From Oscillibacter sp. (GTDB lineage Bacteria; Bacillota; Clostridia; Oscillospirales; Oscillospiraceae), in assembly GCA_017547085.1 (NCBI GenBank), contig JAFYQM010000056.1, positions 1 through 64,000 on the forward strand: 64,000 nucleotides of DNA, in the 5' to 3' direction. Of this stretch, positions 1 to 64,000 are shown piece after piece. Under the pieces are notes generated by a model that saw nothing but the letters and a program-made list of their open reading frames with translations, ran no database searches and was not told where the DNA came from. Each line of letters begins with the position of its first letter. Position 1 is the stretch's first letter. The position numbers and the translations under genes are program-made.

Positions 1-180
1 ACACGCCTCATCGGCGGAACATTGCTAGTCTATCAGGTTTAACTTCATTTGTCAAGTACTTTTTTCATCTTTTTTCAAGATTTCTTTTTCAGTTCTCGAC
101 ATCCGCTGTTCCTGCGAGACAGCTTTGTTAGAATACCAAACACATCCCTATTTGTCAACACCTTTTTTCGATCTTTTTCA
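1..180. other. AT-rich intergenic edge, no gene recognised
   Basis: T-rich sequence with two similar stretches (TTGTCAAGTACTTTTTTC and TTGTCAACACCTTTTTTC). I see no ribosome binding site followed by a convincing gene. It may be the tail of an upstream transcription unit outside the window. Confidence 0.4.
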
Positions 181-215
181 AAAAAATTTCCCGCACGCAT
201 TTCGCGTGCGGGAAA
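181..215 (-). terminator. Intrinsic terminator of the putP-type gene
   Basis: On the minus strand the stem TTCCCGCACGC/GCGTGCGGGAA is followed by a run of seven T. It lies just downstream of the symporter stop codon. Confidence 0.8.
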
Positions 216-243
216 CTATCATTTCTGTATTGTAATGTATAGC

Positions 244-1776
244 TTACGCCTTCTTCATTTCCTCGAACGTCTCCACCAGCTCCGCATCGGGTGCGGGCGT
301 AGCAAGACTGACAATCACGGTAACGATAGCAGCGAAAATGAATGCGGGCAGCAGTTCATAGATTGCAAAGGCACCGCCCAGCTTGGAAATGCCGAACTTC
401 CAAACGAAGACCATGACACCGCCGGCGATCAGGCCAGCCAGAATACCCTGACGGTTACTGCGCTTCCAGAACAGGGAGAACAGGATGGCAGGACCGAACG
501 TGGCGCCAAAGCCTGCCCATGCGAAGGAAACTATCTTGAACACACTGCTGTTGGGATCAGTTGCCAGGAAAACAGCGATCACAGCAATGACCACAACCGT
601 CAGACGGGCAACCAACATATTCTGCTTGGCAGTCAGTTTGACGCCGAAAACATCCTGCACCAGATTTTCAGAGAACGCAGATGCAGCGGACAGCAGCTGA
701 GAATCCGCGGTAGACATGGTAGCGGCCAGAATACCCGCCAGAATCAGACCGGCAACGATGGCTGCCAGAGCACCATAAGTAGACAGCAGGTTGGAAATCT
801 GCACGATCACCGTTTCAGAGTTACTGCCTTCCAGCATCGGGATACGGCCTGCCTTGGACACACTGTAGCCGATCATGCCGATGCAGACAGCAACAGCCAT
901 GGAGATGACGACCCAGACGGAAGCAATGCGGCGGGACAGCTTCAGCTCGTTTTCATCACGGATGGCCATGAAACGAACCAGAATGTGAGGCATACCAAAA
1001 TAGCCCAGACCCCATGCCATCATAGAGGCAATGGTCAGAGGAGGATAGGCCTTAGCCGCACCGGTGGTAACATCATGGATCTGGGTGAAGCTCAGGTAAC
1101 CGGGCAAGGCCTTGGCATTTTCCATAACCACATCCAGACCACCGGCCTGTGCGATACCGAATACGGTGATGATCACCAGTGCGCAGGTCATAATAACAGA
1201 CTGGATCAGGTCCATGGTAGCAACAGCGCTGAAGCCGCCCACGGAAGTATAACTGATGATAACGATGGCACCGATGATCACGGCAGTCATGTAGTCCCAA
1301 CCAAGCAGGCTGTTGAACAGCTTGCCGATGGCAGCCAAACCGGAAGCCACATAGGGCACGAAGAAGATCAGAATGATCAGGGACGCGATGCACATAATGA
1401 CCGGCTTCTTCTCACCATAGCGCTTGGAAATGAAAGAAGGAATGGTGATGGCGTCCAGCTTCACACTGTAGCGACGGATCCGCTTTGCTACCAGCAGGAA
1501 GTTCAGATAGGTGCCGACAGCCAGACCGATGGCAGTCCAACCGGCATCGGCAACACCGGACAGATATGCCACGCCGGGCAGACCCATCAGCAGCCAGGAG
1601 GACATATCAGATGCTTCGGCGCTCATGGCGGTGACCAGAGGGCCCATGCCGCGGCCACCCAGATAGAAGCCCTCAGCACTTTTTTTAGAGCGGCGGCCGA
1701 TCATGATGCCGGTGATGATCACGAAGCAGAGGTACGCAATGATGGTACCCATAATTAAAGCTTGTGCGGTTGTCAT
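244..1776 (-). CDS. putP: Sodium/proline symporter (SSS family, PutP type)
   Basis: The 510-residue protein is the usual length for the sodium:solute symporter family and has about 13 hydrophobic segments. It matches PutP-like proteins, with an N-terminal segment ending in the family-typical ESF/AEGFYLGGRGMGP region and a later MSTADSQLL motif. It should couple sodium entry to uptake of proline or a similar solute across the cell membrane. The start at 1776 was chosen because AAAGGAGAG lies 8 bases upstream; an in-frame extension to 1803 has no such site. It is transcribed alone and followed by a strong terminator. The substrate is inferred from family resemblance, and pantothenate or another amino acid is possible. 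Confidence 0.85.
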   Translation of the reverse strand: MTTAQALIMGTIIAYLCFVIITGIMIGRRSKKSAEGFYLGGRGMGPLVTAMSAEASDMSSWLLMGLPGVAYLSGVADAGWTAIGLAVGTYLNFLLVAKRIRRYSVKLDAITIPSFISKRYGEKKPVIMCIASLIILIFFVPYVASGLAAIGKLFNSLLGWDYMTAVIIGAIVIISYTSVGGFSAVATMDLIQSVIMTCALVIITVFGIAQAGGLDVVMENAKALPGYLSFTQIHDVTTGAAKAYPPLTIASMMAWGLGYFGMPHILVRFMAIRDENELKLSRRIASVWVVISMAVAVCIGMIGYSVSKAGRIPMLEGSNSETVIVQISNLLSTYGALAAIVAGLILAGILAATMSTADSQLLSAASAFSENLVQDVFGVKLTAKQNMLVARLTVVVIAVIAVFLATDPNSSVFKIVSFAWAGFGATFGPAILFSLFWKRSNRQGILAGLIAGGVMVFVWKFGISKLGGAFAIYELLPAFIFAAIVTVIVSLATPAPDAELVETFEEMKKA

Positions 1777-1845
1777 AGTATTTTCTCTCCTTTTGCGTAT
1801 CAATGTTAGTGATCATACCACACTCTTTTCCAGAATGAAATAGAG

Positions 1846-1877
1846 AACGGAGTATAGAATGTATTCTATACTCCGTT
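1846..1877. promoter_or_regulatory. 32-bp near-perfect palindrome between TetR gene and symporter
   Basis: Arms of 15 bases (AACGGAGTATAGAAT and its exact complement) are separated by GT only, with TTTTT on the plus-strand side. It could be a terminator read from the minus strand or an operator for the neighbouring TetR-type regulator. The two-base loop favours a DNA-binding site. Confidence 0.5.
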
Positions 1878-1963
1878 TTTCACATATTTAATTTTTCTCT
1901 TAATTTTCAATAGTTTCAGTGTAGACGTTTTTTAGTATACAAACTTACAGAAAAAATAAAATA

Positions 1964-2566
1964 TCACTCTCTGGCAACCGTTTGCGCCCGATAGCTCTCC
2001 AAAAACATAGGAGTAACGCTGTCTGTATATGCTACCAAAGAGTATTCTCCGCCGGAAAGGCACCAATCATACAGCAGCGCGCGTTCCCACATGGCATAGG
2101 CCTTTACGATCTCATTGACCGTCCGGTCCCCGCGCAGCTGCCCCTGTTTCTGGCCCTCACTAATAATCTGACGCAGTAATTTAAAATAGGTACGGCTGCG
2201 ATCCAACAGATGTTTCTCGCCCCGGGCCAACAGCTGCGTGGACAACAACCGTGCCAATAAATCAATGGAAATACCCCCATCGATCATAGCAAACAGTTCA
2301 TGATTCAGGTAGATCAGCTTCTCCATGGCATCCAGATCTGGATTCATGACCTGCATCAACTGCTCATACTTTTCATCAAACACATAGGCCAGCGTGCCCA
2401 GCAGGGCATCCTTGCCGTCAAAATAGTGGTAGAAGGAGCCTTTGGAGGTTTCGGATTCATAAACGATATCCTCTACCGTGGTATCCTCATATCCCTGTTC
2501 ATAAAACAGTTTCCAGGCCGCAGAAATGATGCGTCCCTTTGTATTTCTGCTGTTCTTTCTCGGCAT
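1964..2566 (-). CDS. TetR/AcrR-family transcriptional regulator
   Basis: The 200-residue protein has the classic N-terminal TetR helix-turn-helix: an ISAAWKLFYEQGYEDTTVEDIV segment followed by SKGSFYHYFDGKDALL at about residues 10-55. The C-terminal ligand-binding half is helical and not recognisable as a subfamily. The start at 2566 follows GGAGGGTGGAAC; a longer frame to 2623 lacks a ribosome site. It lies upstream of, and in the same direction as, the symporter and diverges from dapF, so it may control either. A 32-bp palindrome between it and the symporter is a plausible operator. The inducer is unknown. Confidence 0.85.
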   Translation of the reverse strand: MPRKNSRNTKGRIISAAWKLFYEQGYEDTTVEDIVYESETSKGSFYHYFDGKDALLGTLAYVFDEKYEQLMQVMNPDLDAMEKLIYLNHELFAMIDGGISIDLLARLLSTQLLARGEKHLLDRSRTYFKLLRQIISEGQKQGQLRGDRTVNEIVKAYAMWERALLYDWCLSGGEYSLVAYTDSVTPMFLESYRAQTVARE

Positions 2567-2677
2567 GTTCCACCCTCCTTCCATCGCTATGTTCATCATA
2601 GTCCCTTTTCCGCCGCAAATCAAGCAGGGTTTCCATGCCCCACAACAGCTTTTGCAAGATTTTCAGCACATTCTCTC

Positions 2678-2707
2678 TTGTTCTCCCACAGCCGGTGCTG
2701 TTATAAT
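2678..2707 (+). promoter_or_regulatory. Likely sigma-A promoter for dapF
   Basis: TTGTTC and TATAAT are separated by 18 bases, about 35 bases upstream of the dapF start. A second TATAAT-like stretch follows at 2713-2720. Confidence 0.5.
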
Positions 2708-2740
2708 ACCTTTATAATATAAGGTAAAGGAGGGATTGCG

Positions 2741-3586
2741 TTGCAATTCTGGAAAATGAACGGCGCAGGCAACGATTTCATCGTTCTGAACAATCTGGAA
2801 GAACAGCTTCCCGCAGAAGAATTCCCCGCCATTGCCAGAACACTGTGCGAGCGACACATGTCTATTGGCGCAGACGGTTTCATGGTGGTGGACGCCCCCA
2901 CTGAGGGCGGTGACTACAAAATGTTGTTTTTCAACTCCGACGGCAGCATTGGCGAAATGTGTGGAAACGGTGCCCGCTGCATCTGCCGCTACGGATATGA
3001 AAGAGGGCTGGCCGGCGAGGTTCAGACTGTGGAGACCACCGCAGGCATCGTCACCGGCAAGCGGATCGACAGCCGCCTGTATAAAATCCGGCTGAACGAC
3101 CCCACCACCATCCAACTGAACGCTCCTGTGGAAGTGGATGGCGTAACATATGACTGCGCATATGTAGAGCTGGGTAATCCGGGTCTCCCCCACGCAGTAG
3201 TTCCCTATCACAATCTGCGCAACGCTGACGAAAACGAGCTGCGGGAGCTGGGCCGCAAGATCCGCTGGCACCAGAACTTCCCCAAGGGCGCCAACGTAAA
3301 CTTCTATGAGATCATCGGTGAAGATCTGGTTTATGAGCGCACCTTCGAAAGAGGTGTAGAGGATTTCACCTATGCCTGCGGCACCGGAACCGGCTCTCTC
3401 GTCACCGTCCTGACTCTGCAGGGCAAGGTCAGCGGCAGCGGCGTCCGAGTGGATATGACCGGCGGCACCCTGATCATCGATGTGGAGCGGGAAGGCTCCG
3501 CGGTGCGGGATCTCTATCTGACCGGCCCCACCAACATCGTCGCTAAGGGTGAAGTCACCGACGAAGACCTGCTTCTTTCCAAGTGA
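2741..3586 (+). CDS. dapF: Diaminopimelate epimerase
   Basis: The 281-residue protein starts with the DapF signature MQFWKMNGAGNDFIV and carries both catalytic cysteine regions: MCGNGARC near residue 75 and ACGTGTGS near residue 210. It should interconvert LL- and meso-diaminopimelate for lysine and peptidoglycan synthesis in the cytoplasm. The start codon is TTG at 2741, supported by AAAGGAGGG ten bases upstream and by homology of the first residues. A symporter gene follows 27 bases later in the same direction. Identification is firm. Confidence 0.95.
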   Translation: MQFWKMNGAGNDFIVLNNLEEQLPAEEFPAIARTLCERHMSIGADGFMVVDAPTEGGDYKMLFFNSDGSIGEMCGNGARCICRYGYERGLAGEVQTVETTAGIVTGKRIDSRLYKIRLNDPTTIQLNAPVEVDGVTYDCAYVELGNPGLPHAVVPYHNLRNADENELRELGRKIRWHQNFPKGANVNFYEIIGEDLVYERTFERGVEDFTYACGTGTGSLVTVLTLQGKVSGSGVRVDMTGGTLIIDVEREGSAVRDLYLTGPTNIVAKGEVTDEDLLLSK

Positions 3587-3613
3587 GGATCTGTGTGAAT
3601 CAAAAGGAGGAGT

Positions 3614-4864
3614 ATGAGTATGGATAAGAAATCCGTTGCAAAAAACTATCGTTTCATGGCCATTATGATCGCCTGTATGGTGGCGGGTGCCATCGTAGGT
3701 TGGGTCGCCCCTGTCTTCGGTCACGCCATCAAGCCGCTGGGCACCGTGTTCATCAACATGATGTTCTGCATCGTGGTTCCACTGGTGTTTGCGTCCATTG
3801 CCAGTTCCGTGGCCAACACCAAGAGCCGCAAGCGTGCCGGTAAGATCATGGGCACCACCGTGGCCACCTTCGTCATCACCGGTGCCATCGCAGCTATGAT
3901 CATGTTCGTTCTGGTGAAGCTGTTCCCCCCCGTTCTCTCCGCATGGACCGAGATCCCCTCCGAGGAGATGGGCGAATACGCCACCCTGTCCGAGATGATC
4001 GTCAACTTCTTCACTGCCAGCGACTTCTCCGGCCTACTGACCCGCAAAGCCATGCTGCCTCTGATCGTGTTCTCCGTTCTCTTCGGCTTCTCCGTGAATT
4101 TGAACGGCGGCAGCGAATCTTTCATGGGAAAGTTTTTGGCCGACCTGACCAGCGTCATGTTGAAATTCGTCCAGATCGTCACCTACTACGCCCCCGTCGC
4201 CTTCTTTGCCATCTTCGCTGATCTGGTTGCAACCTACGGTGCTGAAACCATCACCGGCTACGGACGCGCACTGCTTCTGTATTATCCCCTGTGCTTTGTC
4301 TATATCTTCACCGCATTCCCCCTGTTCGCCTGGTTTGGCGGCGGCAAGGGCGGCATCAGAACGATGTTCCAGCATATTACCCGCCCCGCCGTGGTGTCTC
4401 TGGGCACCTGCTCCTCTGTGGCCACCATCCCCACCAATCTGGAAGAGGCCGCACAGACCGGTATCTCCAAGGACGTTGCCGAGATGGTCATTCCTCTGGG
4501 CGCTACCATGCACATGGACGGCTCCTGCTTCTCCTGCGTACTGAAGATCGCTTTCGTTCTCGGCGTATTTGGTAACGAACTGACCTTCGGCATGCTGATC
4601 CCCGTAGTACTGGTGGCCGTGCTGTCCTCCGTAGGCATGAGCGGCGTTCCCGGTGGCGGCTACATCGGCGAGTACATCATCTGCTCCATCTTCTTCCCCC
4701 AGCACATTGAGATGGCCTTCCCCATTCTGGTTGCCATCGGCAATCTGGTGGATCCTCCCGCAACCATGATCAACGCCGCCGGCGACTATGTGGTTTCCTA
4801 CATTGTTTCCCGCTTCGTGGACGGCAAAGACTGGCTGCAGAAGGCTCTGGCTGCAAAGAAATAA
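3614..4864 (+). CDS. Dicarboxylate/amino acid:cation symporter (DAACS, SLC1-like)
   Basis: The 416-residue, highly hydrophobic protein matches the GltP/DctA/SstT family. The serine-rich re-entrant loop region (GTCSSVATIPTNLEEA), an ATMHMDGS segment (compare NMDG in the family) and the NAAGD motif in the last helix are visible. It should carry an acidic or neutral amino acid or a dicarboxylate with sodium or protons. AAAGGAGG precedes the ATG at 3614; a second ATG two codons later is also possible. It probably shares the dapF transcript and ends at a strong terminator. The substrate cannot be read from the sequence. Confidence 0.9.
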   Translation: MSMDKKSVAKNYRFMAIMIACMVAGAIVGWVAPVFGHAIKPLGTVFINMMFCIVVPLVFASIASSVANTKSRKRAGKIMGTTVATFVITGAIAAMIMFVLVKLFPPVLSAWTEIPSEEMGEYATLSEMIVNFFTASDFSGLLTRKAMLPLIVFSVLFGFSVNLNGGSESFMGKFLADLTSVMLKFVQIVTYYAPVAFFAIFADLVATYGAETITGYGRALLLYYPLCFVYIFTAFPLFAWFGGGKGGIRTMFQHITRPAVVSLGTCSSVATIPTNLEEAAQTGISKDVAEMVIPLGATMHMDGSCFSCVLKIAFVLGVFGNELTFGMLIPVVLVAVLSSVGMSGVPGGGYIGEYIICSIFFPQHIEMAFPILVAIGNLVDPPATMINAAGDYVVSYIVSRFVDGKDWLQKALAAKK

Positions 4865-4878
4865 TGTCCCACCATTTC

Positions 4879-4910
4879 AAAGGAGACCGCTGCAGCGGTC
4901 TCCTTTTTTA
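4879..4910 (+). terminator. Intrinsic terminator after the dapF-symporter unit
   Basis: A perfect stem of AAAGGAGACCGC paired with GCGGTCTCCTTT, then TTT. Confidence 0.9.
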
Positions 4911-4912
4911 GG

Positions 4913-4941
4913 TTGACCTTTCCGTCACATCCTTTTATACT
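4913..4941 (+). promoter_or_regulatory. Sigma-A promoter of the amidohydrolase gene
   Basis: TTGACC and TATACT with 17 bases between them, directly after the preceding terminator and 38 bases before the start codon. Confidence 0.75.
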
Positions 4942-4978
4942 GATAGCAGGCAAACGATCCACAGAAAGGAGCATTTCT

Positions 4979-6337
4979 ATGTCCACTCTGCTGTTGAAAC
5001 ATATTCAAACGCTGGTGACCTGCGACGACCACGACAACATTCTGCAAGACGTCGATCTTTATTGTGAGGACGGCACGATCCGCGCCATCGTCCCTGATCT
5101 GCCCCAGACCGCCGACACCGTGATCGACGCCAGCCACTTCTGGTGCTACCCCGGTCTGGTGAATACCCATCACCACCTGTACCAGACCTTTTCCCGCAAT
5201 CTGCCGCAGGTGCAGAACATGGAACTGTTCGACTGGCTGGTGACCCTGTACGAGATCTGGAAGGGACTGGACGCAGACATCATCCGTCTGTCCTCCCTGA
5301 CCGGCATGGGCGAGTTGATGAAGCACGGCTGCACCACCTGCTTCGACCATCACTATGTCTTCCCCGCCGGTTCCGGTGATCTGATCGGCGCACAGTTTGG
5401 CGCAGCGGAGGAACTGGGCATCCGCATGGTGGCCTCCCGCGGCAGCATGGACTTGAGCCGTAAGGACGGCGGCCTGCCTCCCGACAGCGTGGTGCAGACG
5501 GTAGATGAGATCATGGCCGACTCCGCGCGGCTGATCAGCCAATATCACGACCCCTCCGCCGGTTCCATGCGGCAGATCGTACTGGCCCCCTGTTCCCCCT
5601 TCTCCGTCAGTGCGGAACTGCTGCGGCAGAGTGCGATCCTCGCTCGTCAGTACGGTGTGCGGCTCCACACCCACCTGTGCGAAACCAAGGATGAAGAGCA
5701 GTGGACGCTGAAAAATCACGGTGTCCGCCCGCTGGAATACATGGCCTCCCTCGGTTGGACCGGCAATGACGTCTGGTATGCCCACGGCATTCACTTTAAC
5801 GACGAAGAACTGCGGGAACTGGCCCGTACCGGCACCGGCGTGGCCCACTGTCCCATCAGCAACATGAAGCTCTCCTCCGGCATCGCCCGCATTCCCGAAA
5901 TGCTGGAGCTGGGCGTCCCTGTCGGTCTGGCGGTGGACGGCTCCGCCTCCAACGACGGTTCCTCCCTTATGGAAGAACTGCGGGTGTGCTACCTGCTGCA
6001 CCGGCTGCAGTCCAGCAAGGCAGCCCCCTCCGGCTATCAGGTGCTGAAAATGGCCACCCGTGGCAGCGCCCGCCTGCTGGGCCGTGAGGACATCGGCTCG
6101 CTGGAAGCAGGCAAGTGCGCCGACTTCTTCTTAGTGGATTCCCGCCGTCTGGAACTGGTGGGCGGCGAATACAGTCCCGCCGATGTGCTGGCTACCGTTG
6201 GCCTCCGTGGTGCGGTGGATTACACCGTGGTTGGTGGAAAAGTCGTGGTCAAGGACGGTCAGCTTGTCGCCATCGACGAAGCAAACATTGCCGCAGATGC
6301 CCGCAGGGCCTGCAAGGCATACCTGTCCCGCGCATAA
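4979..6337 (+). CDS. Amidohydrolase, 8-oxoguanine deaminase / chlorohydrolase-like
   Basis: The 452-residue enzyme belongs to the metal-dependent amidohydrolases of the TrzN/AtzB/SsnA/guanine deaminase group. It shows the first metal motif NTHHHLYQ near residue 65, then HTHLCET (about residue 230), HGIHF (about 265) and the late aspartate in VDGSASNDGS (about 320). Family members deaminate purines such as 8-oxoguanine or related aminated heterocycles in the cytoplasm. The start at 4979 follows AGAAAGGAG; an in-frame extension into the promoter was rejected. It is transcribed alone from its own promoter to its own terminator. The exact substrate is an inference. Confidence 0.85.
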   Translation: MSTLLLKHIQTLVTCDDHDNILQDVDLYCEDGTIRAIVPDLPQTADTVIDASHFWCYPGLVNTHHHLYQTFSRNLPQVQNMELFDWLVTLYEIWKGLDADIIRLSSLTGMGELMKHGCTTCFDHHYVFPAGSGDLIGAQFGAAEELGIRMVASRGSMDLSRKDGGLPPDSVVQTVDEIMADSARLISQYHDPSAGSMRQIVLAPCSPFSVSAELLRQSAILARQYGVRLHTHLCETKDEEQWTLKNHGVRPLEYMASLGWTGNDVWYAHGIHFNDEELRELARTGTGVAHCPISNMKLSSGIARIPEMLELGVPVGLAVDGSASNDGSSLMEELRVCYLLHRLQSSKAAPSGYQVLKMATRGSARLLGREDIGSLEAGKCADFFLVDSRRLELVGGEYSPADVLATVGLRGAVDYTVVGGKVVVKDGQLVAIDEANIAADARRACKAYLSRA

Positions 6338-6343
6338 AATCAG

Positions 6344-6382
6344 CCGCTCCGTGGAAGAACTCCCACGGAGCGGTTCTCTTTT
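6344..6382 (+). terminator. Intrinsic terminator of the amidohydrolase gene
   Basis: Stem CCGCTCCGTGG/CCACGGAGCGG followed by TTCTCTTTT. Confidence 0.85.
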
Positions 6383-6461
6383 ACAGTTTTCAACAAAACC
6401 GGTCGCCACCTGTGCTGATTCCAAAACAGTATTGCGGTTTCGCAAACAGGCAATTCCTTCT

Positions 6462-6896
6462 TTACAGGAAGTCGCGGATATCGATGGCCAGCTGCTCCTC
6501 TAAATTGATGAGCCGCTTGGTAATATCCTTGGAGACCTCATCCGCCGCCTTGTACTGGTTCAGATACCGGTTCAGAGATTTGACGCCCATGTTGCAGCCA
6601 TCCGTCATCAGGTCTGCAATGGTAGCATCCGATTCATCCAATCCCAGCTTAAACTCCGTCTTCATCCACGACATGCTCTTAGCAATGGGATTAGGGTTCT
6701 TGCCGTCATCCTGATAGCGGTCCAGCAGCTCCCGCACCTCCCGCTCCAGCGTTTCATGCTCTTCTTTGCACTCGGTCAGCTGTTTTTCCAGCGTACCGCT
6801 ACGCACATACGGCAGTACATCCTCAATGGAAGCAATCCCCATCTTGATGCCAGCATCACACTCCCGCAGTAATTTGATCGTATCCTGTTCAACCAT
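6462..6896 (-). CDS. Uncharacterised all-helical protein (ferritin-like four-helix bundle?)
   Basis: The 144-residue protein is almost entirely predicted helix and charged, with no signal peptide or membrane segment. The pattern of helices (LLRECDAGIKMGIASIEDVL, then an E-rich helix, then MTDGCNMGVKSLNRYL) resembles DUF2383/PA2169-type four-helix-bundle proteins, but I cannot confirm membership. AAAAGGAGTT precedes the ATG at 6896. It stands alone on the minus strand, with a small membrane-protein gene upstream. Its function is unknown. Confidence 0.75.
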   Translation of the reverse strand: MVEQDTIKLLRECDAGIKMGIASIEDVLPYVRSGTLEKQLTECKEEHETLEREVRELLDRYQDDGKNPNPIAKSMSWMKTEFKLGLDESDATIADLMTDGCNMGVKSLNRYLNQYKAADEVSKDITKRLINLEEQLAIDIRDFL

Positions 6897-6971
6897 ACGC
6901 TTCCAACTCCTTTTACAAGATGGAAATAGTATGTCCGTCTGCGTGCATTTTACCGCCGCGCACGCTTCTTT

Positions 6972-7157
6972 TCACAACACCATAAACCAAAGGGCCGCTC
7001 CCAGCACGAACAGCAAGCTCCCCCACGGTCGTGCTTTCGCATCCTCAGAGGACATCAGATACAGCCCTACCACCGGCATCAGCACAACCGCAAGAATCAG
7101 CCAGACGACAAAACCAATCGTCTGCTCCTGTCCCGTTCTTCTTTTGCATCTCCACAT
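6972..7157 (-). CDS. Small membrane protein, unknown function
   Basis: The 61-residue protein has a basic N-terminus (MWRCKRR) and two hydrophobic segments: IGFVVWLILAVVLMPVVGLY, and WGSLLFVLGAALWFMVL at the end. The start at 7157 was chosen because AAAGGAGCTG lies just upstream; the frame can be extended to 7220 but without a ribosome site. It is read in the same direction as the helical protein downstream, about 75 bases away. No homologue is recognised. Confidence 0.55.
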   Translation of the reverse strand: MWRCKRRTGQEQTIGFVVWLILAVVLMPVVGLYLMSSEDAKARPWGSLLFVLGAALWFMVL

Positions 7158-7337
7158 TACCGCAGCTCCTTTCCGTATATTGAATTCCTTTATATCAAAC
7201 CTACCGCACTTTTTGTCCATTAGACCGGACAGGTTTTATTTCCGTTTTTCATTTTTTCTGATATACTGTACGTTAAATGGAACACAAGGTCCTGTATCAT
7301 AGAAACAACGACAGCAAAGACGAAAGGCGTGATAGGG

Positions 7338-8330
7338 TTGGCACGTTCCTCTTACCAAAAGCTGAAGCCACTTTACATTATGAATTATCTGCTCCAAAAT
7401 TCCGACGAAAACCACCCCGTTTCCGTCAACCAGATCATTCAGCATCTGGAGGCGCAGGGCATCGCGGCGGAACGAAAGTCTGTTTACAGCGACATCGAGG
7501 CGCTGCGGTATTTCGGGTTGGATGTCGTACAGGGCGGCAGCGGCCGCTCTGCCGGATATTATATCGCCAGCCGGGACTTTGAATTGCCGGAGTTGAAGCT
7601 GCTTGTGGACAGCGTGCAGTCCTCCAAATTCATCACCCACAAGAAAACAGCAGCACTGATCAAAAAAATCGAAAGTCTGGCCAGCATCCACGAGGCGCAT
7701 CTGCTGAACCGGCAGGTATATGTGGCCAACCGGATCAAAACCATGAACGAATCCATTTACTATAATGTAGACGAAATTCACAACGGCATCTCTCAAAACA
7801 AAAAGATCCGCTTCCGGTATTTTGAGTACACCGTGGCTAAAGAGCGGCATTACCGCAAGGAAGGCGCATTCTACACCGTCAGCCCCTTTGCCATGACTTG
7901 GGATGATGAAAACTACTATCTAGTGGCCTACGACTCCGCCGCTGGGCACATCAAACATTACCGCGTGGACAAAATGGAGGGTATTTCCGTGACAGAAGAA
8001 GCCCGTGACGGTCTGGATGCCTACCGGTCGCTGGACATGGCGGTGTACGCCAAGAAAACCTTTGGCATGTTTACAGGCAAGGAAGAACAGGTATCCCTCC
8101 GGTTTGAGAACCGGCTCGTGGGCGCGGTGATGGATCGGTTAGGTCGGGATGTCTTTATCGTTCCCGACGGCCCGGACCATTTCACCGTAAAGACCGATGT
8201 TGTGGTCAGCCCCCAGTTTTTTGCGTGGGTGCTGGGGTTTGGCTCCGGCGCACAGATCACCGGGCCAGAAAAGGTAACGGCGCAGATGAAAGAACACCTG
8301 CAGGCTGTGAACGCACTGTACGGACTTTAA
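7338..8330 (+). CDS. WYL-domain transcriptional regulator
   Basis: The roughly 330-residue protein has an N-terminal winged helix (YIMNYLLQ...VSVNQIIQHLEAQGIAAERKSVYSDIEAL) followed by a WYL domain at about residues 140-225. That domain carries the family's FAMTWDDENYYLVAYD region and a HYRVDKM motif, and a WCX-type C-terminal extension follows. Such proteins sense nucleic-acid-like ligands and control stress, repair or defence genes. The start is uncertain: TTG at 7338 (RBS GAAAGG ten bases upstream) gives the family-typical beginning MARSSYQKL, while GTG at 7329 is the longer option. No obvious target gene is adjacent. Confidence 0.85.
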   Translation: MARSSYQKLKPLYIMNYLLQNSDENHPVSVNQIIQHLEAQGIAAERKSVYSDIEALRYFGLDVVQGGSGRSAGYYIASRDFELPELKLLVDSVQSSKFITHKKTAALIKKIESLASIHEAHLLNRQVYVANRIKTMNESIYYNVDEIHNGISQNKKIRFRYFEYTVAKERHYRKEGAFYTVSPFAMTWDDENYYLVAYDSAAGHIKHYRVDKMEGISVTEEARDGLDAYRSLDMAVYAKKTFGMFTGKEEQVSLRFENRLVGAVMDRLGRDVFIVPDGPDHFTVKTDVVVSPQFFAWVLGFGSGAQITGPEKVTAQMKEHLQAVNALYGL

Positions 8331-8370
8331 ACGCTCCGGTCAACTCCCACGCTGCCGTAATTTTTTCAAA

Positions 8371-8404
8371 AAGGCCCGCCTCCGTTGATTCGGAGGCGGG
8401 CCTT
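8371..8404 (-). terminator. Intrinsic terminator of the desulfoferrodoxin gene
   Basis: Stem AAGGCCCGCCTCCG/CGGAGGCGGGCCTT, followed on the minus strand by TTTGAAAAAATT. It lies between convergent genes and may serve both. Confidence 0.8.
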
Positions 8405-8439
8405 TAAAGTCATATGATTCTGTCAGAGAATCGAGGCGA

Positions 8440-8823
8440 TTAGATTTCTGCCTTCCACAGGCCATGGAGGTTGCAGTAAGCGAAGACCGCCACAGGCTTC
8501 TCGCCCTCTGCCAGAGCGAAGGTCACCACCGGCTCGGAACCGGGGTTCAGGTTCTTCCGCTGACCACCCACAGAGGTCTGCAGGTAAACCCAGGGAATGT
8601 AATGCTCCTCGGCCATGGGATGGGCCACAGAGCCGACTGCCACTTTCACCACATTGCCTTCCACGGACACGGCGGGGACATGCTTTTCCACGCTGGCCTC
8701 TACCGTACCGGGTACCAGCTCCGTCATCTTCTGGCCGCAGCAGAAAACGGGAACGCCTGCGTCATGGACCTTAGCAACGATGTTGCCGCAATGCTCACAA
8801 ATATAAAACTTCTGTTCCTTCAT
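8440..8823 (-). CDS. dfx: Desulfoferrodoxin (superoxide reductase)
   Basis: The 127-residue protein has the two desulfoferrodoxin modules. An N-terminal desulforedoxin iron site (CEHCGN...FCCGQKM, four cysteines) is followed by a superoxide reductase centre with EKHVP, HPMAEEHYI and CNLHG, whose histidines and cysteine bind the catalytic iron. It reduces superoxide to hydrogen peroxide without releasing oxygen, which is typical of strict anaerobes. The start at 8823 follows AGGAGGAAT. It is transcribed alone, and a palindrome lies about 100 bases upstream. Confidence 0.95.
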   Translation of the reverse strand: MKEQKFYICEHCGNIVAKVHDAGVPVFCCGQKMTELVPGTVEASVEKHVPAVSVEGNVVKVAVGSVAHPMAEEHYIPWVYLQTSVGGQRKNLNPGSEPVVTFALAEGEKPVAVFAYCNLHGLWKAEI

Positions 8824-8922
8824 AAGAGATTCCTCCTCATTATTTTATCAATCTTTGTTTTTCTTTGCCGCCCTTTGCTGGGGCGGTGTCGGTATATTTC
8901 TGAAGTATCATTTGTTTATGTT

Positions 8923-8936
8923 GATATTCTAATATC
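8923..8936. promoter_or_regulatory. Palindrome upstream of dfx (possible operator)
   Basis: GATATT-CT-AATATC is a perfect palindrome about 100 bases upstream of the dfx start. The spacing and AT-rich form are compatible with a redox regulator site such as PerR, but the match to the PerR box is weak. Confidence 0.3.
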
Positions 8937-9006
8937 TGTCCACAAAAAATAAGTTGCAAAAACAACAATCTCAAAATTTTTTGCATTTATTTTCTGTTTT
9001 TGCAGC

Positions 9007-9053
9007 ACGAAACCCCTCCTGATCTCTCACAAATCAGAAGGGGTTCCGTGTTT
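9007..9053 (-). terminator. Terminator of the gap-pgk-larA-malic operon
   Basis: On the minus strand, CGGAACCCCTTCTGAT pairs imperfectly with ATCAGGAGGGGTTTCG just past the malic enzyme stop codon. The T tract after it is short. Confidence 0.65.
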
Positions 9054-9062
9054 CAAAAAAAC

Positions 9063-10235
9063 TCAAATCCGTGCCACGCCGGAATCATAGGCAGCCCGTT
9101 TGACTGCCGCTGCCACCACACCGGCCACGCGGGGATCAAAGGGCGCGGGGATGATATAGTCGGGAGACAGATCATCCCCCACCAGATCCGCCAGCGCCTG
9201 CGCCGCAGCGATCTTCATGGCATCATTAATGTCGCTGGCGCGGGCGTCCAGTGCACCGCGGAACAATCCAGGGAATACCAGCACATTATTGATCTGATTG
9301 GGGTAGTCGCTGCGTCCGGTAGAGACCACCTTCGCACCACCCGCCTTGGCGTCTTCGGGGAAAATCTCAGGGGTTGGGTTGGCACAACCAAACACGATAG
9401 CGTCGGCCGCCATGGTTCTGACCATCTCTGTCGTGACCAGATTGGGAGCCGAGAAGCCCATGAACACATCAGCGCCCACCAACGCATCTGCCAGCGCCCC
9501 TGTCTTGTGCTGACGATTTGTGACTTTAGCCATCTCGGCCATATAGGGGTTCAGGCCTTTCGTATGCCCCTCGCAGATGATACCGGGTCTGTCACACAGG
9601 GTAATATCCTTAAATCCAGCACTCAGCAGCAATCGGCACACAGACATACCCGCGGCACCGGCACCGTTGATGACGACCTTCACGGTTTCCTTGTCCTTCC
9701 CCACCACTTTTAAGGCATTGAGCAGACCGGCCAGCGCGATGACGGCCGTGCCATGCTGGTCATCGTGGAACACGGGAATGTCGCAGATTTCCTTGAGCCG
9801 CCGCTCAATCTCAAAGCAGCGGGGAGCGGAGATATCCTCCAGATTGATGCCGCCAAAGGAGCCCGCCAGCAAGGACACGGTACGGACAATTTCATCTGCA
9901 TCCTTACTACGGATGCACAGGGGAATAGCATCTACGTCGCCAAAAGCTTTGAAGAGCACGCCCTTGCCCTCCATGACCGGCATACCAGCCTCGGGCCCAA
10001 TGTCACCCAGACCCAAAACAGCGGTGCCGTCGGTAATGACCGCCACGGTGTTCCAGCGGCGGGTCAGTTCGAAGCTTTTGTTGATATCTTTCTGAATTTC
10101 AAGGCAGGGTTCCGCCACACCAGGCGTATAGGCCACAGACAGCGCTTCCTTGCTATCCACGGCAGCACGGGGTGTGACTTCTAATTTACCTTTCCACTCA
10201 TAATGCAATTTCAGAGATTCTTTTGCATAATCCAT
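9063..10235 (-). CDS. NAD-dependent malic enzyme (oxaloacetate-decarboxylating)
   Basis: The 390-residue protein is the short bacterial malic enzyme form without a phosphotransacetylase domain. Visible motifs are SVAYTPGVAEPC at the N-terminus, TDGTAVLGLGDIGPEAG with the substrate/metal region, FHDDQHGTA (metal site), and the nucleotide fold INGAGAAG. It should convert malate to pyruvate and CO2 while reducing NAD or NADP. It is the last gene of a four-gene operon, starting 12 bases after the LarA-like gene with AAAAGGAGA upstream. A malic enzyme next to a LarA-type racemase suggests that D-malate could be fed into it, but this is inference. Confidence 0.93.
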   Translation of the reverse strand: MDYAKESLKLHYEWKGKLEVTPRAAVDSKEALSVAYTPGVAEPCLEIQKDINKSFELTRRWNTVAVITDGTAVLGLGDIGPEAGMPVMEGKGVLFKAFGDVDAIPLCIRSKDADEIVRTVSLLAGSFGGINLEDISAPRCFEIERRLKEICDIPVFHDDQHGTAVIALAGLLNALKVVGKDKETVKVVINGAGAAGMSVCRLLLSAGFKDITLCDRPGIICEGHTKGLNPYMAEMAKVTNRQHKTGALADALVGADVFMGFSAPNLVTTEMVRTMAADAIVFGCANPTPEIFPEDAKAGGAKVVSTGRSDYPNQINNVLVFPGLFRGALDARASDINDAMKIAAAQALADLVGDDLSPDYIIPAPFDPRVAGVVAAAVKRAAYDSGVARI

Positions 10236-10247
10236 AGTGTCTCCTTT

Positions 10248-11498
10248 TCAGTTGGCTGCCCGGGGCAGGGTGGACCCACCGTAGGGCATGACCAAAACAG
10301 ACGCGCTGCCACCCAGCTTGGCTGCGGCAGCATCATATGCGGACTGCACCGTGTCAAACGGTGTCATAAACAGTGTTGTTACAAACTCCGGATCCAGATC
10401 GGACACCAGATAAATGTCCGCATGCTCCAGCACCATAGCAATGGCCGCCGCCTTGTGTCCACCCAGCCGAAACTCCCGCTGGATGCGTTCGATCAACTCC
10501 CGCGGTTTTTCCGCATCGGTGAGCCACTCTTCGAAAACGTGTTCTCCAAGACCTTCCTTGCAGGAGCCTACGAGGATCACAATGCCGCCGTCCCGCACCG
10601 CGTGTTTGGCATTGTCCAGCGCCTTTTGCGTCTGGTACAGGTTCAGATCCTTGGGTGCGCCGCCCTGCGAGACGATGACGATATCGGCACGTTTTTTGAT
10701 CTTTTTTTGATACAACGTATCCAGAAATGCACAGCCTGCCCGATGGGCGGCAGTCACATCGCCCGCCACGGCACGGATAATCTCCTTGTGCTCGTCCAGC
10801 ACCACATTCAGAATAAAGTCCACGCTGCAGATGGCAGCAGCCTCTTCAATATCCTTCCGCAATGGATTGGTGTCCAAATTGCCTGCACAGGCCTCTTCCT
10901 GTACCATCATGCTGTGATTGGACTGGATGGCAGCACGGGTGGAAACGCCGGGCATAATGGCTTTTGCACCGCCGGAGTATCCGGCAAAGTAATGATACTC
11001 AATGTTGCCCAGACAGATCCGGCGGTCAGCCTCCGCCACAGCGCGGGTGATATCCACCGGTGTACCGGCCGCCGTCACACCTAAATGAACGCAGTCTTCT
11101 GCATCACTGTCCACACAGCGAATCTCTGAAAAGGCCCGTTCTCCCGCCAGCTTTTTCATTTCCTCTTGGGTATGAGGGCGATGGCTGCCCAGCGCAAATA
11201 CCAGCGTGATGTCTTCGGACCGGATGCCTGCCTCATACAATTCGTCCAGCAGGGCGGGCATGACCTTATAAGTGGGCATAGGCCGGGTGATATCACTGGT
11301 GACGATGGCAATCTTTTCGCCGGGATGCACGATCTCCTTCAAACGCGGTGTCCTGATGGGCTCGGCCAGAGCCCGTCGAACCTCCGCTTCACCGGTCAGG
11401 CCCCGTGCCACCTCATTGGGCAGCAGGACCTGCTGTAGACTGCCGTCGGGGATATCCACGATTTGTACGCGGGTTCCGATCCCTAATTCCAGTTTCAT
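10248..11498 (-). CDS. LarA-family nickel-dependent hydroxyacid racemase homologue
   Basis: The 416-residue protein matches LarA: a DUF2088-type N-terminal half and a C-terminal half. Conserved features include GSHRPHT near residue 105, EYHYFAGYSGGAKAIMPG near residue 175 (histidine and cofactor-binding lysine) and SNHSMM near 195. LarA proteins use a nickel-pincer cofactor to racemise or epimerise 2-hydroxyacids such as lactate, malate or sugar acids. The start at 11498 follows GGGAGGTCTG and lies 2 bases after the pgk stop codon, so translation is probably coupled. No larB, larC or larE genes are visible here, so the cofactor genes must lie elsewhere. The substrate is unknown. Confidence 0.88.
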   Translation of the reverse strand: MKLELGIGTRVQIVDIPDGSLQQVLLPNEVARGLTGEAEVRRALAEPIRTPRLKEIVHPGEKIAIVTSDITRPMPTYKVMPALLDELYEAGIRSEDITLVFALGSHRPHTQEEMKKLAGERAFSEIRCVDSDAEDCVHLGVTAAGTPVDITRAVAEADRRICLGNIEYHYFAGYSGGAKAIMPGVSTRAAIQSNHSMMVQEEACAGNLDTNPLRKDIEEAAAICSVDFILNVVLDEHKEIIRAVAGDVTAAHRAGCAFLDTLYQKKIKKRADIVIVSQGGAPKDLNLYQTQKALDNAKHAVRDGGIVILVGSCKEGLGEHVFEEWLTDAEKPRELIERIQREFRLGGHKAAAIAMVLEHADIYLVSDLDPEFVTTLFMTPFDTVQSAYDAAAAKLGGSASVLVMPYGGSTLPRAAN

Positions 11499-11500
11499 CG

Positions 11501-12754
11501 TCAGACCTCCCACTTGGCAGCTGCGCAGCGAAGCGCCTTGACTACCGGCAGTTCTTCTCCGGTCAGGAACCGGATCAGGGCACCGCCGCCGGTGCAGATA
11601 TAATTGATCTGTTCGGTTTTTCCATACTTGGTGGTAGCGGTGATGCTGTCACCCCCCCCTACCACGGTATAGGCGCCGGTGTCGCCCAGCGCATCCCAAA
11701 CCGCTCTGGTGCCCAGTTCCGTTTCCGGCTGTTCAAATACGCCCATGGGGCCGTTGACAAACACCGTTTTGGAGGCCCGGACGATTTTCTGATAGTGTGC
11801 CGCCGTCTGACTGCCGATATCTGTCAGCGCGGCATCGGCAGGAATACCGCCAATCAAAGCTTCACGGCGCACACCGCCTTCCACCCACACAGCATCCAGC
11901 GGCAATACAATTTGATCGCCGTACTGTGCGAGCAGGCCCTTGGCAGTCTCGATAAATCCGCTATAGCCGGACTTTTCAATAAATGCCAGACTGCCTGCGC
12001 CGATCTCCTCTCCCCTGGCTGCCAGCAGGATGTTGCCGACAAGGCCTCCCGTGAGGATGTGGTCTGCAGCCCCCTTTCCCAGCACAGTTCGCAGCATCAA
12101 AAATGCATCGGAAATCTTGGCTCCGCCCAGCACAAAGGTGCAGGGGCGCTCCGGCTGTTCCATCAGGCCGGACACCACGCAGTACTCCTTTTCAAACAGG
12201 CGCCCCATGGCGGAAGGCAGCACCTGTTCAAAGCCGCACAAGGAAGGCTGGTCCCGATGGGCTGCTGCAAAAGCATCACAGACGTACAGGTCTGCCAGCG
12301 GAGCCAGCTTTCGCACCAGCAGGGTCTCCGCCTGCTCTTCGTGGCTCAACTGCAGCTTCAGTTCAAAGAGCGTCTGCTCCTCGGCCAGAAAACGCACATT
12401 GTCCAGCAGCAGAATCTCACCGTCCTGCAGAGAACAGATGGCTTGCTGCGCCGCAGGACCGCAAACATCAGGAATGAATTTCACCTCTCGCCCCAGCAGC
12501 TCGGAAAGGACCTTGCCATGAGGCTCTGTGGTGTAATAATTTTGATATTCAATGTCGCTGCCCTGATGGGCCAGAAGTACGGTCTTTGCGCCTTTGTCGG
12601 ACAACTCCCGCAGGGTCGGCACACAGGCCTGAATGCGGGAAATAGACTTCAGCGTACCGGTCTCCCGGTCCACCGGCTGATTGATGTCGATGCGGCAAAG
12701 CACGGTTTTGCCGCTGACGGATACTTCGTCAAGTGTGCGGATACCGTATCTCAT
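11501..12754 (-). CDS. pgk: Phosphoglycerate kinase, archaeal-like
   Basis: The 417-residue protein has the PGK fold: CRIDINQPVD at the N-terminus, the EPHGKVLSELLGREVKF stretch typical of archaeal rather than bacterial enzymes, GGAKISDAF in the nucleotide domain, FVNGPMGVFE, and the ATP loop GGGDSITAT. It should transfer phosphate between 1,3-bisphosphoglycerate and ADP. The start at 12754 rather than 12760 is chosen because GGAGG sits directly against the first ATG. It follows type II GAPDH by 18 bases and precedes the LarA-like gene by 2. A standard bacterial pgk is expected elsewhere in the genome, so this is probably a second, acquired form. Confidence 0.88.
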   Translation of the reverse strand: MRYGIRTLDEVSVSGKTVLCRIDINQPVDRETGTLKSISRIQACVPTLRELSDKGAKTVLLAHQGSDIEYQNYYTTEPHGKVLSELLGREVKFIPDVCGPAAQQAICSLQDGEILLLDNVRFLAEEQTLFELKLQLSHEEQAETLLVRKLAPLADLYVCDAFAAAHRDQPSLCGFEQVLPSAMGRLFEKEYCVVSGLMEQPERPCTFVLGGAKISDAFLMLRTVLGKGAADHILTGGLVGNILLAARGEEIGAGSLAFIEKSGYSGFIETAKGLLAQYGDQIVLPLDAVWVEGGVRREALIGGIPADAALTDIGSQTAAHYQKIVRASKTVFVNGPMGVFEQPETELGTRAVWDALGDTGAYTVVGGGDSITATTKYGKTEQINYICTGGGALIRFLTGEELPVVKALRCAAAKWEV

Positions 12755-12772
12755 ATGCATCCTCCTTGCTTT

Positions 12773-13825
12773 TTACTGTTCCTTCGGGCGGAAAATACCC
12801 TTGAACTGACCGATGTTGAGATATTTGTTGGTCATAGCGGTGCCTTCCTCGCGAGTCAGCTGCATGTTGCAGGCTGCACGGATGGCGTCCATGGTCTCGG
12901 GAATGGTAATGCTCTCCTGCGGGATGTGCAGTGCAAACATGATGTCATCGCCGCTTTCCACGATGCTGTCCGCCCACAGGCCGATCTCGTACAGGTCTCC
13001 GCGGGGACGCCCCAGATCGCGGCCATATTTAAAGAAAGAACTGTTGCCTGCAAAGCCCTCTTCAATGGTGACCACACGGATACGGGGATGTGCCCGGAAG
13101 GCAGCTTCCGCATCCGCCTTGCTGATCTTTTGCTTGCCGCTGACCACCACGGAGATAATGTGGCCGTGGGTGACAGGGGTATGCACCAAAATGCCGGTAG
13201 CAGAGATATGGGGCATGATGGTCATCAGGTCCAGTGCCTGATGGGAGGGGGCCTTCTCCATCTGCAGCGCGTTGATCAAACCGCGGTGGTAATCGCCGGG
13301 GTCTGCCATGCGGCGAATAATCGTAATGGCAACCTTTTCCACGCCAAAAACACGGTCCAGACAGTCCACAGCCCGGATGAGTCCAGTGGTATTGCAGGAG
13401 GTCAGCTTCAAATAGTTCTGGCCAACGCCCTTCTCATAGTTTGCGTAACCATGGAAGAACACATCGGCGATATCATTCTTCTCGCCGCCCTGAAAAATTG
13501 CCTTGACGCCTGCAGCCTCATAGAGTGCCTTGTTCTTTGCGCCGACACCGCCGGGAGAAGAATCCAGCATAACATCCACCTTACCGAGCAGGTCTTGAAA
13601 ACTTCCTGTAATGGGGATTCCCTGCGCATCCAGTGCGGAACTGTCAGCACCTTCGACAAGATACAAGTCATATGGCATGCCCTTTTCATACAGCGCGCGA
13701 ACCGACAGGGTAGGTGCGAGATCAGCCACGCCCACCAGCTCCATATCCTCCTGCATGGCAACGCCATCAGCCAGTCTTTGTCCTATTGTACCATAACCTG
13801 CTACACCAACACGAATCTTTTTCAT
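12773..13825 (-). CDS. Type II (archaeal-type) glyceraldehyde-3-phosphate dehydrogenase
   Basis: The 350-residue protein resembles archaeal GAPDH, not the common GapA. It begins with the Rossmann motif VGVAGYGTIGQRLA, and has the active cysteine in SCNTTGLIR (about residue 140), IIRRMADPGDYHRG, and HISATGILVHTPVTHGH in the catalytic domain. It should oxidise glyceraldehyde 3-phosphate with NAD or NADP in a phosphorylating reaction. The start at 13825 follows AAAAAGGAGATG; a longer frame to 13885 has no ribosome site. It heads the four-gene operon. Transfer from an archaeal-type source is inferred from resemblance. Confidence 0.9.
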   Translation of the reverse strand: MKKIRVGVAGYGTIGQRLADGVAMQEDMELVGVADLAPTLSVRALYEKGMPYDLYLVEGADSSALDAQGIPITGSFQDLLGKVDVMLDSSPGGVGAKNKALYEAAGVKAIFQGGEKNDIADVFFHGYANYEKGVGQNYLKLTSCNTTGLIRAVDCLDRVFGVEKVAITIIRRMADPGDYHRGLINALQMEKAPSHQALDLMTIMPHISATGILVHTPVTHGHIISVVVSGKQKISKADAEAAFRAHPRIRVVTIEEGFAGNSSFFKYGRDLGRPRGDLYEIGLWADSIVESGDDIMFALHIPQESITIPETMDAIRAACNMQLTREEGTAMTNKYLNIGQFKGIFRPKEQ

Positions 13826-13889
13826 GTCAACATCTCCTTTTTGTTCTATCTTATAAGCTAAAATTCTTTTCACGCCAATATGCATATGT

Positions 13890-13955
13890 TTGTATAAACA
13901 GATTTCATAATATAACTATACAAAACTTGCAGAAAAAATATGTTGCATCTGCAAC
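13890..13955 (-). promoter_or_regulatory. Candidate promoter/operator region of the gap-pgk-larA-malic operon
   Basis: Two symmetric features lie 65-130 bases upstream of the operon: TTGTATA and TATACAA separated by 20 bases, and the palindrome GTTGCA-TC-TGCAAC at 13942-13955. Either could bind a regulator. No clear -35/-10 pair was fixed. Confidence 0.35.
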
Positions 13956-14045
13956 GCACTCAAATTTTTTAGAAACCCACGAAAAACAGGAGAAGCAGAG
14001 CTGACCCAATGTATTGCAACTCCAAATGTAACAAGAAACAATTAA

Positions 14046-14222
14046 CGGCGCCGGGGAAATCCCAGCGCCGCCACCGTTCCAGCGACACACATTAACAAAT
14101 CAAAGTAGGACAACTGTCCAAAGCTCAGAACTATAAGCGAAGAAAAACCTCCCAAAACAGTTTTTTCTTGACCTGATCCAAAGTGCCAGACTTGAACTCC
14201 CGACACCCTACTCTCAAAAGGT
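14046..14222 (-). repeat. Decayed copy of the tRNA-Pro 3' half and its flank (attachment-site scar)
   Basis: This stretch matches 46872-47052 along its length. It has a GC-rich hairpin with loop GAAAT, a CAGAACTATAA block about 56 bases later, a degraded terminator, and then the tRNA-Pro 3' half (ACTTGAACTCCCGACA...CTCTCAAAAG against ACTCGAACTCCCGACA...CTCCCAAAGC). The 5' half of the tRNA is missing. It is read as an old attL-type site of a tRNA-Pro-targeting element. The 13826-14432 stretch holds no protein gene. Confidence 0.65.
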
Positions 14223-14249
14223 GTCCCGAAAATTTGATATGGCACTTTC

Positions 14250-14384
14250 CTGCATCGTTTTATATCGTTATTCTTGCAAATTGGAGCATCTCGAAACTAT
14301 CCTGCACTACAGTGTGCTTTGTGTGCTATTGCCCCGTGGGTCGATTGTGGGTCAAAAATTCTGCGTATTTATTGAGTAGCGACG
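14250..14384. repeat. 135-bp direct repeat, copy 1 (second at 19032)
   Basis: About 85-90% identical by eye to 19032-19166. Shared blocks include TTATTCTTGCAAATTGGAGC, GAAACTATCCTGCACTAC and GTGGGTCAAAAATTCTGCG. It lies 28 bases after the tRNA-Pro scar, so it probably represents the left end sequence of the element family. Confidence 0.8.
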
Positions 14385-14390
14385 ATTTTA

Positions 14391-14430
14391 AAACCGAGGA
14401 GGCATCGTTTTAAAATGCCTCCTCGGTTTA
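14391..14430 (-). terminator. Terminator of the five-tRNA operon
   Basis: Stem AAACCGAGGAGGCAT/ATGCCTCCTCGGTTT just downstream of tRNA-Tyr, followed on the minus strand by TTAAAATCG. Confidence 0.8.
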
Positions 14431-14432
14431 TT

Positions 14433-14516
14433 TGGTGGGCCAGGTTGGACTCGAACCAACGCAGAAACTTCCGGCGCATTTACAATGCGCTGCCATTGCC
14501 GCTAGGCGACTGACCC
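14433..14516 (-). tRNA. tRNA-Tyr (GTA)
   Basis: 84 bases including encoded CCA. The anticodon loop is TTGTAAA on stem GCGCA/TGCGC, giving GTA. It has the long variable arm expected of bacterial tRNA-Tyr. Last gene of the tRNA operon. Confidence 0.85.
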
Positions 14517-14523
14517 ATATGGC

Positions 14524-14594
14524 TGGGGCGGCTGGATTTGAACCAACGAATAACGGAGTCAGAGTCCGCTGCCTTACCACTTGGCTACGCCCCA
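14524..14594 (-). tRNA. tRNA-Gln (CTG)
   Basis: 71-base body with acceptor TGGGGCG/CGCCCCA. The anticodon loop is CTCTGAC, giving CTG. The 3' CCA is not encoded (GCC follows). Confidence 0.85.
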
Positions 14595-14600
14595 ATATGA

Positions 14601-14676
14601 TGGCGGGGGCAGGGCGACTTGAACACCCAACCAACGGGTTTGGAGACCGTTGCTCTTCCAATTGAGCTATACCCTC
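14601..14676 (-). tRNA. tRNA-Trp (CCA)
   Basis: 76 bases with encoded CCA. The anticodon loop is CTCCAAA, giving CCA. By my reading the acceptor stem has an A-C mismatch at its second pair and the anticodon stem a T-C mismatch at its last pair. Confidence 0.85.
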
Positions 14677-14679
14677 AAA

Positions 14680-14755
14680 TGGTGATGCCTGCGGGACTCG
14701 AACCCGCATTACCAGCTTGAGAGGCTGGCGTCCTGACCAATTAGACGAAGGCACC
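14680..14755 (-). tRNA. tRNA-Glu (CTC)
   Basis: 76 bases with encoded CCA. The anticodon stem is CCAGC/GCTGG with loop CTCTCAA, giving CTC. Confidence 0.88.
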
Positions 14756-14756
14756 A

Positions 14757-14833
14757 TGGAGATCCGCGCCGGATTCGAACCGGTCATTGCAACCGTGAAA
14801 GGGTTGTGTCCTAACCATTTAGACGAGCGGACC
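14757..14833 (-). tRNA. tRNA-Glu (TTC)
   Basis: 77 bases with encoded CCA. The anticodon stem is CAACC/GGTTG with loop CTTTCAC, giving TTC. First gene of the tRNA operon. Confidence 0.88.
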
Positions 14834-14860
14834 ATATGCAGGAAACATACATCCCTGCTA

Positions 14861-15097
14861 TCAGGCAACTGTGTTATCAATCACCAGAATGTCATCTATC
14901 CGAACATGCAGCATTGCCGCAAGACCGATCAAATTATCAACGGTCGGAAGCGCTGTTCCATTTTGCCATTTGTAAATGGCCTGCGGAGAATTAAATCCAA
15001 ATGCTACCTGCAGATCACGAACCGTAAGTCCGGCAGCCTTTCTCAGATTCACAATATTAGCCCCGGTCATTGCTAAGTCGATCGTTGGGAAGTCCAT
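14861..15097 (-). CDS. XRE-family helix-turn-helix protein
   Basis: The 78-residue protein is essentially one Cro/CI-type helix-turn-helix: NIVNLRKAAGLTVRDLQVAFGF, then SPQAIYKWQNGTALPTVDNLIGLAAML, ending near IDDILVI. It should bind DNA as a dimer, as an orphan regulator or an antitoxin-like protein. The start at 15097 has AAAAAGGAGG 11 bases upstream; GTG at 15109 falls inside that ribosome site and was rejected. It lies directly upstream of the tRNA operon in the same direction, in island DNA. No toxin partner is adjacent. Confidence 0.8.
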   Translation of the reverse strand: MDFPTIDLAMTGANIVNLRKAAGLTVRDLQVAFGFNSPQAIYKWQNGTALPTVDNLIGLAAMLHVRIDDILVIDNTVA

Positions 15098-15149
15098 CTT
15101 ACCAAACACCTCCTTTTTCTGAATTATCGTCTGCTAATCAGGTCGCAAA

Positions 15150-15183
15150 AAGCCGCTTGTCTTAAAATCAAGACAAGCGGCTT
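15150..15183. terminator. Bidirectional hairpin terminator
   Basis: Perfect stem AAGCCGCTTGTCTT/AAGACAAGCGGCTT between the small gene at 15228 and the XRE gene. The T tract is weak on both sides. Confidence 0.6.
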
Positions 15184-15227
15184 CAATAATTCAGAGAGGC
15201 TGATCCACGATAGACCTATCCGTCAGG

Positions 15228-15365
15228 TCAACAGGAACACCATCCAATCCTATTCTTCTGCTCATCTTGATAAGGGCGTGCTTCGCTATAGCTATATTCC
15301 TCATGCTGGAAGATAGCCTGCTGCCATTCGCTCTTATAGATGATTGCGGAAGAGATAGTCTTCAT
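15228..15365 (-). CDS. Possible 45-residue protein, unknown
   Basis: A short frame starting ATG at 15365 with AAAGGA eight bases upstream, encoding MKTISSAIIYKSEWQQAIFQ and then an acidic, tyrosine-rich segment ending GWCSC. It has no recognisable domain and no signal peptide. It sits alone on the minus strand between two hairpins in island DNA. The ribosome site is the only support, so it may not be translated. Confidence 0.35.
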   Translation of the reverse strand: MKTISSAIIYKSEWQQAIFQHEEYSYSEARPYQDEQKNRIGWCSC

Positions 15366-15484
15366 GATGGTTGTCCTTTCTGTAAAGTAGTTGTTCTTGG
15401 TTTCTGTCTGTATAATAGCACACAGATTGTGCGTTGTCATTCAACTTGTAGTTAAATTTTGGTTACATTTATCGTTGCCAAACT

Positions 15485-15513
15485 GAGCCGCCACATATAG
15501 TCTGTGGCGGCTC
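15485..15513. terminator. Hairpin upstream of the 15618 operon
   Basis: Stem GAGCCGCCACA/TGTGGCGGCTC followed by TTCCTAAT on the plus strand; likely a terminator or insulator. Confidence 0.5.
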
Positions 15514-15617
15514 TTCCTAATATGATACTGTAAGAGTGCATCTTAAGCTCTGTGTTTTTATATGTCAAAATTTCTGATATAGTTAATAATGACATTTTTT
15601 GAAGGAGGTGAACTACT

Positions 15618-15944
15618 TTGGGAAAGTACACCGATGACGAGATCCGAACCATGAAGAAAATCACATGCAAAATTGCAGCCGACTACCTCGGTATTGCACC
15701 GATGGCAGTAAGCATCGGAATGCAGCAGGAAAAACTTCCTATCGGTTTTGCCGTCCACCATCAAGATCACTACACAGACAGCTGGTCCTATAACATCATT
15801 GCGGAGCGCCTGATCGCATACAATCACGGAACTATATCAGAAGTACAAGTACAGGGCATTGAGAACAATTTGTCCCGAATCATCGAAGAATTCAGTGAAA
15901 TGAAAAAAGACTTAAGTTTTTTATTGCGCGGCAAGCAAGAATGA
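15618..15944 (+). CDS. Small DNA-binding-like protein of mobile DNA
   Basis: The 108-residue protein starts with TTG at 15618, supported by AAGGAGGTG seven bases upstream. Residues 15-45 (CKIAADYLGIAPMAVSIGM, then LPIGFAVHH) resemble the short helix-turn-helix of excisionase-like proteins. The C-terminus is a helical, probably coiled-coil segment (ENNLSRIIEEFSEMKKDLSF). Its stop overlaps the start of the next gene by four bases (ATGA), so the two are translationally coupled and probably act together. Its function is unknown. Confidence 0.65.
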   Translation: MGKYTDDEIRTMKKITCKIAADYLGIAPMAVSIGMQQEKLPIGFAVHHQDHYTDSWSYNIIAERLIAYNHGTISEVQVQGIENNLSRIIEEFSEMKKDLSFLLRGKQE

Positions 15945-17626
15945 AAGAGGTGAAAGCAGTCAAAGAACACCAACAACAGCTAATCTTTGAAGCAACTGAG
16001 CGCCTAACGCGCTATCAGGAGCTTCTTAATACCTATACAGCAGGGGGCGATGAAATGATTGAAAAGCAAATAACATTCCATCGAGCTAAGTTATACCAAG
16101 AAATATGGGAGATATCGTTGTCCAAAGTTGCAGCAAAATATCAGGTCCCTTCCAATAAACTAAAAGAAGCGTGTGAGAAGGCCGATATTCCACTGCCAAC
16201 CAATAAATACTGGGGCGATCTATCTGTTGGGAAATCGGTTTCCCCCACCCCATTGCCGGTTTCTTCCATTGACGAACTGACAGTCGTGTTCAAAGTCCGG
16301 GAAAAGGAACGCTTACCCCAAGCAGAGAAAGTTTCCACGAAAGAAAGCACATCGGATACACATGTTCAAGAGACTCCCTCACCACCTAAACAGCGTGATG
16401 GAAAAAATCTTTATGAAAGAGAAGTTCTCTATAAAGAAGTCTGGGAACATCCGGTGACAAAGGTCGCAGAAAAATATGGCGTTTCCGATGTGATGATCCA
16501 TAAGGCCTGCAAGGCTTTAAATGTACCTGTCCCTCCGAGAGGCTATTGGGCAAAGAAGCAAGCAGGTCAAGCCGTCGAAACTGCTCCACTGCCCGAATCA
16601 AATGGGAAAACGGTCATATTGGGAATCAAAAATACGGACACCCAAAACGTTCAAGATCTTTCTGTCCCAGATGACGGATTATCGTTTTTGGATGAAGTTG
16701 AGCGTGCTAGTGTTATTGCAGCATCCTGGAATTTACATATTAGCAACGATGGGCACAAACTTCATCCCGTCTTGTTAAAGCACAAAGCCTCCTTCATCGC
16801 TTGGAAAAAACAACATCCTCGGGATGAATTTGCCCCACGCAACCGCGACAGTTATCGCAGACCACCGGAAGGCGAACCACCTCTCTGGGATAATGTTTCA
16901 GAGGATATTCTTTCTCGTGTATACCTGATTTTGGACGCGTTGTTCCGAACGGTCGAAGCACTTGGAGGCTCTGTGAACCAAAATCTATCCCTTCAAATCC
17001 GTGGCGAAAATGTTTTTTATAGCATTACCGAGGGGAAAACAAAAACAGCGCATGTCCTGACCAAGGACGAGCAAAAGCAGTGGGAGAAATACGAGAAAGA
17101 GAAGAGACTATATCGCTATGCATATGAGCCAAAGTTCCGAAAGTATGACTACATTCCAAGCGGTAAGCTTACCTTTGCAGCACGGCGAGACAGTTACCTT
17201 CGTGATACCGATCATATCGGATTAGAAGGTCGTCTCGGCGAAATTTTGCTCGATCTGTATATAGAGTCTGAAAACGTCAGAATCGAACGCGAAAAGCCCG
17301 AAGCTGCACAAAGAAAAGCCGAAGAAGAAAAACGGCAAAAGGAATTGCACCGTCAACGCTGGGATGCGGAAATTGATAAACTTCAGGCATTGGAAAATGA
17401 GGCTGCAGATTATGAAAGGGCCTGTAAAATCCGAGCTTATGTTACAGCTATCAATGCAAAGCCAGAATTGACGGAAGACGAAAAATCCTGGATACTATGG
17501 GCCAACGCAAAAGCGAATTGGTTGGATCCAACGATTGCAGCAAATGATCCAATTTTCGGTTCTCGTAATCACAGCAAAAATGAAGATTCCAAAGCACCCA
17601 AAAAGAGCGGTTATCACTGGTGGTAA
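15941..17626 (+). CDS. Uncharacterised large protein with duplicated helix-turn-helix-like motif
   Basis: The 561-residue protein carries two copies of one module. About residues 50-100 contain LYQEIWEISLSKVAAKYQVP...KYWGDLSVGKSV and residues 155-205 contain LYKEVWEHPVTKVAEKYGVS...RGYWAKKQAGQ. A proline/serine-rich linker joins them. This LY.EVW..P.TKVA..YGVSD...PRGYWAK motif occurs in other uncharacterised proteins, usually once. The middle is globular with no known motif. A strong coiled coil lies around residues 445-500, and the tail ends GYHWW. It is coupled to the 108-residue gene upstream. DNA binding is inferred; no catalytic motif is seen. GC content is lower than the core. Confidence 0.7.
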   Translation: MKEVKAVKEHQQQLIFEATERLTRYQELLNTYTAGGDEMIEKQITFHRAKLYQEIWEISLSKVAAKYQVPSNKLKEACEKADIPLPTNKYWGDLSVGKSVSPTPLPVSSIDELTVVFKVREKERLPQAEKVSTKESTSDTHVQETPSPPKQRDGKNLYEREVLYKEVWEHPVTKVAEKYGVSDVMIHKACKALNVPVPPRGYWAKKQAGQAVETAPLPESNGKTVILGIKNTDTQNVQDLSVPDDGLSFLDEVERASVIAASWNLHISNDGHKLHPVLLKHKASFIAWKKQHPRDEFAPRNRDSYRRPPEGEPPLWDNVSEDILSRVYLILDALFRTVEALGGSVNQNLSLQIRGENVFYSITEGKTKTAHVLTKDEQKQWEKYEKEKRLYRYAYEPKFRKYDYIPSGKLTFAARRDSYLRDTDHIGLEGRLGEILLDLYIESENVRIEREKPEAAQRKAEEEKRQKELHRQRWDAEIDKLQALENEAADYERACKIRAYVTAINAKPELTEDEKSWILWANAKANWLDPTIAANDPIFGSRNHSKNEDSKAPKKSGYHWW

Positions 17627-17633
17627 ATAACTT

Positions 17634-17677
17634 AAAAACAGGGCGATAAGATTACAACTTACTTATCGCCCTGTTTT
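17634..17677 (+). terminator. Intrinsic terminator of the 15618-17626 operon
   Basis: Stem AAAACAGGGCGATAAG/CTTATCGCCCTGTTTT eight bases after the stop codon. Confidence 0.85.
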
Positions 17678-17694
17678 CAGTTTGTTGAACAAAC

Positions 17695-17724
17695 AAAAGC
17701 ATCTATCCGGAGATAGATGCTTTT
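17695..17724 (-). terminator. Terminator of the DUF4160/DUF2442 pair
   Basis: Stem AAAAGCATCTAT/ATAGATGCTTTT immediately downstream of the DUF2442 gene, followed on the minus strand by GTTTGTT. Confidence 0.7.
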
Positions 17725-17728
17725 ATGA

Positions 17729-18163
17729 TTATCTGGTTGCTGCTCCATACTCACGTACCATAGCGTCAATAGAGACAACCCACTGTTTTCCAAACTTGCA
17801 TACATCAACACCATTTACCAGCTTTCCATAGGCAATGGCTTTGCGCAAGGTGCTTTCATTAAGGCCCCAAAGTTCAGTAGCATCACTAAATGCCATGAGG
17901 CCATCAAAAGGAGTCTCTACTACATCTCCATTTTCCCACAATTCATCACAGGACAAATCCAAATCATCATTCCAAACAATGCCGTAACCTCCGACATCAA
18001 CGGAAACACAATCAAACTCCGAAGGATTATCCTTCAGGTAGCGGAAAGCCGAAATTGTTTCAAACAGAGGCTTTACATCATACAGCTTCGTGACACCCTC
18101 ACTGAACTGTACACTCAACTTGAAATTAGACAAGGGGGCAACACTTTTCACTTTATGAAACAT
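17729..18163 (-). CDS. DUF2442 domain protein with C-terminal helix-turn-helix
   Basis: The 144-residue protein joins an N-terminal DUF2442-type beta-rich domain (VQFSEGVTKLYDVKPLFE...VGGYGIVWNDDLDLSCDELW, residues 1-80) to a C-terminal helix-turn-helix-like segment (SDATELWGLNESTLRKAIAYGKL, residues 90-140). It starts 11 bases after the DUF4160 gene, in the same operon. DUF4160-DUF2442 pairs are commonly seen together and have been predicted to be toxin-antitoxin-like; the DNA-binding tail fits a self-regulating antitoxin role. That role is inferred, not shown. Confidence 0.75.
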   Translation of the reverse strand: MFHKVKSVAPLSNFKLSVQFSEGVTKLYDVKPLFETISAFRYLKDNPSEFDCVSVDVGGYGIVWNDDLDLSCDELWENGDVVETPFDGLMAFSDATELWGLNESTLRKAIAYGKLVNGVDVCKFGKQWVVSIDAMVREYGAATR

Positions 18164-18174
18164 ATTGACCCTCC

Positions 18175-18429
18175 TTACTCCAACGGCGGCAGTTTCTTAA
18201 ACTCTTGTGTGTTCCACATTTCCTGTAGTGCATCTTTATGAATCGAAAGCCACTCACGCACTAAACCAAGGGCTTTTGTTGGGAGATGGCCTTCAATCAC
18301 TTCGCCAGTCATAAAATCAATGGCTGCAACATCCTCATTATAGATTGCGTGAATATGCGGTGGATTATGCTCGCTTTGCAGGAAATACATTCTGATGATG
18401 ATACCGTAAAATTTCGCTAACACCGGCAT
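18175..18429 (-). CDS. DUF4160 domain protein
   Basis: The 84-residue protein matches DUF4160: MPVLAKFYGIIIRMYF, then EHNPPHIHAIY with the conserved HxPPHxH histidines, and a C-terminal helix (LPTKALGLVREWLSIHKDAL). The start at 18429 follows AGGAGAGGTG; GTG at 18438 lies inside that site and was rejected. It is the first gene of a two-gene unit with the DUF2442-HTH protein. The histidine cluster could bind a metal. It may be the toxin-like partner, by inference only. Confidence 0.8.
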   Translation of the reverse strand: MPVLAKFYGIIIRMYFLQSEHNPPHIHAIYNEDVAAIDFMTGEVIEGHLPTKALGLVREWLSIHKDALQEMWNTQEFKKLPPLE

Positions 18430-18592
18430 ACAAATCACCTCTCCTTTCTTGACCCTTTTATGTTATCACGGTATCGTGACATTGTCAACAATCCCAATCT
18501 ATTATATGTTAGTTTCATTGCCCCCATGAAGCCTTACAAAACGCACGCTATGTAGTAGTTTCATATGCAATAAATCTTCCATAATACAACTA
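18430..18592. other. Intergenic, no gene recognised
   Basis: Upstream region of the DUF4160 gene; AT-rich with TTATCACGGTATCGTGAC-like sequence at 18464-18481 that contains CACGGTATCGTG, a near-palindrome and possible operator. No protein gene is supported up to 19237. Confidence 0.35.
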
Positions 18593-18636
18593 GCACCCAC
18601 CTCAAAAACTGCGTCGCATTAAACAAAGAATAGCGC
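18593..18636. repeat. Short direct repeat DR, copy 1
   Basis: CACCCACCTCAAAAA, then a C/T-variable CTGCG block and CGCATTAAACAAAGAATAG. Near-identical copies, in the same orientation, start at 19634 and 38944. No gene is linked to this copy. Confidence 0.75.
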
Positions 18637-18856
18637 CAAATACCGTTTGCAAAAATAGACAGTTTTTCAAAGAATTCTCTCGGTTCTTGGTAGCTCAACA
18701 AACCGATGCCGGAGCATCCATTTTTGCGTCGATGCTTGGAGACACCGACGATTTTATTACTGGCGTTAAAAGTGAACAATTAAGCACCTTTCAGCCACTT
18801 TCGGCCAAAACGCAACCGTAATAGTCCCTGTTTCCAAAAGTGCGATTAAATCCCGT

Positions 18857-18882
18857 GTGGGTCAACTCAAATTTTGACCCAC
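18857..18882. repeat. GTGGGTCAA inverted repeat
   Basis: GTGGGTCAA and its complement TTGACCCAC separated by 8 bases. The same motif occurs near 14336, 14347, 19129, 42433, 46842, 46854, 46909 and 46931, always near element ends or the integrase region. Candidate integrase arm-type or accessory-protein site. Confidence 0.5.
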
Positions 18883-18993
18883 TTTTGCCAAATTTCCATC
18901 CATTATTCAACGAAAATATCCAGTATTCGCAAGGGTTTGCTGTAGTTTATCCGATGAATATGCATTTTAACGCCTCGATTTACCCCCTTTGCT

Positions 18994-19166
18994 CTCCCAA
19001 AGTAGCCTCGAAGTTTTCATGTGACACTATTCTGCATCGTTTTGCATCGTTATTCTTGCAAATTGGAGCATCACGAAACTATCCTGCACTACGGTGTCCA
19101 TTGTAAACTACGACCCCGTGGGTAGATTGTGGGTCAAAAATTCTGCGTATTTATTGAGTACCGACG
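18994..19166. repeat. Second tRNA-Pro anticodon scar plus 135-bp repeat, copy 2
   Basis: CTCCCAAAG at 18994-19002 equals the tRNA-Pro(TGG) anticodon-loop sequence at 47042-47050. About 30 bases later comes the second copy (19032-19166) of the 135-bp repeat found at 14250. The layout (tRNA fragment, then repeat) is the same as at 14.2 kb, pointing to a second left attachment site. Confidence 0.6.
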
Positions 19167-19236
19167 CTTTTTACTCCGGTTGCCTTTTAGGCACCCAGGG
19201 ATTACAATGGAGAAAAGTGCAGCTGGAGGTGCTGAA

Positions 19237-19551
19237 ATGGAGCAGATCGAGAGAATCACTTACATGGAGCAGATCCTAGATGAGGCAACAGAAGCCGTCT
19301 CGTCTCTGTCTGAATCTCTGGAGAAATACAGCGCCGTTCAGGACAAGCTGCAGAAGCTGATCTCCTACTACAGTAGCGCGCAGTGGCGCCAGGATTTCGA
19401 TGATGACAATGCCGGCAAGATTCCCAGCAACCTCAAACGGGGCGTGCTATCTGAGGATGCAGTCTATAATCTTCTGGCAGATATCTCCGATTTGAAGGAG
19501 CAGCTAAAAGAACTGGTCGACAACGAGTCTTTGCGCCCTCAAGACAACTGA
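19237..19551 (+). CDS. DUF4298 domain protein
   Basis: The 104-residue acidic, helical protein matches DUF4298: IERITYMEQILDEATEAV, a YYSSAQWRQDFDDDNAG segment and LKRGVLSEDAVYNLL near the C-terminus. Its function is unknown; homologues are small cytoplasmic proteins, often with accessory genes. The start at 19237 follows GGAGGTGCTGAA; ATG at 19207 is a longer alternative. It is the only gene between repeat copy 2 and the next direct repeat, so it may be a single-gene cargo. A strong terminator follows. Confidence 0.8.
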   Translation: MEQIERITYMEQILDEATEAVSSLSESLEKYSAVQDKLQKLISYYSSAQWRQDFDDDNAGKIPSNLKRGVLSEDAVYNLLADISDLKEQLKELVDNESLRPQDN

Positions 19552-19560
19552 TATAGAAAA

Positions 19561-19596
19561 ACAAGGATTCAATGCTCTGGGGCATTGAATCCTTGT
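19561..19596 (+). terminator. Intrinsic terminator of the DUF4298 gene
   Basis: Stem ACAAGGATTCAATG/CATTGAATCCTTGT then TCGTTT. Confidence 0.75.
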
Positions 19597-19633
19597 TCGT
19601 TTAACGGTCAATAAGCTCTCTGCCCAGCAACGA

Positions 19634-19676
19634 CACCCACCTCAAAAATTGGGGCGCATTAATCAAAGAATAGCGC
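19634..19676. repeat. Short direct repeat DR, copy 2
   Basis: CACCCACCTCAAAAATT, a GGGG-variant, then CGCATTAATCAAAGAATAGCG. It overlaps the 3' end of the TerB-like gene, supplying its last codons and stop (ALFFD). In copy 1 the same frame would read ALFFV and stop, so copy 1 may be the tail of a lost related gene. Confidence 0.75.
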
Positions 19677-21380
19677 TTCAGATAAGCCACTCTTAAGAAA
19701 CTCAAATTTCACATCATAGATGAAGTCAATATCACTGAATACACGTTTAAGCAGAGAAATCAATCCGCCAAAATCAATGTCCTGGTATTTTCCCAAAACA
19801 TATTCCCCGATAACACTGCTACTCGTAGCAATTGCATGGGAATAAAGCACTATCTTCTTTGTTTTGACTTTGTTCAACGCTTCATCTAGCCTTGCATTCT
19901 CTTCTAGCAACATGCACGCATGTAAAATTTCGATCAGCTTGTCAATAAAGTCCGCAAGCACCTCAGATGTTCCAATCTTTACAACGTCCCCGGTAGATAC
20001 GTATTGCGTTAGTTGCTCAACAACCTGTCGCTCCAAAATCAAATTAGCTCCTGGCAGCTGAATTCCAGCAGGTGTGTATGTATCTGTCGCGATGTGTATT
20101 AGCTGTTTAATCAACGCTGCTACCAAAGGCGTCGCATCTTCTTTTGATCGCTCGGCTACTTTTGACATCGCTACTGCCAGCTTGGCTTGTCCTGCAATCT
20201 TGGGGTTCTTAAAACGATCATCATAGACTACATGATTTGTTACAGGCACAAGACTTGTGCTCTGCGTGGTAGTAATCGTATTAGTTAGAATATTTGTAGT
20301 ACCAACAACTAATCCGATCAATGGATCATGTCCCAGCGTTGCAAATCGGTGATTCACACCCTTTGCTCCATTCACACCTTTAAACAAGTCCAGCTTTTCT
20401 CCTGCATACGCCGTGGCGTCATACGGAACCCCTTTAGTCGAGATGATCTCATTTAACGGAGCATAATAAGGCCTTGCCTTATCGTCATCCCCCTTGTTCA
20501 ACGCACCAAGAAGTTTTGCCTGTTGCTGATGCAGAAAGTTCTCTTTCTTTCCATGATTTGCTTTTTCAATTTCTGTCACTTGGTCAATCAAGAAGATCCG
20601 GACGCATTGAAGGCCAACCGCACTCATTAGAAGAGCAATTTCCTTTTCATTTAGTCTCGTTTTCCGCTTAAATGCCATATCAAGAAGTCGCATACGAACA
20701 GAAAACTCTTCTACCGCTTCCTGCACATCTTCCTGAGGCACAAAATCCGCAAAGAACTCCTCAACGCTGCCCTCTCGTTTATTTCGCTCGATGGCAACCT
20801 TTCGAGTGAAAGCTTTTTTCGTCAAAGCCTTTCCCCGCTCCAAAAGATAATTTTCGAATTCATCAATTGCAGCCCGTTCTCTATAGGAAATGCCGTTATT
20901 CGCCCTAGCAATGCTATATATGTCATCAGCAAATGTTGACAGCGCATCAACGTTAACAATATCAAGATATTTTTGGATATCATTGAAATTCAGATTTTCC
21001 ACGGCCGAAAGTTTTTCAATCTCTTTAATGGCAGCCCGAGGAAACTGTGGGTTTGCACTAACCCCTTTGATAATTGCATCTATCTGTTTTCGCTCAGATC
21101 GAGACACTTTCCCGTCAGACAGTGCAATAAATTGCGCCACAGCAACTTTTGCAACCAGAGGATCTACAAATGTAGTTCTAGCTTTCGTGCTACCAAGCTG
21201 AACCCCTTTTTTGATTCCTAGCTTATATATGTCGGCAGCCTTTTCTTGAAACTTTTTATCGTCCACTACAGCTTTAGCTGCATAACCAACTCCGGCGCCA
21301 ACCGCCACAGCTGCAACACCGCCAGCAACAGTTCCTGCGCTATCTGCAATCTTGTCGAATACATAGTTTGCAATGCCCAT
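19659..21380 (-). CDS. TerB-like domain protein, last gene of a candidate defence operon
   Basis: The 573-residue protein begins with a glycine/alanine-rich hydrophobic stretch (about residues 10-37, possibly one membrane segment). A TerB-like helical domain follows at about residues 70-190 (AQFIALSDGKVSRSERKQIDA and ANNGISYRERAAIDEFENYL). The middle carries a conserved-looking LGHDPLIGLVVGTTNILTNT segment (about residues 345-365), and the C-terminal half is helical without a known motif. It is the fifth gene of a compact operon, starting 3 bases after its neighbour with GGGGGATGA upstream. TerB domains occur in some defence systems (Shango has one), but this architecture is not one I recognise. 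Confidence 0.75.
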   Translation of the reverse strand: MGIANYVFDKIADSAGTVAGGVAAVAVGAGVGYAAKAVVDDKKFQEKAADIYKLGIKKGVQLGSTKARTTFVDPLVAKVAVAQFIALSDGKVSRSERKQIDAIIKGVSANPQFPRAAIKEIEKLSAVENLNFNDIQKYLDIVNVDALSTFADDIYSIARANNGISYRERAAIDEFENYLLERGKALTKKAFTRKVAIERNKREGSVEEFFADFVPQEDVQEAVEEFSVRMRLLDMAFKRKTRLNEKEIALLMSAVGLQCVRIFLIDQVTEIEKANHGKKENFLHQQQAKLLGALNKGDDDKARPYYAPLNEIISTKGVPYDATAYAGEKLDLFKGVNGAKGVNHRFATLGHDPLIGLVVGTTNILTNTITTTQSTSLVPVTNHVVYDDRFKNPKIAGQAKLAVAMSKVAERSKEDATPLVAALIKQLIHIATDTYTPAGIQLPGANLILERQVVEQLTQYVSTGDVVKIGTSEVLADFIDKLIEILHACMLLEENARLDEALNKVKTKKIVLYSHAIATSSSVIGEYVLGKYQDIDFGGLISLLKRVFSDIDFIYDVKFEFLKSGLSEALFFD

Positions 21381-21383
21381 GTC

Positions 21384-21866
21384 TCATCCCCCGTATCTTG
21401 GCTGTATTCTCTCTGATTCAGGGATACTCGCCGCAAGGATCCGAAGCTTAGCCAATGTTATTAGTCTCTGTCCGTTCTTCTGCAGTTTTCCAGCGCTATT
21501 CCAGACTACCGCTCCCGGGCCATTATATATCTCCTTCCATGCTCCGCGTTCAGTAATCTGCATTACGATCAGATAATCTGGCTCGCTTGAAATAGAAATT
21601 CTATTAATCTGTGTTGCTTTGATTTGAATGGATTTTCCGTCATCCGAAAGCGCGTCATGTGTTTCTGTAGAATTCGGAAGCAGTGTCAATCCATAATAAT
21701 CTGCAGCTAAAACCTCGCCAATGCTTCCTACCAAATGACCATCTGGGGTAAACTTTCTTCCAGGAAACTGATCCTCAAGTTCTCTTGTTATTTCATATAA
21801 TTCACGGATCTTTTCCACAATATCAAAACCCTTTTTGATCTCCATCACATCTACCACCCATGACAT
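21384..21866 (-). CDS. DUF6998/PD-(D/E)XK nuclease-like protein
   Basis: The protein of up to 160 residues has the block FPGRKFTPDGHLVGSIGEVLAA, then THDALSDDGKSIQIKATQ. The glutamate in GEVLAA, the aspartates of HDALSDD and the Q-I-K core (in place of E-x-K) fit a degenerate PD-(D/E)XK fold as in DUF6998 proteins. It may cut or only bind nucleic acid. The ATG at 21866 directly follows the upstream stop codon with no good ribosome site; ATG at 21845 after GGTGGTAGATG is a reasonable alternative. It is the fourth gene of the operon. Confidence 0.7.
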   Translation of the reverse strand: MSWVVDVMEIKKGFDIVEKIRELYEITRELEDQFPGRKFTPDGHLVGSIGEVLAADYYGLTLLPNSTETHDALSDDGKSIQIKATQINRISISSEPDYLIVMQITERGAWKEIYNGPGAVVWNSAGKLQKNGQRLITLAKLRILAASIPESERIQPRYGG

Positions 21867-22706
21867 TTATGTTTCAGATAACAACTCCGCGACATAGTCT
21901 ACGTAGGCAAGGGATGGGTTCAGCTTCACAAGGCCCCGCAAAAAGATCTGTGCCAGCTCACGGTTCAGCTCATACAGATATCCCATATTACCATTTCCGT
22001 CTTTATCAAACGGTGCGTATTTTACATTGCAGAGACGCAAAATATCAGTGGTGTAATGAGAAGTCTTAATCGGACGATCAAACACAATGTATTCGCAATC
22101 AACTCTACGCCCCTCTGTCTCCCACATATCCTCGGTTTGGAGCTCTTTCGGCTGATTGCACTCGTAGCATTTGCCACGAGCTATACTGATCGCCTGCACC
22201 TGTGCATTGCAGCCGTGCAAAATGATGTCACCAGGCTGCACATCAAGCAAACGTGTCCAATGGTGTGGAGCTCCACCATCTTTGCTGGCAATAGGTGCCC
22301 AAATATAACCACCCTTACTCTCCCGATCAAACGTACTTCCCTGAAACACGTAAAACGTCATTCTCTTTCCCGGTACTCGCTCATGCTTAACAACATTTTT
22401 CTTGGGAATATGTCCAGCGTACTTGGCAGATAAGGCCGCTTTCTTTTCTTCTTCCAACCGCTGTTTTGCCAATGCCTCTTCCTCTGCCTTTTGCTGCGCT
22501 GCTATCCGTGCATCTTCGAACTCTTTAAGAACCAATGCTTGTACAGCTACATCTTCGGCAGACAAAAATTTCGTAAAAGTAGCCTCATTATATTGGAATT
22601 TACTTGTTTTGCTTGAAAATTCAATCGTCAAAATATCCTTTTCCTGGACAAGAATTACTCCAGTGCCAAGCATTTTGTGTCTAATCTTTTCACCAACAAG
22701 ATTCAT
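21867..22706 (-). CDS. EVE/PUA-like modified-base reader with N-terminal SH3-like domain
   Basis: The 279-residue protein opens with a small beta-barrel (GEKIRHKMLGTGVILVQ...LTIEFSSKTSKFQY, residues 1-55), followed by a charged coiled coil (about 60-95). Its C-terminal half resembles EVE/PUA-superfamily readers: MTFYVFQGSTFDRES, GGYIWAPIASKDGG, HHWTRLLDVQPGDIILHG, SIARGKCYECNQP. Such domains bind flipped or modified bases and often accompany restriction enzymes. It lies third in the operon, 12 bases after the helicase. The role as a sensor of modified phage DNA is inferred. Confidence 0.7.
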   Translation of the reverse strand: MNLVGEKIRHKMLGTGVILVQEKDILTIEFSSKTSKFQYNEATFTKFLSAEDVAVQALVLKEFEDARIAAQQKAEEEALAKQRLEEEKKAALSAKYAGHIPKKNVVKHERVPGKRMTFYVFQGSTFDRESKGGYIWAPIASKDGGAPHHWTRLLDVQPGDIILHGCNAQVQAISIARGKCYECNQPKELQTEDMWETEGRRVDCEYIVFDRPIKTSHYTTDILRLCNVKYAPFDKDGNGNMGYLYELNRELAQIFLRGLVKLNPSLAYVDYVAELLSET

Positions 22707-22718
22707 GAGAAGCCTCCC

Positions 22719-24596
22719 TCATCCATGGTACTCCACGGTTTTAATCCCCGACTCCAGCAAAACAGCATACACAGGATCCATCTCCTCAACAGGAGGAACA
22801 TAAATCACAAATCCATCGCGCCCTCTGGTAAGAAGAACACGATAGCTATTCTTGCGATAGGTATTCACGTCACTATTTTCCGCTTCTGCTTTCTTAAACT
22901 TTGTCCACTGCGCTCCATCCCAAAGCATGTCGTTATCCCAACCGATCAATGGCATGTCGATCTCCAAACCCTGACAACTAAATTCTGTTGCGACCGTGTC
23001 CAATGCGCAGCAAGATTTCGGATGATCAGCTTCTGCATTAAACCACTTACCAACATAAAAAATGCCAAGTGCTCCCTGGAAGCTATTGTCCATTCCCCAG
23101 TGTCGGAGGAGTCTGCCCTTCGAAGAGGCAATCATACCAAATCGCTTCGTCGGCTCATTGCGATACCGTTCTCTGAGATAGCGTTTTGCATGGTTTAAAT
23201 CCCGAGTAACATACATACCAAAGCCTTGCTTCAAAATCCCGTCAGATAAAGATTTCGCAGCAACAATATCTCCATCAACCAGTGCGTTTGCGAACTTGCT
23301 GACATCACCAGCAAGATGCGTCCGCAAAGACATCGAAAGATTAAGTGCAGACCGGTTTTTATTCTCAATGATGCTCTTCCCAGAAAATACGTTTACCAAC
23401 TTATCCGGACAGATAATCTCCCAGTCGATGTCCGACTTACTGATGGCGGTATCCCACTGAACAATACCGGAGTTCTCTCCATTATGAATCTCTTGGCCTT
23501 CGCCAACGAGGACCAGCAGCACACACCAATCTAATCGTTTCTCGCAGAGCTCAATCATAATATCAGGCTCAGACTTATTGGTGTGGCGTTTTGCAGCCAT
23601 CTGCTGTGCATCCCATGCACGCTGTCCTTCGTCAAACACAACGACATTATTATGAAAGTCAGGAGCTCCGTTGCTAAGATACTGGTTCACAACTTTGTGC
23701 AGATCCTTTACGAACACCGAGCTGTGAAGGGCTTGCGTCAAAACCGACACCAAAGGCCCGTTTCCAGATAGATATACGGAGTTTACATGTTCAGACGACT
23801 TGCAGATATCATAAACATATTTGAGGCCCAAGAACGTCTTACCCGCTCCCGGCACGCCAGTAACAAAGGCAACCACGTGTTTCTTCTGCTCTTCAGCATA
23901 AGTACTAATCTCCGTCAGGCACTCAATCGCCTGGGGAATACAAGTACTGTTGACCCGGCGAATATTCGGCAGTTCTTCTTGTTTAACAAAAAGCTTTGCT
24001 GCCTCAACAATGGTGGGCAGCGGCTCATACTTAGAATTAAGCCACTGATTGATATCAGTTCTTGTATTCTGTTCTTCCAATTCTCGAATAATTGCACTTG
24101 CTAAAGTTGGCCGTGGTGCAATGGTTACCCCAGTAGTCACATCTATATCGGCAGCACTTTCATCTGCATGCGTGAGAACCAGAATCGCAGACACTTTACT
24201 ATTGCGAGACTCATAATGATACTCATGAATATCTCTTGCATAGGCAGCCGCCTGGTCAATATCTGCATGAATGACCCTAAAGTTCTGTTTGAACTCCAGC
24301 ACAATAACCTGCTCCTTACTAATCAATAGCACGTCAGGGCGCCGGCCAGATTCATAGGGTAAACAATACTCAAACACAATATCAAAGTTCGGATGTGTCT
24401 TTGCGATCTCCGGTAATTGCTCCACTAAAACGTCGAAGCAGTCCTTCCACGCCCGAATCTGAGATTCTCCTAGAGGCATCTCAATCATTGTCGTGAAGGA
24501 AGTTTTCATCTTTTCAATCCATTCGGATTTATCTTCAGCCAAAAACTCACCAATGCTGCTCGAATAGCAACAATACATGTGTTTTGCATGCTCCAT
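22719..24596 (-). CDS. DUF2075-type nuclease-helicase
   Basis: The 625-residue protein fuses a PD-(D/E)XK nuclease-like domain (GRRPDVLLISKE then VIVLEFKQ, about residues 84-104) to a superfamily 1-like helicase. Walker A is GVPGAGKT at about residue 247, Walker B VVVFDEGQRAW at about 315, a sensor-like LVLVGEGQEIH at about 350, and the last motif is RVLLTRGRDGFVIYVP near residue 600. It should act on DNA or RNA with ATP hydrolysis. It is the second gene of the operon, starting 43 bases after the XRE regulator. It is probably the effector of the candidate defence system. Confidence 0.85.
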   Translation of the reverse strand: MEHAKHMYCCYSSSIGEFLAEDKSEWIEKMKTSFTTMIEMPLGESQIRAWKDCFDVLVEQLPEIAKTHPNFDIVFEYCLPYESGRRPDVLLISKEQVIVLEFKQNFRVIHADIDQAAAYARDIHEYHYESRNSKVSAILVLTHADESAADIDVTTGVTIAPRPTLASAIIRELEEQNTRTDINQWLNSKYEPLPTIVEAAKLFVKQEELPNIRRVNSTCIPQAIECLTEISTYAEEQKKHVVAFVTGVPGAGKTFLGLKYVYDICKSSEHVNSVYLSGNGPLVSVLTQALHSSVFVKDLHKVVNQYLSNGAPDFHNNVVVFDEGQRAWDAQQMAAKRHTNKSEPDIMIELCEKRLDWCVLLVLVGEGQEIHNGENSGIVQWDTAISKSDIDWEIICPDKLVNVFSGKSIIENKNRSALNLSMSLRTHLAGDVSKFANALVDGDIVAAKSLSDGILKQGFGMYVTRDLNHAKRYLRERYRNEPTKRFGMIASSKGRLLRHWGMDNSFQGALGIFYVGKWFNAEADHPKSCCALDTVATEFSCQGLEIDMPLIGWDNDMLWDGAQWTKFKKAEAENSDVNTYRKNSYRVLLTRGRDGFVIYVPPVEEMDPVYAVLLESGIKTVEYHG

Positions 24597-24639
24597 GTTC
24601 GGCTCTCCTTTGTCAAATTAGCATCAGCGTATCTGATCT

Positions 24640-24882
24640 TTATTGAATCTCTTGCTCTAGCCCCTCAAACAATGGACTATCAAAGAATTCTTTCACGCTA
24701 ATATCTAATCCATCACAGAGCTTTTTGATGGACACAACACCAGGATTCTTGCTCTTCTCATTCAGCATACTGTAAATAGTGGACGGCGAAACTCCCGATA
24801 CAGTTGCCAATGCATTGACCGCCATATTACGCTCTTCACACAACTCCAAGATACGTCTTGCAACAGCTTCTTTTGTATTCAT
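24640..24882 (-). CDS. XRE-family regulator of the candidate defence operon
   Basis: The 80-residue protein is a single Cro/CI helix-turn-helix: ARRILELCEERNMAVNALATV, then SGVSPSTIYSMLNEKSKNPG and a C-terminal ISVKEFFDSPLF. The start at 24882 follows GAGGAGGCATGCCC; the longer frame to 24909 has no ribosome site. It heads the five-gene operon. Two palindromes lie 29-75 bases upstream, so it probably represses its own operon. Confidence 0.85.
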   Translation of the reverse strand: MNTKEAVARRILELCEERNMAVNALATVSGVSPSTIYSMLNEKSKNPGVVSIKKLCDGLDISVKEFFDSPLFEGLEQEIQ

Positions 24883-24910
24883 GGGCATGCCTCCTCTGCG
24901 ATATATCATA

Positions 24911-24957
24911 ATTCAAGTGTACTTGAATCTACGATAAATCGCGTGGGATATATCCCA
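24911..24957 (-). promoter_or_regulatory. Two palindromic operators upstream of the five-gene operon
   Basis: ATTCAAGT-GT-ACTTGAAT (24911-24928) and TGGGATATATCCCA (24944-24957). The first has the form of XRE-family operators and overlaps a possible TATGAT -10 element. Confidence 0.6.
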
Positions 24958-25009
24958 TATATGCGCCGTGACCTATCACTGACGTCAACATTCAAATTTA
25001 CCCAATAAA

Positions 25010-25052
25010 AAGGCCTCCATCAGGCGACAAGTAACACCAATGATGGAGGTCT
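25010..25052 (-). terminator. Terminator of the type I restriction-modification operon
   Basis: Stem AGGCCTCCATCA/TGATGGAGGTCT with TTTTTATTGGG following on the minus strand, downstream of the SANT-like gene. Confidence 0.75.
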
Positions 25053-25121
25053 TTTGCTTTTATAGAGCCGAATGGCCAAATTCCACTATAAACTTTTCTC
25101 GAATGCCACTATCGCGTGCGA

Positions 25122-25472
25122 TTATTTTTTCTTCCGAAAAATCCAAAAAGGTTTTTTCCGTAAACCGAGATGTTCTAACCGACTTTCAATTGCTCCATAG
25201 GTACGACCATGTTCTTTAGCAATGTCAGAAATCCTTTCTTTTGAAAGGAATTCATCGCGCAATTTATCATCTTCAACGTCTGTCCACGGTTTCCCTGCAT
25301 TTCTCAACGGATCTTTGGACACATCATTATCGACATATTCCAACACCGTAAATAGAGCTCGAATGACCTCGGGCGAATTATACGTACTCTCTTTCGGAAA
25401 AACTTCGCCAGTGGTTGGATCTATACCATCTGCTAATGTACGAACTATTTCTTTTGCACGAACAATGTCCAT
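25122..25472 (-). CDS. SANT/Myb-like helix-turn-helix protein downstream of hsdR
   Basis: The 116-residue protein ends in a Myb/SANT-like DNA-binding motif (GKPWTDVEDDKLRDEF, then ISDIAKEHGRTYGAIESRL, about residues 60-105) and a basic tail. The first 55 residues are helical and unassigned. Similar TxEED...IA...RT.GAI.SRL modules occur as appendices of helicases and nucleases. It follows hsdR by 24 bases and is the last gene of the restriction operon. Its role there is unknown; a DNA-binding accessory is the simplest reading. Confidence 0.65.
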   Translation of the reverse strand: MDIVRAKEIVRTLADGIDPTTGEVFPKESTYNSPEVIRALFTVLEYVDNDVSKDPLRNAGKPWTDVEDDKLRDEFLSKERISDIAKEHGRTYGAIESRLEHLGLRKKPFWIFRKKK

Positions 25473-25496
25473 CTAGATTCCTCCTGATCTGAAAAA

Positions 25497-28400
25497 TCAT
25501 GCTACATTAGGATAGCGAGTGTAGACATATTCATAGATTCGCTGGCGGTATCTAGAAATGCTCGGTTCATCGTAGCATTCCGGTAGTTCATTCCACAAGG
25601 TATCCCGGATCAAATTATCAATAGTGGCCTTGGTTTCCTGCTTATCAGTCCAGTGGTCAAGCTCCGCAATTTTAGTTTTGACTTTCTGGAGGAGATCAAC
25701 CGCCACCTGCTTAATTTTCTGAATGTCCTGTTTGGACAGATTTTCAGAAAACAGCATGTCGTAAAGGGACAATTCTTCATCGCTAGAGAAGCCCTCTCGA
25801 ACATATCTCTGCTCTTCCTGGTCCATATCTCTGACCAGCTGCATTAGTTCATCGAAGGTTTTCTCAATCGTGGCTCTGTCCTGCTGGCTATTGTAATCCT
25901 CAATGATTTCCTGATACCGTTCGTGATATTTGATGCGGTCAGGGTTGTTGAACAGCATAGCATCAAGGCGGACACGAATGAGGTCCTCAAGATCCTTTAT
26001 CACCAGGTTCTTTTTCTTTGCTTTTGCAAATTCACGTCGAAGTAAATCGAAATCAATTTGGCTAATGTCAAACCGTCTAGACGGTGTTATTCCCTCTGCG
26101 GCCTGCTCGATTTGAACGTACTCGCTGATAATGTTGTTGATCTCCACCATCAGGTCAACATTGGACACTGTCTTGCGCTTCTTCTGCAGCTCACCATAGA
26201 TGGCGGCAATTGCCTCATACTGCTTTCGGACATCCAACTCAATATCTTCCCGGTTGGTATACTTCATCAGGCGAATGAGCTCAGAGGCATAGGTTTGGAA
26301 TGTTTTCTTTTCCTCGATAGTGGAGGATACCGCATTCGCCGCAGTCTGCAGCAGTGCCAGTTTCTCAAAATCTCGGGCATTGATCAGTGCGCGCAAATCG
26401 AAGCCGTATCCATCCAGAAACGCCTCTGCTGCGGCGATGGTTTCCAGAATCCGGGCAATCAGCTTGTCCTTATCGACGGTAGGATCGGAACCGCCGTTTC
26501 CGGTGACATTAGCTGTATAGTCGGCCAGAGCTTTCCGCAAAGCCTTGACGATGCCGATATAATCGACGATCAGACCGTTGCTTTTGCCCTCGGCCACACG
26601 GTTGGCACGGGCAATCGTCTGCATCAGAGTATGAGCCTTCAAGGGCTTGTCCAGATACAGGCAGGACAGGCACTTCACATCAAAGCCGGTGAGCCACATG
26701 GCACAGACAAAGACGACGCGAAGCGGGTTGTTCTTGTCCTTAAACTCCTTGTCTAGTTCCCGCTTTTCCATCTTTGTCCGGTGTGTCTTAATATCCAAAT
26801 CCCATTTCCTGAAGGTTTGAATCTCATTCTGCTCTTGGCTGATAACCACGGCCATTTCCGTTTCCTGCATCCATTGTAGTTTGCGTTCCAGTTCTTGCGC
26901 TTCCTGCTGAGTGGCGTGTCTGATTTGAGTCTTCAACGCCTCCATTTCAGCCACCCAATATCTCTGCACCAGATCATACATCCGAACGCAGGTCACTTTG
27001 TTCAGGCAAACGAACATAGCCTTGCCGCTGGTCCACAGGTCAGAATAATGCCCAACAAAATCGCGGGCAATGGACTCCAGACGGGGAGCTGCGGTCAACA
27101 GGTGGATTTCTTTGGCGAATTCTGCTTCCAACTTGTCCTGTTGGTCAACATCCAAATCCGCCTGCTCAATGGCATCCAGAATCCGGTCTGTGAGTTCTGG
27201 ATTGTCCTTGACATCCAGAATTTTCTCGCCACGGTTTTCATAGTACAGTGGCACCGTCGCGCCGTCATCCACGGCTCGCTTGAAGTCGTACACGGATATG
27301 TAGCCACCGAAGGTACGCTCGGTAATATTGTCGCTGGACAGCAGCGGAGTTCCGGTAAAGCCGATACGGGCTGCAGTGGGCAATAGGCGAACCATGTTAT
27401 CCGCAAAGATGCCGTACTGGCTGCGATGGGCCTCGTCCGACATGATGATGATGTCGTGGTCGGGATAAATCGGCTCAACATCGGTCTTATTGAACTTCTG
27501 AATCAGCGTAAAGATGAAGCTGGGGTTGCCTCTCAGTTTGTCAATTAGATCCGATCCGCTGGAGGCGATGAACTGGCTGGCTTTTGTTTTGCCAAGAATA
27601 CCGCAGTTCTCGAAGGTGTCGCTGATTTGGGCATTCAGTTCGTCACGATCAGTCAGAATAACGATGGTAGGAGAGCCGGAGAACTTGCGGCGGATCTTTT
27701 GAGCCAGAAATACCATGGAGTAGCTTTTGCCACTGCCTTGAGTATGCCAGAAAACGCCCAGCTTGCCGTTGTTCAGTTTCCGAGCCTCATATGCCTTGAC
27801 CGCCTCATTGACACCAAGATACTGGTGGTTTCTGGTCAGTATCTTTGCCGTGTGTCCGCCAGAATGGTCAAAAAGGATGAAGTTTTCCAACAAATCCAGG
27901 AAGTTTTCCTTTTTGCAAATGCCGCGTAGCATCGTTTCCAGAGCCACACTGCCCTGCTCCTGCTCAGACAGGCGCTTCCACTCATGGAAAAACTCATATT
28001 TGCTGCCCAGCGTACCGACTTTTGCTTCCGTTCCGTTGGAAAGGATCAGGAAAGCGTTGTAGTAAAACAAATGGGGAATGGTATCCTGATAGTCGGTGTA
28101 ATTGTTGGTGTAGGCATCCTGCACATCCACTGTATTCTTTTTAAGTTCGATGAACAGCAGAGGAATTCCATTAACAAAGCCTACGATATCCGTACGGCGA
28201 CGGTACAGATCGCCGTGAATCTTCAGTTCCTTGATGGCGAGGAAATGATTCTTGGTAGGATCGGTAAAGTCAATGACGGCGGCGTGCTTAGTTTCCGTTT
28301 TGCCGCCGGGCTTCTTCACAGTGACCGGGATACCATCACGAATCAGGAAATACTTCTCCTCGTTGATCTGCAGCAAAGATGAGGTAGACAGGCGATGTTC

Positions 28401-28637
28401 CAAAATGCGCTGGGCCTCATCCAGCTGAGCAGAGGTAATCCATGGATTTAGGCGCAGCAGAGCCTCCCGAAAATACCGGGTCAGCAGGATCTCCTTATAG
28501 CTTTTACGGCCAAATGTACCGTTGTCTCCTAACTGTTCGGTGTTGTAGGCAAAAGCTACATCCCAGCCAAGCTCATTATGGAGCAGATGACCGGCACTTT
28601 CCTGTACAAGTATGTTTTCAGAATAATCGTAGCTCAT
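25497..28637 (-). CDS. hsdR: Type I restriction endonuclease subunit R
   Basis: The 1046-residue protein is full length for HsdR. The N-terminal nuclease domain shows FLAIKELKIHG and RRTDIVGFVNGIPLLFIELKK (PD...ExK, about residues 125-175). The DEAD-type motor follows: HTQGSGKS (Walker A, about 295), IIIMSDEAHRSQYG (about 395), and GFTGTPL. A helical C-terminal domain binds the methylase core. It cuts DNA far from unmethylated target sites after ATP-driven translocation. The start at 28637 follows TAGGAGGCGAC. It is separated from hsdS by about 5 kb of cargo genes, which is unusual. Confidence 0.95.
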   Translation of the reverse strand: MSYDYSENILVQESAGHLLHNELGWDVAFAYNTEQLGDNGTFGRKSYKEILLTRYFREALLRLNPWITSAQLDEAQRILEHRLSTSSLLQINEEKYFLIRDGIPVTVKKPGGKTETKHAAVIDFTDPTKNHFLAIKELKIHGDLYRRRTDIVGFVNGIPLLFIELKKNTVDVQDAYTNNYTDYQDTIPHLFYYNAFLILSNGTEAKVGTLGSKYEFFHEWKRLSEQEQGSVALETMLRGICKKENFLDLLENFILFDHSGGHTAKILTRNHQYLGVNEAVKAYEARKLNNGKLGVFWHTQGSGKSYSMVFLAQKIRRKFSGSPTIVILTDRDELNAQISDTFENCGILGKTKASQFIASSGSDLIDKLRGNPSFIFTLIQKFNKTDVEPIYPDHDIIIMSDEAHRSQYGIFADNMVRLLPTAARIGFTGTPLLSSDNITERTFGGYISVYDFKRAVDDGATVPLYYENRGEKILDVKDNPELTDRILDAIEQADLDVDQQDKLEAEFAKEIHLLTAAPRLESIARDFVGHYSDLWTSGKAMFVCLNKVTCVRMYDLVQRYWVAEMEALKTQIRHATQQEAQELERKLQWMQETEMAVVISQEQNEIQTFRKWDLDIKTHRTKMEKRELDKEFKDKNNPLRVVFVCAMWLTGFDVKCLSCLYLDKPLKAHTLMQTIARANRVAEGKSNGLIVDYIGIVKALRKALADYTANVTGNGGSDPTVDKDKLIARILETIAAAEAFLDGYGFDLRALINARDFEKLALLQTAANAVSSTIEEKKTFQTYASELIRLMKYTNREDIELDVRKQYEAIAAIYGELQKKRKTVSNVDLMVEINNIISEYVQIEQAAEGITPSRRFDISQIDFDLLRREFAKAKKKNLVIKDLEDLIRVRLDAMLFNNPDRIKYHERYQEIIEDYNSQQDRATIEKTFDELMQLVRDMDQEEQRYVREGFSSDEELSLYDMLFSENLSKQDIQKIKQVAVDLLQKVKTKIAELDHWTDKQETKATIDNLIRDTLWNELPECYDEPSISRYRQRIYEYVYTRYPNVA

Positions 28638-28648
28638 GTTGTCGCCTC

Positions 28649-29413
28649 CTATCGGCTGTACCATGATAATTCGCAAAAGCGGTCCATGCCATTGTGCCTA
28701 TTGGGTGGCACATGGTTTCTTAGGCAGTATTCCAAATAATTATCAAAACAGTTTAGACAAAGCTCTTTGATAAAGCAGGTTGGAAAAAGCAATTTCCATA
28801 CTTCATCACTGACGATTCCGGTTTTGGTAACATATTGTCTGGAACAGTTGATGTAATACGGTTCATGCGCGTTTTGTTTTAACGACATATGCGGGGCAGA
28901 AAACTCATGCGACAGGCGACAGCGCACACGGTATAGCAAATCAATATATCGATGTTCAGTTGCTTTTTTGTTTGCGTACTCTTCGCCTTTTGCTTCGGTT
29001 ATTATCTCTTTCAGCGTATCAGTCTTTTTTCGAATAATGTCAGATTTCGGATAATATATGCCGCCATCTTCCAAGTCGGCCAAACCGACTGTCGCAGATA
29101 CCATATCCTCCTCTCGGTAATAGAGCGTAATCGGGTCTGTTAGTTCGAGAAAATCATATCTGTTCTGGAATTCGAGTACGAATTTAGTAAATGTACCCTG
29201 AAGACTTTTGGTTGGAAAATCATAATATTCCTGCGCCATCATCTCAATTATTGAAAAATACGTTAAAAGTTTGATTTCTTTGACCTCTGTTTTTTCGACC
29301 TCGTCCATCGCCCTGCAAATCCATTCGCGCCACGAGTTCACAGAGTATTCAACATAATCAAAAGTTTTGTCTTCTAGCAGAATTCCTATGTCCCAAACCC
29401 TATTATCAGACAC
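28649..29413 (-). CDS. HEPN-like protein in the restriction operon cargo
   Basis: The 254-residue helical protein has no classical enzyme motif, but residues around 170-180 read LLYRVRCRLSHEF, fitting the R-x4-H signature of HEPN ribonuclease-like domains after a long helix. The start is GTG at 29413, supported by GAGGTG five bases upstream; that GAGGTG is itself part of a degenerate copy of the hsdS tail. The gene ends 11 bases before hsdR. An RNase or abortive-infection role is inferred from the motif and context only. Confidence 0.55.
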   Translation of the reverse strand: MSDNRVWDIGILLEDKTFDYVEYSVNSWREWICRAMDEVEKTEVKEIKLLTYFSIIEMMAQEYYDFPTKSLQGTFTKFVLEFQNRYDFLELTDPITLYYREEDMVSATVGLADLEDGGIYYPKSDIIRKKTDTLKEIITEAKGEEYANKKATEHRYIDLLYRVRCRLSHEFSAPHMSLKQNAHEPYYINCSRQYVTKTGIVSDEVWKLLFPTCFIKELCLNCFDNYLEYCLRNHVPPNRHNGMDRFCELSWYSR

Positions 29414-29418
29414 ATTTA

Positions 29419-29441
29419 CACCTCAATTTCTTTACTCGTCG
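29419..29441 (-). repeat. hsdS-tail repeat, degenerate copy
   Basis: CACCTCAATTTCTTTACTCG resembles the last bases of hsdS at 33776-33799 (about 17 of 23 positions by eye). On the minus strand it provides the GAGGTG ribosome site of the next gene. Confidence 0.45.
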
Positions 29442-29521
29442 ACCCAGGAAAAAAGACAATCAATGCTCCCAGCATGTTTTTTCGAAATAGGCATAAGTCA
29501 TTACACAGTCGCCCAAATCGG

Positions 29522-30955
29522 CTAATTGATAATCTTAATAAACTTCCAGTATTTTAAAATGTATTCCTGTAAAGTTATATTGCCAACCGCTACAGTTTTA
29601 GGAAATCTATCTGTCCAGATATCTCCTTCGAATCCAAGGATCTTCCTATAGCATCCGAGGAGAAGCCCCCAAAGATCTTTAACATAGATATACGTTCTAT
29701 TGTTGTTTATACCGTGAGACATGTAATTTGCGTCGTCTTCTATGGGCTTGTACTTATCACTCAGTATTGCTAAACCAGGTAAGACTTTAGATGTCGAGGA
29801 AAAAATGTTATTCTGGGGGCTCGTTTCTGATGTGAAGATTCCATAAATATTAAAGTTGTTTTTAGCAACGGCAACATTTAAATCATATTCCTTCAACAAG
29901 GAAAGAAATATTTCAACACACAAAACTGCTGCATCATATTTTTCACCCGTCGGGTTGAGCAGGCGATGGCACAGAAAACTTTTCTCTATAATTGCTTTAC
30001 AGGTTCGAATATCCACGCCCTTTAAAAGCGTGGTGCAGATAACATCAATCTCCGAATTTGACGATATGTCGTATGTGAAATTGTCGTAATATTGCTTATA
30101 TACTTCTTTGACTTCGTTAGTCACTTCTCCAGTAACTAACTTCAACTCAAAATCTATAAACTTTGCGAGATAACGCCGAACGCTTACTTTTTCTCCATAG
30201 ATACCTTTGATCGTATTTTCAAGCTGCCGCTTATCTACTGCTAGCACTACTTGGACATTGGGAATAGTGTCAAAAATATGATGTAGGCGTTCTAAGACCT
30301 TAATGGTATATTCCGGCAAACAGCGGTCAAGTTCATCAACAACTAAAATAACAGTTTGATCCTTCGCAAGATTCTCTATTGTTTCAGATAACTTCTCCAG
30401 CGTTTTCTTAAAATCAAAATATGAATCATAACTATGGTTTTTTGCAATTTGTTCTGTGGCCGATTCATTGCCTGTCTTCATGATTTCTGCGATTTCTTCG
30501 AGATCAACACCGGTTTGTTCCTCAATAACTGCACATGCTTTTCCCCACATACTGATTCCAATTGCTTTCAATGTGGCAATAAATAGATCCTTCTTGTCGC
30601 CTGGAATCAATAGGACTTGCTCATCAATTTGATCTAAGATTGCGGCAACAATAGCAATTAACGGTTCTTCATAGTAATCATATTGCCAGCAATTATAATG
30701 AAACACGAGATATTTGCTAAGAGTGGTATTTTCCTTTCCATAAGAACGGATTTTCTTCTCAAATGCTTCCAAAACATACGTTTTTCCGACACCCCACTCG
30801 CCGTTAATCGCATAGCAAGCATTTCCGTTATTTGCAGACAATGACTCAGCAATATCAACTAATTGCTCAATAAAATCTTGTCGATTCAGCAAATCAATAT
30901 TAACAGCACTCTCTGCGGCATCTGTGACAAGGAAGTCCCCCTTTGTTGCTAACAT
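29522..30955 (-). CDS. KAP-family P-loop NTPase
   Basis: The 477-residue protein has the KAP pattern: NRQDFIEQL at the N-terminus, Walker A INGEWGVGKT at about residue 50, YNCWQYDYYEEPL (about 90) and Walker B VILVVDELDRCLPEY (about 205). A helical C-terminal half follows with no transmembrane segments. KAP NTPases are signalling or scaffold ATPases at membranes and are frequent in phage-defence loci. The start at 30955 follows GGGGGGC; a longer frame to 31108 overlaps the upstream gene without support. Its upstream neighbour is a two-pass membrane protein that may anchor it. Confidence 0.85.
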   Translation of the reverse strand: MLATKGDFLVTDAAESAVNIDLLNRQDFIEQLVDIAESLSANNGNACYAINGEWGVGKTYVLEAFEKKIRSYGKENTTLSKYLVFHYNCWQYDYYEEPLIAIVAAILDQIDEQVLLIPGDKKDLFIATLKAIGISMWGKACAVIEEQTGVDLEEIAEIMKTGNESATEQIAKNHSYDSYFDFKKTLEKLSETIENLAKDQTVILVVDELDRCLPEYTIKVLERLHHIFDTIPNVQVVLAVDKRQLENTIKGIYGEKVSVRRYLAKFIDFELKLVTGEVTNEVKEVYKQYYDNFTYDISSNSEIDVICTTLLKGVDIRTCKAIIEKSFLCHRLLNPTGEKYDAAVLCVEIFLSLLKEYDLNVAVAKNNFNIYGIFTSETSPQNNIFSSTSKVLPGLAILSDKYKPIEDDANYMSHGINNNRTYIYVKDLWGLLLGCYRKILGFEGDIWTDRFPKTVAVGNITLQEYILKYWKFIKIIN

Positions 30956-30999
30956 ATTTGCCCCCCGATTTTTCTGTGTATTTGAATTAAGACTACAGC

Positions 31000-31764
31000 T
31001 TATAAAGCGTTCTGCCGCTTTCTGCCAAAACGAACAAAGTATATATTCTTTTGCATTTCTGTTACATAGGCTGATAAACGGCCCATAAGTTCCATTTCTT
31101 GTTGCCATAGCGACAAATACATCTTATCGTAATCATCAAACTTTCCGACAACCTTTTGGCTATAATCCAGAGCAATCATCTTTTCAAAACCTTCAATCTT
31201 ACGTTCATGTTCATCCAAGATCTTTAGGTCGCAGTGCAGCGGTTTATAATCCAAACGATCTGCATCCAAAACTTGGCGATATAGGCCGAGCAGCACTTTG
31301 TGAGTCAGATAAACTTTCATACTAAAAATCCTGTAGTTTTCCAGAATGGGAAGTTTGCTGTTATCTTCGACAAAACGACGCTTGTCTTTTTTTAGTTCCC
31401 GTTCCTCCCAATAAAGTTTATTAAATGCGATTTCCAGCGAATGTACGACGCGGGTCAGTTCCGGGGTCATGTGGTCATAATAACTCAGGTTCTTTTCTTT
31501 GGCATTTGTAAAGAGGAGAAGTACAAAACTTGCGATTAAACCAGCCGCAACATTTCCAAACATGTTGGATACCCAGCTGTGTTGCTCTACAAGCAAAAAA
31601 GATACAAAGAGCGCAAAAATAGTTCCTCCCCCGAGGACTACATACCAAATCCAAAAACGAAATTTTGGAGGCGTTGTATCCAATATGTTAGCGCGACAGA
31701 ACGTTTCTGCTTTGCCTAACACATCATCTCTCCAATCCACCATTACTTGATCATGGTAGTCCAT
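31000..31764 (-). CDS. Two-pass membrane protein, restriction operon cargo
   Basis: The 254-residue protein has two close hydrophobic segments at about residues 33-58 and 63-85 (FWIWYVVLGGGTIFALFVSF and NVAAGLIASFVLLLF). A long cytoplasmic helical domain rich in lysine and glutamate follows. The start at 31764 follows GAGGTGAAAAAT; ATG at 31791 would add a MSGEIEV leader copied from the end of hsdS. It ends 44 bases before the KAP NTPase and could form a membrane complex with it. No family is recognised. Confidence 0.65.
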   Translation of the reverse strand: MDYHDQVMVDWRDDVLGKAETFCRANILDTTPPKFRFWIWYVVLGGGTIFALFVSFLLVEQHSWVSNMFGNVAAGLIASFVLLLFTNAKEKNLSYYDHMTPELTRVVHSLEIAFNKLYWEERELKKDKRRFVEDNSKLPILENYRIFSMKVYLTHKVLLGLYRQVLDADRLDYKPLHCDLKILDEHERKIEGFEKMIALDYSQKVVGKFDDYDKMYLSLWQQEMELMGRLSAYVTEMQKNIYFVRFGRKRQNAL

Positions 31765-31770
31765 ATTTTT

Positions 31771-31794
31771 CACCTCGATTTCCCCGCTCATCGG
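31771..31794 (-). repeat. hsdS-tail repeat, near-perfect copy
   Basis: CACCTCGATTTCCCCGCTCA plus TCGG matches the true hsdS end (33776-33799) at about 22 of 24 positions. It encodes MSGEIEV without the stop codon and carries the GAGGTG ribosome site. Confidence 0.7.
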
Positions 31795-31825
31795 TTTTGA
31801 AAACCTAGCATTCTCTCTGAGTTGG

Positions 31826-32386
31826 TTATCGTTTCCCTCGCTCTTTGCGAGTAAAAACATAGTCGTTGGCTTTTTGATCATAGTGAGATGACATTCCCAC
31901 TATATCGTCTGATGCAACATAGTCCATATATGTAATCCACCCTTCTAGTGGAATCCGATAAAGAATTTTGTTCCGGTCAAAGTCAGATGTTACGCTAAAA
32001 CTGTCAATCACATTGTCTTCGTCGAATACACCAAAGAACATATAGGAGTGTATAAGCCAATTACACACGTTCTTTCCTGCAACAACAATTTCTTTCTCAT
32101 TTTCCCAGTCATGACTATCTTCTTCCGGCCATCGATGGAGCTGGTCAACTGGCTTAAGCGGCTGAACAGAAAATGCTCTCAATGAGTAGTTTTCAGCTTC
32201 ATCACTCAGTTTCCCTCCACAATCGATCAGTTTGCGAATAATGAAAGCAGAATAGAAAATAGCCTTTTCGATAACGGTATATGTAGTATCATCATTTCTT
32301 TGAAAATGCTCAGCCGTATTGTATTTGATAATTAAATTCTTACGTCTGCGCAGATCTTGTTTCCACGGAAAACTTTCAAAAATCAT
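31826..32386 (-). CDS. Uncharacterised protein, restriction operon cargo
   Basis: The 186-residue soluble protein has an N-terminal helical region with an EKAIFYSAFIIRKLIDCGGKLSDEA segment, followed by a beta-rich half (WLIHSYMFFGVFDEDN, ILYRIPLEGWITYMDYVASDD). The start at 32386 follows GAGGTGTCATC. Its last codons overlap the extended N-terminus of the membrane protein gene but not the preferred start at 31764. No family or catalytic motif is recognised. AT-rich codon use marks it as accessory. Confidence 0.6.
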   Translation of the reverse strand: MIFESFPWKQDLRRRKNLIIKYNTAEHFQRNDDTTYTVIEKAIFYSAFIIRKLIDCGGKLSDEAENYSLRAFSVQPLKPVDQLHRWPEEDSHDWENEKEIVVAGKNVCNWLIHSYMFFGVFDEDNVIDSFSVTSDFDRNKILYRIPLEGWITYMDYVASDDIVGMSSHYDQKANDYVFTRKERGKR

Positions 32387-32407
32387 GATGACACCTCAAA
32401 GCATTTG

Positions 32408-33493
32408 CTAAATCAGATCCGGTATGTTGGGGCTACAGCGCTTGGCGTTTGTGTGCGCCAGTATCTGCCCCACACGGGTAATCTGGAATGCATTTGGTAT
32501 ACGCTCCCACCATAGCCGCACTTCCCGCAGAGATTCATACCCATCCCATAAATTCATAAAGTTAGCTATAGATTGTTGCTGCAAATTGGAATCCTTTGAG
32601 TATAGTTTCCAAACTTGTTTGATAGCATCTTTTTGATTGTCTGCTAAAGGTATTCTAAACGGACCAACATTCGCAGCCAAATCGTCTATCGAGGCTTCGT
32701 TTCTGATTTTTAGGCGCACATAACCCTCTAAGCACTCATTTGGTACAAGGAAATTTCCGTTAATCTGAACATTTCCCAATATTTCAACCGCTTTTGTATA
32801 ATCATCAGAACCCATCTTGATTCCGACACACGCATAACCGTTTAATTGAGGAGCATAATATTCAGAAAACGACTTCATACTTCCCAACATCGAAACGCGC
32901 ATAGCGCCCAAAACATCAAGATGATCAAGCCATGCTGTTCCAACAGGCAATTCTTGATACATCAGCTGAGAGAAAAGCGAATCAAGTACTTGTAAGCCTT
33001 CCATGCAATCACCAGAAATAGGAAGAAAATTGGTCACTGCATGGGCAACCGTTAATGCACACAATGCATCATTATCGATTTGATCCACAATTTCGATTGC
33101 TTGGTTAATGCCTGCACGGTTTTTGCGGTCGGAACCTTTTTGGACATGGCAGACAAGCAATTCTGAAAGCAATGCGTAATCGTCTTCTCTCTCTGTTGCC
33201 GCCGCAGCCTGTTGCGCTTTTCGGAGCAGAATTTGGAATGCAGGATCAGCGAAAGCCTGAAGTAGTCCGTCTACCTTATCAAGTTTGGGCCAAACATTAT
33301 CTTCCAGTCTTTCAATCCTCTGATTTGCCGTTACATATGCATCACTTGTGTATGCTTGCAACGCAGTAGGAATCATCTCAGAAAAAATTGCCCTAACACG
33401 TTCTTCTGTTACGCCTTGATTGATAATGATTGTCCCGGCTTGATATTGCTGTGAGTTTTCGCCAGCCTTTTGAATCTGTTTGCTATCTTCCAT
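32408..33493 (-). CDS. LPO_1073/Vpar_1526-like protein
   Basis: The 361-residue protein begins with a motif shared by many defence-associated proteins, QIQKAGENSQQYQAGTIII, then GVTEERVRAIFSEMIP and a helical body with ARRF-like repeats. It resembles the LPO_1073/Vpar_1526 family (function unknown). The start at 33493 follows GGGAGAATTAACG; longer frames into 33604 were rejected. It overlaps the end of the small membrane protein gene by 11 bases, and that protein's C-terminus carries the same KAG-NS-Q-Q motif, so the two are likely partners. Confidence 0.65.
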   Translation of the reverse strand: MEDSKQIQKAGENSQQYQAGTIIINQGVTEERVRAIFSEMIPTALQAYTSDAYVTANQRIERLEDNVWPKLDKVDGLLQAFADPAFQILLRKAQQAAAATEREDDYALLSELLVCHVQKGSDRKNRAGINQAIEIVDQIDNDALCALTVAHAVTNFLPISGDCMEGLQVLDSLFSQLMYQELPVGTAWLDHLDVLGAMRVSMLGSMKSFSEYYAPQLNGYACVGIKMGSDDYTKAVEILGNVQINGNFLVPNECLEGYVRLKIRNEASIDDLAANVGPFRIPLADNQKDAIKQVWKLYSKDSNLQQQSIANFMNLWDGYESLREVRLWWERIPNAFQITRVGQILAHTNAKRCSPNIPDLI

Positions 33494-33767
33494 CGTTAAT
33501 TCTCCCGATTTGCACCTGCTCGGAATTCTTACCAGCCTTTTGAACTTGTCTAATGTTGTTTTGCACATTGCTATTGCCCCCAGCTGCTGCATTGTCATCA
33601 ACAATCAATTCTTGTCGTTGCTTGGCTCCGCTTTTGGCTTTTTGTGTTTGCTTTCCACTTTTCTTAACTCCGACTTTATATCCGGCCAATCCACCAGCGA
33701 TTGCACCAATAGCTAAACTTAAAAGCTCAGTTCCAATACCATCAAAAATCCACTGTAAGTTTTCCAT
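33483..33767 (-). CDS. Small membrane-anchored protein with KAGxNSxQxQ tail
   Basis: The 94-residue protein has one hydrophobic segment (LLSLAIGAIAGGLAGYKVGV, about residues 15-34), a basic linker (KKSGKQTQKAKSGAKQR), and a C-terminus reading QVQKAGKNSEQVQIGRI. That tail matches the N-terminus of the next protein. The start at 33767 is six bases after the hsdS stop codon and uses GAGGTG from the hsdS end as its ribosome site. It may tether the LPO_1073-like protein to the membrane. No family is recognised. Confidence 0.6.
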   Translation of the reverse strand: MENLQWIFDGIGTELLSLAIGAIAGGLAGYKVGVKKSGKQTQKAKSGAKQRQELIVDDNAAAGGNSNVQNNIRQVQKAGKNSEQVQIGRINDGR

Positions 33768-33772
33768 AGTAA

Positions 33773-35008
33773 TTACACCTCGATTTCTCCGCTCATCAGT
33801 TTGGGGAGCAGACGGTCACGGGCTTCAGTAGAAATGTCACATTGTTTTTGCAACGCCTCAATTCTGGTTATAATCGGTGCTACTTGTTGATGATACTGCG
33901 CAACAATCTCATCACAAGGAATTAACATTTCAATTCCCATCATTGCTTCAGGTTTTAAGTGCAAAACATTTACACCATTGGCCAAAGGCGAAATTTGCTT
34001 ACTTAGCCCACCATAGTATAGTGTGGAATATACGAACAGCTTGTCCGTCATCTTCGGAATGATTTTAATCAAATCCATGGAGAAAGTCATTTCTTCGCCC
34101 ATATCTGGCACAAGCGCAACATGACCTACCAAACGACGCTCTTGAGTCATATCTGTAACTCCCATGACGATATCACCGGCAGTTAAGTTTTGATTATCCT
34201 TAAACTTTCCGGTGAAACGCTTTTCTGCATTGCGATTGTACCCACCGAAAGCACGAATGTTTTTGAGATTAGCCATCAGCACTCCAGTCGTATCTGACAA
34301 CTCTTTAGATGTATAAGATTTTCCCCGGACAAAATCAAAGACTTCGGAAAGAGATCTATTGCTCCACCCCTTCGGGATACCATCGGTGATGTGGGTGGTT
34401 TCGTGGCCGGGGAAGCGCAGATCCACAAACCACTCTTTATACAGCCGCTGCGCCGCTTCCTCCAACAGCTTGATCTGCTTCTGGTTGTTTTCAATCAGGT
34501 CATCATAGGCAGAAAGGGTATCTACAATTTTCTGCTGTTCTTCAATGAATGGTATCTCAATCGGGACACTACTCAAAATGGAAGTGTTCAAATTGAGCAT
34601 TGTCGCACCAACAGCGTGCTTTTCTACCCAACCAACTGTTTCAGCCTTTTGCAGTTGATAAAACACGAATTTAGGAATAACTTTGCTTTTATCTACCGTG
34701 ACACGCAGACACCCTGTACCACACAGCCACCCCTGCTCCACGTCTGTGGCAAAGGCACAGCGACCCACATCGCCTCTACGAGAATAGAGAATGTCTCCAA
34801 CTTCAATTTTGTGGCGGCTGAGTCTGCTAACATGGTCCTCAGATACCCGCGCAATAGATACTTCAGAAATATGACCGTTTACCAAATCTTTGGGCATTAC
34901 GACTGGGGTGCCTTCTCCCGAATAATCAGACTGATGAAGTTGAGAGCCAAATGGGCCCGTTTGAATATTGGACGAAATCTCACCCAATGTAACCTTGTTC
35001 CAACTCAT
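33773..35008 (-). CDS. hsdS: Type I restriction specificity subunit S
   Basis: The 411-residue protein has two target recognition domains. The first spans about residues 5-165 and ends in the conserved helix IPFIEEQQKIVDTLSAYDDLIE. The second spans about 215-375 and ends with a matching helix and RLLPKLMSGEIEV. It determines the bipartite DNA target of the methylase and nuclease. The start overlaps the hsdM stop by four bases (ATGA). Its last 24 bases recur twice downstream at cargo junctions. Confidence 0.93.
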   Translation of the reverse strand: MSWNKVTLGEISSNIQTGPFGSQLHQSDYSGEGTPVVMPKDLVNGHISEVSIARVSEDHVSRLSRHKIEVGDILYSRRGDVGRCAFATDVEQGWLCGTGCLRVTVDKSKVIPKFVFYQLQKAETVGWVEKHAVGATMLNLNTSILSSVPIEIPFIEEQQKIVDTLSAYDDLIENNQKQIKLLEEAAQRLYKEWFVDLRFPGHETTHITDGIPKGWSNRSLSEVFDFVRGKSYTSKELSDTTGVLMANLKNIRAFGGYNRNAEKRFTGKFKDNQNLTAGDIVMGVTDMTQERRLVGHVALVPDMGEEMTFSMDLIKIIPKMTDKLFVYSTLYYGGLSKQISPLANGVNVLHLKPEAMMGIEMLIPCDEIVAQYHQQVAPIITRIEALQKQCDISTEARDRLLPKLMSGEIEV

Positions 35009-36825
35009 AGCCCCATCTCCTTCATATTCCTGGAGATGGTCTGCATCAGGTCATTGGACTCCGCCTGCAAAGCCAGCAATTCCCGGTGGATCTCACCCAT
35101 CCGCTGGGCAAAGTCCACCCCGTCATCCTCCACTGCTGCCACGCCAACATAAGCGCCGGGGGTCAGAGAATAATTCTTTTCCTCGATTTCGGCGCAGCTT
35201 GCCACTTTGCACAGGCCGGGAATATCATCATACTTGCCCTCACCGAACTTCTCATAGAGCCAGACCGCTTCTTTGGCAACAGTCAGGGTTTCCTCCAGTG
35301 CGGTGATTCTTTCATCGTATTCCGCCTGTACCTTCTTTTTCTCTCGCTTTGCGGCTTCCTCCACAGCCTGCTTTGCCTCAGCTCGGAGTGCCGTGATCTC
35401 TCCGGTAAGCTGCGCCACCTTTTCCACAAAAGGCAGTTCGCCGCCCAAAACGGCCTGATACTCTTTTAGCAGGGCGTGATACTTGTCCACCTCGCCGCGA
35501 TACAGCCAAACGATGGCGTTCAGATTTTTGAGCTGCCATTCACTCCACTCGTTCAAAGTGCGGTCCACCACGGTGTAGTAATTCCGGGCATCAAGGAACA
35601 GCACCTTATCCTGCATTGCCTCCGTCTTTCCTTTGTCAAAGAACCACAGGGAGCAGGGCAAACTCTTGGTGTAGAAAAAGTTGTTGCCTACGCTGACCAT
35701 CACGTCCACGTGGCCACTCTCTACCAACTGCTGGCGGATGTCGCGGTCCTTGCCGGAACTATCGGTGGCAGAGGAGGCCATAACAAAACCCGCGCGGCCA
35801 TTCTCGTTTAGGTAGGAGTAAAAATAGGAGATCCACAGATAATTGGCGTTGCCAAACTCCTTCTTGGCGTTGACCGAGGGCAAACCAAATGGCAGGCGCC
35901 CCGCGCTCTGAGCGGATTCGGAGTTGACCTTGTCCACATTGAAGGGCGGATTGGCCATGACATAGTCGCAGCAGCCGTCCAGATTGTGAGCATCGTGATA
36001 GAAGGTGTTTGCCTCATCGCCGGATTTGATGACACCTGTGAGGCCATGGACGGCCATGTTCATCAGACAAAGCTGTGCGTTGTACTCCACCTTTTCCTGT
36101 CCGTAGAAGGTCATGGCAGAGTTGGCCTCCATACCGGCAGCGTTGACGAAATCGCCGGTCTGGACAAACATACCGCCGCTGCCGCAGGCCGGATCCAGTA
36201 GAACGCCGCCGGAAGGCTCCAGTACATTGACGATCATCTTGACCAGCGATTTGGGCGTGAAGAACACGCCATCGTCCTGTGCGATGTTCTTGGCAAATTT
36301 ATTGAGGAAGTATTCGTAGATCCGGCCAATGATATCGCCGCCCACTTCGTCCAGTGCGCTGTTGTTGAAGATGCGCAGTAGTTCTCCCAGCAGTTCATCG
36401 GAGAACATGGTGTAGTCCTTGGGCAGCACACCGGTGAGCTGCTCGGACTGAGCCTCCACCAGTTCCATGGCGTTGTTGACCACCTCGCCCAGACTGTTCA
36501 TGGTGTGGCCGCTCTGGTTGCTCAAGCCTGCGGACGCAATGTCAGCAGGGAGATTAACCAGATATTCATACTGGGCTTCCTTGGGCAGGAACAATGCGCT
36601 CTTGGAGGCAAAGTCGCTGGCTTCCACGGGCAGCACACGACCGCCGCGCACTGGACGGTTCTTCAAAATCTCCGCCTCCACCATTTTGAAACGGCTGTAA
36701 GCGTAGCGCAGGAAAATCAGGCCAAGCACAGGCATGCAATATTGGTTAGAGGTCAGCTTGGATCCAGCACGGAGCAGATCTGCAGACTCCCATAATTCAG
36801 ATTCAAGTTTTCTAATATTAATCAC
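35005..36825 (-). CDS. hsdM: Type I restriction DNA methyltransferase subunit M
   Basis: The 606-residue adenine methyltransferase has an N-terminal helical domain (IRKLESELWESADLLRAGSK), the AdoMet motif LLDPACGSGGMFVQ (about residue 205), the catalytic NPPF in YVMANPPFNVD (about 285), and a long C-terminal coiled coil. It methylates host DNA at sites chosen by HsdS. The start is GTG at 36825, preceded by GGAGGAG seven bases upstream; it overlaps the XRE gene by eight bases. A longer frame to 36864 was rejected. Confidence 0.95.
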   Translation of the reverse strand: MINIRKLESELWESADLLRAGSKLTSNQYCMPVLGLIFLRYAYSRFKMVEAEILKNRPVRGGRVLPVEASDFASKSALFLPKEAQYEYLVNLPADIASAGLSNQSGHTMNSLGEVVNNAMELVEAQSEQLTGVLPKDYTMFSDELLGELLRIFNNSALDEVGGDIIGRIYEYFLNKFAKNIAQDDGVFFTPKSLVKMIVNVLEPSGGVLLDPACGSGGMFVQTGDFVNAAGMEANSAMTFYGQEKVEYNAQLCLMNMAVHGLTGVIKSGDEANTFYHDAHNLDGCCDYVMANPPFNVDKVNSESAQSAGRLPFGLPSVNAKKEFGNANYLWISYFYSYLNENGRAGFVMASSATDSSGKDRDIRQQLVESGHVDVMVSVGNNFFYTKSLPCSLWFFDKGKTEAMQDKVLFLDARNYYTVVDRTLNEWSEWQLKNLNAIVWLYRGEVDKYHALLKEYQAVLGGELPFVEKVAQLTGEITALRAEAKQAVEEAAKREKKKVQAEYDERITALEETLTVAKEAVWLYEKFGEGKYDDIPGLCKVASCAEIEEKNYSLTPGAYVGVAAVEDDGVDFAQRMGEIHRELLALQAESNDLMQTISRNMKEMGL

Positions 36826-37036
36826 GACTAGTCTCCTCCGGTAAGAACTCCATAATATCTCCAATGTTCACTTCCAGCGTAGAACAAATTTTATGTAGCA
36901 CCGTAAGTGTCACTTCCTCATCTCGGCGCAAGCGAGTCATAGTATTCGGAGCAATACCAGCCGCTCTACGCAGATCAGCCTTGCTCATTTTTTTATCCAC
37001 GAGAAGTTTCCAGAGTTTGTTATATGAAATAGCCAT
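36818..37036 (-). CDS. XRE-family regulator of the type I restriction operon
   Basis: The 72-residue protein matches the small YozG-like Cro/CI regulators: YNKLWKLLVDKKMSKADLRRAAGI, then APNTMTRLRRDEEVTLTVL and VNIGDIMEF. It begins the operon and its end overlaps the hsdM start, so the two are translationally coupled. A perfect inverted repeat with 22-base arms lies about 50 bases upstream and may be its operator. It probably delays or balances methylase and nuclease expression. Confidence 0.85.
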   Translation of the reverse strand: MAISYNKLWKLLVDKKMSKADLRRAAGIAPNTMTRLRRDEEVTLTVLHKICSTLEVNIGDIMEFLPEETSRD

Positions 37037-37088
37037 ATCGTTCGACCTCCGGCTACAAAAGTTAAAATTATTATACTACTTTCAGCAG

Positions 37089-37138
37089 AATAGAACAAGA
37101 GACTTTCGCACCCCAATGCGAAAGTCTCTTGTTCTATT
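37089..37138. repeat. Perfect inverted repeat with 22-bp arms
   Basis: Arms read AATAGAACAAGAGACTTTCG plus CA and its exact complement, with a CCCCAA loop. It sits between the divergent xre-hsd operon and the recombinase pair. It could be an operator, a bidirectional terminator or a recombination site; no T tract follows. Confidence 0.85.
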
Positions 37139-37219
37139 TCACATTTTCTTTCTTCAAATTTCATCTGGATATTACTCTCTTTCTGTGATATGTGTTGTGT
37201 TGCGAAAGGAGGACTACCC

Positions 37220-37939
37220 ATGGAAGAAACCTGCACCACCATCAGCGACTACTCCGAAAACTGGTTCTGCAGCCATGTTCAAGGACAGCTGGCTCACAAC
37301 ACAGAGAACGGATATCGAAATCTGATCTTCAACCACATCATGCCGCACTTCAAAAACGCAGCCCTCTCAGAACTGACAGAAAAGAAAATCCAGAACTTCT
37401 ACAAGAAGCTCTCCGACCAGGGACTGAGTTCCCGAAGTGTCTGGTGTGTCCATCTTCTGCTCCGCCGGATTCTGGATGAAGCATGCCGTGACGGTCTGCT
37501 CACAGAGAATCCCGCCGCCGGCATCAATGTCCCACGCGAAGAAACACAGCCTGCCATGCGGCTCCGCTCCGGTCAGATCCGTCGCTATCTGGAAGTAGCC
37601 AAAGAGCTGGATATCTACCCCATTCTATATATCGGCCTCACAAGCGGTTTACGGCAAGGAGAACTCATCTCTCTGCCGTGGGCCGCTTTTGATATGTCCG
37701 CAAAGCGGCTACGCTTACAAAAGCGATGGATCAACCTGTCCGACACAGCAGCTCAGGCGCTTACAGAAGAGCACCGTCGTCATTCCCAAAGTCCTCACAT
37801 GTTCCTCGACTCCAAAACTGGCCAACCTTATACCCCGCACCGGCTCTATTACCTGCACCGCAGGATTCTGACGCAGGCGCATCTACCTGTTATCAGCTTT
37901 CGCGACCTACAAACAAACGCAAAGGGGATGAAATTATGA
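37220..37939 (+). CDS. Tyrosine recombinase-like protein lacking the catalytic C-terminus
   Basis: The 239-residue protein has the SAM-like core-binding domain (TENGYRNLIFNHIMPHF...LLRRILDEACRDGLL) and the first half of the catalytic domain with the first arginine (YIGLTSGLRQGELISL). It stops right after FRDLQTNAKGMKL, where active enzymes have HxLRH, so the second arginine, histidine box and tyrosine are absent. The start at 37220 follows AAAGGAGGACTACCC. The stop overlaps the next recombinase gene (ATGA), so the truncation looks like a settled arrangement. A regulatory or partner role is inferred. Confidence 0.8.
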   Translation: MEETCTTISDYSENWFCSHVQGQLAHNTENGYRNLIFNHIMPHFKNAALSELTEKKIQNFYKKLSDQGLSSRSVWCVHLLLRRILDEACRDGLLTENPAAGINVPREETQPAMRLRSGQIRRYLEVAKELDIYPILYIGLTSGLRQGELISLPWAAFDMSAKRLRLQKRWINLSDTAAQALTEEHRRHSQSPHMFLDSKTGQPYTPHRLYYLHRRILTQAHLPVISFRDLQTNAKGMKL

Positions 37940-38889
37940 CACTGAACAACTGGATCACGCAATGGCTGGAGTCTTACAAACCCACCGTTCGTCCGTCCAC
38001 CTACCAAGCATCTGGATACATCCTGAAGAATCACATCATCCCCCGGCTCGGCGAATATGAGTTGACTGCTCTCTCCGAAGAGGCCATTGGCGACTTCCTA
38101 GATACTGTTCAGCAGAAAGGTAATCACAAAAGGGCCGAACCGATGTCTCAACAAGCCATGCGCCACATCCTCGCTCTGCTAAAACAGGTTCTGGATGCGG
38201 CAGTCACTGCCAAACTGATTCCCGAAAACCATGCGAAGCAGTTTAACTACAAAGGTAAAAACCGTGTTGACATTGAGCCTCTGGACGATTGGGAAATCGA
38301 AGAATACCTGAGTGCCGCAGAAGAACTTGGGCACCTCCCCATGTTCCTTCTGGCGCTGGAGTACGGACTACGGCAGAGAGAACTGATTGCACTACGGTGG
38401 AGCGATCTGGATTCTGAAAAGTGCAGCCTTACCATCCATGAAAATCGCGTGGTAGAACAGAGCGCACTCGTCACATACGGGAACGAAACAAGGAAGATCA
38501 AGCTCTCCAAATATGTGGTTCAGCAACTGGAACAGGAGCACCTCAAGCACCCCAGCAGTGATGTGATGTTCATTCATGCCGGTACCCTAAAGCCGTATTC
38601 ACCGGCGATGGTTCGCCGCCTCCACCAGAAAGTTCTGGAGCGAGCGCAGCTCCCCGACATGCACTTCCGTAATCTGCGCCATACCTGTGCGATTCGGAAT
38701 CTGGAAGCTGGTCGTAGCCTCGAAGATGTTTCCTCTGAACTGGGCAGGAATCCTGACTTCGTGACAAAGCACCGATACAAGAACTACCTGCCCCATGATG
38801 CTGTCACAGAAGCCGAAATCCAGCAAGCAGCTTCTACACAGGAACAGCAGCTTGCCGCTGACACATTCCAGAATCTGCTCACACTCTGA
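37936..38889 (+). CDS. Tyrosine recombinase (divergent catalytic residues)
   Basis: The 317-residue protein has a core-binding domain (NWITQWLESYKPTVRPSTY) and a full-length catalytic domain with GLRQRELIALRW (first arginine), FRNLRHTCAIR (second arginine present, but arginine replaces the usual histidine of HDLRH), ELGRNPDF (arginine for the histidine of LGH) and a candidate nucleophile in HRYKNYL. It is coupled to the shorter recombinase upstream and followed by a terminator. Two substituted catalytic positions raise doubt about activity. It lies at the right edge of the repeat-bracketed defence module. Confidence 0.85.
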   Translation: MTLNNWITQWLESYKPTVRPSTYQASGYILKNHIIPRLGEYELTALSEEAIGDFLDTVQQKGNHKRAEPMSQQAMRHILALLKQVLDAAVTAKLIPENHAKQFNYKGKNRVDIEPLDDWEIEEYLSAAEELGHLPMFLLALEYGLRQRELIALRWSDLDSEKCSLTIHENRVVEQSALVTYGNETRKIKLSKYVVQQLEQEHLKHPSSDVMFIHAGTLKPYSPAMVRRLHQKVLERAQLPDMHFRNLRHTCAIRNLEAGRSLEDVSSELGRNPDFVTKHRYKNYLPHDAVTEAEIQQAASTQEQQLAADTFQNLLTL

Positions 38890-38893
38890 TTGC

Positions 38894-38936
38894 TAAAAAA
38901 AGTTTGGTTATTCGTACCGAATAGCCAAACTTTTTT
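38894..38936 (+). terminator. Intrinsic terminator of the recombinase pair
   Basis: Stem AAAAGTTTGGTTATTCG/CGAATAGCCAAACTTTT with TT following. Confidence 0.85.
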
Positions 38937-38943
38937 GCAGGCA

Positions 38944-38980
38944 CACCCACCTCAAAAATTGCGTCGCATTAGACAAAGAT
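38944..38980. repeat. Short direct repeat DR, copy 3
   Basis: CACCCACCTCAAAAATTGCG then TCGCATTAGACAAAGATA, the best match to copy 1. With copy 2 (19634) it brackets the 19.3-kb defence module. No gene overlaps it. Confidence 0.75.
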
Positions 38981-39016
38981 AAGGGGCATCGCCAACGAAA
39001 GGCGATGCCCCTATTT
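38981..39016 (+). terminator. Strong hairpin after DR copy 3
   Basis: Stem AGGGGCATCGCC/GGCGATGCCCCT followed by ATTTTG. Confidence 0.65.
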
Positions 39017-39047
39017 TGTTGTCTGCCATGTGCGTTCCCGTCCTCCT

Positions 39048-40075
39048 GCACAAAAGCGTTCGCTTCGGTTTAGGCAAAACGCAGATTCTTTTGAAAAGCA
39101 AAAAGTTTTCCCGATACCACCCCCAAAATCTTCCTTTGAAGGTATGAGGAGGTTTTTTTGTATGCACTACATTTCCGATTTCGCGTTTTAGAATTACCGT
39201 CTATCTGCACAACGGCGTCTTTCCTGATTTGGGCAGAGAGGAGATTTTCTTGAAGAGCCCTAAATTTTTCCCGACACACCTCTCGATTTTTCCCTTAGAG
39301 GAATGAGGGGATATTTTTCAAGCACGCAAAACAGCCAATAGCCACATTGGGTTGATGCAGAAACACATCGTCCACATAGACAAATACACCGATTTATTTT
39401 TGAGTAATGTGCTGATTTTTCTGAAAACGAAAAATTTTTATGCATCACACCCCCGAAATCTCCCTTTAAGGAATGAGGGGTATTTTTCAGACAGCCAAAA
39501 CATCGATTGAGGCGGTTGCTTTCTGCACAAAGAATCCCGTTCGAATTTGGGCATACTTCTGATTTTTCCGAAAAATGAAAAATTATTTTCCTCACCCCCC
39601 TTAAATCTTCCTTTGAAAGTATAGAGGGACTTTTTCAAAGCGGCAAATTGGTGGGCTTGTTGCTGCCTGCAAAGTCACTGATTCATTTTCCAAAAACAGC
39701 GCCATGTCTTTATTCAAAACGATGATTTTTTCCATATGCGCAATTTTTTTGGTACACTCCCCCTTCTTGACGGGAAAAGAAGTAGAAGGGTTCTTCATAT
39801 GACCTATGGAAATTTTCAAATTTCGGTTCTCAACACGTCCCGCCAACGGCTAAAGAAGTAGAAGGTATTGTCCCGAAGCACAAAGGAGGTGGTTCCCGCT
39901 TGGACAAAACAGAGAAAGAAAAAAGATTTCAAAATGAGGGGTGCAATTTCGCAAAGTTGTGAGGAAACAAGTAGGAAGTATTTTCTCCAAAATTTTTCGA
40001 AAAAGTGGCTGTTAAAAATCACATTTTTATCCCTACCACTTATGAGGAGTATTTTTCCAAACACAAAAAGGAGGT
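39048..40075 (+). repeat. Tandem array of ~160-bp imperfect noncoding units
   Basis: At least four clear units have two fixed anchors about 94 bases apart: a CTGCACAAA-type box (39048, 39206, 39356, 39523) and an ATGAGGGG..TTTTT box (39141, 39300, 39470, 39618). Each has a GATTTTTCTGAAAA-like stretch and a C-rich block (ACACCCCC) that can pair with the GAGGGG box to form a hairpin followed by T. Unit spacing is about 150-170 bases. Degenerate remnants continue to 40057. No supported protein gene lies in 38890-40080. The function is unknown; a family of small RNAs or a protein-binding array are options. Confidence 0.75.
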
Positions 40076-40080
40076 CGCAC

Positions 40081-40539
40081 ATGAGTAAGAAAAAGTACAA
40101 AGTACCAATGCCGGTCGGCAACTTCTTTCCGGTACCCAACGAAATTCTTCAGTTGGGATTATGCTCCGGTGAGATTCTGGTCTACACCTACCTGATGTAC
40201 TGCGAGGACAGAACTACCTTCCAGTGTCATCCCAGCTACCGCACCATCGGCAAAGCAATTGGTATGAGTCAGAATACGGTCGCCAAACACGTCGCCGGTC
40301 TGATTGAAAAGCGACTCATCTACGCGGAGCCGACAACCGTCCAAACACGAAAAGGTAAACGGCACAACGGCAATCTCCTCTACACGATCCGTCCCATTCA
40401 GGATGCCGTGAACTACTACAACGAACGACTGCTGCTCAAGCTGGAGGCTGCGACTGAGAAGCAGTACATTCAAAAACAGCTGGGTGCTCAAAAGGAACTG
40501 CATCCAGATCCATTCAAGGAAGGTGGTGATTGCGCGTGA
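40081..40539 (+). CDS. Helix-turn-helix protein of mobile element (replication initiator-like)
   Basis: The 152-residue protein has a winged helix-turn-helix at about residues 20-95 (EILVYTYLMYCEDRTTFQCHP, then TIGKAIGMSQNTVAKHVAGL and a basic wing). This resembles the N-terminal domain of RepA-type replication initiators and MarR/GntR-like regulators. The C-terminal part is a helix. AAAAAGGAGGTCGCAC precedes the ATG. It is the first gene after the repeat array and might recognise it. The stop codon overlaps a small coupled frame. Confidence 0.75.
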   Translation: MSKKKYKVPMPVGNFFPVPNEILQLGLCSGEILVYTYLMYCEDRTTFQCHPSYRTIGKAIGMSQNTVAKHVAGLIEKRLIYAEPTTVQTRKGKRHNGNLLYTIRPIQDAVNYYNERLLLKLEAATEKQYIQKQLGAQKELHPDPFKEGGDCA

Positions 40540-40697
40540 ATGTGTTAAGTGGACTTGATGTCCGGCGCCAGTCGCAACAGAAAGCGCCGTGTGCGTTTTT
40601 TCAGAAAGAGCTAGGCCACGGATACCCCAAAGAAGTGAAACGCAAATGTGCGCCCTTTCTGCGGGAAATCGGCCAAAATCGGCCCGTTCGATTTTAG
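40536..40697 (+). CDS. Small coupled frame, 53 residues, unknown
   Basis: GTG at 40536 overlaps the stop codon of the helix-turn-helix gene (GTGA) and has GGAAGGTGGTG upstream. The product is basic (MNVLSGLDVRRQSQQKAP, then FFQKELGHGYPKEVKRKC and an IGQNRPVRF end). It has no known domain. Coupling and ribosome site are the only support. Confidence 0.45.
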   Translation: MNVLSGLDVRRQSQQKAPCAFFQKELGHGYPKEVKRKCAPFLREIGQNRPVRF

Positions 40698-40704
40698 TAC
40701 TGGA

Positions 40705-40830
40705 TAAAGGACCGCGGTCACCGCTGGCGCCACGGTCCACTCACATCGCCCCGCGATGCGGGTCGAGAGTGGTACCTCCCCAGATGCACCTAAATTGCCG
40801 TTTGGTGCCATTTAGGGTGCGGTACTCCAC
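40705..40830 (+). ncRNA. Candidate structured RNA leader
   Basis: Three consecutive hairpins precede the ribbon-helix-helix gene. GGACCG/CGGTCC lies at 40709-40738 and CCCGC-GAT-GCGGG at 40750-40762. A long two-step stem pairs GTGGTACC (40769) with GGTACTCCAC (40821) around an inner GCACCTAAAT/ATTTAGGGTGC pair. It could be a cis-acting leader or an independent RNA. No known riboswitch class is recognised. Confidence 0.5.
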
Positions 40831-40897
40831 AAAAACACACCAATTACAAGGACTTGAGCGGGAACATAACTGGTACCCCGCCAAAAAGGAGGATTTT

Positions 40898-41293
40898 ATG
40901 GACAAACGAGTAAAGTCAGGTCTCGCTATCACACAGGATCATCTGCGTCTCTGCGATGAAAACCTGCGCTACTGCGGCGCACGATCCAGAAACGACTTCG
41001 TGGAACAGGCCATCGAGTTTTATGTTGGCTATCTGAACGCAAACAGGAAAGTCGACTTTCTGGGTGACGCAGTAACAGAGGAAATCAGTTCCAGCATCTC
41101 TCACTTCACAAAAGTATTCAGCACCAATCAGTATCGAATGGCTGTTGCGGTAACTGCACTGCTACATCTGCTGGCACGCGAACACAACTATAGTCCTGCC
41201 ATGGTAGACACACTCATGAAGCAGTGTGCATCTGAAGTCAAAAGCCTCGGTAGTCTCCCGGACTTCGTTGCGGTTGCTCAGCAGGAACGATAA
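40898..41293 (+). CDS. Ribbon-helix-helix-like mobile element protein
   Basis: The 131-residue protein has an N-terminal segment (RVKSGLAITQDHLRLCDENL, then ARSRNDFVEQAIEFYVGYL) typical of ribbon-helix-helix DNA binders. A helical C-terminal domain follows with TNQYRMAVAVTALLHLLA. The start at 40898 follows AAAAAGGAGGATTTT, directly after the structured leader. It is probably an element-maintenance or transcription regulator. No named family is recognised. Confidence 0.7.
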   Translation: MDKRVKSGLAITQDHLRLCDENLRYCGARSRNDFVEQAIEFYVGYLNANRKVDFLGDAVTEEISSSISHFTKVFSTNQYRMAVAVTALLHLLAREHNYSPAMVDTLMKQCASEVKSLGSLPDFVAVAQQER

Positions 41294-41346
41294 ACAGAAT
41301 CAAAAAAATTGCTCACGTACATTGTGCGGAGCAGAAAGGAACAACT

Positions 41347-41553
41347 ATGAAAAACGAACGCTACTCCTCTTACGAAGAACTTCCTCTCATGCTGAGTGCA
41401 AAGGAAACATCCGCCGTGCTTGGAATCTCTCTTGCCAAAACCTATGAGCTGACAAAGAGCAAAGGCTTCCCTGTCATCAAGGTCGGCAAGCGTGTGCTGA
41501 TTCCGCGGGACAAGCTGATTGCTTGGATTGATCAGGCTTCCGGTAACAAGTGA
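41347..41553 (+). CDS. xis: Excisionase-like helix-turn-helix protein
   Basis: The 68-residue protein matches the MerR/AlpA-type excisionase domain: MLSAKETSAVLGISLAKTYELTK, then FPVIKVGKRVLIPRDKLIAWI. Such proteins bend DNA and direct integrases toward excision. AGAAAGGAACAACT precedes the ATG. It is in the same block as the integrase 1.3 kb downstream, separated by a CAP-domain gene and a DUF6809 gene. Confidence 0.85.
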   Translation: MKNERYSSYEELPLMLSAKETSAVLGISLAKTYELTKSKGFPVIKVGKRVLIPRDKLIAWIDQASGNK

Positions 41554-41688
41554 GTTGTTCAATTCGCTTCATCTGCCTTTGGATTATTCTCCAATTACTT
41601 TTCTCTTTCCGCTCGACTTGTGAAACACTCTTCGGTATGTTGTGTTTGCAAAAGTCAGCTCACAAAAATATCAGAGGAGGAAACACAC

Positions 41689-42378
41689 ATGAGCAAAACG
41701 AAAAACGCAGCAACACTTCTCACCGGCATGGTACTGGGCGCATCACTGGTTGGTGGTGCGGCTGCCGGTATCGTGGCAGAACCAACCTGGCAAAACATCT
41801 ACGTGGATGGTCAGCAGGTATCCATGACAGCGTACAACATCGCCGGCAACAACTACGTCAAGCTGCGAGACATCGGTCAGCAGGTCGGGTTCAATGTGTA
41901 CTGGGACAACGGCGTCCAGATCGACAGCGACTCTCCCTACACCGGCATCGCTCCGGTACAGGCAACGCAAACACAGCCAACCATCAATGAGATTCGTGAA
42001 GAGATAATTGAGCTCATCAATCAGGTGCGTCGAGAGCATGGTGTCTCTGAACTGGTAGTCAACCAGTCTCTCATGGATGCCGCACAGGAGTGCTCCACTC
42101 GTCACTACACCTCCCATCACACCCGTGAAGAATGCGAAGCGGTGGTGGATGCCGGATACCCACACGGCTTCGGTTCCAATCTCACTGTCCTCGTCGGAAC
42201 AGGCACGAGCAGCATTGCAGAAAAGGCTGTCACCAATTGGGAAAACTCTCTCGGCCATCTGAAAACCATGGCGGATGCCGACTACGAAGAAGTCGGTGTC
42301 GGCGTCACCATCGACAATGGCAGAGTCTTCTGCTACATGTTCGCAGGTGCTCCTGGCACCTATAATCCATACGGATAA
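41689..42378 (+). CDS. Secreted CAP/SCP-domain protein with stalk domain
   Basis: The 229-residue protein has a signal-peptide-like N-terminus (basic start, then LLTGMVLGASLVGGAAAGIVA). A small stalk domain of the copper amine oxidase N-terminal type follows (YVDGQQVSMTAYNIAGNNYVKL, about residues 38-80), then a CAP domain (NEIREEIIELINQVRREHGV, ECSTRHYTSHHTREECEAVV, VGVTIDNGRVFCYMFAG). It is probably exported and surface-associated. The start at 41689 follows GAGGAGGAAACACAC. Its place between excisionase and integrase marks it as element cargo. Its function is unknown. Confidence 0.85.
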   Translation: MSKTKNAATLLTGMVLGASLVGGAAAGIVAEPTWQNIYVDGQQVSMTAYNIAGNNYVKLRDIGQQVGFNVYWDNGVQIDSDSPYTGIAPVQATQTQPTINEIREEIIELINQVRREHGVSELVVNQSLMDAAQECSTRHYTSHHTREECEAVVDAGYPHGFGSNLTVLVGTGTSSIAEKAVTNWENSLGHLKTMADADYEEVGVGVTIDNGRVFCYMFAGAPGTYNPYG

Positions 42379-42396
42379 CGGCACACAGAAAAACCA

Positions 42397-42432
42397 CCGG
42401 GCTGTGCCAAACGCGCAGCCCGGTGAAATCTT
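42397..42432 (+). terminator. Terminator of the CAP-protein gene
   Basis: Stem CACCGGGCTG/CAGCCCGGTG then AAATCTTTT. A GTGGGTCAA motif (reverse) follows directly at 42433-42441. Confidence 0.8.
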
Positions 42433-42539
42433 TTGACCCACAAAAATAATTGATAACTTTCTGATAACACACAAACTTTGGGATAGCTATTAAAAAGGAA
42501 AGCTGGTATTGTGTGTCACTAACAAGGAGGTGGCATACC

Positions 42540-42863
42540 ATGCATGATTATATGAAAGCACTGTACCACCGGTTCGATTCTCCCACAGAACGAATCGAGC
42601 TACTGGAAGAACAAACAGATCGAATTTACAAGAAACTTGTTAAACAGTTAGGCAAACAACAGAAACGCTTGTTACTTCAGCTGGTCGACCTAGAAAACGC
42701 CTTGCAGGATCAGGCCTGCCTGAACAGCTTCATGTCCGGCTACCGACTGGCACACGGCATCCATCAGGAACTGCTGGCTGACCAGCCGCCCTATAACTTC
42801 GAGGACGAGGATGAGCGGTTGGCCTGCGAACGATTAAGACGAGAGGAAGACACACATGGGTAA
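42540..42863 (+). CDS. DUF6809-like mobile element protein
   Basis: The 107-residue helical protein (YMKALYHRFDSPTERIELLE, then QQKRLLLQLVDLENALQDQ and FMSGYRLAHGIHQELL) matches the DUF6809-type proteins found beside integrases in Clostridia. The start at 42540 follows AAGGAGGTGGCATACC. It overlaps the integrase start by eight bases, so translation is coupled. Its function is unknown; it may be an accessory recombination factor. Confidence 0.75.
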   Translation: MHDYMKALYHRFDSPTERIELLEEQTDRIYKKLVKQLGKQQKRLLLQLVDLENALQDQACLNSFMSGYRLAHGIHQELLADQPPYNFEDEDERLACERLRREEDTHG

Positions 42864-44091
42864 ACGACGAGGAAACGGAGAAGGCAGCATCCGGAAACGA
42901 GCGGATGGTCGATGGGAAGGTCGATACACGGTCGGCACAGACTACTCCACCGGCAAGCGAATCGTAAAAAGCATCTTCGGCAAAAGCCAGTCCGAAGTAC
43001 GTGACAGACTCCGAAAGGCTATCGAGGAAAACCGTGGGCCGGCCATCAACTTCAACGGTGACTACACGGTGGGTCAATGGATGTGGCTGTGGTTCGAGAC
43101 TTACTCCAAGCCTAATATTCGGCCCAGCACCGTAAAGAACTATTCCAACTACATCCGCAACCACATTGAACCCGGCATTGGTCACATCAAACTGAAGCAA
43201 CTAACCGCTCTGCACATCCAGCAATTCTACAACCACACGAAAACGGATGGGCGAGTACAGCGCTGGGGATCCGAACTGGAACAACAGCCGCTCTCCAATC
43301 GAGCCGTGCGAGGTGTTCACATGGTTCTTCGACAGGCACTGCAGCTGGCGGTCAACGAGCGCATCATTAACCACAATCCGTGCGACAACTGCCGCATCCC
43401 GAAAATCGAAAAGAAGGAAATGAAGGTTCTCCCGCCGGACAAAATTGGAGATTACCTGCGGCAGGCCAAGGAGTTCGGTGTACTCCCCATCTTCTATCTG
43501 GAGCTAACCACCGGCCTGCGCCGAGGAGAACTGATTTCCCTCCTCTGGTCTGACTTGGATGTGGAGAAGCGAACCATCAAGGTCACCAAGACCGCCATCA
43601 AGCTGGATGGCAAGTTGGTAACGGCGCCGCCCAAGACCCCCAACTCCATCCGCACGGTGGTCATTCCGCAACAGGCGGTTGACTTACTGGTAGAGGACAG
43701 AAAGAATCATCCCGACAGCATTTACCTGTTCCCCTCTCCCAGAACCGGAGGTATCTGGAGTCCGGAGGCCATCGCCCGACTGCACAAGAAAATCCTGAAA
43801 GCAGTCGGTCTCGATGAAAGCGTCCGGTTCCATGACCTGCGACACACCTTCGCAACGCTGGCGCTCACCAACGGTGTTGATGCCAAAACGGTGTCCAACA
43901 TGCTGGGCCACAGCAGCTCCAGCTTCACTCTGGATGTGTACACCCATGTCACCACGCAGATGCAGGAGGCCGCAGCGGATAAGATGGCTAACTTCATGGA
44001 AAGCGCCATGCCCAGCGCACCTCCTCCCGAGCCGCCTGATCCTCCGCAGGAAAGCGGGTGCAAGGTAATTCCGTTTGAGAGGGTTGGTTAG
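42856..44091 (+). CDS. int: Site-specific tyrosine integrase (Tn916 Int-like)
   Basis: The 411-residue protein has an N-terminal AP2-like arm-binding domain (GEGSIRKRADGRWEGRYTVG), a core-binding domain (TVGQWMWLWFETYSKPNIRP) and a complete catalytic domain: GLRRGELISLLW, the HDLRHTFATLA box, MLGHSSSSFTLDVYTHV with histidine and the nucleophilic tyrosine. It should integrate and excise the element. The nearby tRNA-Pro and its scars make that tRNA the likely target, by inference. It is coupled to the DUF6809 gene and ends at a terminator. Confidence 0.93.
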   Translation: MGKRRGNGEGSIRKRADGRWEGRYTVGTDYSTGKRIVKSIFGKSQSEVRDRLRKAIEENRGPAINFNGDYTVGQWMWLWFETYSKPNIRPSTVKNYSNYIRNHIEPGIGHIKLKQLTALHIQQFYNHTKTDGRVQRWGSELEQQPLSNRAVRGVHMVLRQALQLAVNERIINHNPCDNCRIPKIEKKEMKVLPPDKIGDYLRQAKEFGVLPIFYLELTTGLRRGELISLLWSDLDVEKRTIKVTKTAIKLDGKLVTAPPKTPNSIRTVVIPQQAVDLLVEDRKNHPDSIYLFPSPRTGGIWSPEAIARLHKKILKAVGLDESVRFHDLRHTFATLALTNGVDAKTVSNMLGHSSSSFTLDVYTHVTTQMQEAAADKMANFMESAMPSAPPPEPPDPPQESGCKVIPFERVG

Positions 44092-44100
44092 TGGAAATCA

Positions 44101-44137
44101 AATTTGGCCTGTTTCAATTAAAAACAGGCCAAATTTA
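44101..44137 (+). terminator. Intrinsic terminator of the integrase gene
   Basis: Stem AATTTGGCCTGTTT/AAACAGGCCAAATT then TATTG. Confidence 0.8.
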
Positions 44138-44237
44138 TTGTCAAATCATACTACAATCAAATGAATTCCCACTCCCAAAATTAAAACAACCTTGAACCTT
44201 ATAATGAAGGGTGTATAATTAAATTGGGAGGGATGTT

Positions 44238-45845
44238 ATGCCAAACAGAAACAAATTATCTATCTACCTAATCAAGCAGGAGTTTTCTGCCGATGACTCC
44301 ATGATTCTTGATTCCAACAGGGAACTACTTGCAAGTATCCCCCATGTCGGCAATGTTTATTTTCGCCCGTCTCGTTCAAATCCTCCCACATGGGTTCGCT
44401 CCTTCTTTGGTGAAACAGTAGATGCAACAGATATTTTTTCTGCCAATGCGAGAGCCGTTTTGATTTGCAGGATTTCTGTTCAAGAAAATGGTATAGACAC
44501 TCAAAAAGCTTTCGCAGTAACGATGGGATATGGAAAATCTATGCTCGCTGAAAATGTCATAGAAGATGACTTCGGCCTGAAAGTTGTCCTAAACACTATA
44601 AAATCAGACAGTCTTCGTAAAATCAACAAAGTCAACATCGGTGGTAACCAAAAAGCCAGCAATGAACAACTTCCTCTTAAATCCGAAATTGATGATTTCG
44701 GTTTCGATATAGACCGTGATCTAATTGGAACTATAACAGGTTATTCTGATGACGAGTTATATGTAACAGGCATGATGTCAGGTGGAGAGTTACTCAGCGT
44801 TACAGCAGAAGTTGATGTTTCTAACATCCTTGATTTTTTAAAAAAGACATATACTCGATACACACAAACTAATTATCGAACGAACTTTGGTTGGGTCGAT
44901 CACATCAAAAAGGTGAAAGACTCTCGCACCATAGATGCCCTAGATGAAGAAGCCGTGCGATTAATAAATGCAGGCTCTCCTAGCATTTGGATGGCCGTCC
45001 CCGACGTAATCAATTGGGAAGATATTGCCGGATTCAGATACAATGGTGAAACATTGTATGATGATATTTACATTGAAGCCGTGAAAGACTCCTTCCGCCA
45101 CGGCTTTAATCATATTGAACAGCTGAAAAATGGCCGGCGCATTACAGCTATTAGCGCTGTAGATGGTCACAGTGCTTATACCACATGGAGTGCATATAAA
45201 TGCTTGTGTGGAGAACTCGAGCATCAAGGAAAATCCTACTGCATTAATAACGGACGTTGGTTTTGCATTGATAACGATTTTGTCGCTCAAGTAAATCGAG
45301 ATTATGACAGCATTCCCGTTTCGGAAATGAGCTTTATTGACTTTACAAATGCACACCAAAGCGAAAATGAGTATAGCACTAAATTTGCTGAAACTAATCC
45401 CGGCCATCTTCTTTGTATGGATAGGAAAACCATCACTTATGGCGGTGGCCACAGCAAAATCGAGTTGTGCGATATTTTGACAAATGACGGAACATACATT
45501 CACGTTAAGCCATATTCTGGTTCCGCAACCTTAAGTCACCTATTTAACCAGGCAGTCGTTTCTGCAGAACTTGTTTTATGGGATTCTGAGTTTCGCTCTA
45601 AAGCCAACCAAGAAATTGACTCAAACACGGACAACCATGATTTCCGTATTAACAATAATACAAAACCCAATGTGATTCTCGCCATAATTTCAAAGTTCGA
45701 AAACGACCGTCCTCCTATTCCGTTTTTTAGTAAGGTTGCGCTAAGATATACTAAACGTCGCTTGGAAATTGCCGGATGCAGTATTTCAATTAAAAACATT
45801 AAAAACCTAAAGCAACCTGTTGCCCCAGAAAATGTTGACAGATAA
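44238..45845 (+). CDS. TIGR04141/DUF6119-like sporadically distributed protein
   Basis: The 535-residue protein resembles the TIGR04141 (DUF6119) family: an N-terminal LSIYLIKQEF start, a FFGETVDATDIF and MGYGKSML region, and a C-terminal LCDILTNDGTYIHVKPYSGSATLSHLFNQAVVSAE-type block with the conserved K-x-Y/S-G-S-x-LSHLF-Q pattern. The family is patchily distributed and often near defence genes; its activity is not known to me. It has its own upstream region (GGGAGGGATGTT before ATG), low GC and a terminator shared with the convergent gene. Confidence 0.75.
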   Translation: MPNRNKLSIYLIKQEFSADDSMILDSNRELLASIPHVGNVYFRPSRSNPPTWVRSFFGETVDATDIFSANARAVLICRISVQENGIDTQKAFAVTMGYGKSMLAENVIEDDFGLKVVLNTIKSDSLRKINKVNIGGNQKASNEQLPLKSEIDDFGFDIDRDLIGTITGYSDDELYVTGMMSGGELLSVTAEVDVSNILDFLKKTYTRYTQTNYRTNFGWVDHIKKVKDSRTIDALDEEAVRLINAGSPSIWMAVPDVINWEDIAGFRYNGETLYDDIYIEAVKDSFRHGFNHIEQLKNGRRITAISAVDGHSAYTTWSAYKCLCGELEHQGKSYCINNGRWFCIDNDFVAQVNRDYDSIPVSEMSFIDFTNAHQSENEYSTKFAETNPGHLLCMDRKTITYGGGHSKIELCDILTNDGTYIHVKPYSGSATLSHLFNQAVVSAELVLWDSEFRSKANQEIDSNTDNHDFRINNNTKPNVILAIISKFENDRPPIPFFSKVALRYTKRRLEIAGCSISIKNIKNLKQPVAPENVDR

Positions 45846-45864
45846 ACACCTCCAACATACCTAA

Positions 45865-45900
45865 AAGTCCCAGAACTACAATAATGTAGTTCTGGGACTT
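45865..45900. terminator. Bidirectional terminator between convergent genes
   Basis: Stem AAGTCCCAGAACTACA/TGTAGTTCTGGGACTT with AGTTTTATT on the plus side. Confidence 0.85.
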
Positions 45901-45904
45901 AGTT

Positions 45905-46720
45905 TTATTCTGGTTGGAGAACAACATCGGAAAATGTTTTCCACTCTGTCTCTACTTCTGTTTTTACATATTGCCGATCGATGTTTGTATATATAATAAC
46001 TGTTCCGCTGCTAACATCACATCTATGCGAATAATATGTCTCGCTGTTTTCATAGACCACAATATGTGTATCATCTACCATTCGGAATGTGCGTTCTTTT
46101 TTTGCATCAGATTGTCCGCCATAATATAATATAGATCCCACCAATGCAAATACTAACACAAAATACAACACAATTTTGAATGCTTTTTTCTGAAAAGAAT
46201 CTTCATCCTTTTGCGTATTTTCCGCCTCTTCTCCGTGGCTTTTTTCTTTTTTCCGTGGAACTTTACGTAGCAAGAAAATTGCTAAAGCATTTAAAAAATT
46301 GAAGATAGTTAATATGATTGCCACTCCTATGGATTCTAACATTGCCAAAAAAACCATATAGTTCATAAACAAGGTCATTCCAAAGGCAACCAAAAACAAT
46401 TTTGCTCTCTCAACGACGGATATGCCCTTTCTCTGAAAGACCAGAAAAAACACATATGTATTGAAAAGTACAACCGCAAACAGTATTGTAGAAAATACAA
46501 GGTCAAATAATATACTCGGATTAAATACCTCAATACCTGTTGACGGCACTGAAAAATAATCTGCGCGGCCTTTTTCTTGAATATATGTCAAATACTTTAT
46601 TATTGATGTAGATATTGCGACAAATGCAGGAATCATTAGGGCAATACCTGCAGCATACTGATTAAGTACCTCTATAAAGTTTTTTGCGTTTTTTCTAATA
46701 GCTTCTTTATTAAGTTCCAT
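45905..46720 (-). CDS. Multi-pass membrane protein, unknown
   Basis: The 271-residue protein has about four hydrophobic segments in residues 20-160 (one is VFSTILFAVVLFNTYVFFLVF), a charged cytoplasmic loop (KEKSHGEEAENTQKDEDSF), and another helix near residue 190. A probably extracellular beta-rich tail follows (TFRMVDDTHIVVYENSETYY). The start at 46720 follows AAAAGGGGTGG. It is the last gene of the island before tRNA-Pro and is convergent with the TIGR04141 gene. No family is recognised. Confidence 0.65.
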   Translation of the reverse strand: MELNKEAIRKNAKNFIEVLNQYAAGIALMIPAFVAISTSIIKYLTYIQEKGRADYFSVPSTGIEVFNPSILFDLVFSTILFAVVLFNTYVFFLVFQRKGISVVERAKLFLVAFGMTLFMNYMVFLAMLESIGVAIILTIFNFLNALAIFLLRKVPRKKEKSHGEEAENTQKDEDSFQKKAFKIVLYFVLVFALVGSILYYGGQSDAKKERTFRMVDDTHIVVYENSETYYSHRCDVSSGTVIIYTNIDRQYVKTEVETEWKTFSDVVLQPE

Positions 46721-46841
46721 GCAATCAACCACCCCTTTTGCTGTTCGATAGCAACATTTATACCATTTACAACTATCATTTTAGCAAATGGCTTCTAATT
46801 TCGCAATCTGATACTACCCCGTCCATTATAAATCACCGTGT

Positions 46842-46939
46842 TGTGGGTCAGAATGTGGGTCAACGTCAAAAACGACGCTGGGAAAATCCCAGCGCCGTTA
46901 CTGTTTACCTGACCCACATCAAAAAACGAAAGTGGGTCA
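46842..46939. repeat. GTGGGTC site cluster and hairpin at the right end of the island
   Basis: Direct GTGGGTC copies occur at 46842, 46854 and 46931, and an inverted one at 46909, the last two forming a CTGACCCAC/GTGGGTCAG inverted repeat. A hairpin (CGCTGGG-AAAAT-CCCAGCG) lies at 46875-46893. The pattern fits integrase arm-type sites next to an attachment site. No gene lies in 46721-47004. Confidence 0.55.
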
Positions 46940-46967
46940 GCCGCCAAAATCGCAGAACTATAAACGC

Positions 46968-46994
46968 AGAAAAACCGCCCAAAATGGCGGTTTT
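46968..46994 (-). terminator. Terminator of tRNA-Pro
   Basis: Stem AAACCGCC/GGCGGTTT followed on the minus strand by TTTCTGCG, 10 bases past the tRNA 3' end. Confidence 0.8.
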
Positions 46995-47004
46995 CCTCAT
47001 TTTC

Positions 47005-47080
47005 TGGTCCGAGATGGGAGACTCGAACTCCCGACATCCTGCTCCCAAAGCAGGCGCGCTACCAACTGCGCTAATCCCGG
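47005..47080 (-). tRNA. tRNA-Pro (TGG), likely island attachment gene
   Basis: 76 bases with encoded CCA. The acceptor is CCGGGAT/ATCTCGG, and the anticodon stem CCTGC/GCAGG has loop TTTGGGA, giving TGG. Its 3' end faces the island, as expected for a tRNA used as integration site. Confidence 0.9.
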
Positions 47081-47108
47081 ATATTTAGTTTTACGGCTGT
47101 TTCGTCGG

Positions 47109-47121
47109 TGCTCCCAAAGCA
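47109..47121. repeat. Extra 13-base copy of the tRNA-Pro anticodon arm
   Basis: TGCTCCCAAAGCA here is identical to 47040-47052 inside tRNA-Pro. It lies just upstream of the tRNA, outside the island. Confidence 0.4.
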
Positions 47122-47142
47122 CAGCGGCCACTCAGTGAAACA

Positions 47143-47172
47143 GATGAGCAGGGCGAATACTCCCTGCCCATC
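47143..47172 (-). terminator. Hairpin downstream of the O-antigen ligase gene
   Basis: Stem GATGAGCAGGG/CCCTGCCCATC with one G-T pair, 12 bases past the stop codon. Confidence 0.6.
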
Positions 47173-47184
47173 TATTTTACAGAA

Positions 47185-48720
47185 TCACTCCGCAAAGTCA
47201 AGGTCTTTCTCTGCAAAGCACACTTTCGTACCAGCTAAAGCCATAGCGAACACAAACCAGAAAATGCACATGACTCGGGGATAATTCCACAGATAGTCCG
47301 CAAGGCCACAGACCATCGCTCCGCACATAGCCGAAGCAGCGGCACAGGCAATCGTGCGGGCAGTAGAATCTACAGAATGGCGCGCCATTCTTGCTGTACG
47401 TTTGATATTCCAGAGCATAGACGCCACAAAGCCGCAGGCACCCAGCAAGCCAGCCTCGATCCACACCTGCAGGTAGAAGTTATGGGCATGGACAAAGGGG
47501 GCCTCTCCGTGGTACAGATTCAAGTCCTTAATGAATGCCTGTGTTGCCGCCGTGCCCAAACCGCCGCCGGAAATTGGCGAAACTTTGATTACTCTCAACG
47601 CTGCCTCATACAGTGGAATACGGCTGGCTGTGGATGTATCAGCAGGATTGGCAATGGTAAGAATCCGGTTCCAGATCGTTTCCGGTAGGAATGGAACCGC
47701 CACACAGCAAAGCAAAATGAACGTGGGGATCAGCCTTGGCTTCCACAGAAAAACGAATACTGCCATAGCGCAGGCAAACCCCACCCAACTGGCACGGGAA
47801 TAGGTCATGGCCAACGCAGCCACACCAACTACAAATACGCCGCAGGCAACCAATTTGCTGAAATTACGCTTGGAGCAAAGAATCAAAGCCACCACCAGCG
47901 GCAGCAGCAAAATCAACACTTCCGCAAAGGTGTTTGGATTGTCAAAGAAGGATTCCACACGACCGGGCATACCGGCATTGACTTTCAGATCCACATAGGC
48001 CTCGTTGACCTCCACGCCCTGAATGCGCTGGTACACACCATAAAGGCCGGACACCAGCACACACACCGCACCACCGGCACAGAGCCGCTTAAGATCCCCT
48101 GCATTTCGCACAGCGCTGACTGTGACCAATACACACAACGCGGCGGAAATATGGTAAAACAGGAACCGCAGCGACAAGGACGGCGCATACGAAAAGGCCA
48201 CCGCCAGAAACATCGAACCAAACAGCACCAACGGATAAAAACCGATATTGGCAAGGTCCAGACGGAACTGTTTCCGGTGCATGGAACCGGCATAGAACAG
48301 CACCACCAGCGCAGCAAAGCCTATCAGGGTATATGCATTGTTCCAATGGGAAAACGGGATAACCCACAGCAGCATGATGAGCCACGACTGGGCAATGGCA
48401 GTTTCATCTCCCATGGCAAAGGCCAGCCGGGCAAAGACACTGTCCTCAAAAGTCCGCTGCCATGCCATATACAGCCGGTGCAGCAGCCCTCCGGGCAGAT
48501 TGATCAGCCCCGTTAAAAGGCGGCACAGTCTGCTCTCCGGCCAGGAACGTGCTACCTCTCCCTCCCGGCACAGGACAGCCATCACCCGGCTTCCGTCCAG
48601 TTGTCTGCCACACCATGCGTAAATACCACGGATGACGCGGCAGAGCATACTGCGCTCATACACATCGCACAGCAGCAGCCAGAGATGACAGAGATAGCTT
48701 TCACGCAAAAGCGTCATCAT
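47185..48720 (-). CDS. O-antigen ligase (WaaL/Wzy)-like membrane protein
   Basis: The 511-residue protein has an N-terminal soluble region of about 100 residues, then about 12 transmembrane helices. A large extracellular loop (about residues 370-420, with PISGGGLGTAATQAF and VHAHNFYLQVWIEAGLLG) carries the conserved H-x-N-x-Y/L pattern of the Wzy_C family. In Gram-positives such proteins polymerise or ligate cell-surface glycans. GAGGAACTTGTA precedes a double ATG, so the start may be one codon later. It probably forms a unit with the glycosyltransferase gene upstream. Confidence 0.85.
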   Translation of the reverse strand: MMTLLRESYLCHLWLLLCDVYERSMLCRVIRGIYAWCGRQLDGSRVMAVLCREGEVARSWPESRLCRLLTGLINLPGGLLHRLYMAWQRTFEDSVFARLAFAMGDETAIAQSWLIMLLWVIPFSHWNNAYTLIGFAALVVLFYAGSMHRKQFRLDLANIGFYPLVLFGSMFLAVAFSYAPSLSLRFLFYHISAALCVLVTVSAVRNAGDLKRLCAGGAVCVLVSGLYGVYQRIQGVEVNEAYVDLKVNAGMPGRVESFFDNPNTFAEVLILLLPLVVALILCSKRNFSKLVACGVFVVGVAALAMTYSRASWVGFACAMAVFVFLWKPRLIPTFILLCCVAVPFLPETIWNRILTIANPADTSTASRIPLYEAALRVIKVSPISGGGLGTAATQAFIKDLNLYHGEAPFVHAHNFYLQVWIEAGLLGACGFVASMLWNIKRTARMARHSVDSTARTIACAAASAMCGAMVCGLADYLWNYPRVMCIFWFVFAMALAGTKVCFAEKDLDFAE

Positions 48721-48738
48721 TACAAGTTCCTCGCTTCG

Positions 48739-49755
48739 TTAAATACGGTTCTTCAGGCGGTACATCTGGGTCAGGATAAAGAACTGTCCCTTCTTGACAA
48801 AGTTCGCCACCATCTGCTTATTGGGGCTTAGGCCCTCCGGCGTGACCTCTGCAATGGCCTTGGCCATCTCCGGGCGCTGGCAGATCTCCTGCACCGTCTT
48901 TTTCTTCTGCTTGACAGAAGCGGGATTGGTTGCCGCATACTCGTTTCCGATAGCGATCAAAAGGCCCGCCCAGTTGGAGTTTTCACGCCACTGGGGTCTG
49001 GCCGCCTCCAGATCGTACTTCTGCACCAACGCTTCCTTCCGCTCCATAAAGCGGGTAAAGACCTTCATAAAGTCCTTCATATACTTATGGGTGGCAGAAG
49101 AGGGGTTCAGGAAATAGCGATACAGCGGCTGCTCCGTCACAGCCAGCTTTTTGGCGTTGCAGAAATACTCCATCAGGAACAGCTCATCCTCCAGATAAGC
49201 GCCCTCAAAGGTAATATGGGCAGAGCGGATGATCTTCGTGGAGAACAGGTATCTCCAGATAAAGCCGTTGAACACAGGCACACGCAAGCGGTCACCCAGC
49301 AGCGGATAGACGATCCCCTCACGGATGCCATCCTCCTCATACACGCCGGCAGGCAACAGCAGTTCCGGGAATTTCTTTCCGTCCGCTGTCAGGTTCAGGT
49401 GGGCACAGCCCACGGTATCAGCGTCGGTCTGCTCCCGCAGGCACCACAGTGTCTCCAGCGCTCGGAATTCAAAGCGGTCATCCACATCCAGAAAAGCGAT
49501 GTAGTCGCCCTTGGCCTCGTTCAGGCCCAGATTGCGGGCTGCACTGACGCCACCGTTCTTCTTTTTGTGAAACACACGGATGCGGTCATCCTCTGCCGCA
49601 CACTGGTCGCAGATGGCGGGAGAGGCATCGGTACAGCCATCGTCGATCAGCAGCAGTTCCCAATCGGAAAAGGTCTGCTTCAGCACGCTTTCCACGCATT
49701 TTTTCAAGTATTTTTCTGCCTGATAAACAGGCACGATCACAGAGATACTGGGCAT
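48739..49755 (-). CDS. Family 2 glycosyltransferase
   Basis: The 338-residue protein starts with the GT2 fold: ISVIVPVYQAEKYLKKCVES, LLLIDDGCTDASPAI, NGGVSAARNLG and the metal-binding DVDDRFEF (about residue 93). It should transfer a sugar from a nucleotide donor to a surface glycan at the inner face of the membrane. The start at 49755 follows GAAGGAGTTTGTAT; the longer frame to 49788 was rejected. It is 18 bases upstream of the O-antigen ligase-like gene, with which it likely works. Confidence 0.92.
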   Translation of the reverse strand: MPSISVIVPVYQAEKYLKKCVESVLKQTFSDWELLLIDDGCTDASPAICDQCAAEDDRIRVFHKKKNGGVSAARNLGLNEAKGDYIAFLDVDDRFEFRALETLWCLREQTDADTVGCAHLNLTADGKKFPELLLPAGVYEEDGIREGIVYPLLGDRLRVPVFNGFIWRYLFSTKIIRSAHITFEGAYLEDELFLMEYFCNAKKLAVTEQPLYRYFLNPSSATHKYMKDFMKVFTRFMERKEALVQKYDLEAARPQWRENSNWAGLLIAIGNEYAATNPASVKQKKKTVQEICQRPEMAKAIAEVTPEGLSPNKQMVANFVKKGQFFILTQMYRLKNRI

Positions 49756-49821
49756 ATACAAACTCCTTCCGGCATTGAAACAAATCACACGGCTATTGTA
49801 CCCTATTCCGACAGGAAGGTC

Positions 49822-49847
49822 AAGACAGGGGCAGAGCCCCTGTCTTA
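49822..49847 (-). terminator. Hairpin downstream of the DUF2156-GNAT gene
   Basis: Stem AAGACAGGGGC/GCCCCTGTCTT; no clear T tract. Confidence 0.5.
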
Positions 49848-49858
49848 CATCAAACGGA

Positions 49859-51262
49859 TCAAATCAGTTTTTCAAAATAGAAGAATGTTTCATCTTCCCC
49901 GTTTCTGCGCATGCAGGAAGACAGCATCCGGAAAGAGGCGTCATTTTCCTTGAAGCATTTGGCCACAATCCGTGACAGCTGGAGTCGATACAGTCCCCAG
50001 TTTGCTACTGCCGCAAAGGCCTCCGTGCCGTAACCGCGGCCCGCATACGCGGCATCGATGCGACAACCCAGTTCCGCGCTGCCGCGGCAGTCAAACCGGT
50101 ACAGCACCGCTTCACCGATCAGCTTTCCATCCAGACGGACGGCAAAATTCACTGCCATGTGGTTTTCAAAATCGGTTTTCGCCACCTCAAAGAAACTGCG
50201 TTCTTCCACCGGGGCACCCAATCCGCCCACATCATCATAGCCCCACCAGCGGTTGCGCTCACGATCCAGCACCAAGGCATTGTAAGCAGGAATATCCTCC
50301 TCGGTCAGCGCGGACAGGGTCAGACGGTCCGTCTTCAGCTGCGGGATCGTCCGCAGATGATGCTGCAGTTCATTCTCAGCCTGAAAACAATACTTGGATG
50401 CCAGCTTTGCCGGGCTGTACTGGGTCTTGGATGTGCGAAGACCCCGGTCGCCGGCATCGTCCTCCCGGTTGATCCAGCCGCAGTTCCCGCCAAATTCCAT
50501 GGCAAAGGCCTGTACCAGTGCAGGATATACACCGGTATAGGAATACAGCGCCTTTTCGATGTGTATGATGAGAGTATCCCCGCATTGCTCCGCCATGGAA
50601 AGGGCGATCAGCTTATCACCGTCAAACATACCGCCAGACAGGAAATATTTCTTCCCCACCATCTTCATCATCTGCTTTGCCAGCTTCAGCTCGTTCCTTG
50701 CCATGGCATTGCCTTCCTTGGGGAACTCTGCCTCATAATCCGCCCAAAAATGATCGATCGCCGGTGCATCCTCCTCTGTCAGAGGGCGAAATGCCGCATC
50801 CGGGCACAGTGCATGAAACTTTTTGATGTGGTTCCGCTGACCGGAATACCGCCGTCCCACAAACAGCTGCAGGTCCTCCCGATAGTACAGGTAATCCCGC
50901 CAGGAGCGGTTGTCTTTGACCCGCAGGTACGGATAGCGGGTCAGCAGCTTTGCAGCCTTACACTCCGGCACCACGAAAAAGGACGGTCTCAAGCCATTCT
51001 CCAGACAAAAGCGGTCAATGGCATCCAGCGCAGCATCCTCGTCCCCCTCCGGTCCCGGAACAGGGTAGTCGAAGTCCCAGTTGGGGCCGTTCTTCCGGCA
51101 TAACACCAGACATCCGGCCATCTCTGTCCAAACATATTTCAATGTGGAGCGCCACATCAATTTTGTGCCCACGGAATATTCGCACAACTGATAGTCGCAG
51201 TGTTCATAGTATTTACGCAGTTTTGCGGCATCCTGCCGCCTGACAGGTTGAAATCGATCCAT
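49859..51262 (-). CDS. DUF2156 - GNAT acetyltransferase fusion
   Basis: The 467-residue protein joins two parts. Residues 1-300 match DUF2156, the acyltransferase-like domain related to aminoacyl-phosphatidylglycerol synthases (FDYPVPGPEGDEDAAL, then RYSGQRNHIKKF and INREDDAGDRGLRTSK). Residues 315-467 are a RimJ/RimL-type GNAT acetyltransferase (TDRLTLSALTEEDIPAYN, ELGCRIDAAYAGRGYGTEAF with the acetyl-CoA loop). The start at 51262 follows AGGAAGGAACAC. The substrates are unknown. Fusion of the two modules in one chain is clear from the uninterrupted frame. Confidence 0.82.
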   Translation of the reverse strand: MDRFQPVRRQDAAKLRKYYEHCDYQLCEYSVGTKLMWRSTLKYVWTEMAGCLVLCRKNGPNWDFDYPVPGPEGDEDAALDAIDRFCLENGLRPSFFVVPECKAAKLLTRYPYLRVKDNRSWRDYLYYREDLQLFVGRRYSGQRNHIKKFHALCPDAAFRPLTEEDAPAIDHFWADYEAEFPKEGNAMARNELKLAKQMMKMVGKKYFLSGGMFDGDKLIALSMAEQCGDTLIIHIEKALYSYTGVYPALVQAFAMEFGGNCGWINREDDAGDRGLRTSKTQYSPAKLASKYCFQAENELQHHLRTIPQLKTDRLTLSALTEEDIPAYNALVLDRERNRWWGYDDVGGLGAPVEERSFFEVAKTDFENHMAVNFAVRLDGKLIGEAVLYRFDCRGSAELGCRIDAAYAGRGYGTEAFAAVANWGLYRLQLSRIVAKCFKENDASFRMLSSCMRRNGEDETFFYFEKLI

Positions 51263-51364
51263 GTGTTCCTTCCTCATTTGAGTCATAGTTTGTTCCTTGC
51301 CATTGTTGCACTGTTTTTACGATTTTGCAATCATTTTTCCATATTGTTAGTGGATTATCAATAC

Positions 51365-51393
51365 TTGACTGACACTTTAAAGTGTAGTATTCT
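51365..51393 (+). promoter_or_regulatory. Promoter of the sodium symporter gene with internal palindrome
   Basis: TTGACT and TATTCT are 17 bases apart. The spacer contains the perfect palindrome ACACTTTAAAGTGT (51372-51385), a probable repressor site. Confidence 0.6.
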
Positions 51394-51466
51394 ATCTACA
51401 ACCTGTTTACATGCAGAAATAGAATGTGCGATATGAGAAAAAATAATATGAAGAGAGGGAAAATGT

Positions 51467-52882
51467 ATGGATAATAACAGAGGTTCATGGGGTAGTAATT
51501 TAGGCTTTGTTCTGGCAGCCGTTGGTTCCGCCATCGGTATGGGCAACTTGTGGGGTTTCCCGTACAAAATGGGTGCTAACGGCGGTTTTCCATTCCTGAT
51601 CATCTATCTGTTCTTCGTCATCACCTGCGGTGTTGTCTGCATGTGTGTCGAAATGGCCATCGGCCGCAAAACCGGCAAGAGTCCCGTTCTGGCAATGGCA
51701 GAATTGGGTAAGCAGTATAAAATCGTTGGTTGGTTTGGCGTTCTGTCTGCCACCATCATCATGGGTTTCTACACCATGCTGGTAGGTTACGCCGTGCGCT
51801 ATATGCTGGGCTTTGGTCTCCAGATTTTTGGTGCCAGCGGTTTTGGCGGACAGGGCGGTACTGATTTCTTCATCAACTATACCTGCTCTCCCTGGGTCGT
51901 TCTGCTGTTCAACCTGCTGACCTTTGCTCTGTGCTATTTCATCGTGGCTGGCGGCATTGAAACCGGCATCGAGAAGTTCAACAAGGTCGGTATTCCCGCG
52001 CTGTTTGTCATTCTGATCGTGATCATTGTTTACAACTTCACGCTGGAAGGTGCCTCTCAGGGTTTGGTTTACATGTTCACCAGCAAGGGTATGGAAATGG
52101 CCGGCACGGAATTTAACTTCATCACTGCATGCCGTGTGGCTGCCGGTCAGATGCTGTTCTCCTGCTCTCTGGGCATGGGCGCTATGATCACCTACGGTTC
52201 TTATCTGGGCAAGGACTCCAATATCTCCAAGAATGCATGGATCATTCCCGCTGCCGACACTTCCGCCGCGATTCTGGCCGGTCTGGCCATTTTCCCTGCA
52301 GTGTTTGCTCAGGGTGGTTCTCCCAAGGGTGGCCCCGGCCTGCTGTTCATGACCATGCATGACACCTTCACCTCCATGGGTTGGATTGGCAATGTGATGG
52401 GCTTCCTGTTCTATCTGCTGGTCATCTTTGCCGGTGTTTCTTCCTGCATCTCCCTGATGGAAGTCTCCTCCGCCCATATGATTGACTCCAGTGCCGCCAA
52501 GGGCAATCCTATGAGCCGCAAGAAGGCTGTGGGTATCATCACGCTGATCATGGTGGTTCTGTCCATTCCCGTCTGCCTGGATCAGCTGGGCATGGGAAGC
52601 ATCATTCCTCCCTTCTACACCTCTTTCATGGCCGCCGGCAGCCAGGATCTGCTGGACGTCTATGACCTGCTGGCCGAAGGCATCATGATGCCTCTGGGCG
52701 CCATTTTGATGTGCGTCATCGTGGGTTGGAAGAAGGGCTTCAACTGGATGTCCGAGGAAGTGGAATTGGGTGGAAACAAATTCTATGCCAAGAAGTTCTT
52801 CCAGATCTGCGTAAAGTATGTCACCCCGCTGGTCATGGTGTTCGTTCTGGTTGCTCTCGTGCTGTCCTATATCAACGTGTAA
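51467..52882 (+). CDS. Sodium-dependent transporter (neurotransmitter:sodium symporter family)
   Basis: The 471-residue protein has about 11-12 membrane segments and the NSS signature at its start: WGSNLGFVLAAVGSAIGMGN, then LWGFPYKMGANGG, with the unwound first helix. Bacterial members of this type, such as MhsT, import hydrophobic amino acids with sodium. AAGAGAGGGAAAATGT precedes the ATG. It is a single plus-strand gene among minus-strand ones, with its own promoter and terminator. The amino acid carried is unknown. Confidence 0.92.
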   Translation: MDNNRGSWGSNLGFVLAAVGSAIGMGNLWGFPYKMGANGGFPFLIIYLFFVITCGVVCMCVEMAIGRKTGKSPVLAMAELGKQYKIVGWFGVLSATIIMGFYTMLVGYAVRYMLGFGLQIFGASGFGGQGGTDFFINYTCSPWVVLLFNLLTFALCYFIVAGGIETGIEKFNKVGIPALFVILIVIIVYNFTLEGASQGLVYMFTSKGMEMAGTEFNFITACRVAAGQMLFSCSLGMGAMITYGSYLGKDSNISKNAWIIPAADTSAAILAGLAIFPAVFAQGGSPKGGPGLLFMTMHDTFTSMGWIGNVMGFLFYLLVIFAGVSSCISLMEVSSAHMIDSSAAKGNPMSRKKAVGIITLIMVVLSIPVCLDQLGMGSIIPPFYTSFMAAGSQDLLDVYDLLAEGIMMPLGAILMCVIVGWKKGFNWMSEEVELGGNKFYAKKFFQICVKYVTPLVMVFVLVALVLSYINV

Positions 52883-52936
52883 GAGCACCGTTTCCACGCA
52901 AAATCGCACAGCATCTATTACATACATTTCATAAGA

Positions 52937-52974
52937 AAACACAGGCACACACGAAAGTGTGTGCCTGTGTTTTT
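52937..52974 (+). terminator. Intrinsic terminator of the sodium symporter gene
   Basis: Stem AAACACAGGCACACAC/GTGTGTGCCTGTGTTT with a GAAA loop and TTTTC tail. Confidence 0.9.
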
Positions 52975-53016
52975 CTTAGCATTTTCAAATAAATCGCGCA
53001 GCCTGCTCTCTGTAGC

Positions 53017-54042
53017 TCAGTTCATCTGACGGCGGCGGCTGAGGTTCATGGTGCCGTCCTGCATGGCGTTGAGGGAATCCAGACTCTTGCCGGTACCCAG
53101 AGCCACACAGCTGACGGCATCCTCAGCGATCACGGTATGAATGCCGGTACGGGCGGAAACCAGCTTGTCAAAGCCGGAAACCAGACTGCCGCCGCCGGTC
53201 ATCATAATGCCGTTGGTGGAAATATCCGCCACCAGTTCGGGGGGCGTACGCTCCAGCACGGAGTGGATAGTCTCCATGATGCGCTCCACAGGTTCCTCAA
53301 AGGCGTCCATCATCTCCGTGGAGCTGACGGTGACCACCTTGGGCAGGCCGGTCAGCAGGCAGCGGCCCTTGACGTCCATGGTCTCTTCCTCGTCCTTGGG
53401 GAAGACACAGCCGATGCGCTTCTTCATCTCCTCTGCCGTACGCTCGCCCACCAGCAGGTTATGGGTGCGGCGCATATACTTGACCACCGCTTCATTCAGC
53501 TGGTCACCGGCAATCTTGATGGAAGCGGATTCCACTACGCCGCTGAGGGAAATGACTGCGATATCCGCAGTACCGCCGCCGATATCCACCACCATGTGGC
53601 CATCGGGCTTGGCAATGTCGATACCCGCGCCGATGGCGGCGGCAACCGGTTCTTCGATCAGATACACCTTGCGGGCGCCGGCCTGAATACCGGCGTCGAT
53701 AACAGCACGCTCTTCAACTTCCGTAATGCCGGAGGGCACACAGATAATGACGCGGGGCTTGAAGAAGGAGAAGCCTGCCACCTTGTGGATAAATTCCTTC
53801 AGCATGCGCTCGGTCATGTCATAGTCGGAAATGACGCCCTCACGCAGGGGACGGATGGCCACGATGTTGCCGGGCGTACGGCCCAGCATGGCCTCTGCCT
53901 CAGTACCGACCTTCAGCAGCTTGCCGGTGTTCTTATCCATTGCCACGACAGAGGGCTCGTTCAGCACGATGCCCTTGCCCTTTACATATACCAGAACGGA
54001 AGCGGTACCCAGATCGATACCGATATCTTTTGCCATAGGCAT
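53017..54042 (-). CDS. mreB: Rod shape-determining protein MreB/Mbl
   Basis: The 341-residue bacterial actin has the phosphate loop IGIDLGTASVLVYV at residues 6-20, VVDIGGGTADIAV (about 155) and MTGGGSLVSG (about 285). It forms filaments on the membrane that guide lateral cell-wall synthesis. The start at 54042 follows GAGGTGACAAAT; in-frame sequence to 54222 has no ribosome site. No mreC or mreD follows, so it may be one of several paralogues. Confidence 0.93.
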   Translation of the reverse strand: MPMAKDIGIDLGTASVLVYVKGKGIVLNEPSVVAMDKNTGKLLKVGTEAEAMLGRTPGNIVAIRPLREGVISDYDMTERMLKEFIHKVAGFSFFKPRVIICVPSGITEVEERAVIDAGIQAGARKVYLIEEPVAAAIGAGIDIAKPDGHMVVDIGGGTADIAVISLSGVVESASIKIAGDQLNEAVVKYMRRTHNLLVGERTAEEMKKRIGCVFPKDEEETMDVKGRCLLTGLPKVVTVSSTEMMDAFEEPVERIMETIHSVLERTPPELVADISTNGIMMTGGGSLVSGFDKLVSARTGIHTVIAEDAVSCVALGTGKSLDSLNAMQDGTMNLSRRRQMN

Positions 54043-54148
54043 ATTTGTCACCTCATTATTCTTCTCACTCGTATTATGAACGGTTTTTCCGTATACAATC
54101 ATCCACATTTGATTATATCGGCAAAACCCGTCAAATGCAACCCCATTC

Positions 54149-54820
54149 TTACGGTGCCTTTTCGACCCTTCCCTTGCGGGCGAAGGCCACCGCGGCGCAC
54201 ATGACATCCGCCGCACCGGCATCCTTCAGCACGCGAACACACTCCGTCAATGTCTCGCCGGTAGTGCAGATATCGTCCACCAGCAGAATGCGTTTCCCCT
54301 GAATTTGTTCCGGTGAGACTGCCTCATACACACCCAGCACATTGGCCCGACGGGCAGCTGCGTCTGTAAGGCCGGACTGGGCGGGGTTGTCCACCGTCTT
54401 TTTCAACAGCCGGACCGGTTTGGTATCCCAGCAGCGGCAGGCGGCACGGGCCAGCAGCTCCGCCTGATCAAAGCCACGCTTGCGCAGACGCTTTCCGCTC
54501 ACCGGCACCCATGTCACCGTGTCAAACGCGCCGGAAAACTCCTCCGCCGCGCAGCGGGCCACGAGGCCTCCCATCGGTTCCGCAGCACCGGAAACGCCCT
54601 GAAACTTCAGCCGCAGCAGGCCTTTGCGCACAAGGCCCTCATACCACAGCGGTGCGGCACAACGCAATCCGTCCGCACCGGTACGCAAAGTCTCCTCCCC
54701 TTTTGTCCACGGTAAATCCCGTTCACAGGCATCACAGATGCCCACCTCGTCCAGAAGCTTTCCGCAGAAGGGGCATTTGGGCGGAAACAGCAAATTTGCA
54801 ATCCAGTCGATCCATCTCAT
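54149..54820 (-). CDS. comF: ComF-family phosphoribosyltransferase-like protein
   Basis: The 223-residue protein begins with a zinc-finger-like CPFCGKLL...CDACERDLPW (about residues 16-38) and ends with the PRPP-binding loop RILLVDDICTTGETL (about 185). This is the ComF/GntX architecture linked to DNA uptake or nucleotide salvage. The start at 54820 follows GAGGTTTGTT; an extension into the upstream gene was rejected. It lies 47 bases after the Dabb protein gene, likely in the same transcript as the aminotransferase. Confidence 0.88.
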   Translation of the reverse strand: MRWIDWIANLLFPPKCPFCGKLLDEVGICDACERDLPWTKGEETLRTGADGLRCAAPLWYEGLVRKGLLRLKFQGVSGAAEPMGGLVARCAAEEFSGAFDTVTWVPVSGKRLRKRGFDQAELLARAACRCWDTKPVRLLKKTVDNPAQSGLTDAAARRANVLGVYEAVSPEQIQGKRILLVDDICTTGETLTECVRVLKDAGAADVMCAAVAFARKGRVEKAP

Positions 54821-54867
54821 AACAAACCTCAAAGGGACAGGCACATGACGCACCTGTCCCCTTTTCC

Positions 54868-55149
54868 TTAAAATTCGTAATCCACTGCCACGCGGTCCAC
54901 ACGAATGGACTTGCACAGCTGAGATACTGCCTTATGACGCGGGTCATTCTTGTAGGTTTCCAATGCTTCCAGACTTTCAAACTCGCTGACAAGCACCGCG
55001 TCATAGTTACCCTCACCCACGTTGACAGCGACCTCACTGCGAAGCAGCTGCGGCACCACGCCCTGCAAGCCCCGCAGGCCGGTCAGAAACTGTTCCTGTT
55101 CTGCCTCCGTGCCGGGGCGGAATTTCCACATCACAATATGTCGGATCAT
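54868..55149 (-). CDS. Dabb-family (stress-response A/B barrel) protein
   Basis: The 93-residue protein matches the ferredoxin-like Dabb domain: MIRHIVMWKFRPGTEAEQEQ, VVPQLLRSEVAVNVGEGNYD, and ETYKNDPRHKAVSQL near the end. Homologues are small dimeric proteins, some binding hydrophobic or polyketide ligands. AAAAAGGAGAACGT precedes the ATG. The start overlaps the stop of the aminotransferase gene (ATGA), so both are in one operon under the T-box leader. Confidence 0.9.
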   Translation of the reverse strand: MIRHIVMWKFRPGTEAEQEQFLTGLRGLQGVVPQLLRSEVAVNVGEGNYDAVLVSEFESLEALETYKNDPRHKAVSQLCKSIRVDRVAVDYEF

Positions 55150-56351
55150 ACGTTCTCCTTTTTGACAAGATATGCCTGAATGCCAAGACCCAGCAGTTCC
55201 ATGGCCCGGGTCAGTTCCTCCGGGCGGATCACATAGGCAATGCGGATCTCGTTGCGGCCCAAGCCCTCCGTCGCATAGAAGCCGCGGCCGGGCGCATACA
55301 TCACCGTTTCATCGTTGTCTGCAAATTCCTCCAGCAGGAAGTACAGCAGCTTTTCCGCGTCATCCACCGGCAGCGTCACCATCAGATAGAAGGCACCCTC
55401 CGGCACGCGGAACTTCACGCCGGGGATCTTCTGCAGTCCCTCCACCACAGCGTCACGGCGGCGGCAATACTCCTCCCTCATCTGCTCATAATAAGCAGGT
55501 GTCATGTTGCGGTACAGTGCAGCCGCGCCCACCTGATCCAGCGTAGCAGTACAGAGGCGGCCCTGACAGATCTTCATGGCGTGGCCCATCAGTTCCCGGT
55601 TGCGGGAAACCAGCATACCCACACGGGAACCGGTGGCGGAGAAGCGTTTGGACACCGAGTCCACCACCACGACCTGTTCCGCCACATCCTCAAAGGCCAG
55701 CATGGACGTAGGCTTCCGATCACCGTAAATCAGTTCGCGGTACACCTCGTCGCTGATCAGGCACAGGTCATGCTCCACAGCCAGATCGGCCAGCAGGCGC
55801 ATCTCCTCGTCCGTCAGCACCACGCCGGTGGGGTTGCCGGGGCTTGTAATCAGGATAGCACGGGTATGTTCATTAATCAAGGGCTCGATCTTCTCGCGGG
55901 TAGCGTAGCGGTAGCCCTCTTCCGCACTGGTGGGAATGGGACGAATCTTACCGCCGGTCACGCGGATAAAGGTATCGTAATTGGGGTAATAGGGCTCGGG
56001 GATCAGCACCTCATCCCCCTCCTCCAGCAGACAGGAGAAGAGGATCTGCAGTGCCTCGCTGCCGCCGTAAGTGGCAAGAATGTCATCCTTTTGGATGGGG
56101 AAGCCCAAATCGGTATAATAATCCCGCACGGCTTCTACAAATTCATCCACACCGTAGGACGGAGCATACTCCAGTACCTTGTCGGAAAAGTCGCGGACAG
56201 CGTCAAAAAAAACCTGCGGCGTCTCTACGTCCGGCTGGCCGATATTCAGGTGATAGACTTTACGGCCCTTTTCCTGTGCCGCCACCATGTAGGGGCGGAA
56301 TTTACGGATCGGAGACAATTCACAGGATTCAATTCTCTTGGAAAACTTCAT
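55146..56351 (-). CDS. Pyridoxal-phosphate aminotransferase, class I/II
   Basis: The 401-residue enzyme has the fold-type I pattern: YHLNIGQPDVETP near residue 35, ATYGGSEALQ (cofactor loop, about 95), ILITSPGNPTGVVL (about 165), LISDEVYREL (about 195), the lysine region VVVDSVSKRFSATGSRVG (about 225-245) and a C-terminal arginine in GRNEIRIAYV. It transfers amino groups between an amino acid and a 2-oxo acid. A T-box leader upstream implies control by a particular uncharged tRNA. GGGGAGGGCGCTGTT precedes the start. Confidence 0.92.
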   Translation of the reverse strand: MKFSKRIESCELSPIRKFRPYMVAAQEKGRKVYHLNIGQPDVETPQVFFDAVRDFSDKVLEYAPSYGVDEFVEAVRDYYTDLGFPIQKDDILATYGGSEALQILFSCLLEEGDEVLIPEPYYPNYDTFIRVTGGKIRPIPTSAEEGYRYATREKIEPLINEHTRAILITSPGNPTGVVLTDEEMRLLADLAVEHDLCLISDEVYRELIYGDRKPTSMLAFEDVAEQVVVVDSVSKRFSATGSRVGMLVSRNRELMGHAMKICQGRLCTATLDQVGAAALYRNMTPAYYEQMREEYCRRRDAVVEGLQKIPGVKFRVPEGAFYLMVTLPVDDAEKLLYFLLEEFADNDETVMYAPGRGFYATEGLGRNEIRIAYVIRPEELTRAMELLGLGIQAYLVKKENV

Positions 56352-56429
56352 AACAGCGCCCTCCCCGGCGTTTTTGCATGCAAATAAAATTCAATATGTA
56401 TTGTGTTCAGAAATCAGCTTCTGCCGAAA

Positions 56430-56650
56430 AAAAACGCCCCTGACTTCCGTCAGGGGCGAAAAATCATTCCGCGGTACCACCCTGATCTGTCCCCACAGGG
56501 GACATCTCATGTCATCCGGTAACGTGGATAAGCCGTTCCGCTCCTCGCGGACTGCTCCAAAGCGGCTGCTTTGCGGCGTGGGTTGAGGGCTTACACCGTC
56601 CCCTCTCGCTGAAAACCGGTTTCACAAAGCTGACTTCTTCACTGCATTTC
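56430..56650 (-). promoter_or_regulatory. T-box leader upstream of the aminotransferase operon
   Basis: On the minus strand the hallmark GGGTGGTACCGCGG (rc of 56469-56482) is followed by the terminator stem CGCCCCTGA/TCAGGGGCG and eight T. A long stem I with CAGCGAGAGGGG and a CTTTGGAG segment lies upstream. Uncharged tRNA should stabilise the antiterminator and switch on the aminotransferase, Dabb and comF genes. I could not fix the specifier codon by hand. Confidence 0.9.
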
Positions 56651-56657
56651 TTTGTAC

Positions 56658-56685
56658 ATTATACGGGTTTCCAAGAGTTTGTCAA
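56658..56685 (-). promoter_or_regulatory. Consensus sigma-A promoter of the T-box operon
   Basis: TTGACA and TATAAT separated by 16 bases on the minus strand, just upstream of the T-box leader. Confidence 0.85.
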
Positions 56686-56703
56686 CCCAGGTATGAAAAA
56701 GTA

Positions 56704-59292
56704 TCATACCTCTTCTTCTGGAGGCAGTTCGCTTTCATCTGCATCTTCCGCAGCTGCCGGAGCGCCCATCTGCATTTCCTGCCACTGGGCTCGGGTGATC
56801 AGCAGCTGGCGGGGCTTAGATCCTTCAAATGGGCCCACGATGCCCCGTTCTTCCATCTGATCCACCAGACGGGCAGCACGGGAATAGCCCAGCTTCAGAC
56901 GGCGTTGCAGCATGGAAACAGAGGCTTGTCCGGTCTCCAGCACCACTTCCACGGCGGCGGGCAGCAGTTCATCGCCGTCATCCTCTGCAGCCTCGGCCGC
57001 AGCGGGCTTTGCAGAGCCCTTTTCCTTCTCCTGCATGGCCTGCTCTATCTTGGCAATGACCTCGTTATCATAGCGAGTCTCTCCAGACTGCTTGACGAAC
57101 TGCACCACATCCTCGATCTCCTCAGGGGAAATGTAGCAGCCCTGCACGCGCTGCGGCTTACCGGCACCCAGCGGGGCATACAGCATATCGCCCTTACCCA
57201 CCAGTTTTTCCGCGCCGGTGGTATCCAGAATGATACGGGATTCCAGAGAGGATGCCACAGCGAAAGCGATACGGCTGGGGATATTGGCCTTCATTAATCC
57301 GGTGATGACATCGGCAGAGGGACGCTGGGTGGCGATGACCAGATGGACACCGGCGGCACGGCCCATCTGGGCCACGCGGCAGATGGATTCTTCCACTTCC
57401 TTGGCGGCTACCAGCATCAAATCGGCCAACTCGTCAATGACCACCACCACACTGGGCAGTGTCTCCAGATCCTCGCTGGCACGGGCCAATCGGTTAAACT
57501 CCTCCAGCTTCTTCACACCATGTTCGGAGAAAGTCTTATACCGCTTCATCATTTCGAACACCGCCCACTGCAGGGCGCCTGCCGCCTTCTTCGGGTCAGT
57601 GACCACGGGGATCAGCAGGTGGGGAATGCCGTTATAGGGTGCCAGTTCCACCATCTTCGGGTCCACCATGATGAAGCGCACCTGATCCGGCGTAGACTTA
57701 TACAGCAAAGAGATAATCAGAGAGTTGGTACACACCGACTTACCGGAACCGGTGGTACCGGCAATCAGAACATGCGGCAGCTTTTCAATGTCACCGATGA
57801 CATTGCGGCCGCCGATATCACGCCCCAGAGAGAAAGCGGTATTGGACTTATGCTCCGTAAAGTCGCGGGATTCGATCACATCACGGATCAGCACGGAGGT
57901 CACCTGCTTGTTGGGGACCTCAATGCCCACCACGGAGATCTTATCCGGAATGGGAGCAATGCGGACGCCGGTAGCACCCAGCGCCAGCGCGATATCGTCC
58001 GCCAGATTGGTAATCTTACTCAGCTTGACGCCCTGATCCAGCACGAACTCATAGCGGGTAACAGAGGGGCCGTGGACCACATCGCCCGGCTGGGCATCCA
58101 CACCGAAGCTGGCAAGGGTATCCGCCAGACGGCGGGAGTTGTTGCGCAGTTCCGCACCGGCCTCCACGGGATTGCCGCCGTCGTTACGGTGCAGCAGGGT
58201 GATGGGCGGGAACTGGTAGATTTCTTCCTCCGCCGCCATCTTCTCCTCGATCTCTGCCGTTACAGCAGCGGTCTGGGCAGCCACTTCCTTGGCCGTGGTA
58301 GCCTTTTCCTTACGGGAAGAGGGTGCATCCGCCTCAATGGGCAGCGGCGCCGGTGCGGCAGGCTTGGCTGCAGGAGGCGGTGTTACAGGTACAGGAGGCG
58401 CAAATTCTTCCTCCGGCACATCGGGAATGGCGGGAACCACAGGAGGCTTAGCCGCCACTTTCTCCTCGGTCTTTTCCAGCAGTACCTGATCCGGCGTTTT
58501 CACATGGGCTTCTTTATGGCGGAAGAAGCCGGTGACACGATTGGTTTTTTCCTTCTCAGCAGGCGGTTCTGCCAACGCGCTGATCTCGTCATCCAGCGGG
58601 ATATCAATGCGGGTCTTTGCCGCCTCCGGACGGTGCTTGGGAGCAGGAGCCACAGGAACACGGGGTTCCTCCTCTTCCTCTTCATAGCGCACACGCTGGC
58701 GGTACAGGTCGATCAGATTGCTCAGTGTCAGGTTCATACCTGCCATCAGCAGTGCAGCAAACACCACCACAAAGATGATGATGGAAGCCACACGAGAGAG
58801 CACCTTCACCGAGCCGATGGCCAGCAGGCCGGAGATCACGCCGCCGGACGACAGCGTCTTACCGGACTGCCAGAGGGTCTTGATGATGGCATCGGCGGAA
58901 TCATAGGCCGTGCCGCAGAATGCCATATGGCTCAGCATGCCGAACACCAGCGGCAGCAACAATGTGCAGGTCAGGCGCAGGCGCACCGGATGGCCTCGAT
59001 GGTTCAGCAGGATCACTGCGCCATACAGCATGGCCGGGGCGGACACCCAGTAACCGTAGCCGAAAAAGCCTTTGATGAGGCTGCGCAGCCAGTTGATCAG
59101 CAGCGCATCCACCTTAAAGTAACTGACAACGGTACACAGCGTCAAAATCAGCAACACCACGCCGCCCACTTCCCGGCGGATCGGCTGTTTTTGAGGCGCA
59201 GCCGGTTTTTTCGCAGTGGATTTGGAAGCCGCAGGCTTCTTCGCCGCGGAACTAGCCTTTGATGCGGGTTTCTTTTGTGATTTGGAAGCCAC
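56704..59292 (-). CDS. ftsK: DNA translocase FtsK/SpoIIIE
   Basis: The 862-residue protein has four to five N-terminal membrane segments (residues 40-190), an acidic/proline-rich linker, and the motor domain with Walker A AGTTGSGKSVCTNSL (about residue 535) and VVVIDELADLM (about 615). A C-terminal gamma winged helix ends it (LKLGYSRAARLVDQMEERGIVG). It pumps DNA across the division or sporulation septum. The start is GTG at 59292 after GGGGAGGGA, rather than ATG at 59325, which overlaps the uppP end. It belongs to a minus-strand cluster with uppP. Confidence 0.95.
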   Translation of the reverse strand: MASKSQKKPASKASSAAKKPAASKSTAKKPAAPQKQPIRREVGGVVLLILTLCTVVSYFKVDALLINWLRSLIKGFFGYGYWVSAPAMLYGAVILLNHRGHPVRLRLTCTLLLPLVFGMLSHMAFCGTAYDSADAIIKTLWQSGKTLSSGGVISGLLAIGSVKVLSRVASIIIFVVVFAALLMAGMNLTLSNLIDLYRQRVRYEEEEEEPRVPVAPAPKHRPEAAKTRIDIPLDDEISALAEPPAEKEKTNRVTGFFRHKEAHVKTPDQVLLEKTEEKVAAKPPVVPAIPDVPEEEFAPPVPVTPPPAAKPAAPAPLPIEADAPSSRKEKATTAKEVAAQTAAVTAEIEEKMAAEEEIYQFPPITLLHRNDGGNPVEAGAELRNNSRRLADTLASFGVDAQPGDVVHGPSVTRYEFVLDQGVKLSKITNLADDIALALGATGVRIAPIPDKISVVGIEVPNKQVTSVLIRDVIESRDFTEHKSNTAFSLGRDIGGRNVIGDIEKLPHVLIAGTTGSGKSVCTNSLIISLLYKSTPDQVRFIMVDPKMVELAPYNGIPHLLIPVVTDPKKAAGALQWAVFEMMKRYKTFSEHGVKKLEEFNRLARASEDLETLPSVVVVIDELADLMLVAAKEVEESICRVAQMGRAAGVHLVIATQRPSADVITGLMKANIPSRIAFAVASSLESRIILDTTGAEKLVGKGDMLYAPLGAGKPQRVQGCYISPEEIEDVVQFVKQSGETRYDNEVIAKIEQAMQEKEKGSAKPAAAEAAEDDGDELLPAAVEVVLETGQASVSMLQRRLKLGYSRAARLVDQMEERGIVGPFEGSKPRQLLITRAQWQEMQMGAPAAAEDADESELPPEEEV

Positions 59293-59308
59293 TTCGTTCC
59301 CTCCCCGT

Positions 59309-60145
59309 TCAGATTTGGATGGCATTCAGCACCAGTGTCAAAATACCGACCGCCCAGCAATAATAGGCAAAGGCACCGAACCGGCCTTTGGCAGCGATCA
59401 TTTTCAGCAAGCGGATGCAGGCATAACCTACGATGGCGGACACCGCCACACCGGCCAGATACACCGGAATATCCGCCAGAACGATATTGCTCTCCAGCGC
59501 ATCCTTCAGGGCCAAAAGATTGGCACCCAAGATTGCGGGAATGGACATCAGGAAGGAGTAGCGCACGGCAAACTTCCGTTCAAAGCCCACAAAGCAGCCC
59601 GCCGTGATGGTCGTACCGGAACGGGAAATGCCAGGGCAGGTAGCGATAGCCTGTGCAGCACCCACCAGCAGTACATCCAGCAGCGTAGCGTTACGCTCCG
59701 TCTTGCGGCCCTTTTTCACCCGGTCACTGGCAAACAGCAGGCAGCCGGTGACGATCAACGCCCCTGCCACGAAGTACATGTTATCTGCCAGTCCCTCAAC
59801 CAAATCCTTGATGGGCAGAATGGCAAACAGCGGCAGCGTACCCACGATGATCAGCACGATCATGCGCCGCGCAGGCGGCACCGGTGCAGGGGTGGAATGA
59901 CGGGCCAGATCCCGCACGCCGCTGAAAAACTCAATAACCATATCGCGGATGTCTGTCCAGTAAGCGGCAAACACGGCGATCAGCGTGCCTAAATGCAGCA
60001 GAACGTCGAAAAACTCCGGAATCTCCGAAGCACCGGACATCCCCAGCAGATGCTCGGCAATGGCCAGATGACCGGAACTGGAAACAGGCAGAAACTCAGC
60101 AATGCCCTGAATCAGGCCCAGAAGAACAGCATGCAGCAACGACAT
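59309..60145 (-). CDS. uppP: Undecaprenyl-diphosphatase
   Basis: The 278-residue membrane protein is UppP/BacA: LLGLIQGIAEFLPVSSSGHLAI at the start with the E-x3-P-V-S-S-S-G-H motif, and CPGISRSGTTI in the second half. It removes a phosphate from undecaprenyl diphosphate to recycle the cell-wall lipid carrier and contributes to bacitracin tolerance. The start at 60145 follows AAAGGAGCGAATGTGTC. It is transcribed toward ftsK with a 16-base gap. Confidence 0.95.
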   Translation of the reverse strand: MSLLHAVLLGLIQGIAEFLPVSSSGHLAIAEHLLGMSGASEIPEFFDVLLHLGTLIAVFAAYWTDIRDMVIEFFSGVRDLARHSTPAPVPPARRMIVLIIVGTLPLFAILPIKDLVEGLADNMYFVAGALIVTGCLLFASDRVKKGRKTERNATLLDVLLVGAAQAIATCPGISRSGTTITAGCFVGFERKFAVRYSFLMSIPAILGANLLALKDALESNIVLADIPVYLAGVAVSAIVGYACIRLLKMIAAKGRFGAFAYYCWAVGILTLVLNAIQI

Positions 60146-60262
60146 GACACATTCGCTCCTTTGCGTGGAATTTACATACAAAAACAGTATAGCATGGACA
60201 GGCCGGAAATTCCAGTCATATTTCCCTGCCCCTTTTGAAAGGCGTTTTCCCCTCTCGCAACG

Positions 60263-60294
60263 AAAAAGCAGGGACTGCCGGTGCAGTCCCTGCT
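60263..60294 (-). terminator. Intrinsic terminator of rnc
   Basis: Stem AGCAGGGACTG/CAGTCCCTGCT followed on the minus strand by TTTTTCG. Confidence 0.85.
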
Positions 60295-60298
60295 CACG

Positions 60299-60985
60299 TT
60301 ATGATTCCTTCTTCAGTGCAGCCAGCGCAGCCTTTGCCGCCGCCTGCTCGGCTTCCTTTTTACTGCGGCCGCTGCCGCTGCCCACAGGCACGCCGTTCAA
60401 CCGGACTTCCGCCGAGAAGATCTTGGCATGGTCCGGTCCCTGTTCGCCTATCATGCAGTAGGTCAGTTCCTGACCGGCCTTTCGCTGCACCTGCTCCTGC
60501 AGCGCCGTTTTATAATCTTTGCGGCGTTCCTCCACATCCGCTTCCCGCTCGGCGTCCAGCAGGACCCGGTGAATCAGCTGGGATGCGGCGGCAATGCCAC
60601 CGTCCAGATACACAGCCGCAAACACAGCCTCCACGGCATCTGCCAGAATGGACATCCGCTCCCGGCCGCCGCCGGCTTCCTCTCCGCGGCCCAGCTTGAG
60701 ATGGCGGCCCAGATCCAGCTTGCCTGCCACTTCGTACAGGCTCTGCTCGCACACCAGCGCCGCGCGAATACGGGTCAGGTCTCCCTCCGGCAGGTCAGGA
60801 TGCCGGACAAACAGAAACTCTGCCGTTACGAATCCCAGCACCGAGTCACCTAAAAACTCCAACCGCTCATTGCTGTGCAGTCCGGCACCACGGTGCTCGT
60901 TGGCGTAGGAACTGTGGCTCAGCGCCTCCTCCAACAGGGCAGGATTTCGAAACGTATAATTCAGTTTTTTCTCCAGTTCCCGCAT
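60299..60985 (-). CDS. rnc: Ribonuclease III
   Basis: The 228-residue enzyme has the RNase III signature NERLEFLGDSVLGFV (about residue 36), the second catalytic cluster DAVEAVFAAVYLDGG (about 115), and a C-terminal double-stranded RNA-binding domain ending in AEQAAAKAAL. It processes rRNA precursors and structured RNAs. ATG at 60985 follows GAGGGCTTGT. It lies downstream of acpP and plsX, as in many Firmicutes. Confidence 0.95.
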   Translation of the reverse strand: MRELEKKLNYTFRNPALLEEALSHSSYANEHRGAGLHSNERLEFLGDSVLGFVTAEFLFVRHPDLPEGDLTRIRAALVCEQSLYEVAGKLDLGRHLKLGRGEEAGGGRERMSILADAVEAVFAAVYLDGGIAAASQLIHRVLLDAEREADVEERRKDYKTALQEQVQRKAGQELTYCMIGEQGPDHAKIFSAEVRLNGVPVGSGSGRSKKEAEQAAAKAALAALKKES

Positions 60986-61004
60986 ACAAGCCCTCTTCAA
61001 AAGG

Positions 61005-61030
61005 AAACCCCGCGATTCCGCGGGGCTGTT
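61005..61030 (-). terminator. Hairpin between acpP and rnc
   Basis: Stem CCCCGCG/CGCGGGG just after acpP; followed on the minus strand by TTTCC, so attenuation rather than full termination is possible. Confidence 0.6.
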
Positions 61031-61039
61031 CCTGTTCTT

Positions 61040-61285
61040 TTACTTTACCTTGCTGGCGATATAATTCACAGCGTCGCCCACGGTCTTGAGGCCGCCCAGA
61101 TCCTCTTCCTGAGTCTCACCGATCTCAAACTCCTCTTCCATGGCCATCACCAGTTCCACCAGGTCCACGGAGTCAGCACCCAGATCCTCTTCAAAGCCCG
61201 TATCCATGGTCACTTCGGCAGGCTCCACAGCAAAGTGCTCAGCCACCAGTTCACGCATCGTCTGGAAAATCTGTTCAATAGACAT
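61040..61285 (-). CDS. acpP: Acyl carrier protein
   Basis: The 81-residue acidic protein has the phosphopantetheine site GADSVDLVELVMAMEEEF, with the serine at about residue 36. It carries growing acyl chains in fatty acid synthesis. GTAAGGAGAGAATC lies upstream of the ATG. It is placed between plsX and rnc, a common Firmicutes order. Confidence 0.95.
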   Translation of the reverse strand: MSIEQIFQTMRELVAEHFAVEPAEVTMDTGFEEDLGADSVDLVELVMAMEEEFEIGETQEEDLGGLKTVGDAVNYIASKVK

Positions 61286-61355
61286 TTGATTCTCTCCTTA
61301 CAGGATGATAAGTGTTTTCTGCTGAGGCAATCATACGGCATCTTCTGCCGCTCTG

Positions 61356-62390
61356 TCAAGAGGGCAGTTCCACTTTTTCCAGTTTCATCAAGTCAATGTT
61401 CGCTTCCACATCTTCGATCAGGCCGCTTTCCGCAAATTCCTTGGCGCGGAGAATGGCATTGCAGATGGCCCGTGCATCCGAGGAGCCGTGGGCCTTGATG
61501 ACCGGCCTGGAGATACCCAGGAACACGGTGCCGCCCACTTCACTGGGGTCCAGCAGTTTTTTCAGTCCCTCAATATCCTTCTTGACGGCCAATGCCGCCA
61601 GCTTGTTCTTCGTATTGGCGTAAAACACCTTTTTCAGTTCCTTCAGAAGGAACTTGGCGGTGCCCTCCAGACCCTTGAGCATGATGTTGCCGGAGAAGCC
61701 GTCTGCCACGATGACATCCGCGCCGCCCATCATGGCCTCGTTGGCTTCGATGTTGCCGACGAAGTTGATACGGCCGGCCTCGCCAGCCTGCTTCAGCAGC
61801 GCCACCGTCTCCCGGCGCAGATCGTCGCCCTTTTCATCCTCTGCGCCGATGTTCAACAGGCCCACGCGGGGGCTTTCCAGTCCCAGCGCGCGCTTGGCGT
61901 AGTAGCTGCCTAAGTAAGCAAACTGCAGCAGGTATTCCGGCGTGCAGGATGCGTTGGCGCCGCAGTCGCACAGCACTGCGCGGCCGCCTGCTGTGGGGAT
62001 CAGGGGCGCCATAGCGGCACGGCGGATGCCGCGAATGCGCTTGACCAGCAGCGTGGCGCCAGCCAGCAGTGCGCCGGTCGAACCGGCGGAAACGAAGGCA
62101 TCGCCCTCGCCTGCTTTCAGCATATTCAGACCCACGGTCAGAGAGGAGTCCTTCTTTTTCTTAAAGGCCGTGGCGGGATCGTCACAGATCTCCACCACTT
62201 CGCTGGCATCACGGATCTCAATACCGGCAGGCAGCGTCTTTTCCCCGCTTTCCTCCACAGCCTTCAGAACCTCTGCCATGCGGCCCACCAGAACGACCTC
62301 CACACCGTGAAGGCGGTTTGCGTCCAGCGCACCCTGTACGGTAGCCTGCGGGGCGTGATCGCCGCCCATGGCGTCTACGATGATCTTCAT
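61356..62390 (-). CDS. plsX: Phosphate acyltransferase PlsX
   Basis: The 344-residue protein starts IIVDAMGGDHAPQATVQGAL, and contains VSAGSTGALLAGA (about residue 100), LLNIGAEDEKG and VADGFSGNIMLKGLEG. This is the PlsX pattern throughout. It makes acyl-phosphate from acyl-ACP for phospholipid synthesis and is peripheral to the membrane. Its start overlaps the trmFO stop by four bases (ATGA), and acpP follows 70 bases downstream. Confidence 0.95.
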   Translation of the reverse strand: MKIIVDAMGGDHAPQATVQGALDANRLHGVEVVLVGRMAEVLKAVEESGEKTLPAGIEIRDASEVVEICDDPATAFKKKKDSSLTVGLNMLKAGEGDAFVSAGSTGALLAGATLLVKRIRGIRRAAMAPLIPTAGGRAVLCDCGANASCTPEYLLQFAYLGSYYAKRALGLESPRVGLLNIGAEDEKGDDLRRETVALLKQAGEAGRINFVGNIEANEAMMGGADVIVADGFSGNIMLKGLEGTAKFLLKELKKVFYANTKNKLAALAVKKDIEGLKKLLDPSEVGGTVFLGISRPVIKAHGSSDARAICNAILRAKEFAESGLIEDVEANIDLMKLEKVELPS

Positions 62391-63694
62391 TTCAGCACCT
62401 CGTCTTTCATCTGGTCGATCACGGCCAGAGACCGCGCCGAAAGTTCCGCGTTCTTATTGCGCTTGCCCTTCACCCGATGGTCCAGCGGGGGGATGATGCC
62501 GAAGTTGATATTCATCGGCTGGAACTGAGTGATGGACTGGTTGGACACATACAGGCCCAGCGCGCCCATAGCCGTCAGCTGCGGGAAGTTGATGGGTTCC
62601 ATGCCCCGCAGTCGGCGGGCCGTCTCTACGCCCACCAGAAAGCCGCTGGCGGCAGATTCCACATATCCCTCCACACCGGTCATCTGTCCGGCAAAGGAAA
62701 TGCGGGGCTCTGCTTTCAGACGGTAATACCGGTCCAGCAGACGGGGCGAATTCAAAAACGTGTTGCGGTGCATCACGCCGTAGCGCAGAAATTCCGCATC
62801 GTGCAGAGCGGGGATCATGGAGAACACCCGCTTCTGCTCCGGAAAGCGCAGGTGGGTCTGGAAGCCCACCAGATTATACACCGTGCCGTCGGCGTTATCC
62901 CGCCGCAGCTGCACCACCGCATAGGGCCAGCGGCCGGTGCGGGGATCGTCCAGTCCGCGGGACTTCAGCGGGCCGTACAGCAGCGTGTCGTGGCCCCGGC
63001 GGGCCATGACTTCTACGGGCATACAGCCCTCAAACACCTGAGAGTCCTCGAAGCCGTGGACCTCCGCCTCCTGTGCGGTGGTCAGGGCCTCCCAGAAGGC
63101 ATCGTACTCCTCCTGATTCATAGGGCAGTTAACATAATCTGCAGTTCCCTTGTCGTAACGGGAGCCGAACCACGCCTTGTCCATATCCACGCTCTCGGCA
63201 GACACCAACGGCGCCGCGGCGTCATAGAAATGGAGGTCGCTATCGTCGCCCAGCAGGCCCTGCAGCGTGTCTGCCAGCGCATCGGAGGTCAGGGGGCCGG
63301 AGGCAATGACCACTTCCCCGTCAGGGATGGCCGTCACTTCGCCGGGCACCACCGTAATACGGGGGTGGCTGCGGATCTTCTCCGTCACCAGTGCGGCAAA
63401 GCCATGGCGGTCCACCGCCAGTGCGCCGCCTGCCTCCACACGGGTGGCATCGGCGCAGGCCATGATAAGGGAGCCCATCCGGCGCATCTCCTCTTTCAGC
63501 AGTCCCACCGCGTTTTCCAGCTGGTCGGAACGCAAAGAGTTGGAGCAGCACAGCTCCGCAAAGTTGTCCGTTTCATGGGCAGGCGTCTTTTTCTCTGGTT
63601 TCATTTCGCAGAGCGTCACGTCCACGCCCCGCTGGGCAAGCTGCCAGGCACACTCACTGCCTGCCAGACCTGCTCCGATCACAGTCACATGCAT
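62387..63694 (-). CDS. trmFO: Folate-dependent tRNA (uracil-54-C5) methyltransferase
   Basis: The 435-residue flavoprotein begins with the FAD fold VTVIGAGLAGSECAWQLA and carries NFAELCCSNSLRSDQL, MPVEVMARRGHDTLLYGPLK (about residues 225-245) and GQMTGVEGYVESAASG (about 345-360), all typical of TrmFO. It forms ribothymidine at position 54 of tRNAs using methylene-tetrahydrofolate. It follows topA, the usual neighbour in Firmicutes. Confidence 0.96.
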   Translation of the reverse strand: MHVTVIGAGLAGSECAWQLAQRGVDVTLCEMKPEKKTPAHETDNFAELCCSNSLRSDQLENAVGLLKEEMRRMGSLIMACADATRVEAGGALAVDRHGFAALVTEKIRSHPRITVVPGEVTAIPDGEVVIASGPLTSDALADTLQGLLGDDSDLHFYDAAAPLVSAESVDMDKAWFGSRYDKGTADYVNCPMNQEEYDAFWEALTTAQEAEVHGFEDSQVFEGCMPVEVMARRGHDTLLYGPLKSRGLDDPRTGRWPYAVVQLRRDNADGTVYNLVGFQTHLRFPEQKRVFSMIPALHDAEFLRYGVMHRNTFLNSPRLLDRYYRLKAEPRISFAGQMTGVEGYVESAASGFLVGVETARRLRGMEPINFPQLTAMGALGLYVSNQSITQFQPMNINFGIIPPLDHRVKGKRNKNAELSARSLAVIDQMKDEVLK

Positions 63695-63717
63695 AGTTTT
63701 GTTCCTTTATTACAGCA

Positions 63718-64000
63718 TTACGCTTCTTTCTTTGCGGCTGCTTTCTTCGTGGTGGTTTTCTTGGCTGCTGTCTTCTTTGCAGCCGGTTTCTTCTCCGCAG
63801 TCTGTTTAGCTGCGGACTTCTTTGCTGTTTCCTTCTTCGCAGCTTCCTTTTCCGCCGCAGCTTCTTCCTTCTTCTCCGCAGCGGCGGCTTTCTTGGTATA
63901 GCCGCGCTTTTCCTCCGGCAGGAAGTTGGAGCAGGCGGGGTTGATACAATAGGGACGCTTGAAACCCTTGCCAGCCTTCTTGAACATGGTGTGGCCGCAG
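63718..64000 (-). CDS. topA: DNA topoisomerase I, C-terminal end (partial)
   Basis: The frame is open to the window edge, so only the last 93 residues are seen. They include the end of a zinc-ribbon (CGHTMFKKAGKGFKRPYCIN, then PACSNFLPEEKRGY) and a lysine/alanine-rich tail of about 60 residues, as found at the C-terminus of many TopA proteins. Position next to trmFO supports topA. It relaxes negative supercoils. The catalytic part lies outside the window. Confidence 0.85.
   Translation of the reverse strand, partial: CGHTMFKKAGKGFKRPYCINPACSNFLPEEKRGYTKKAAAAEKKEEAAAEKEAAKKETAKKSAAKQTAEKKPAAKKTAAKKTTTKKAAAKKEA

Follow-up and report, generated by a model that had tools for sequence, protein, structure and literature searches.

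Judging from their sequences, five adjacent minus-strand genes (g1 to g5) in a 64,000-nucleotide stretch of Oscillibacter sp. DNA, analysed as a whole and hereafter called the window, are likely to encode a multi-component modification-dependent (type IV-like) restriction system, in which a helicase-nuclease (g2) would act together with a modified-base reader (g3) and a predicted BisI-like endonuclease (g4). Two features of type IV restriction are found in the products, namely a modified-base reader pocket and intact nuclease residues (g2 and g4), and no methylase match was obtained in g1-g5; the type I hsdM gene lies 10 kb from the operon. Membership of g4 and g5 in the system is less certain, and g5, which need not belong to the core, probably has an accessory role as effector or regulator. 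The first-pass annotation had proposed that all five genes form one self-regulated sensor of modified DNA: the reader pocket, the nuclease residues and a shared operator speak for such a sensor, whereas its five-gene unity is not supported.

Genomic setting and putative operator

All on the minus strand, the genes follow one another as g1 (24640..24882), g2 (22719..24596), g3 (21867..22706), g4 (21384..21866) and g5 (19659..21380); the open reading frames of g2 to g5 have these same limits, that of g1 spans 24640-24909, and together they agree with the intergenic gaps of 43, 12, 0 and 3 bases described at first pass. g1 encodes an XRE-family regulator of 80 residues (HTH_26, 6e-10; HTH_3, 3e-7), whose frame is readable from 24909 and whose real start is taken to be the ATG at 24882, because homology places it there. 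The operator/promoter region (24911..24957, minus strand) holds both of the palindromes that had been noted ahead of the operon, TGGGATATATCCCA (24944-24957) and ATTCAAGT..ACTTGAAT (24911-24928).

A homolog of g1 (E 7e-39) immediately precedes a g2 homolog in another locus, L083. Within the window and 150 loci (1,295,259 bases, including duplicates such as L072 and L076, which are the same two places as the window and L083), GATATATCCCA is confined to the region upstream of g1, here and in L083. Moreover, the alignment of the g1 promoters scores 22, compared with a maximum of 14 among 500 mononucleotide shuffles. The XRE gene and g2 thus form a pair that recurs with a common putative operator, and the operon is probably self-regulated by the g1 protein.

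At the other end, the last codons of g5 overlap a copy of a 43-nt direct repeat (19634..19676, minus strand), as had been claimed, and this copy is likely to mark an island end. Copies of the repeat start at 18594, 19634 and 38944, the latter two being 91% and 86% like the first; the copy at 38944..38986 (minus strand) comes directly after a tyrosine integrase gene (37726-38889). The same stretch also encodes type I hsdM, hsdS and hsdR and a KAP NTPase. A terminator-like stem of 17 pairs (19559..19598, minus strand) is located downstream of g5; terminator-like sites in the region are at chance level (five found, 5.2 in shuffles).

The reader, the helicase-nuclease and the DUF6998 protein

The g3 product consists of a Tudor-like domain (residues 1-50), a coiled coil (53-96) and an EVE modified-base reader (about 115-260). 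The EVE domain was missed by Pfam and NCBIfam profile scans; profile search and structure comparison bore out its earlier description as EVE/PUA-like, and its nearest solved structure is that of VcaM4I, a 5mC/5hmC-dependent endonuclease. The pocket of VcaM4I, as given in the relevant part of PMC7897488, is made by T11, E15, W22 (via its carbonyl), P24, W82 and Y130, and all six positions are matched in g3 (T125, E129, W136, P138, W195 and Y243). These residues are identical in 30 of 30 aligned rows, except at position 125, which is Thr in 27 and Ser in three. The intercalating Q128 of VcaM4I is replaced by Met in all 30 g3-family rows, so that the base specificity of g3 may differ. In relatives of g3 the EVE domain is fused to other partners: HNH in Priestia, NO VEIN in Lactiplantibacillus and, in Deinococcus, an AAA protein that is paired with a DUF2357/PDDEXK_7 gene. 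One EVE-HNH gene (L116) is adjoined by a very-short-patch repair gene; profile scans of g3 itself found no HNH domain.

g2 encodes a 625-residue protein in which a PD-(D/E)XK nuclease of the QxxxY type is joined to a Schlafen-group-3/DUF2075 SF1 helicase. The two domains had been recognised at first pass and are confirmed by PF09848 (2e-63) and by motif residues with little or no variation across 26 sequences, including Q115, Y119, the Walker A motif GVPGAGKT, DEGQ and the intact nuclease catalytic residues D88, E101 and K103. The PADLOC model PDC-S41 matches residues 9-608 over nearly its whole length (2e-140). The family is large, with 5,015 homologs among 7,994 scored candidates; its members adjoin genes annotated as McrC and AAA ATPase in Exiguobacterium, and HNH genes in two further loci (L084 and L100).

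The assignment of g4 to DUF6998 is upheld (PF22522, 4e-53). The protein is predicted to be a BisI-like PD-(D/E)XK endonuclease; its E51, D71, Q81 and K83 align with the catalytic set of Eco15I, an enzyme of the BisI family that depends on 5mC (E 6e-4 with the single sequence, 3.5e-5 with six rows). BisI-family enzymes require 5mC in GCNGC and carry a methyl-contact motif, (H/R)(V/I/T/M), near the C-terminus; g4 has an Arg-Ile near its own C-terminus that is not conserved across the six rows and lies beyond the end of the Eco15I alignment. As viral contigs often carry DUF6998 (29 loci), g4 may be a stray phage nuclease.

Partner genes in other genomes

That the five genes form one conserved system is not supported by their distribution. 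Among 391 genomes of the same class, g2 is matched in seven, EVE-type g3 in four, DUF6998 in two and g5 in 11 (at full length only in the host), and two or more of g2, EVE-type g3, g4 and full-length g5 are present in the host alone; the g3 profile itself matched 41 genomes, 37 of which were excluded from the count because most or all of the matched region is N-terminal. At least three of the five genes together were not seen elsewhere, and the exact set was found in no other genome examined. The g2 component is already flagged by PADLOC as PDC-S41. Two loci hold three-gene cores with a MutT partner that is absent from the window, g1 with g2 and MutT in L083 and EVE with g2 and MutT in L002.

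Linkage was seen between g1 and g2 (L083), between g2 and g3, and between g2 and SRA-like readers. In a shared-contig test, where equal contig size counted as a match, contigs under 2,500 were left out and 120 homologs were listed for each gene (of 330 for g3, 449 for g5 and 5,015 for g2), g2 and g3 share nine contigs, their own included, against a mean of 0.45 and a maximum of two in 120 shifted controls. The test covered the pairs among g2, g3 and g5, g4 being outside it, and among the matches listed no linkage emerges for g2-g5 (one shared contig, 0.82 expected) or g3-g5 (none, 0.42 expected); in the g2 list 3307 was omitted and 5406 counted twice, with no observed match affected. When named genomes were scanned with the g3 alignment, seven loci emerged, in one of which (L002) a partial EVE reading frame adjoins a g2 homolog; the EVE frames of L004 and L005 are also partial. 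The EVE domain alone matched five of 398 genomes phylum-wide. In addition, a viral contig (L085) carries a Tudor plus SRA-like protein directly before a g2 homolog, and in three of the 120 listed g2 homologs (P0295, P0296 and P0312) an SRA-like domain is fused to the protein. This assignment stands at 6e-7 with PF02182, yet under the Pfam cut-off, with AspBHI_N at best 0.0034 and no significant match in the PDB. The reader thus appears exchangeable: it may be EVE, an SRA-like domain with that same kind of adaptor, or an SRA-like domain joined to g2 itself, the SRA-like call being weak on its own.

These data bear directly on a narrower reading, to which we give only slightly less than an even chance: g1, g2 and g3 would by themselves form the modification-dependent restriction unit, with g4 (a BisI-like solitary nuclease) and g5 (a stray Bunzi-like gene) as neighbours at the island end. 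Both the g1-g2 and the g2-reader pairs recur elsewhere, while no linkage of g4 or g5 to g2 or g3 was seen outside the window; four plasmid relatives of g4 occur in differing contexts whose annotation includes neither g2 nor g3, and g5 sits at the 43-nt repeat. Against this, only 0 and 3 bases separate g3, g4 and g5, and the resemblance of g4 to a 5mC-dependent enzyme is in keeping with the theme of g3.

Sequence lying within 2.5 kb of a reader or of g2 (244,750 bp) held the MutT-type partner 13 times, compared with once in 852,934 bp elsewhere, in a count biased toward one subfamily because the profile was built from eight genes already known beside readers or g2. Excluded from the count were L118-L121, which came from a NUDIX search, the loci of the window itself and the shorter copies of duplicated loci; upon reducing its related pairs (L054/L108, both from Priestia, and L057/L101), the enrichment is 11 of 12 (P about 6e-7). 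Two of six partner genes pass the cut-off for 8-oxo-dGTP diphosphatase (MutT), none of the six that for pyrimidine (deoxy)nucleoside triphosphate diphosphatase, and one partner compared with the PDB is best matched by CTP pyrophosphohydrolase (2rrk, 1.8e-22), nearly tied with MutT (3hhj, 4.1e-22). The window's own contig has no NUDIX match. C5-cytosine methylase (PF00145) has no match in the host assembly (83% complete) and exceeds the cut-off in two of ten carriers and eight of 20 controls (10 of 20 by E-value instead), a non-significant difference (Fisher P 0.42) against controls mostly of the host's order and not lineage-matched; avoidance of the methylase is suggestive only.

A repair or nucleotide-quality role, whereby EVE would read oxidised or damaged cytosines, g2 process the DNA and MutT clean the pool, draws on this enrichment, on the two 8-oxo-dGTP diphosphatase matches and on the repair gene beside EVE-HNH, but is improbable: the patchy distribution of g2 (7/391) and EVE-type g3 (4/391), the integrase and type I restriction-modification genes of the stretch and the HNH nuclease fusions in this EVE family all point to defence, and MutT homologs are also found beside SauUSI, according to one figure legend (Fig. 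9, PMC7641849).

The g5 protein has a G/A-rich N-terminus that is hydrophobic by hydropathy, a TerB-like region (residues 79-179) and a BnzB-like C-terminal half. Its TerB call stands as a weak match (PF05099, E 0.0058) that is below cut-off and surpassed by the match of residues 303-529 to BnzB of Bunzi (PADLOC 1.8e-25; 227 of 573 residues); by profile the closest TerB system is thus Bunzi and not Shango, to which the protein had been linked. Short g5-like proteins occur beside BnzA-BnzB (Lactococcus pLLI11B), beside a dynamin-like protein (E. eligens) and on pNP40. Abortive infection of a Bunzi or Shango kind, with g5 as main effector and g2-g4 sensing phage DNA, would suit the BnzB match, the N-terminus and these neighbours, but is also a poor candidate, as comparison with one real BnzB aligned only 61 columns (11% probability) and BnzA was not found in g1-g5, two upstream genes or ten further reading frames of the stretch and its surroundings, using a model that detects BnzA in L052.

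Proposed mechanism and relation to known systems

According to the favoured reading of the operon as a type IV-like restriction system, g3 would flip out 5-methyl- or 5-hydroxymethyl-cytosine of incoming DNA and, through its Tudor/coiled-coil adaptor, recruit g2 or license it to act; g2 would then load, translocate at the expense of ATP and cut. Modified sites would be cut directly by g4, unless it makes an entry break for g2, g1 would keep expression low by binding the GATATATCCCA operator, and g5 (TerB plus BnzB-like) would probably serve as accessory effector or regulator, perhaps outside the core. Besides the reader pocket, the g4 residues and the linkage of g2 to readers, this reading is favoured by the nuclease and AAA partners of EVE and g2 relatives, the MutT-type genes near readers and g2, the lack of a C5-methylase match in the host assembly and the type I genes of the stretch. 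More tentatively, and at somewhat worse than even odds, exchangeable 5mC/5hmC readers (EVE or SRA-like, on a Tudor/coiled-coil adaptor or fused to the motor) may steer a Schlafen-type helicase-nuclease to modified phage DNA, while in many lineages host DNA would stay unmarked because a MutT/NudG-type hydrolase removes 5-modified dCTPs. Immunity would then be coupled to the policing of the nucleotide pool. If the proposed restriction role of the operon holds true, the widespread g2 family (PDC-S41) would be the motor that does the cutting when readers guide restriction, an added motor type beside McrB and stand-alone enzymes; DUF6998 would gain a predicted BisI-like function; a connection between restricting modified DNA and clearing modified nucleotides could be put to the test; and new 5mC/5hmC-binding proteins would become available as reagents.

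Shango comprises a TerB protein with SngB and SngC. g5 resembles Bunzi in the PADLOC match of its C-terminal half to BnzB, a match that is weak against one real BnzB, and has other partner genes, with no BnzA in the reading frames scanned; its TerB match is weak, and no Shango model is among the PADLOC matches, the presence of such models in the library being unconfirmed. TerB is listed as common to both systems in a table of PMC10952713. With the BisI family (Eco15I, NhoI), g4 has in common the E-D-QxK catalytic set at equal spacing, but DUF6998 is a Pfam family of its own and the modified-base contacts are not alignable. PDC-S41, which we take to be a single-protein candidate lacking an assigned mechanism, fits g2 nearly end to end; its PADLOC model carries no description, whereas g2 is tied here to exchangeable modified-base readers.

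VcaM4I and the EVE-HNH endonucleases share with g3 the EVE reader and the pocket residues for flipped 5mC/5hmC. Unlike in EVE-HNH endonucleases, the reader here stands apart as a protein of its own, carrying a Tudor/coiled-coil adaptor and bearing a Met in place of the intercalating Gln, and cutting is assigned to g2 and g4. An EVE protein is also partnered with a helicase-nuclease in the SWI2/SNF2, EVE, methylase and DUF499 systems described in part of PMC7641849, but there the helicase belongs to another superfamily, and neither methylase nor DUF499 occurs in the operon. Finally, McrBC and CoCoNuT likewise combine a reader, an NTP-dependent motor and a PD-(D/E)XK nuclease; neither the McrB GTPase nor McrC is matched in g1-g5 by Pfam-type or PADLOC profiles, and the motor here is instead an SF1 helicase of Schlafen group 3 that forms one protein with the nuclease.

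Layout of the operon and its probable island

The five minus-strand ORFs of the operon region 19659..24957 (from g1 at 24640..24882 to g5 at 19659..21380) and the gaps between them lie where the first-pass annotation had placed them. Also confirmed were two palindromes 5' of the operon, where the preceding gene is in addition followed by a hairpin, as was the operon's termination at a direct repeat, here a 43-nt copy at 19634-19676. The start of the XRE-family regulator g1 is best set at the ATG at 24882, because its homolog in L083, from a genome of another family, begins with MNVKEAV, which lines up with the MNTKEAV that this ATG gives in the window.

A partner copy of the 43-nt repeat (38944-38986) follows a tyrosine integrase gene, and a third lies at 18594-18636. 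Between the outer copies are, besides the operon, hsdR (25497-28676), hsdS (33773-35008) and hsdM (35005-36864), with hsdM-hsdS split from hsdR by a KAP NTPase (29522-31108; PADLOC PDC-S20 match, 1e-120) and several ORFs without assignment (window 25497-36864). We read this stretch as a restriction-rich, integrase-bounded island; the repeats likely delimit an integrated island some 19 kb long, and the first two copies (18594 and 19634) likely enclose a further short segment. Two longer direct repeats, 14217-14396/18999-19178 (84% identical) and 14044-14157/46871-46984 (76% identical), are also present near tRNA genes (14.4-14.8 kb and 47.0 kb).

The g2 motor, its readers and a MutT-type partner

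g2 combines a PD-(D/E)XK core that has a QxxxY motif (D88, E101, K103, Q115, Y119) with a Schlafen group 3 SF1 helicase whose Walker motifs are intact; an existing PADLOC entry, PDC-S41, covers the protein. Among 120 listed homologs, 57 lack an extension of at least 30 residues, 47 carry a small domain without a name, 12 an apparent winged-helix domain, three an SRA-like domain and one a short tail.

The reader is exchangeable on the g3-type N-terminal adaptor, which in a viral contig (L085) and genome G147 (L069) bears an SRA-like domain in place of EVE. The two proteins are 70% identical, match PF02182 below its curated cut-off of 30.7 (1.7e-6, 28 bits and 1.2e-4, 22 bits, respectively), and are encoded directly before g2 in L085 and directly before MutT in L069. 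A related domain is fused to the N-terminus of g2 homologs P0295, P0296 and P0312 (1e-13 to 2e-14); of the five SRA-like segments, two match SAD_SRA and three match AspBHI_N, with 0.0034 as the best value. AspBHI_N is the N-terminal part of the 5mC-dependent restriction endonuclease AspBHI. These adjacencies and fusions therefore indicate that g2 is coupled repeatedly to modified-base readers.

In a Deinococcus McrB-like protein, a g3-like stretch (residues 500-643) adjoins another EVE domain, at residues 653-788, that Pfam does recognise. The Tudor-like adaptor was the part mainly matched in 37 of 41 matching genomes (391 of the class searched), with other C-terminal parts, possibly a set of further readers. 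In Rhizobium phaseoli (L116 3525-4911), the gene immediately after an EVE-HNH gene encodes a very-short-patch repair endonuclease, which would fit a 5mC theme.

A MutT-type gene adjoins or is fused to an EVE/SRA-like reader or g2 at 13 of the 40 such loci kept, including two related pairs (L001, L002, L003, L039, L054, L057, L066, L069, L083, L100, L101, L108, L113). MutT is fused to g3 in P0108 (L039), and HNH-NUDIX directly precedes g2 in L100. Matches numbered 13 in 244,750 bp near anchors versus 1 in 852,934 bp elsewhere, a count biased toward the subfamily of the eight reader- or g2-adjoining genes from which the profile was built. The NCBIfam pyrimidine (deoxy)nucleoside triphosphate diphosphatase model ranked first for two of six such genes and second or third for four, always below cut-off; two of the six passed the MutT (8-oxo-dGTP) cut-off, and for the L083 gene CTP pyrophosphohydrolase 2rrk and MutT 3hhj are relatives of nearly the same closeness. 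MutT homologs adjoining SauUSI are noted in PMC7641849. Such a partner could exclude 5-modified dCTPs from host DNA. No NUDIX gene was found near the operon, the six NUDIX places in the assembly all lying on other contigs.

Proposed modification-dependent restriction and the extent of the system

The operon is best read as a modification-dependent restriction system of several components, a repair role being less likely; the reader pocket, the nuclease residues, the partner genes and the surroundings are consistent with one another. The target would be DNA and the mark 5mC or 5hmC; g3 would recruit g2, cutting would follow a set order, and g4 and g5 may have roles of their own.

One conserved five-gene system was not supported: across 391 same-class genomes the components occur apart. 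The pairs g1-g2 and g2-g3 do recur. In L083, g1 stands 11 bases before g2, and the promoters there and in the window share GATATATCCCAC[G/A]CGAT. In the 1,295,259 bases that window and loci make up together, duplicates included, the 11-mer GATATATCCCA is confined to the upstream regions of g1 at these two places. Among the protein-database matches listed, g2 and g3 homologs lie on equal-sized contigs nine times (own contig included) versus 0.45 by chance, and L002 carries a partial EVE ORF, g2 and MutT consecutively. For g4 and g5, no linkage to g2 or g3 was seen outside the window. The strongest rival, that only g1-g3 belong together, disputes the extent of the restriction system, not its kind.

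g4, g5 and known systems

The top PDB match of g4, a DUF6998 protein, is Eco15I (6e-4; 3.5e-5 with a six-row profile), whose activity, according to PMC11347163, is abolished by a change at E49, D69, Q79 or K81 (PDB chain numbering is 5 lower than that used there). E51, D71, Q81 and K83 of g4 align with these residues without gaps. DUF6998 proteins are also encoded by 29 viral contigs (L122-L150), and on a Roseomonas plasmid (L096 4085-8411) a relative directly precedes a type ISP restriction/modification gene.

The C-terminal half of g5 matches BnzB (88 bits, PADLOC), and also shorter relatives of about 400 aa that, on the plasmids examined (Lactococcus pNP40 and pLLI11B, and E. eligens), stand after WYL regulators and beside BnzA-BnzB, a dynamin-like protein or an EF-Tu D3-domain protein. 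The order is WYL regulator, hypothetical gene, short g5-like protein, BnzA and BnzB in pLLI11B (L052 4935-11355), a complete Bunzi with an additional BnzB-like protein alongside; pNP40 (L051 5956-9543), a phage-resistance plasmid, combines a WYL regulator, a g5-like protein and an EF-Tu D3-domain protein. Because g5 matches one real BnzB weakly and BnzA was absent from the window ORFs scanned, the operon was not filed as Bunzi, and a Bunzi-like abortive role is less likely than modification-dependent restriction.

The combination of a g2-type motor, readers swapped on one adaptor and a MutT link was not found described together in the accessible portions of the open-access literature; the operon would likewise perform reader-guided restriction, as already known from VcaM4I, McrBC, CoCoNuTs and SWI2/SNF2-EVE systems.
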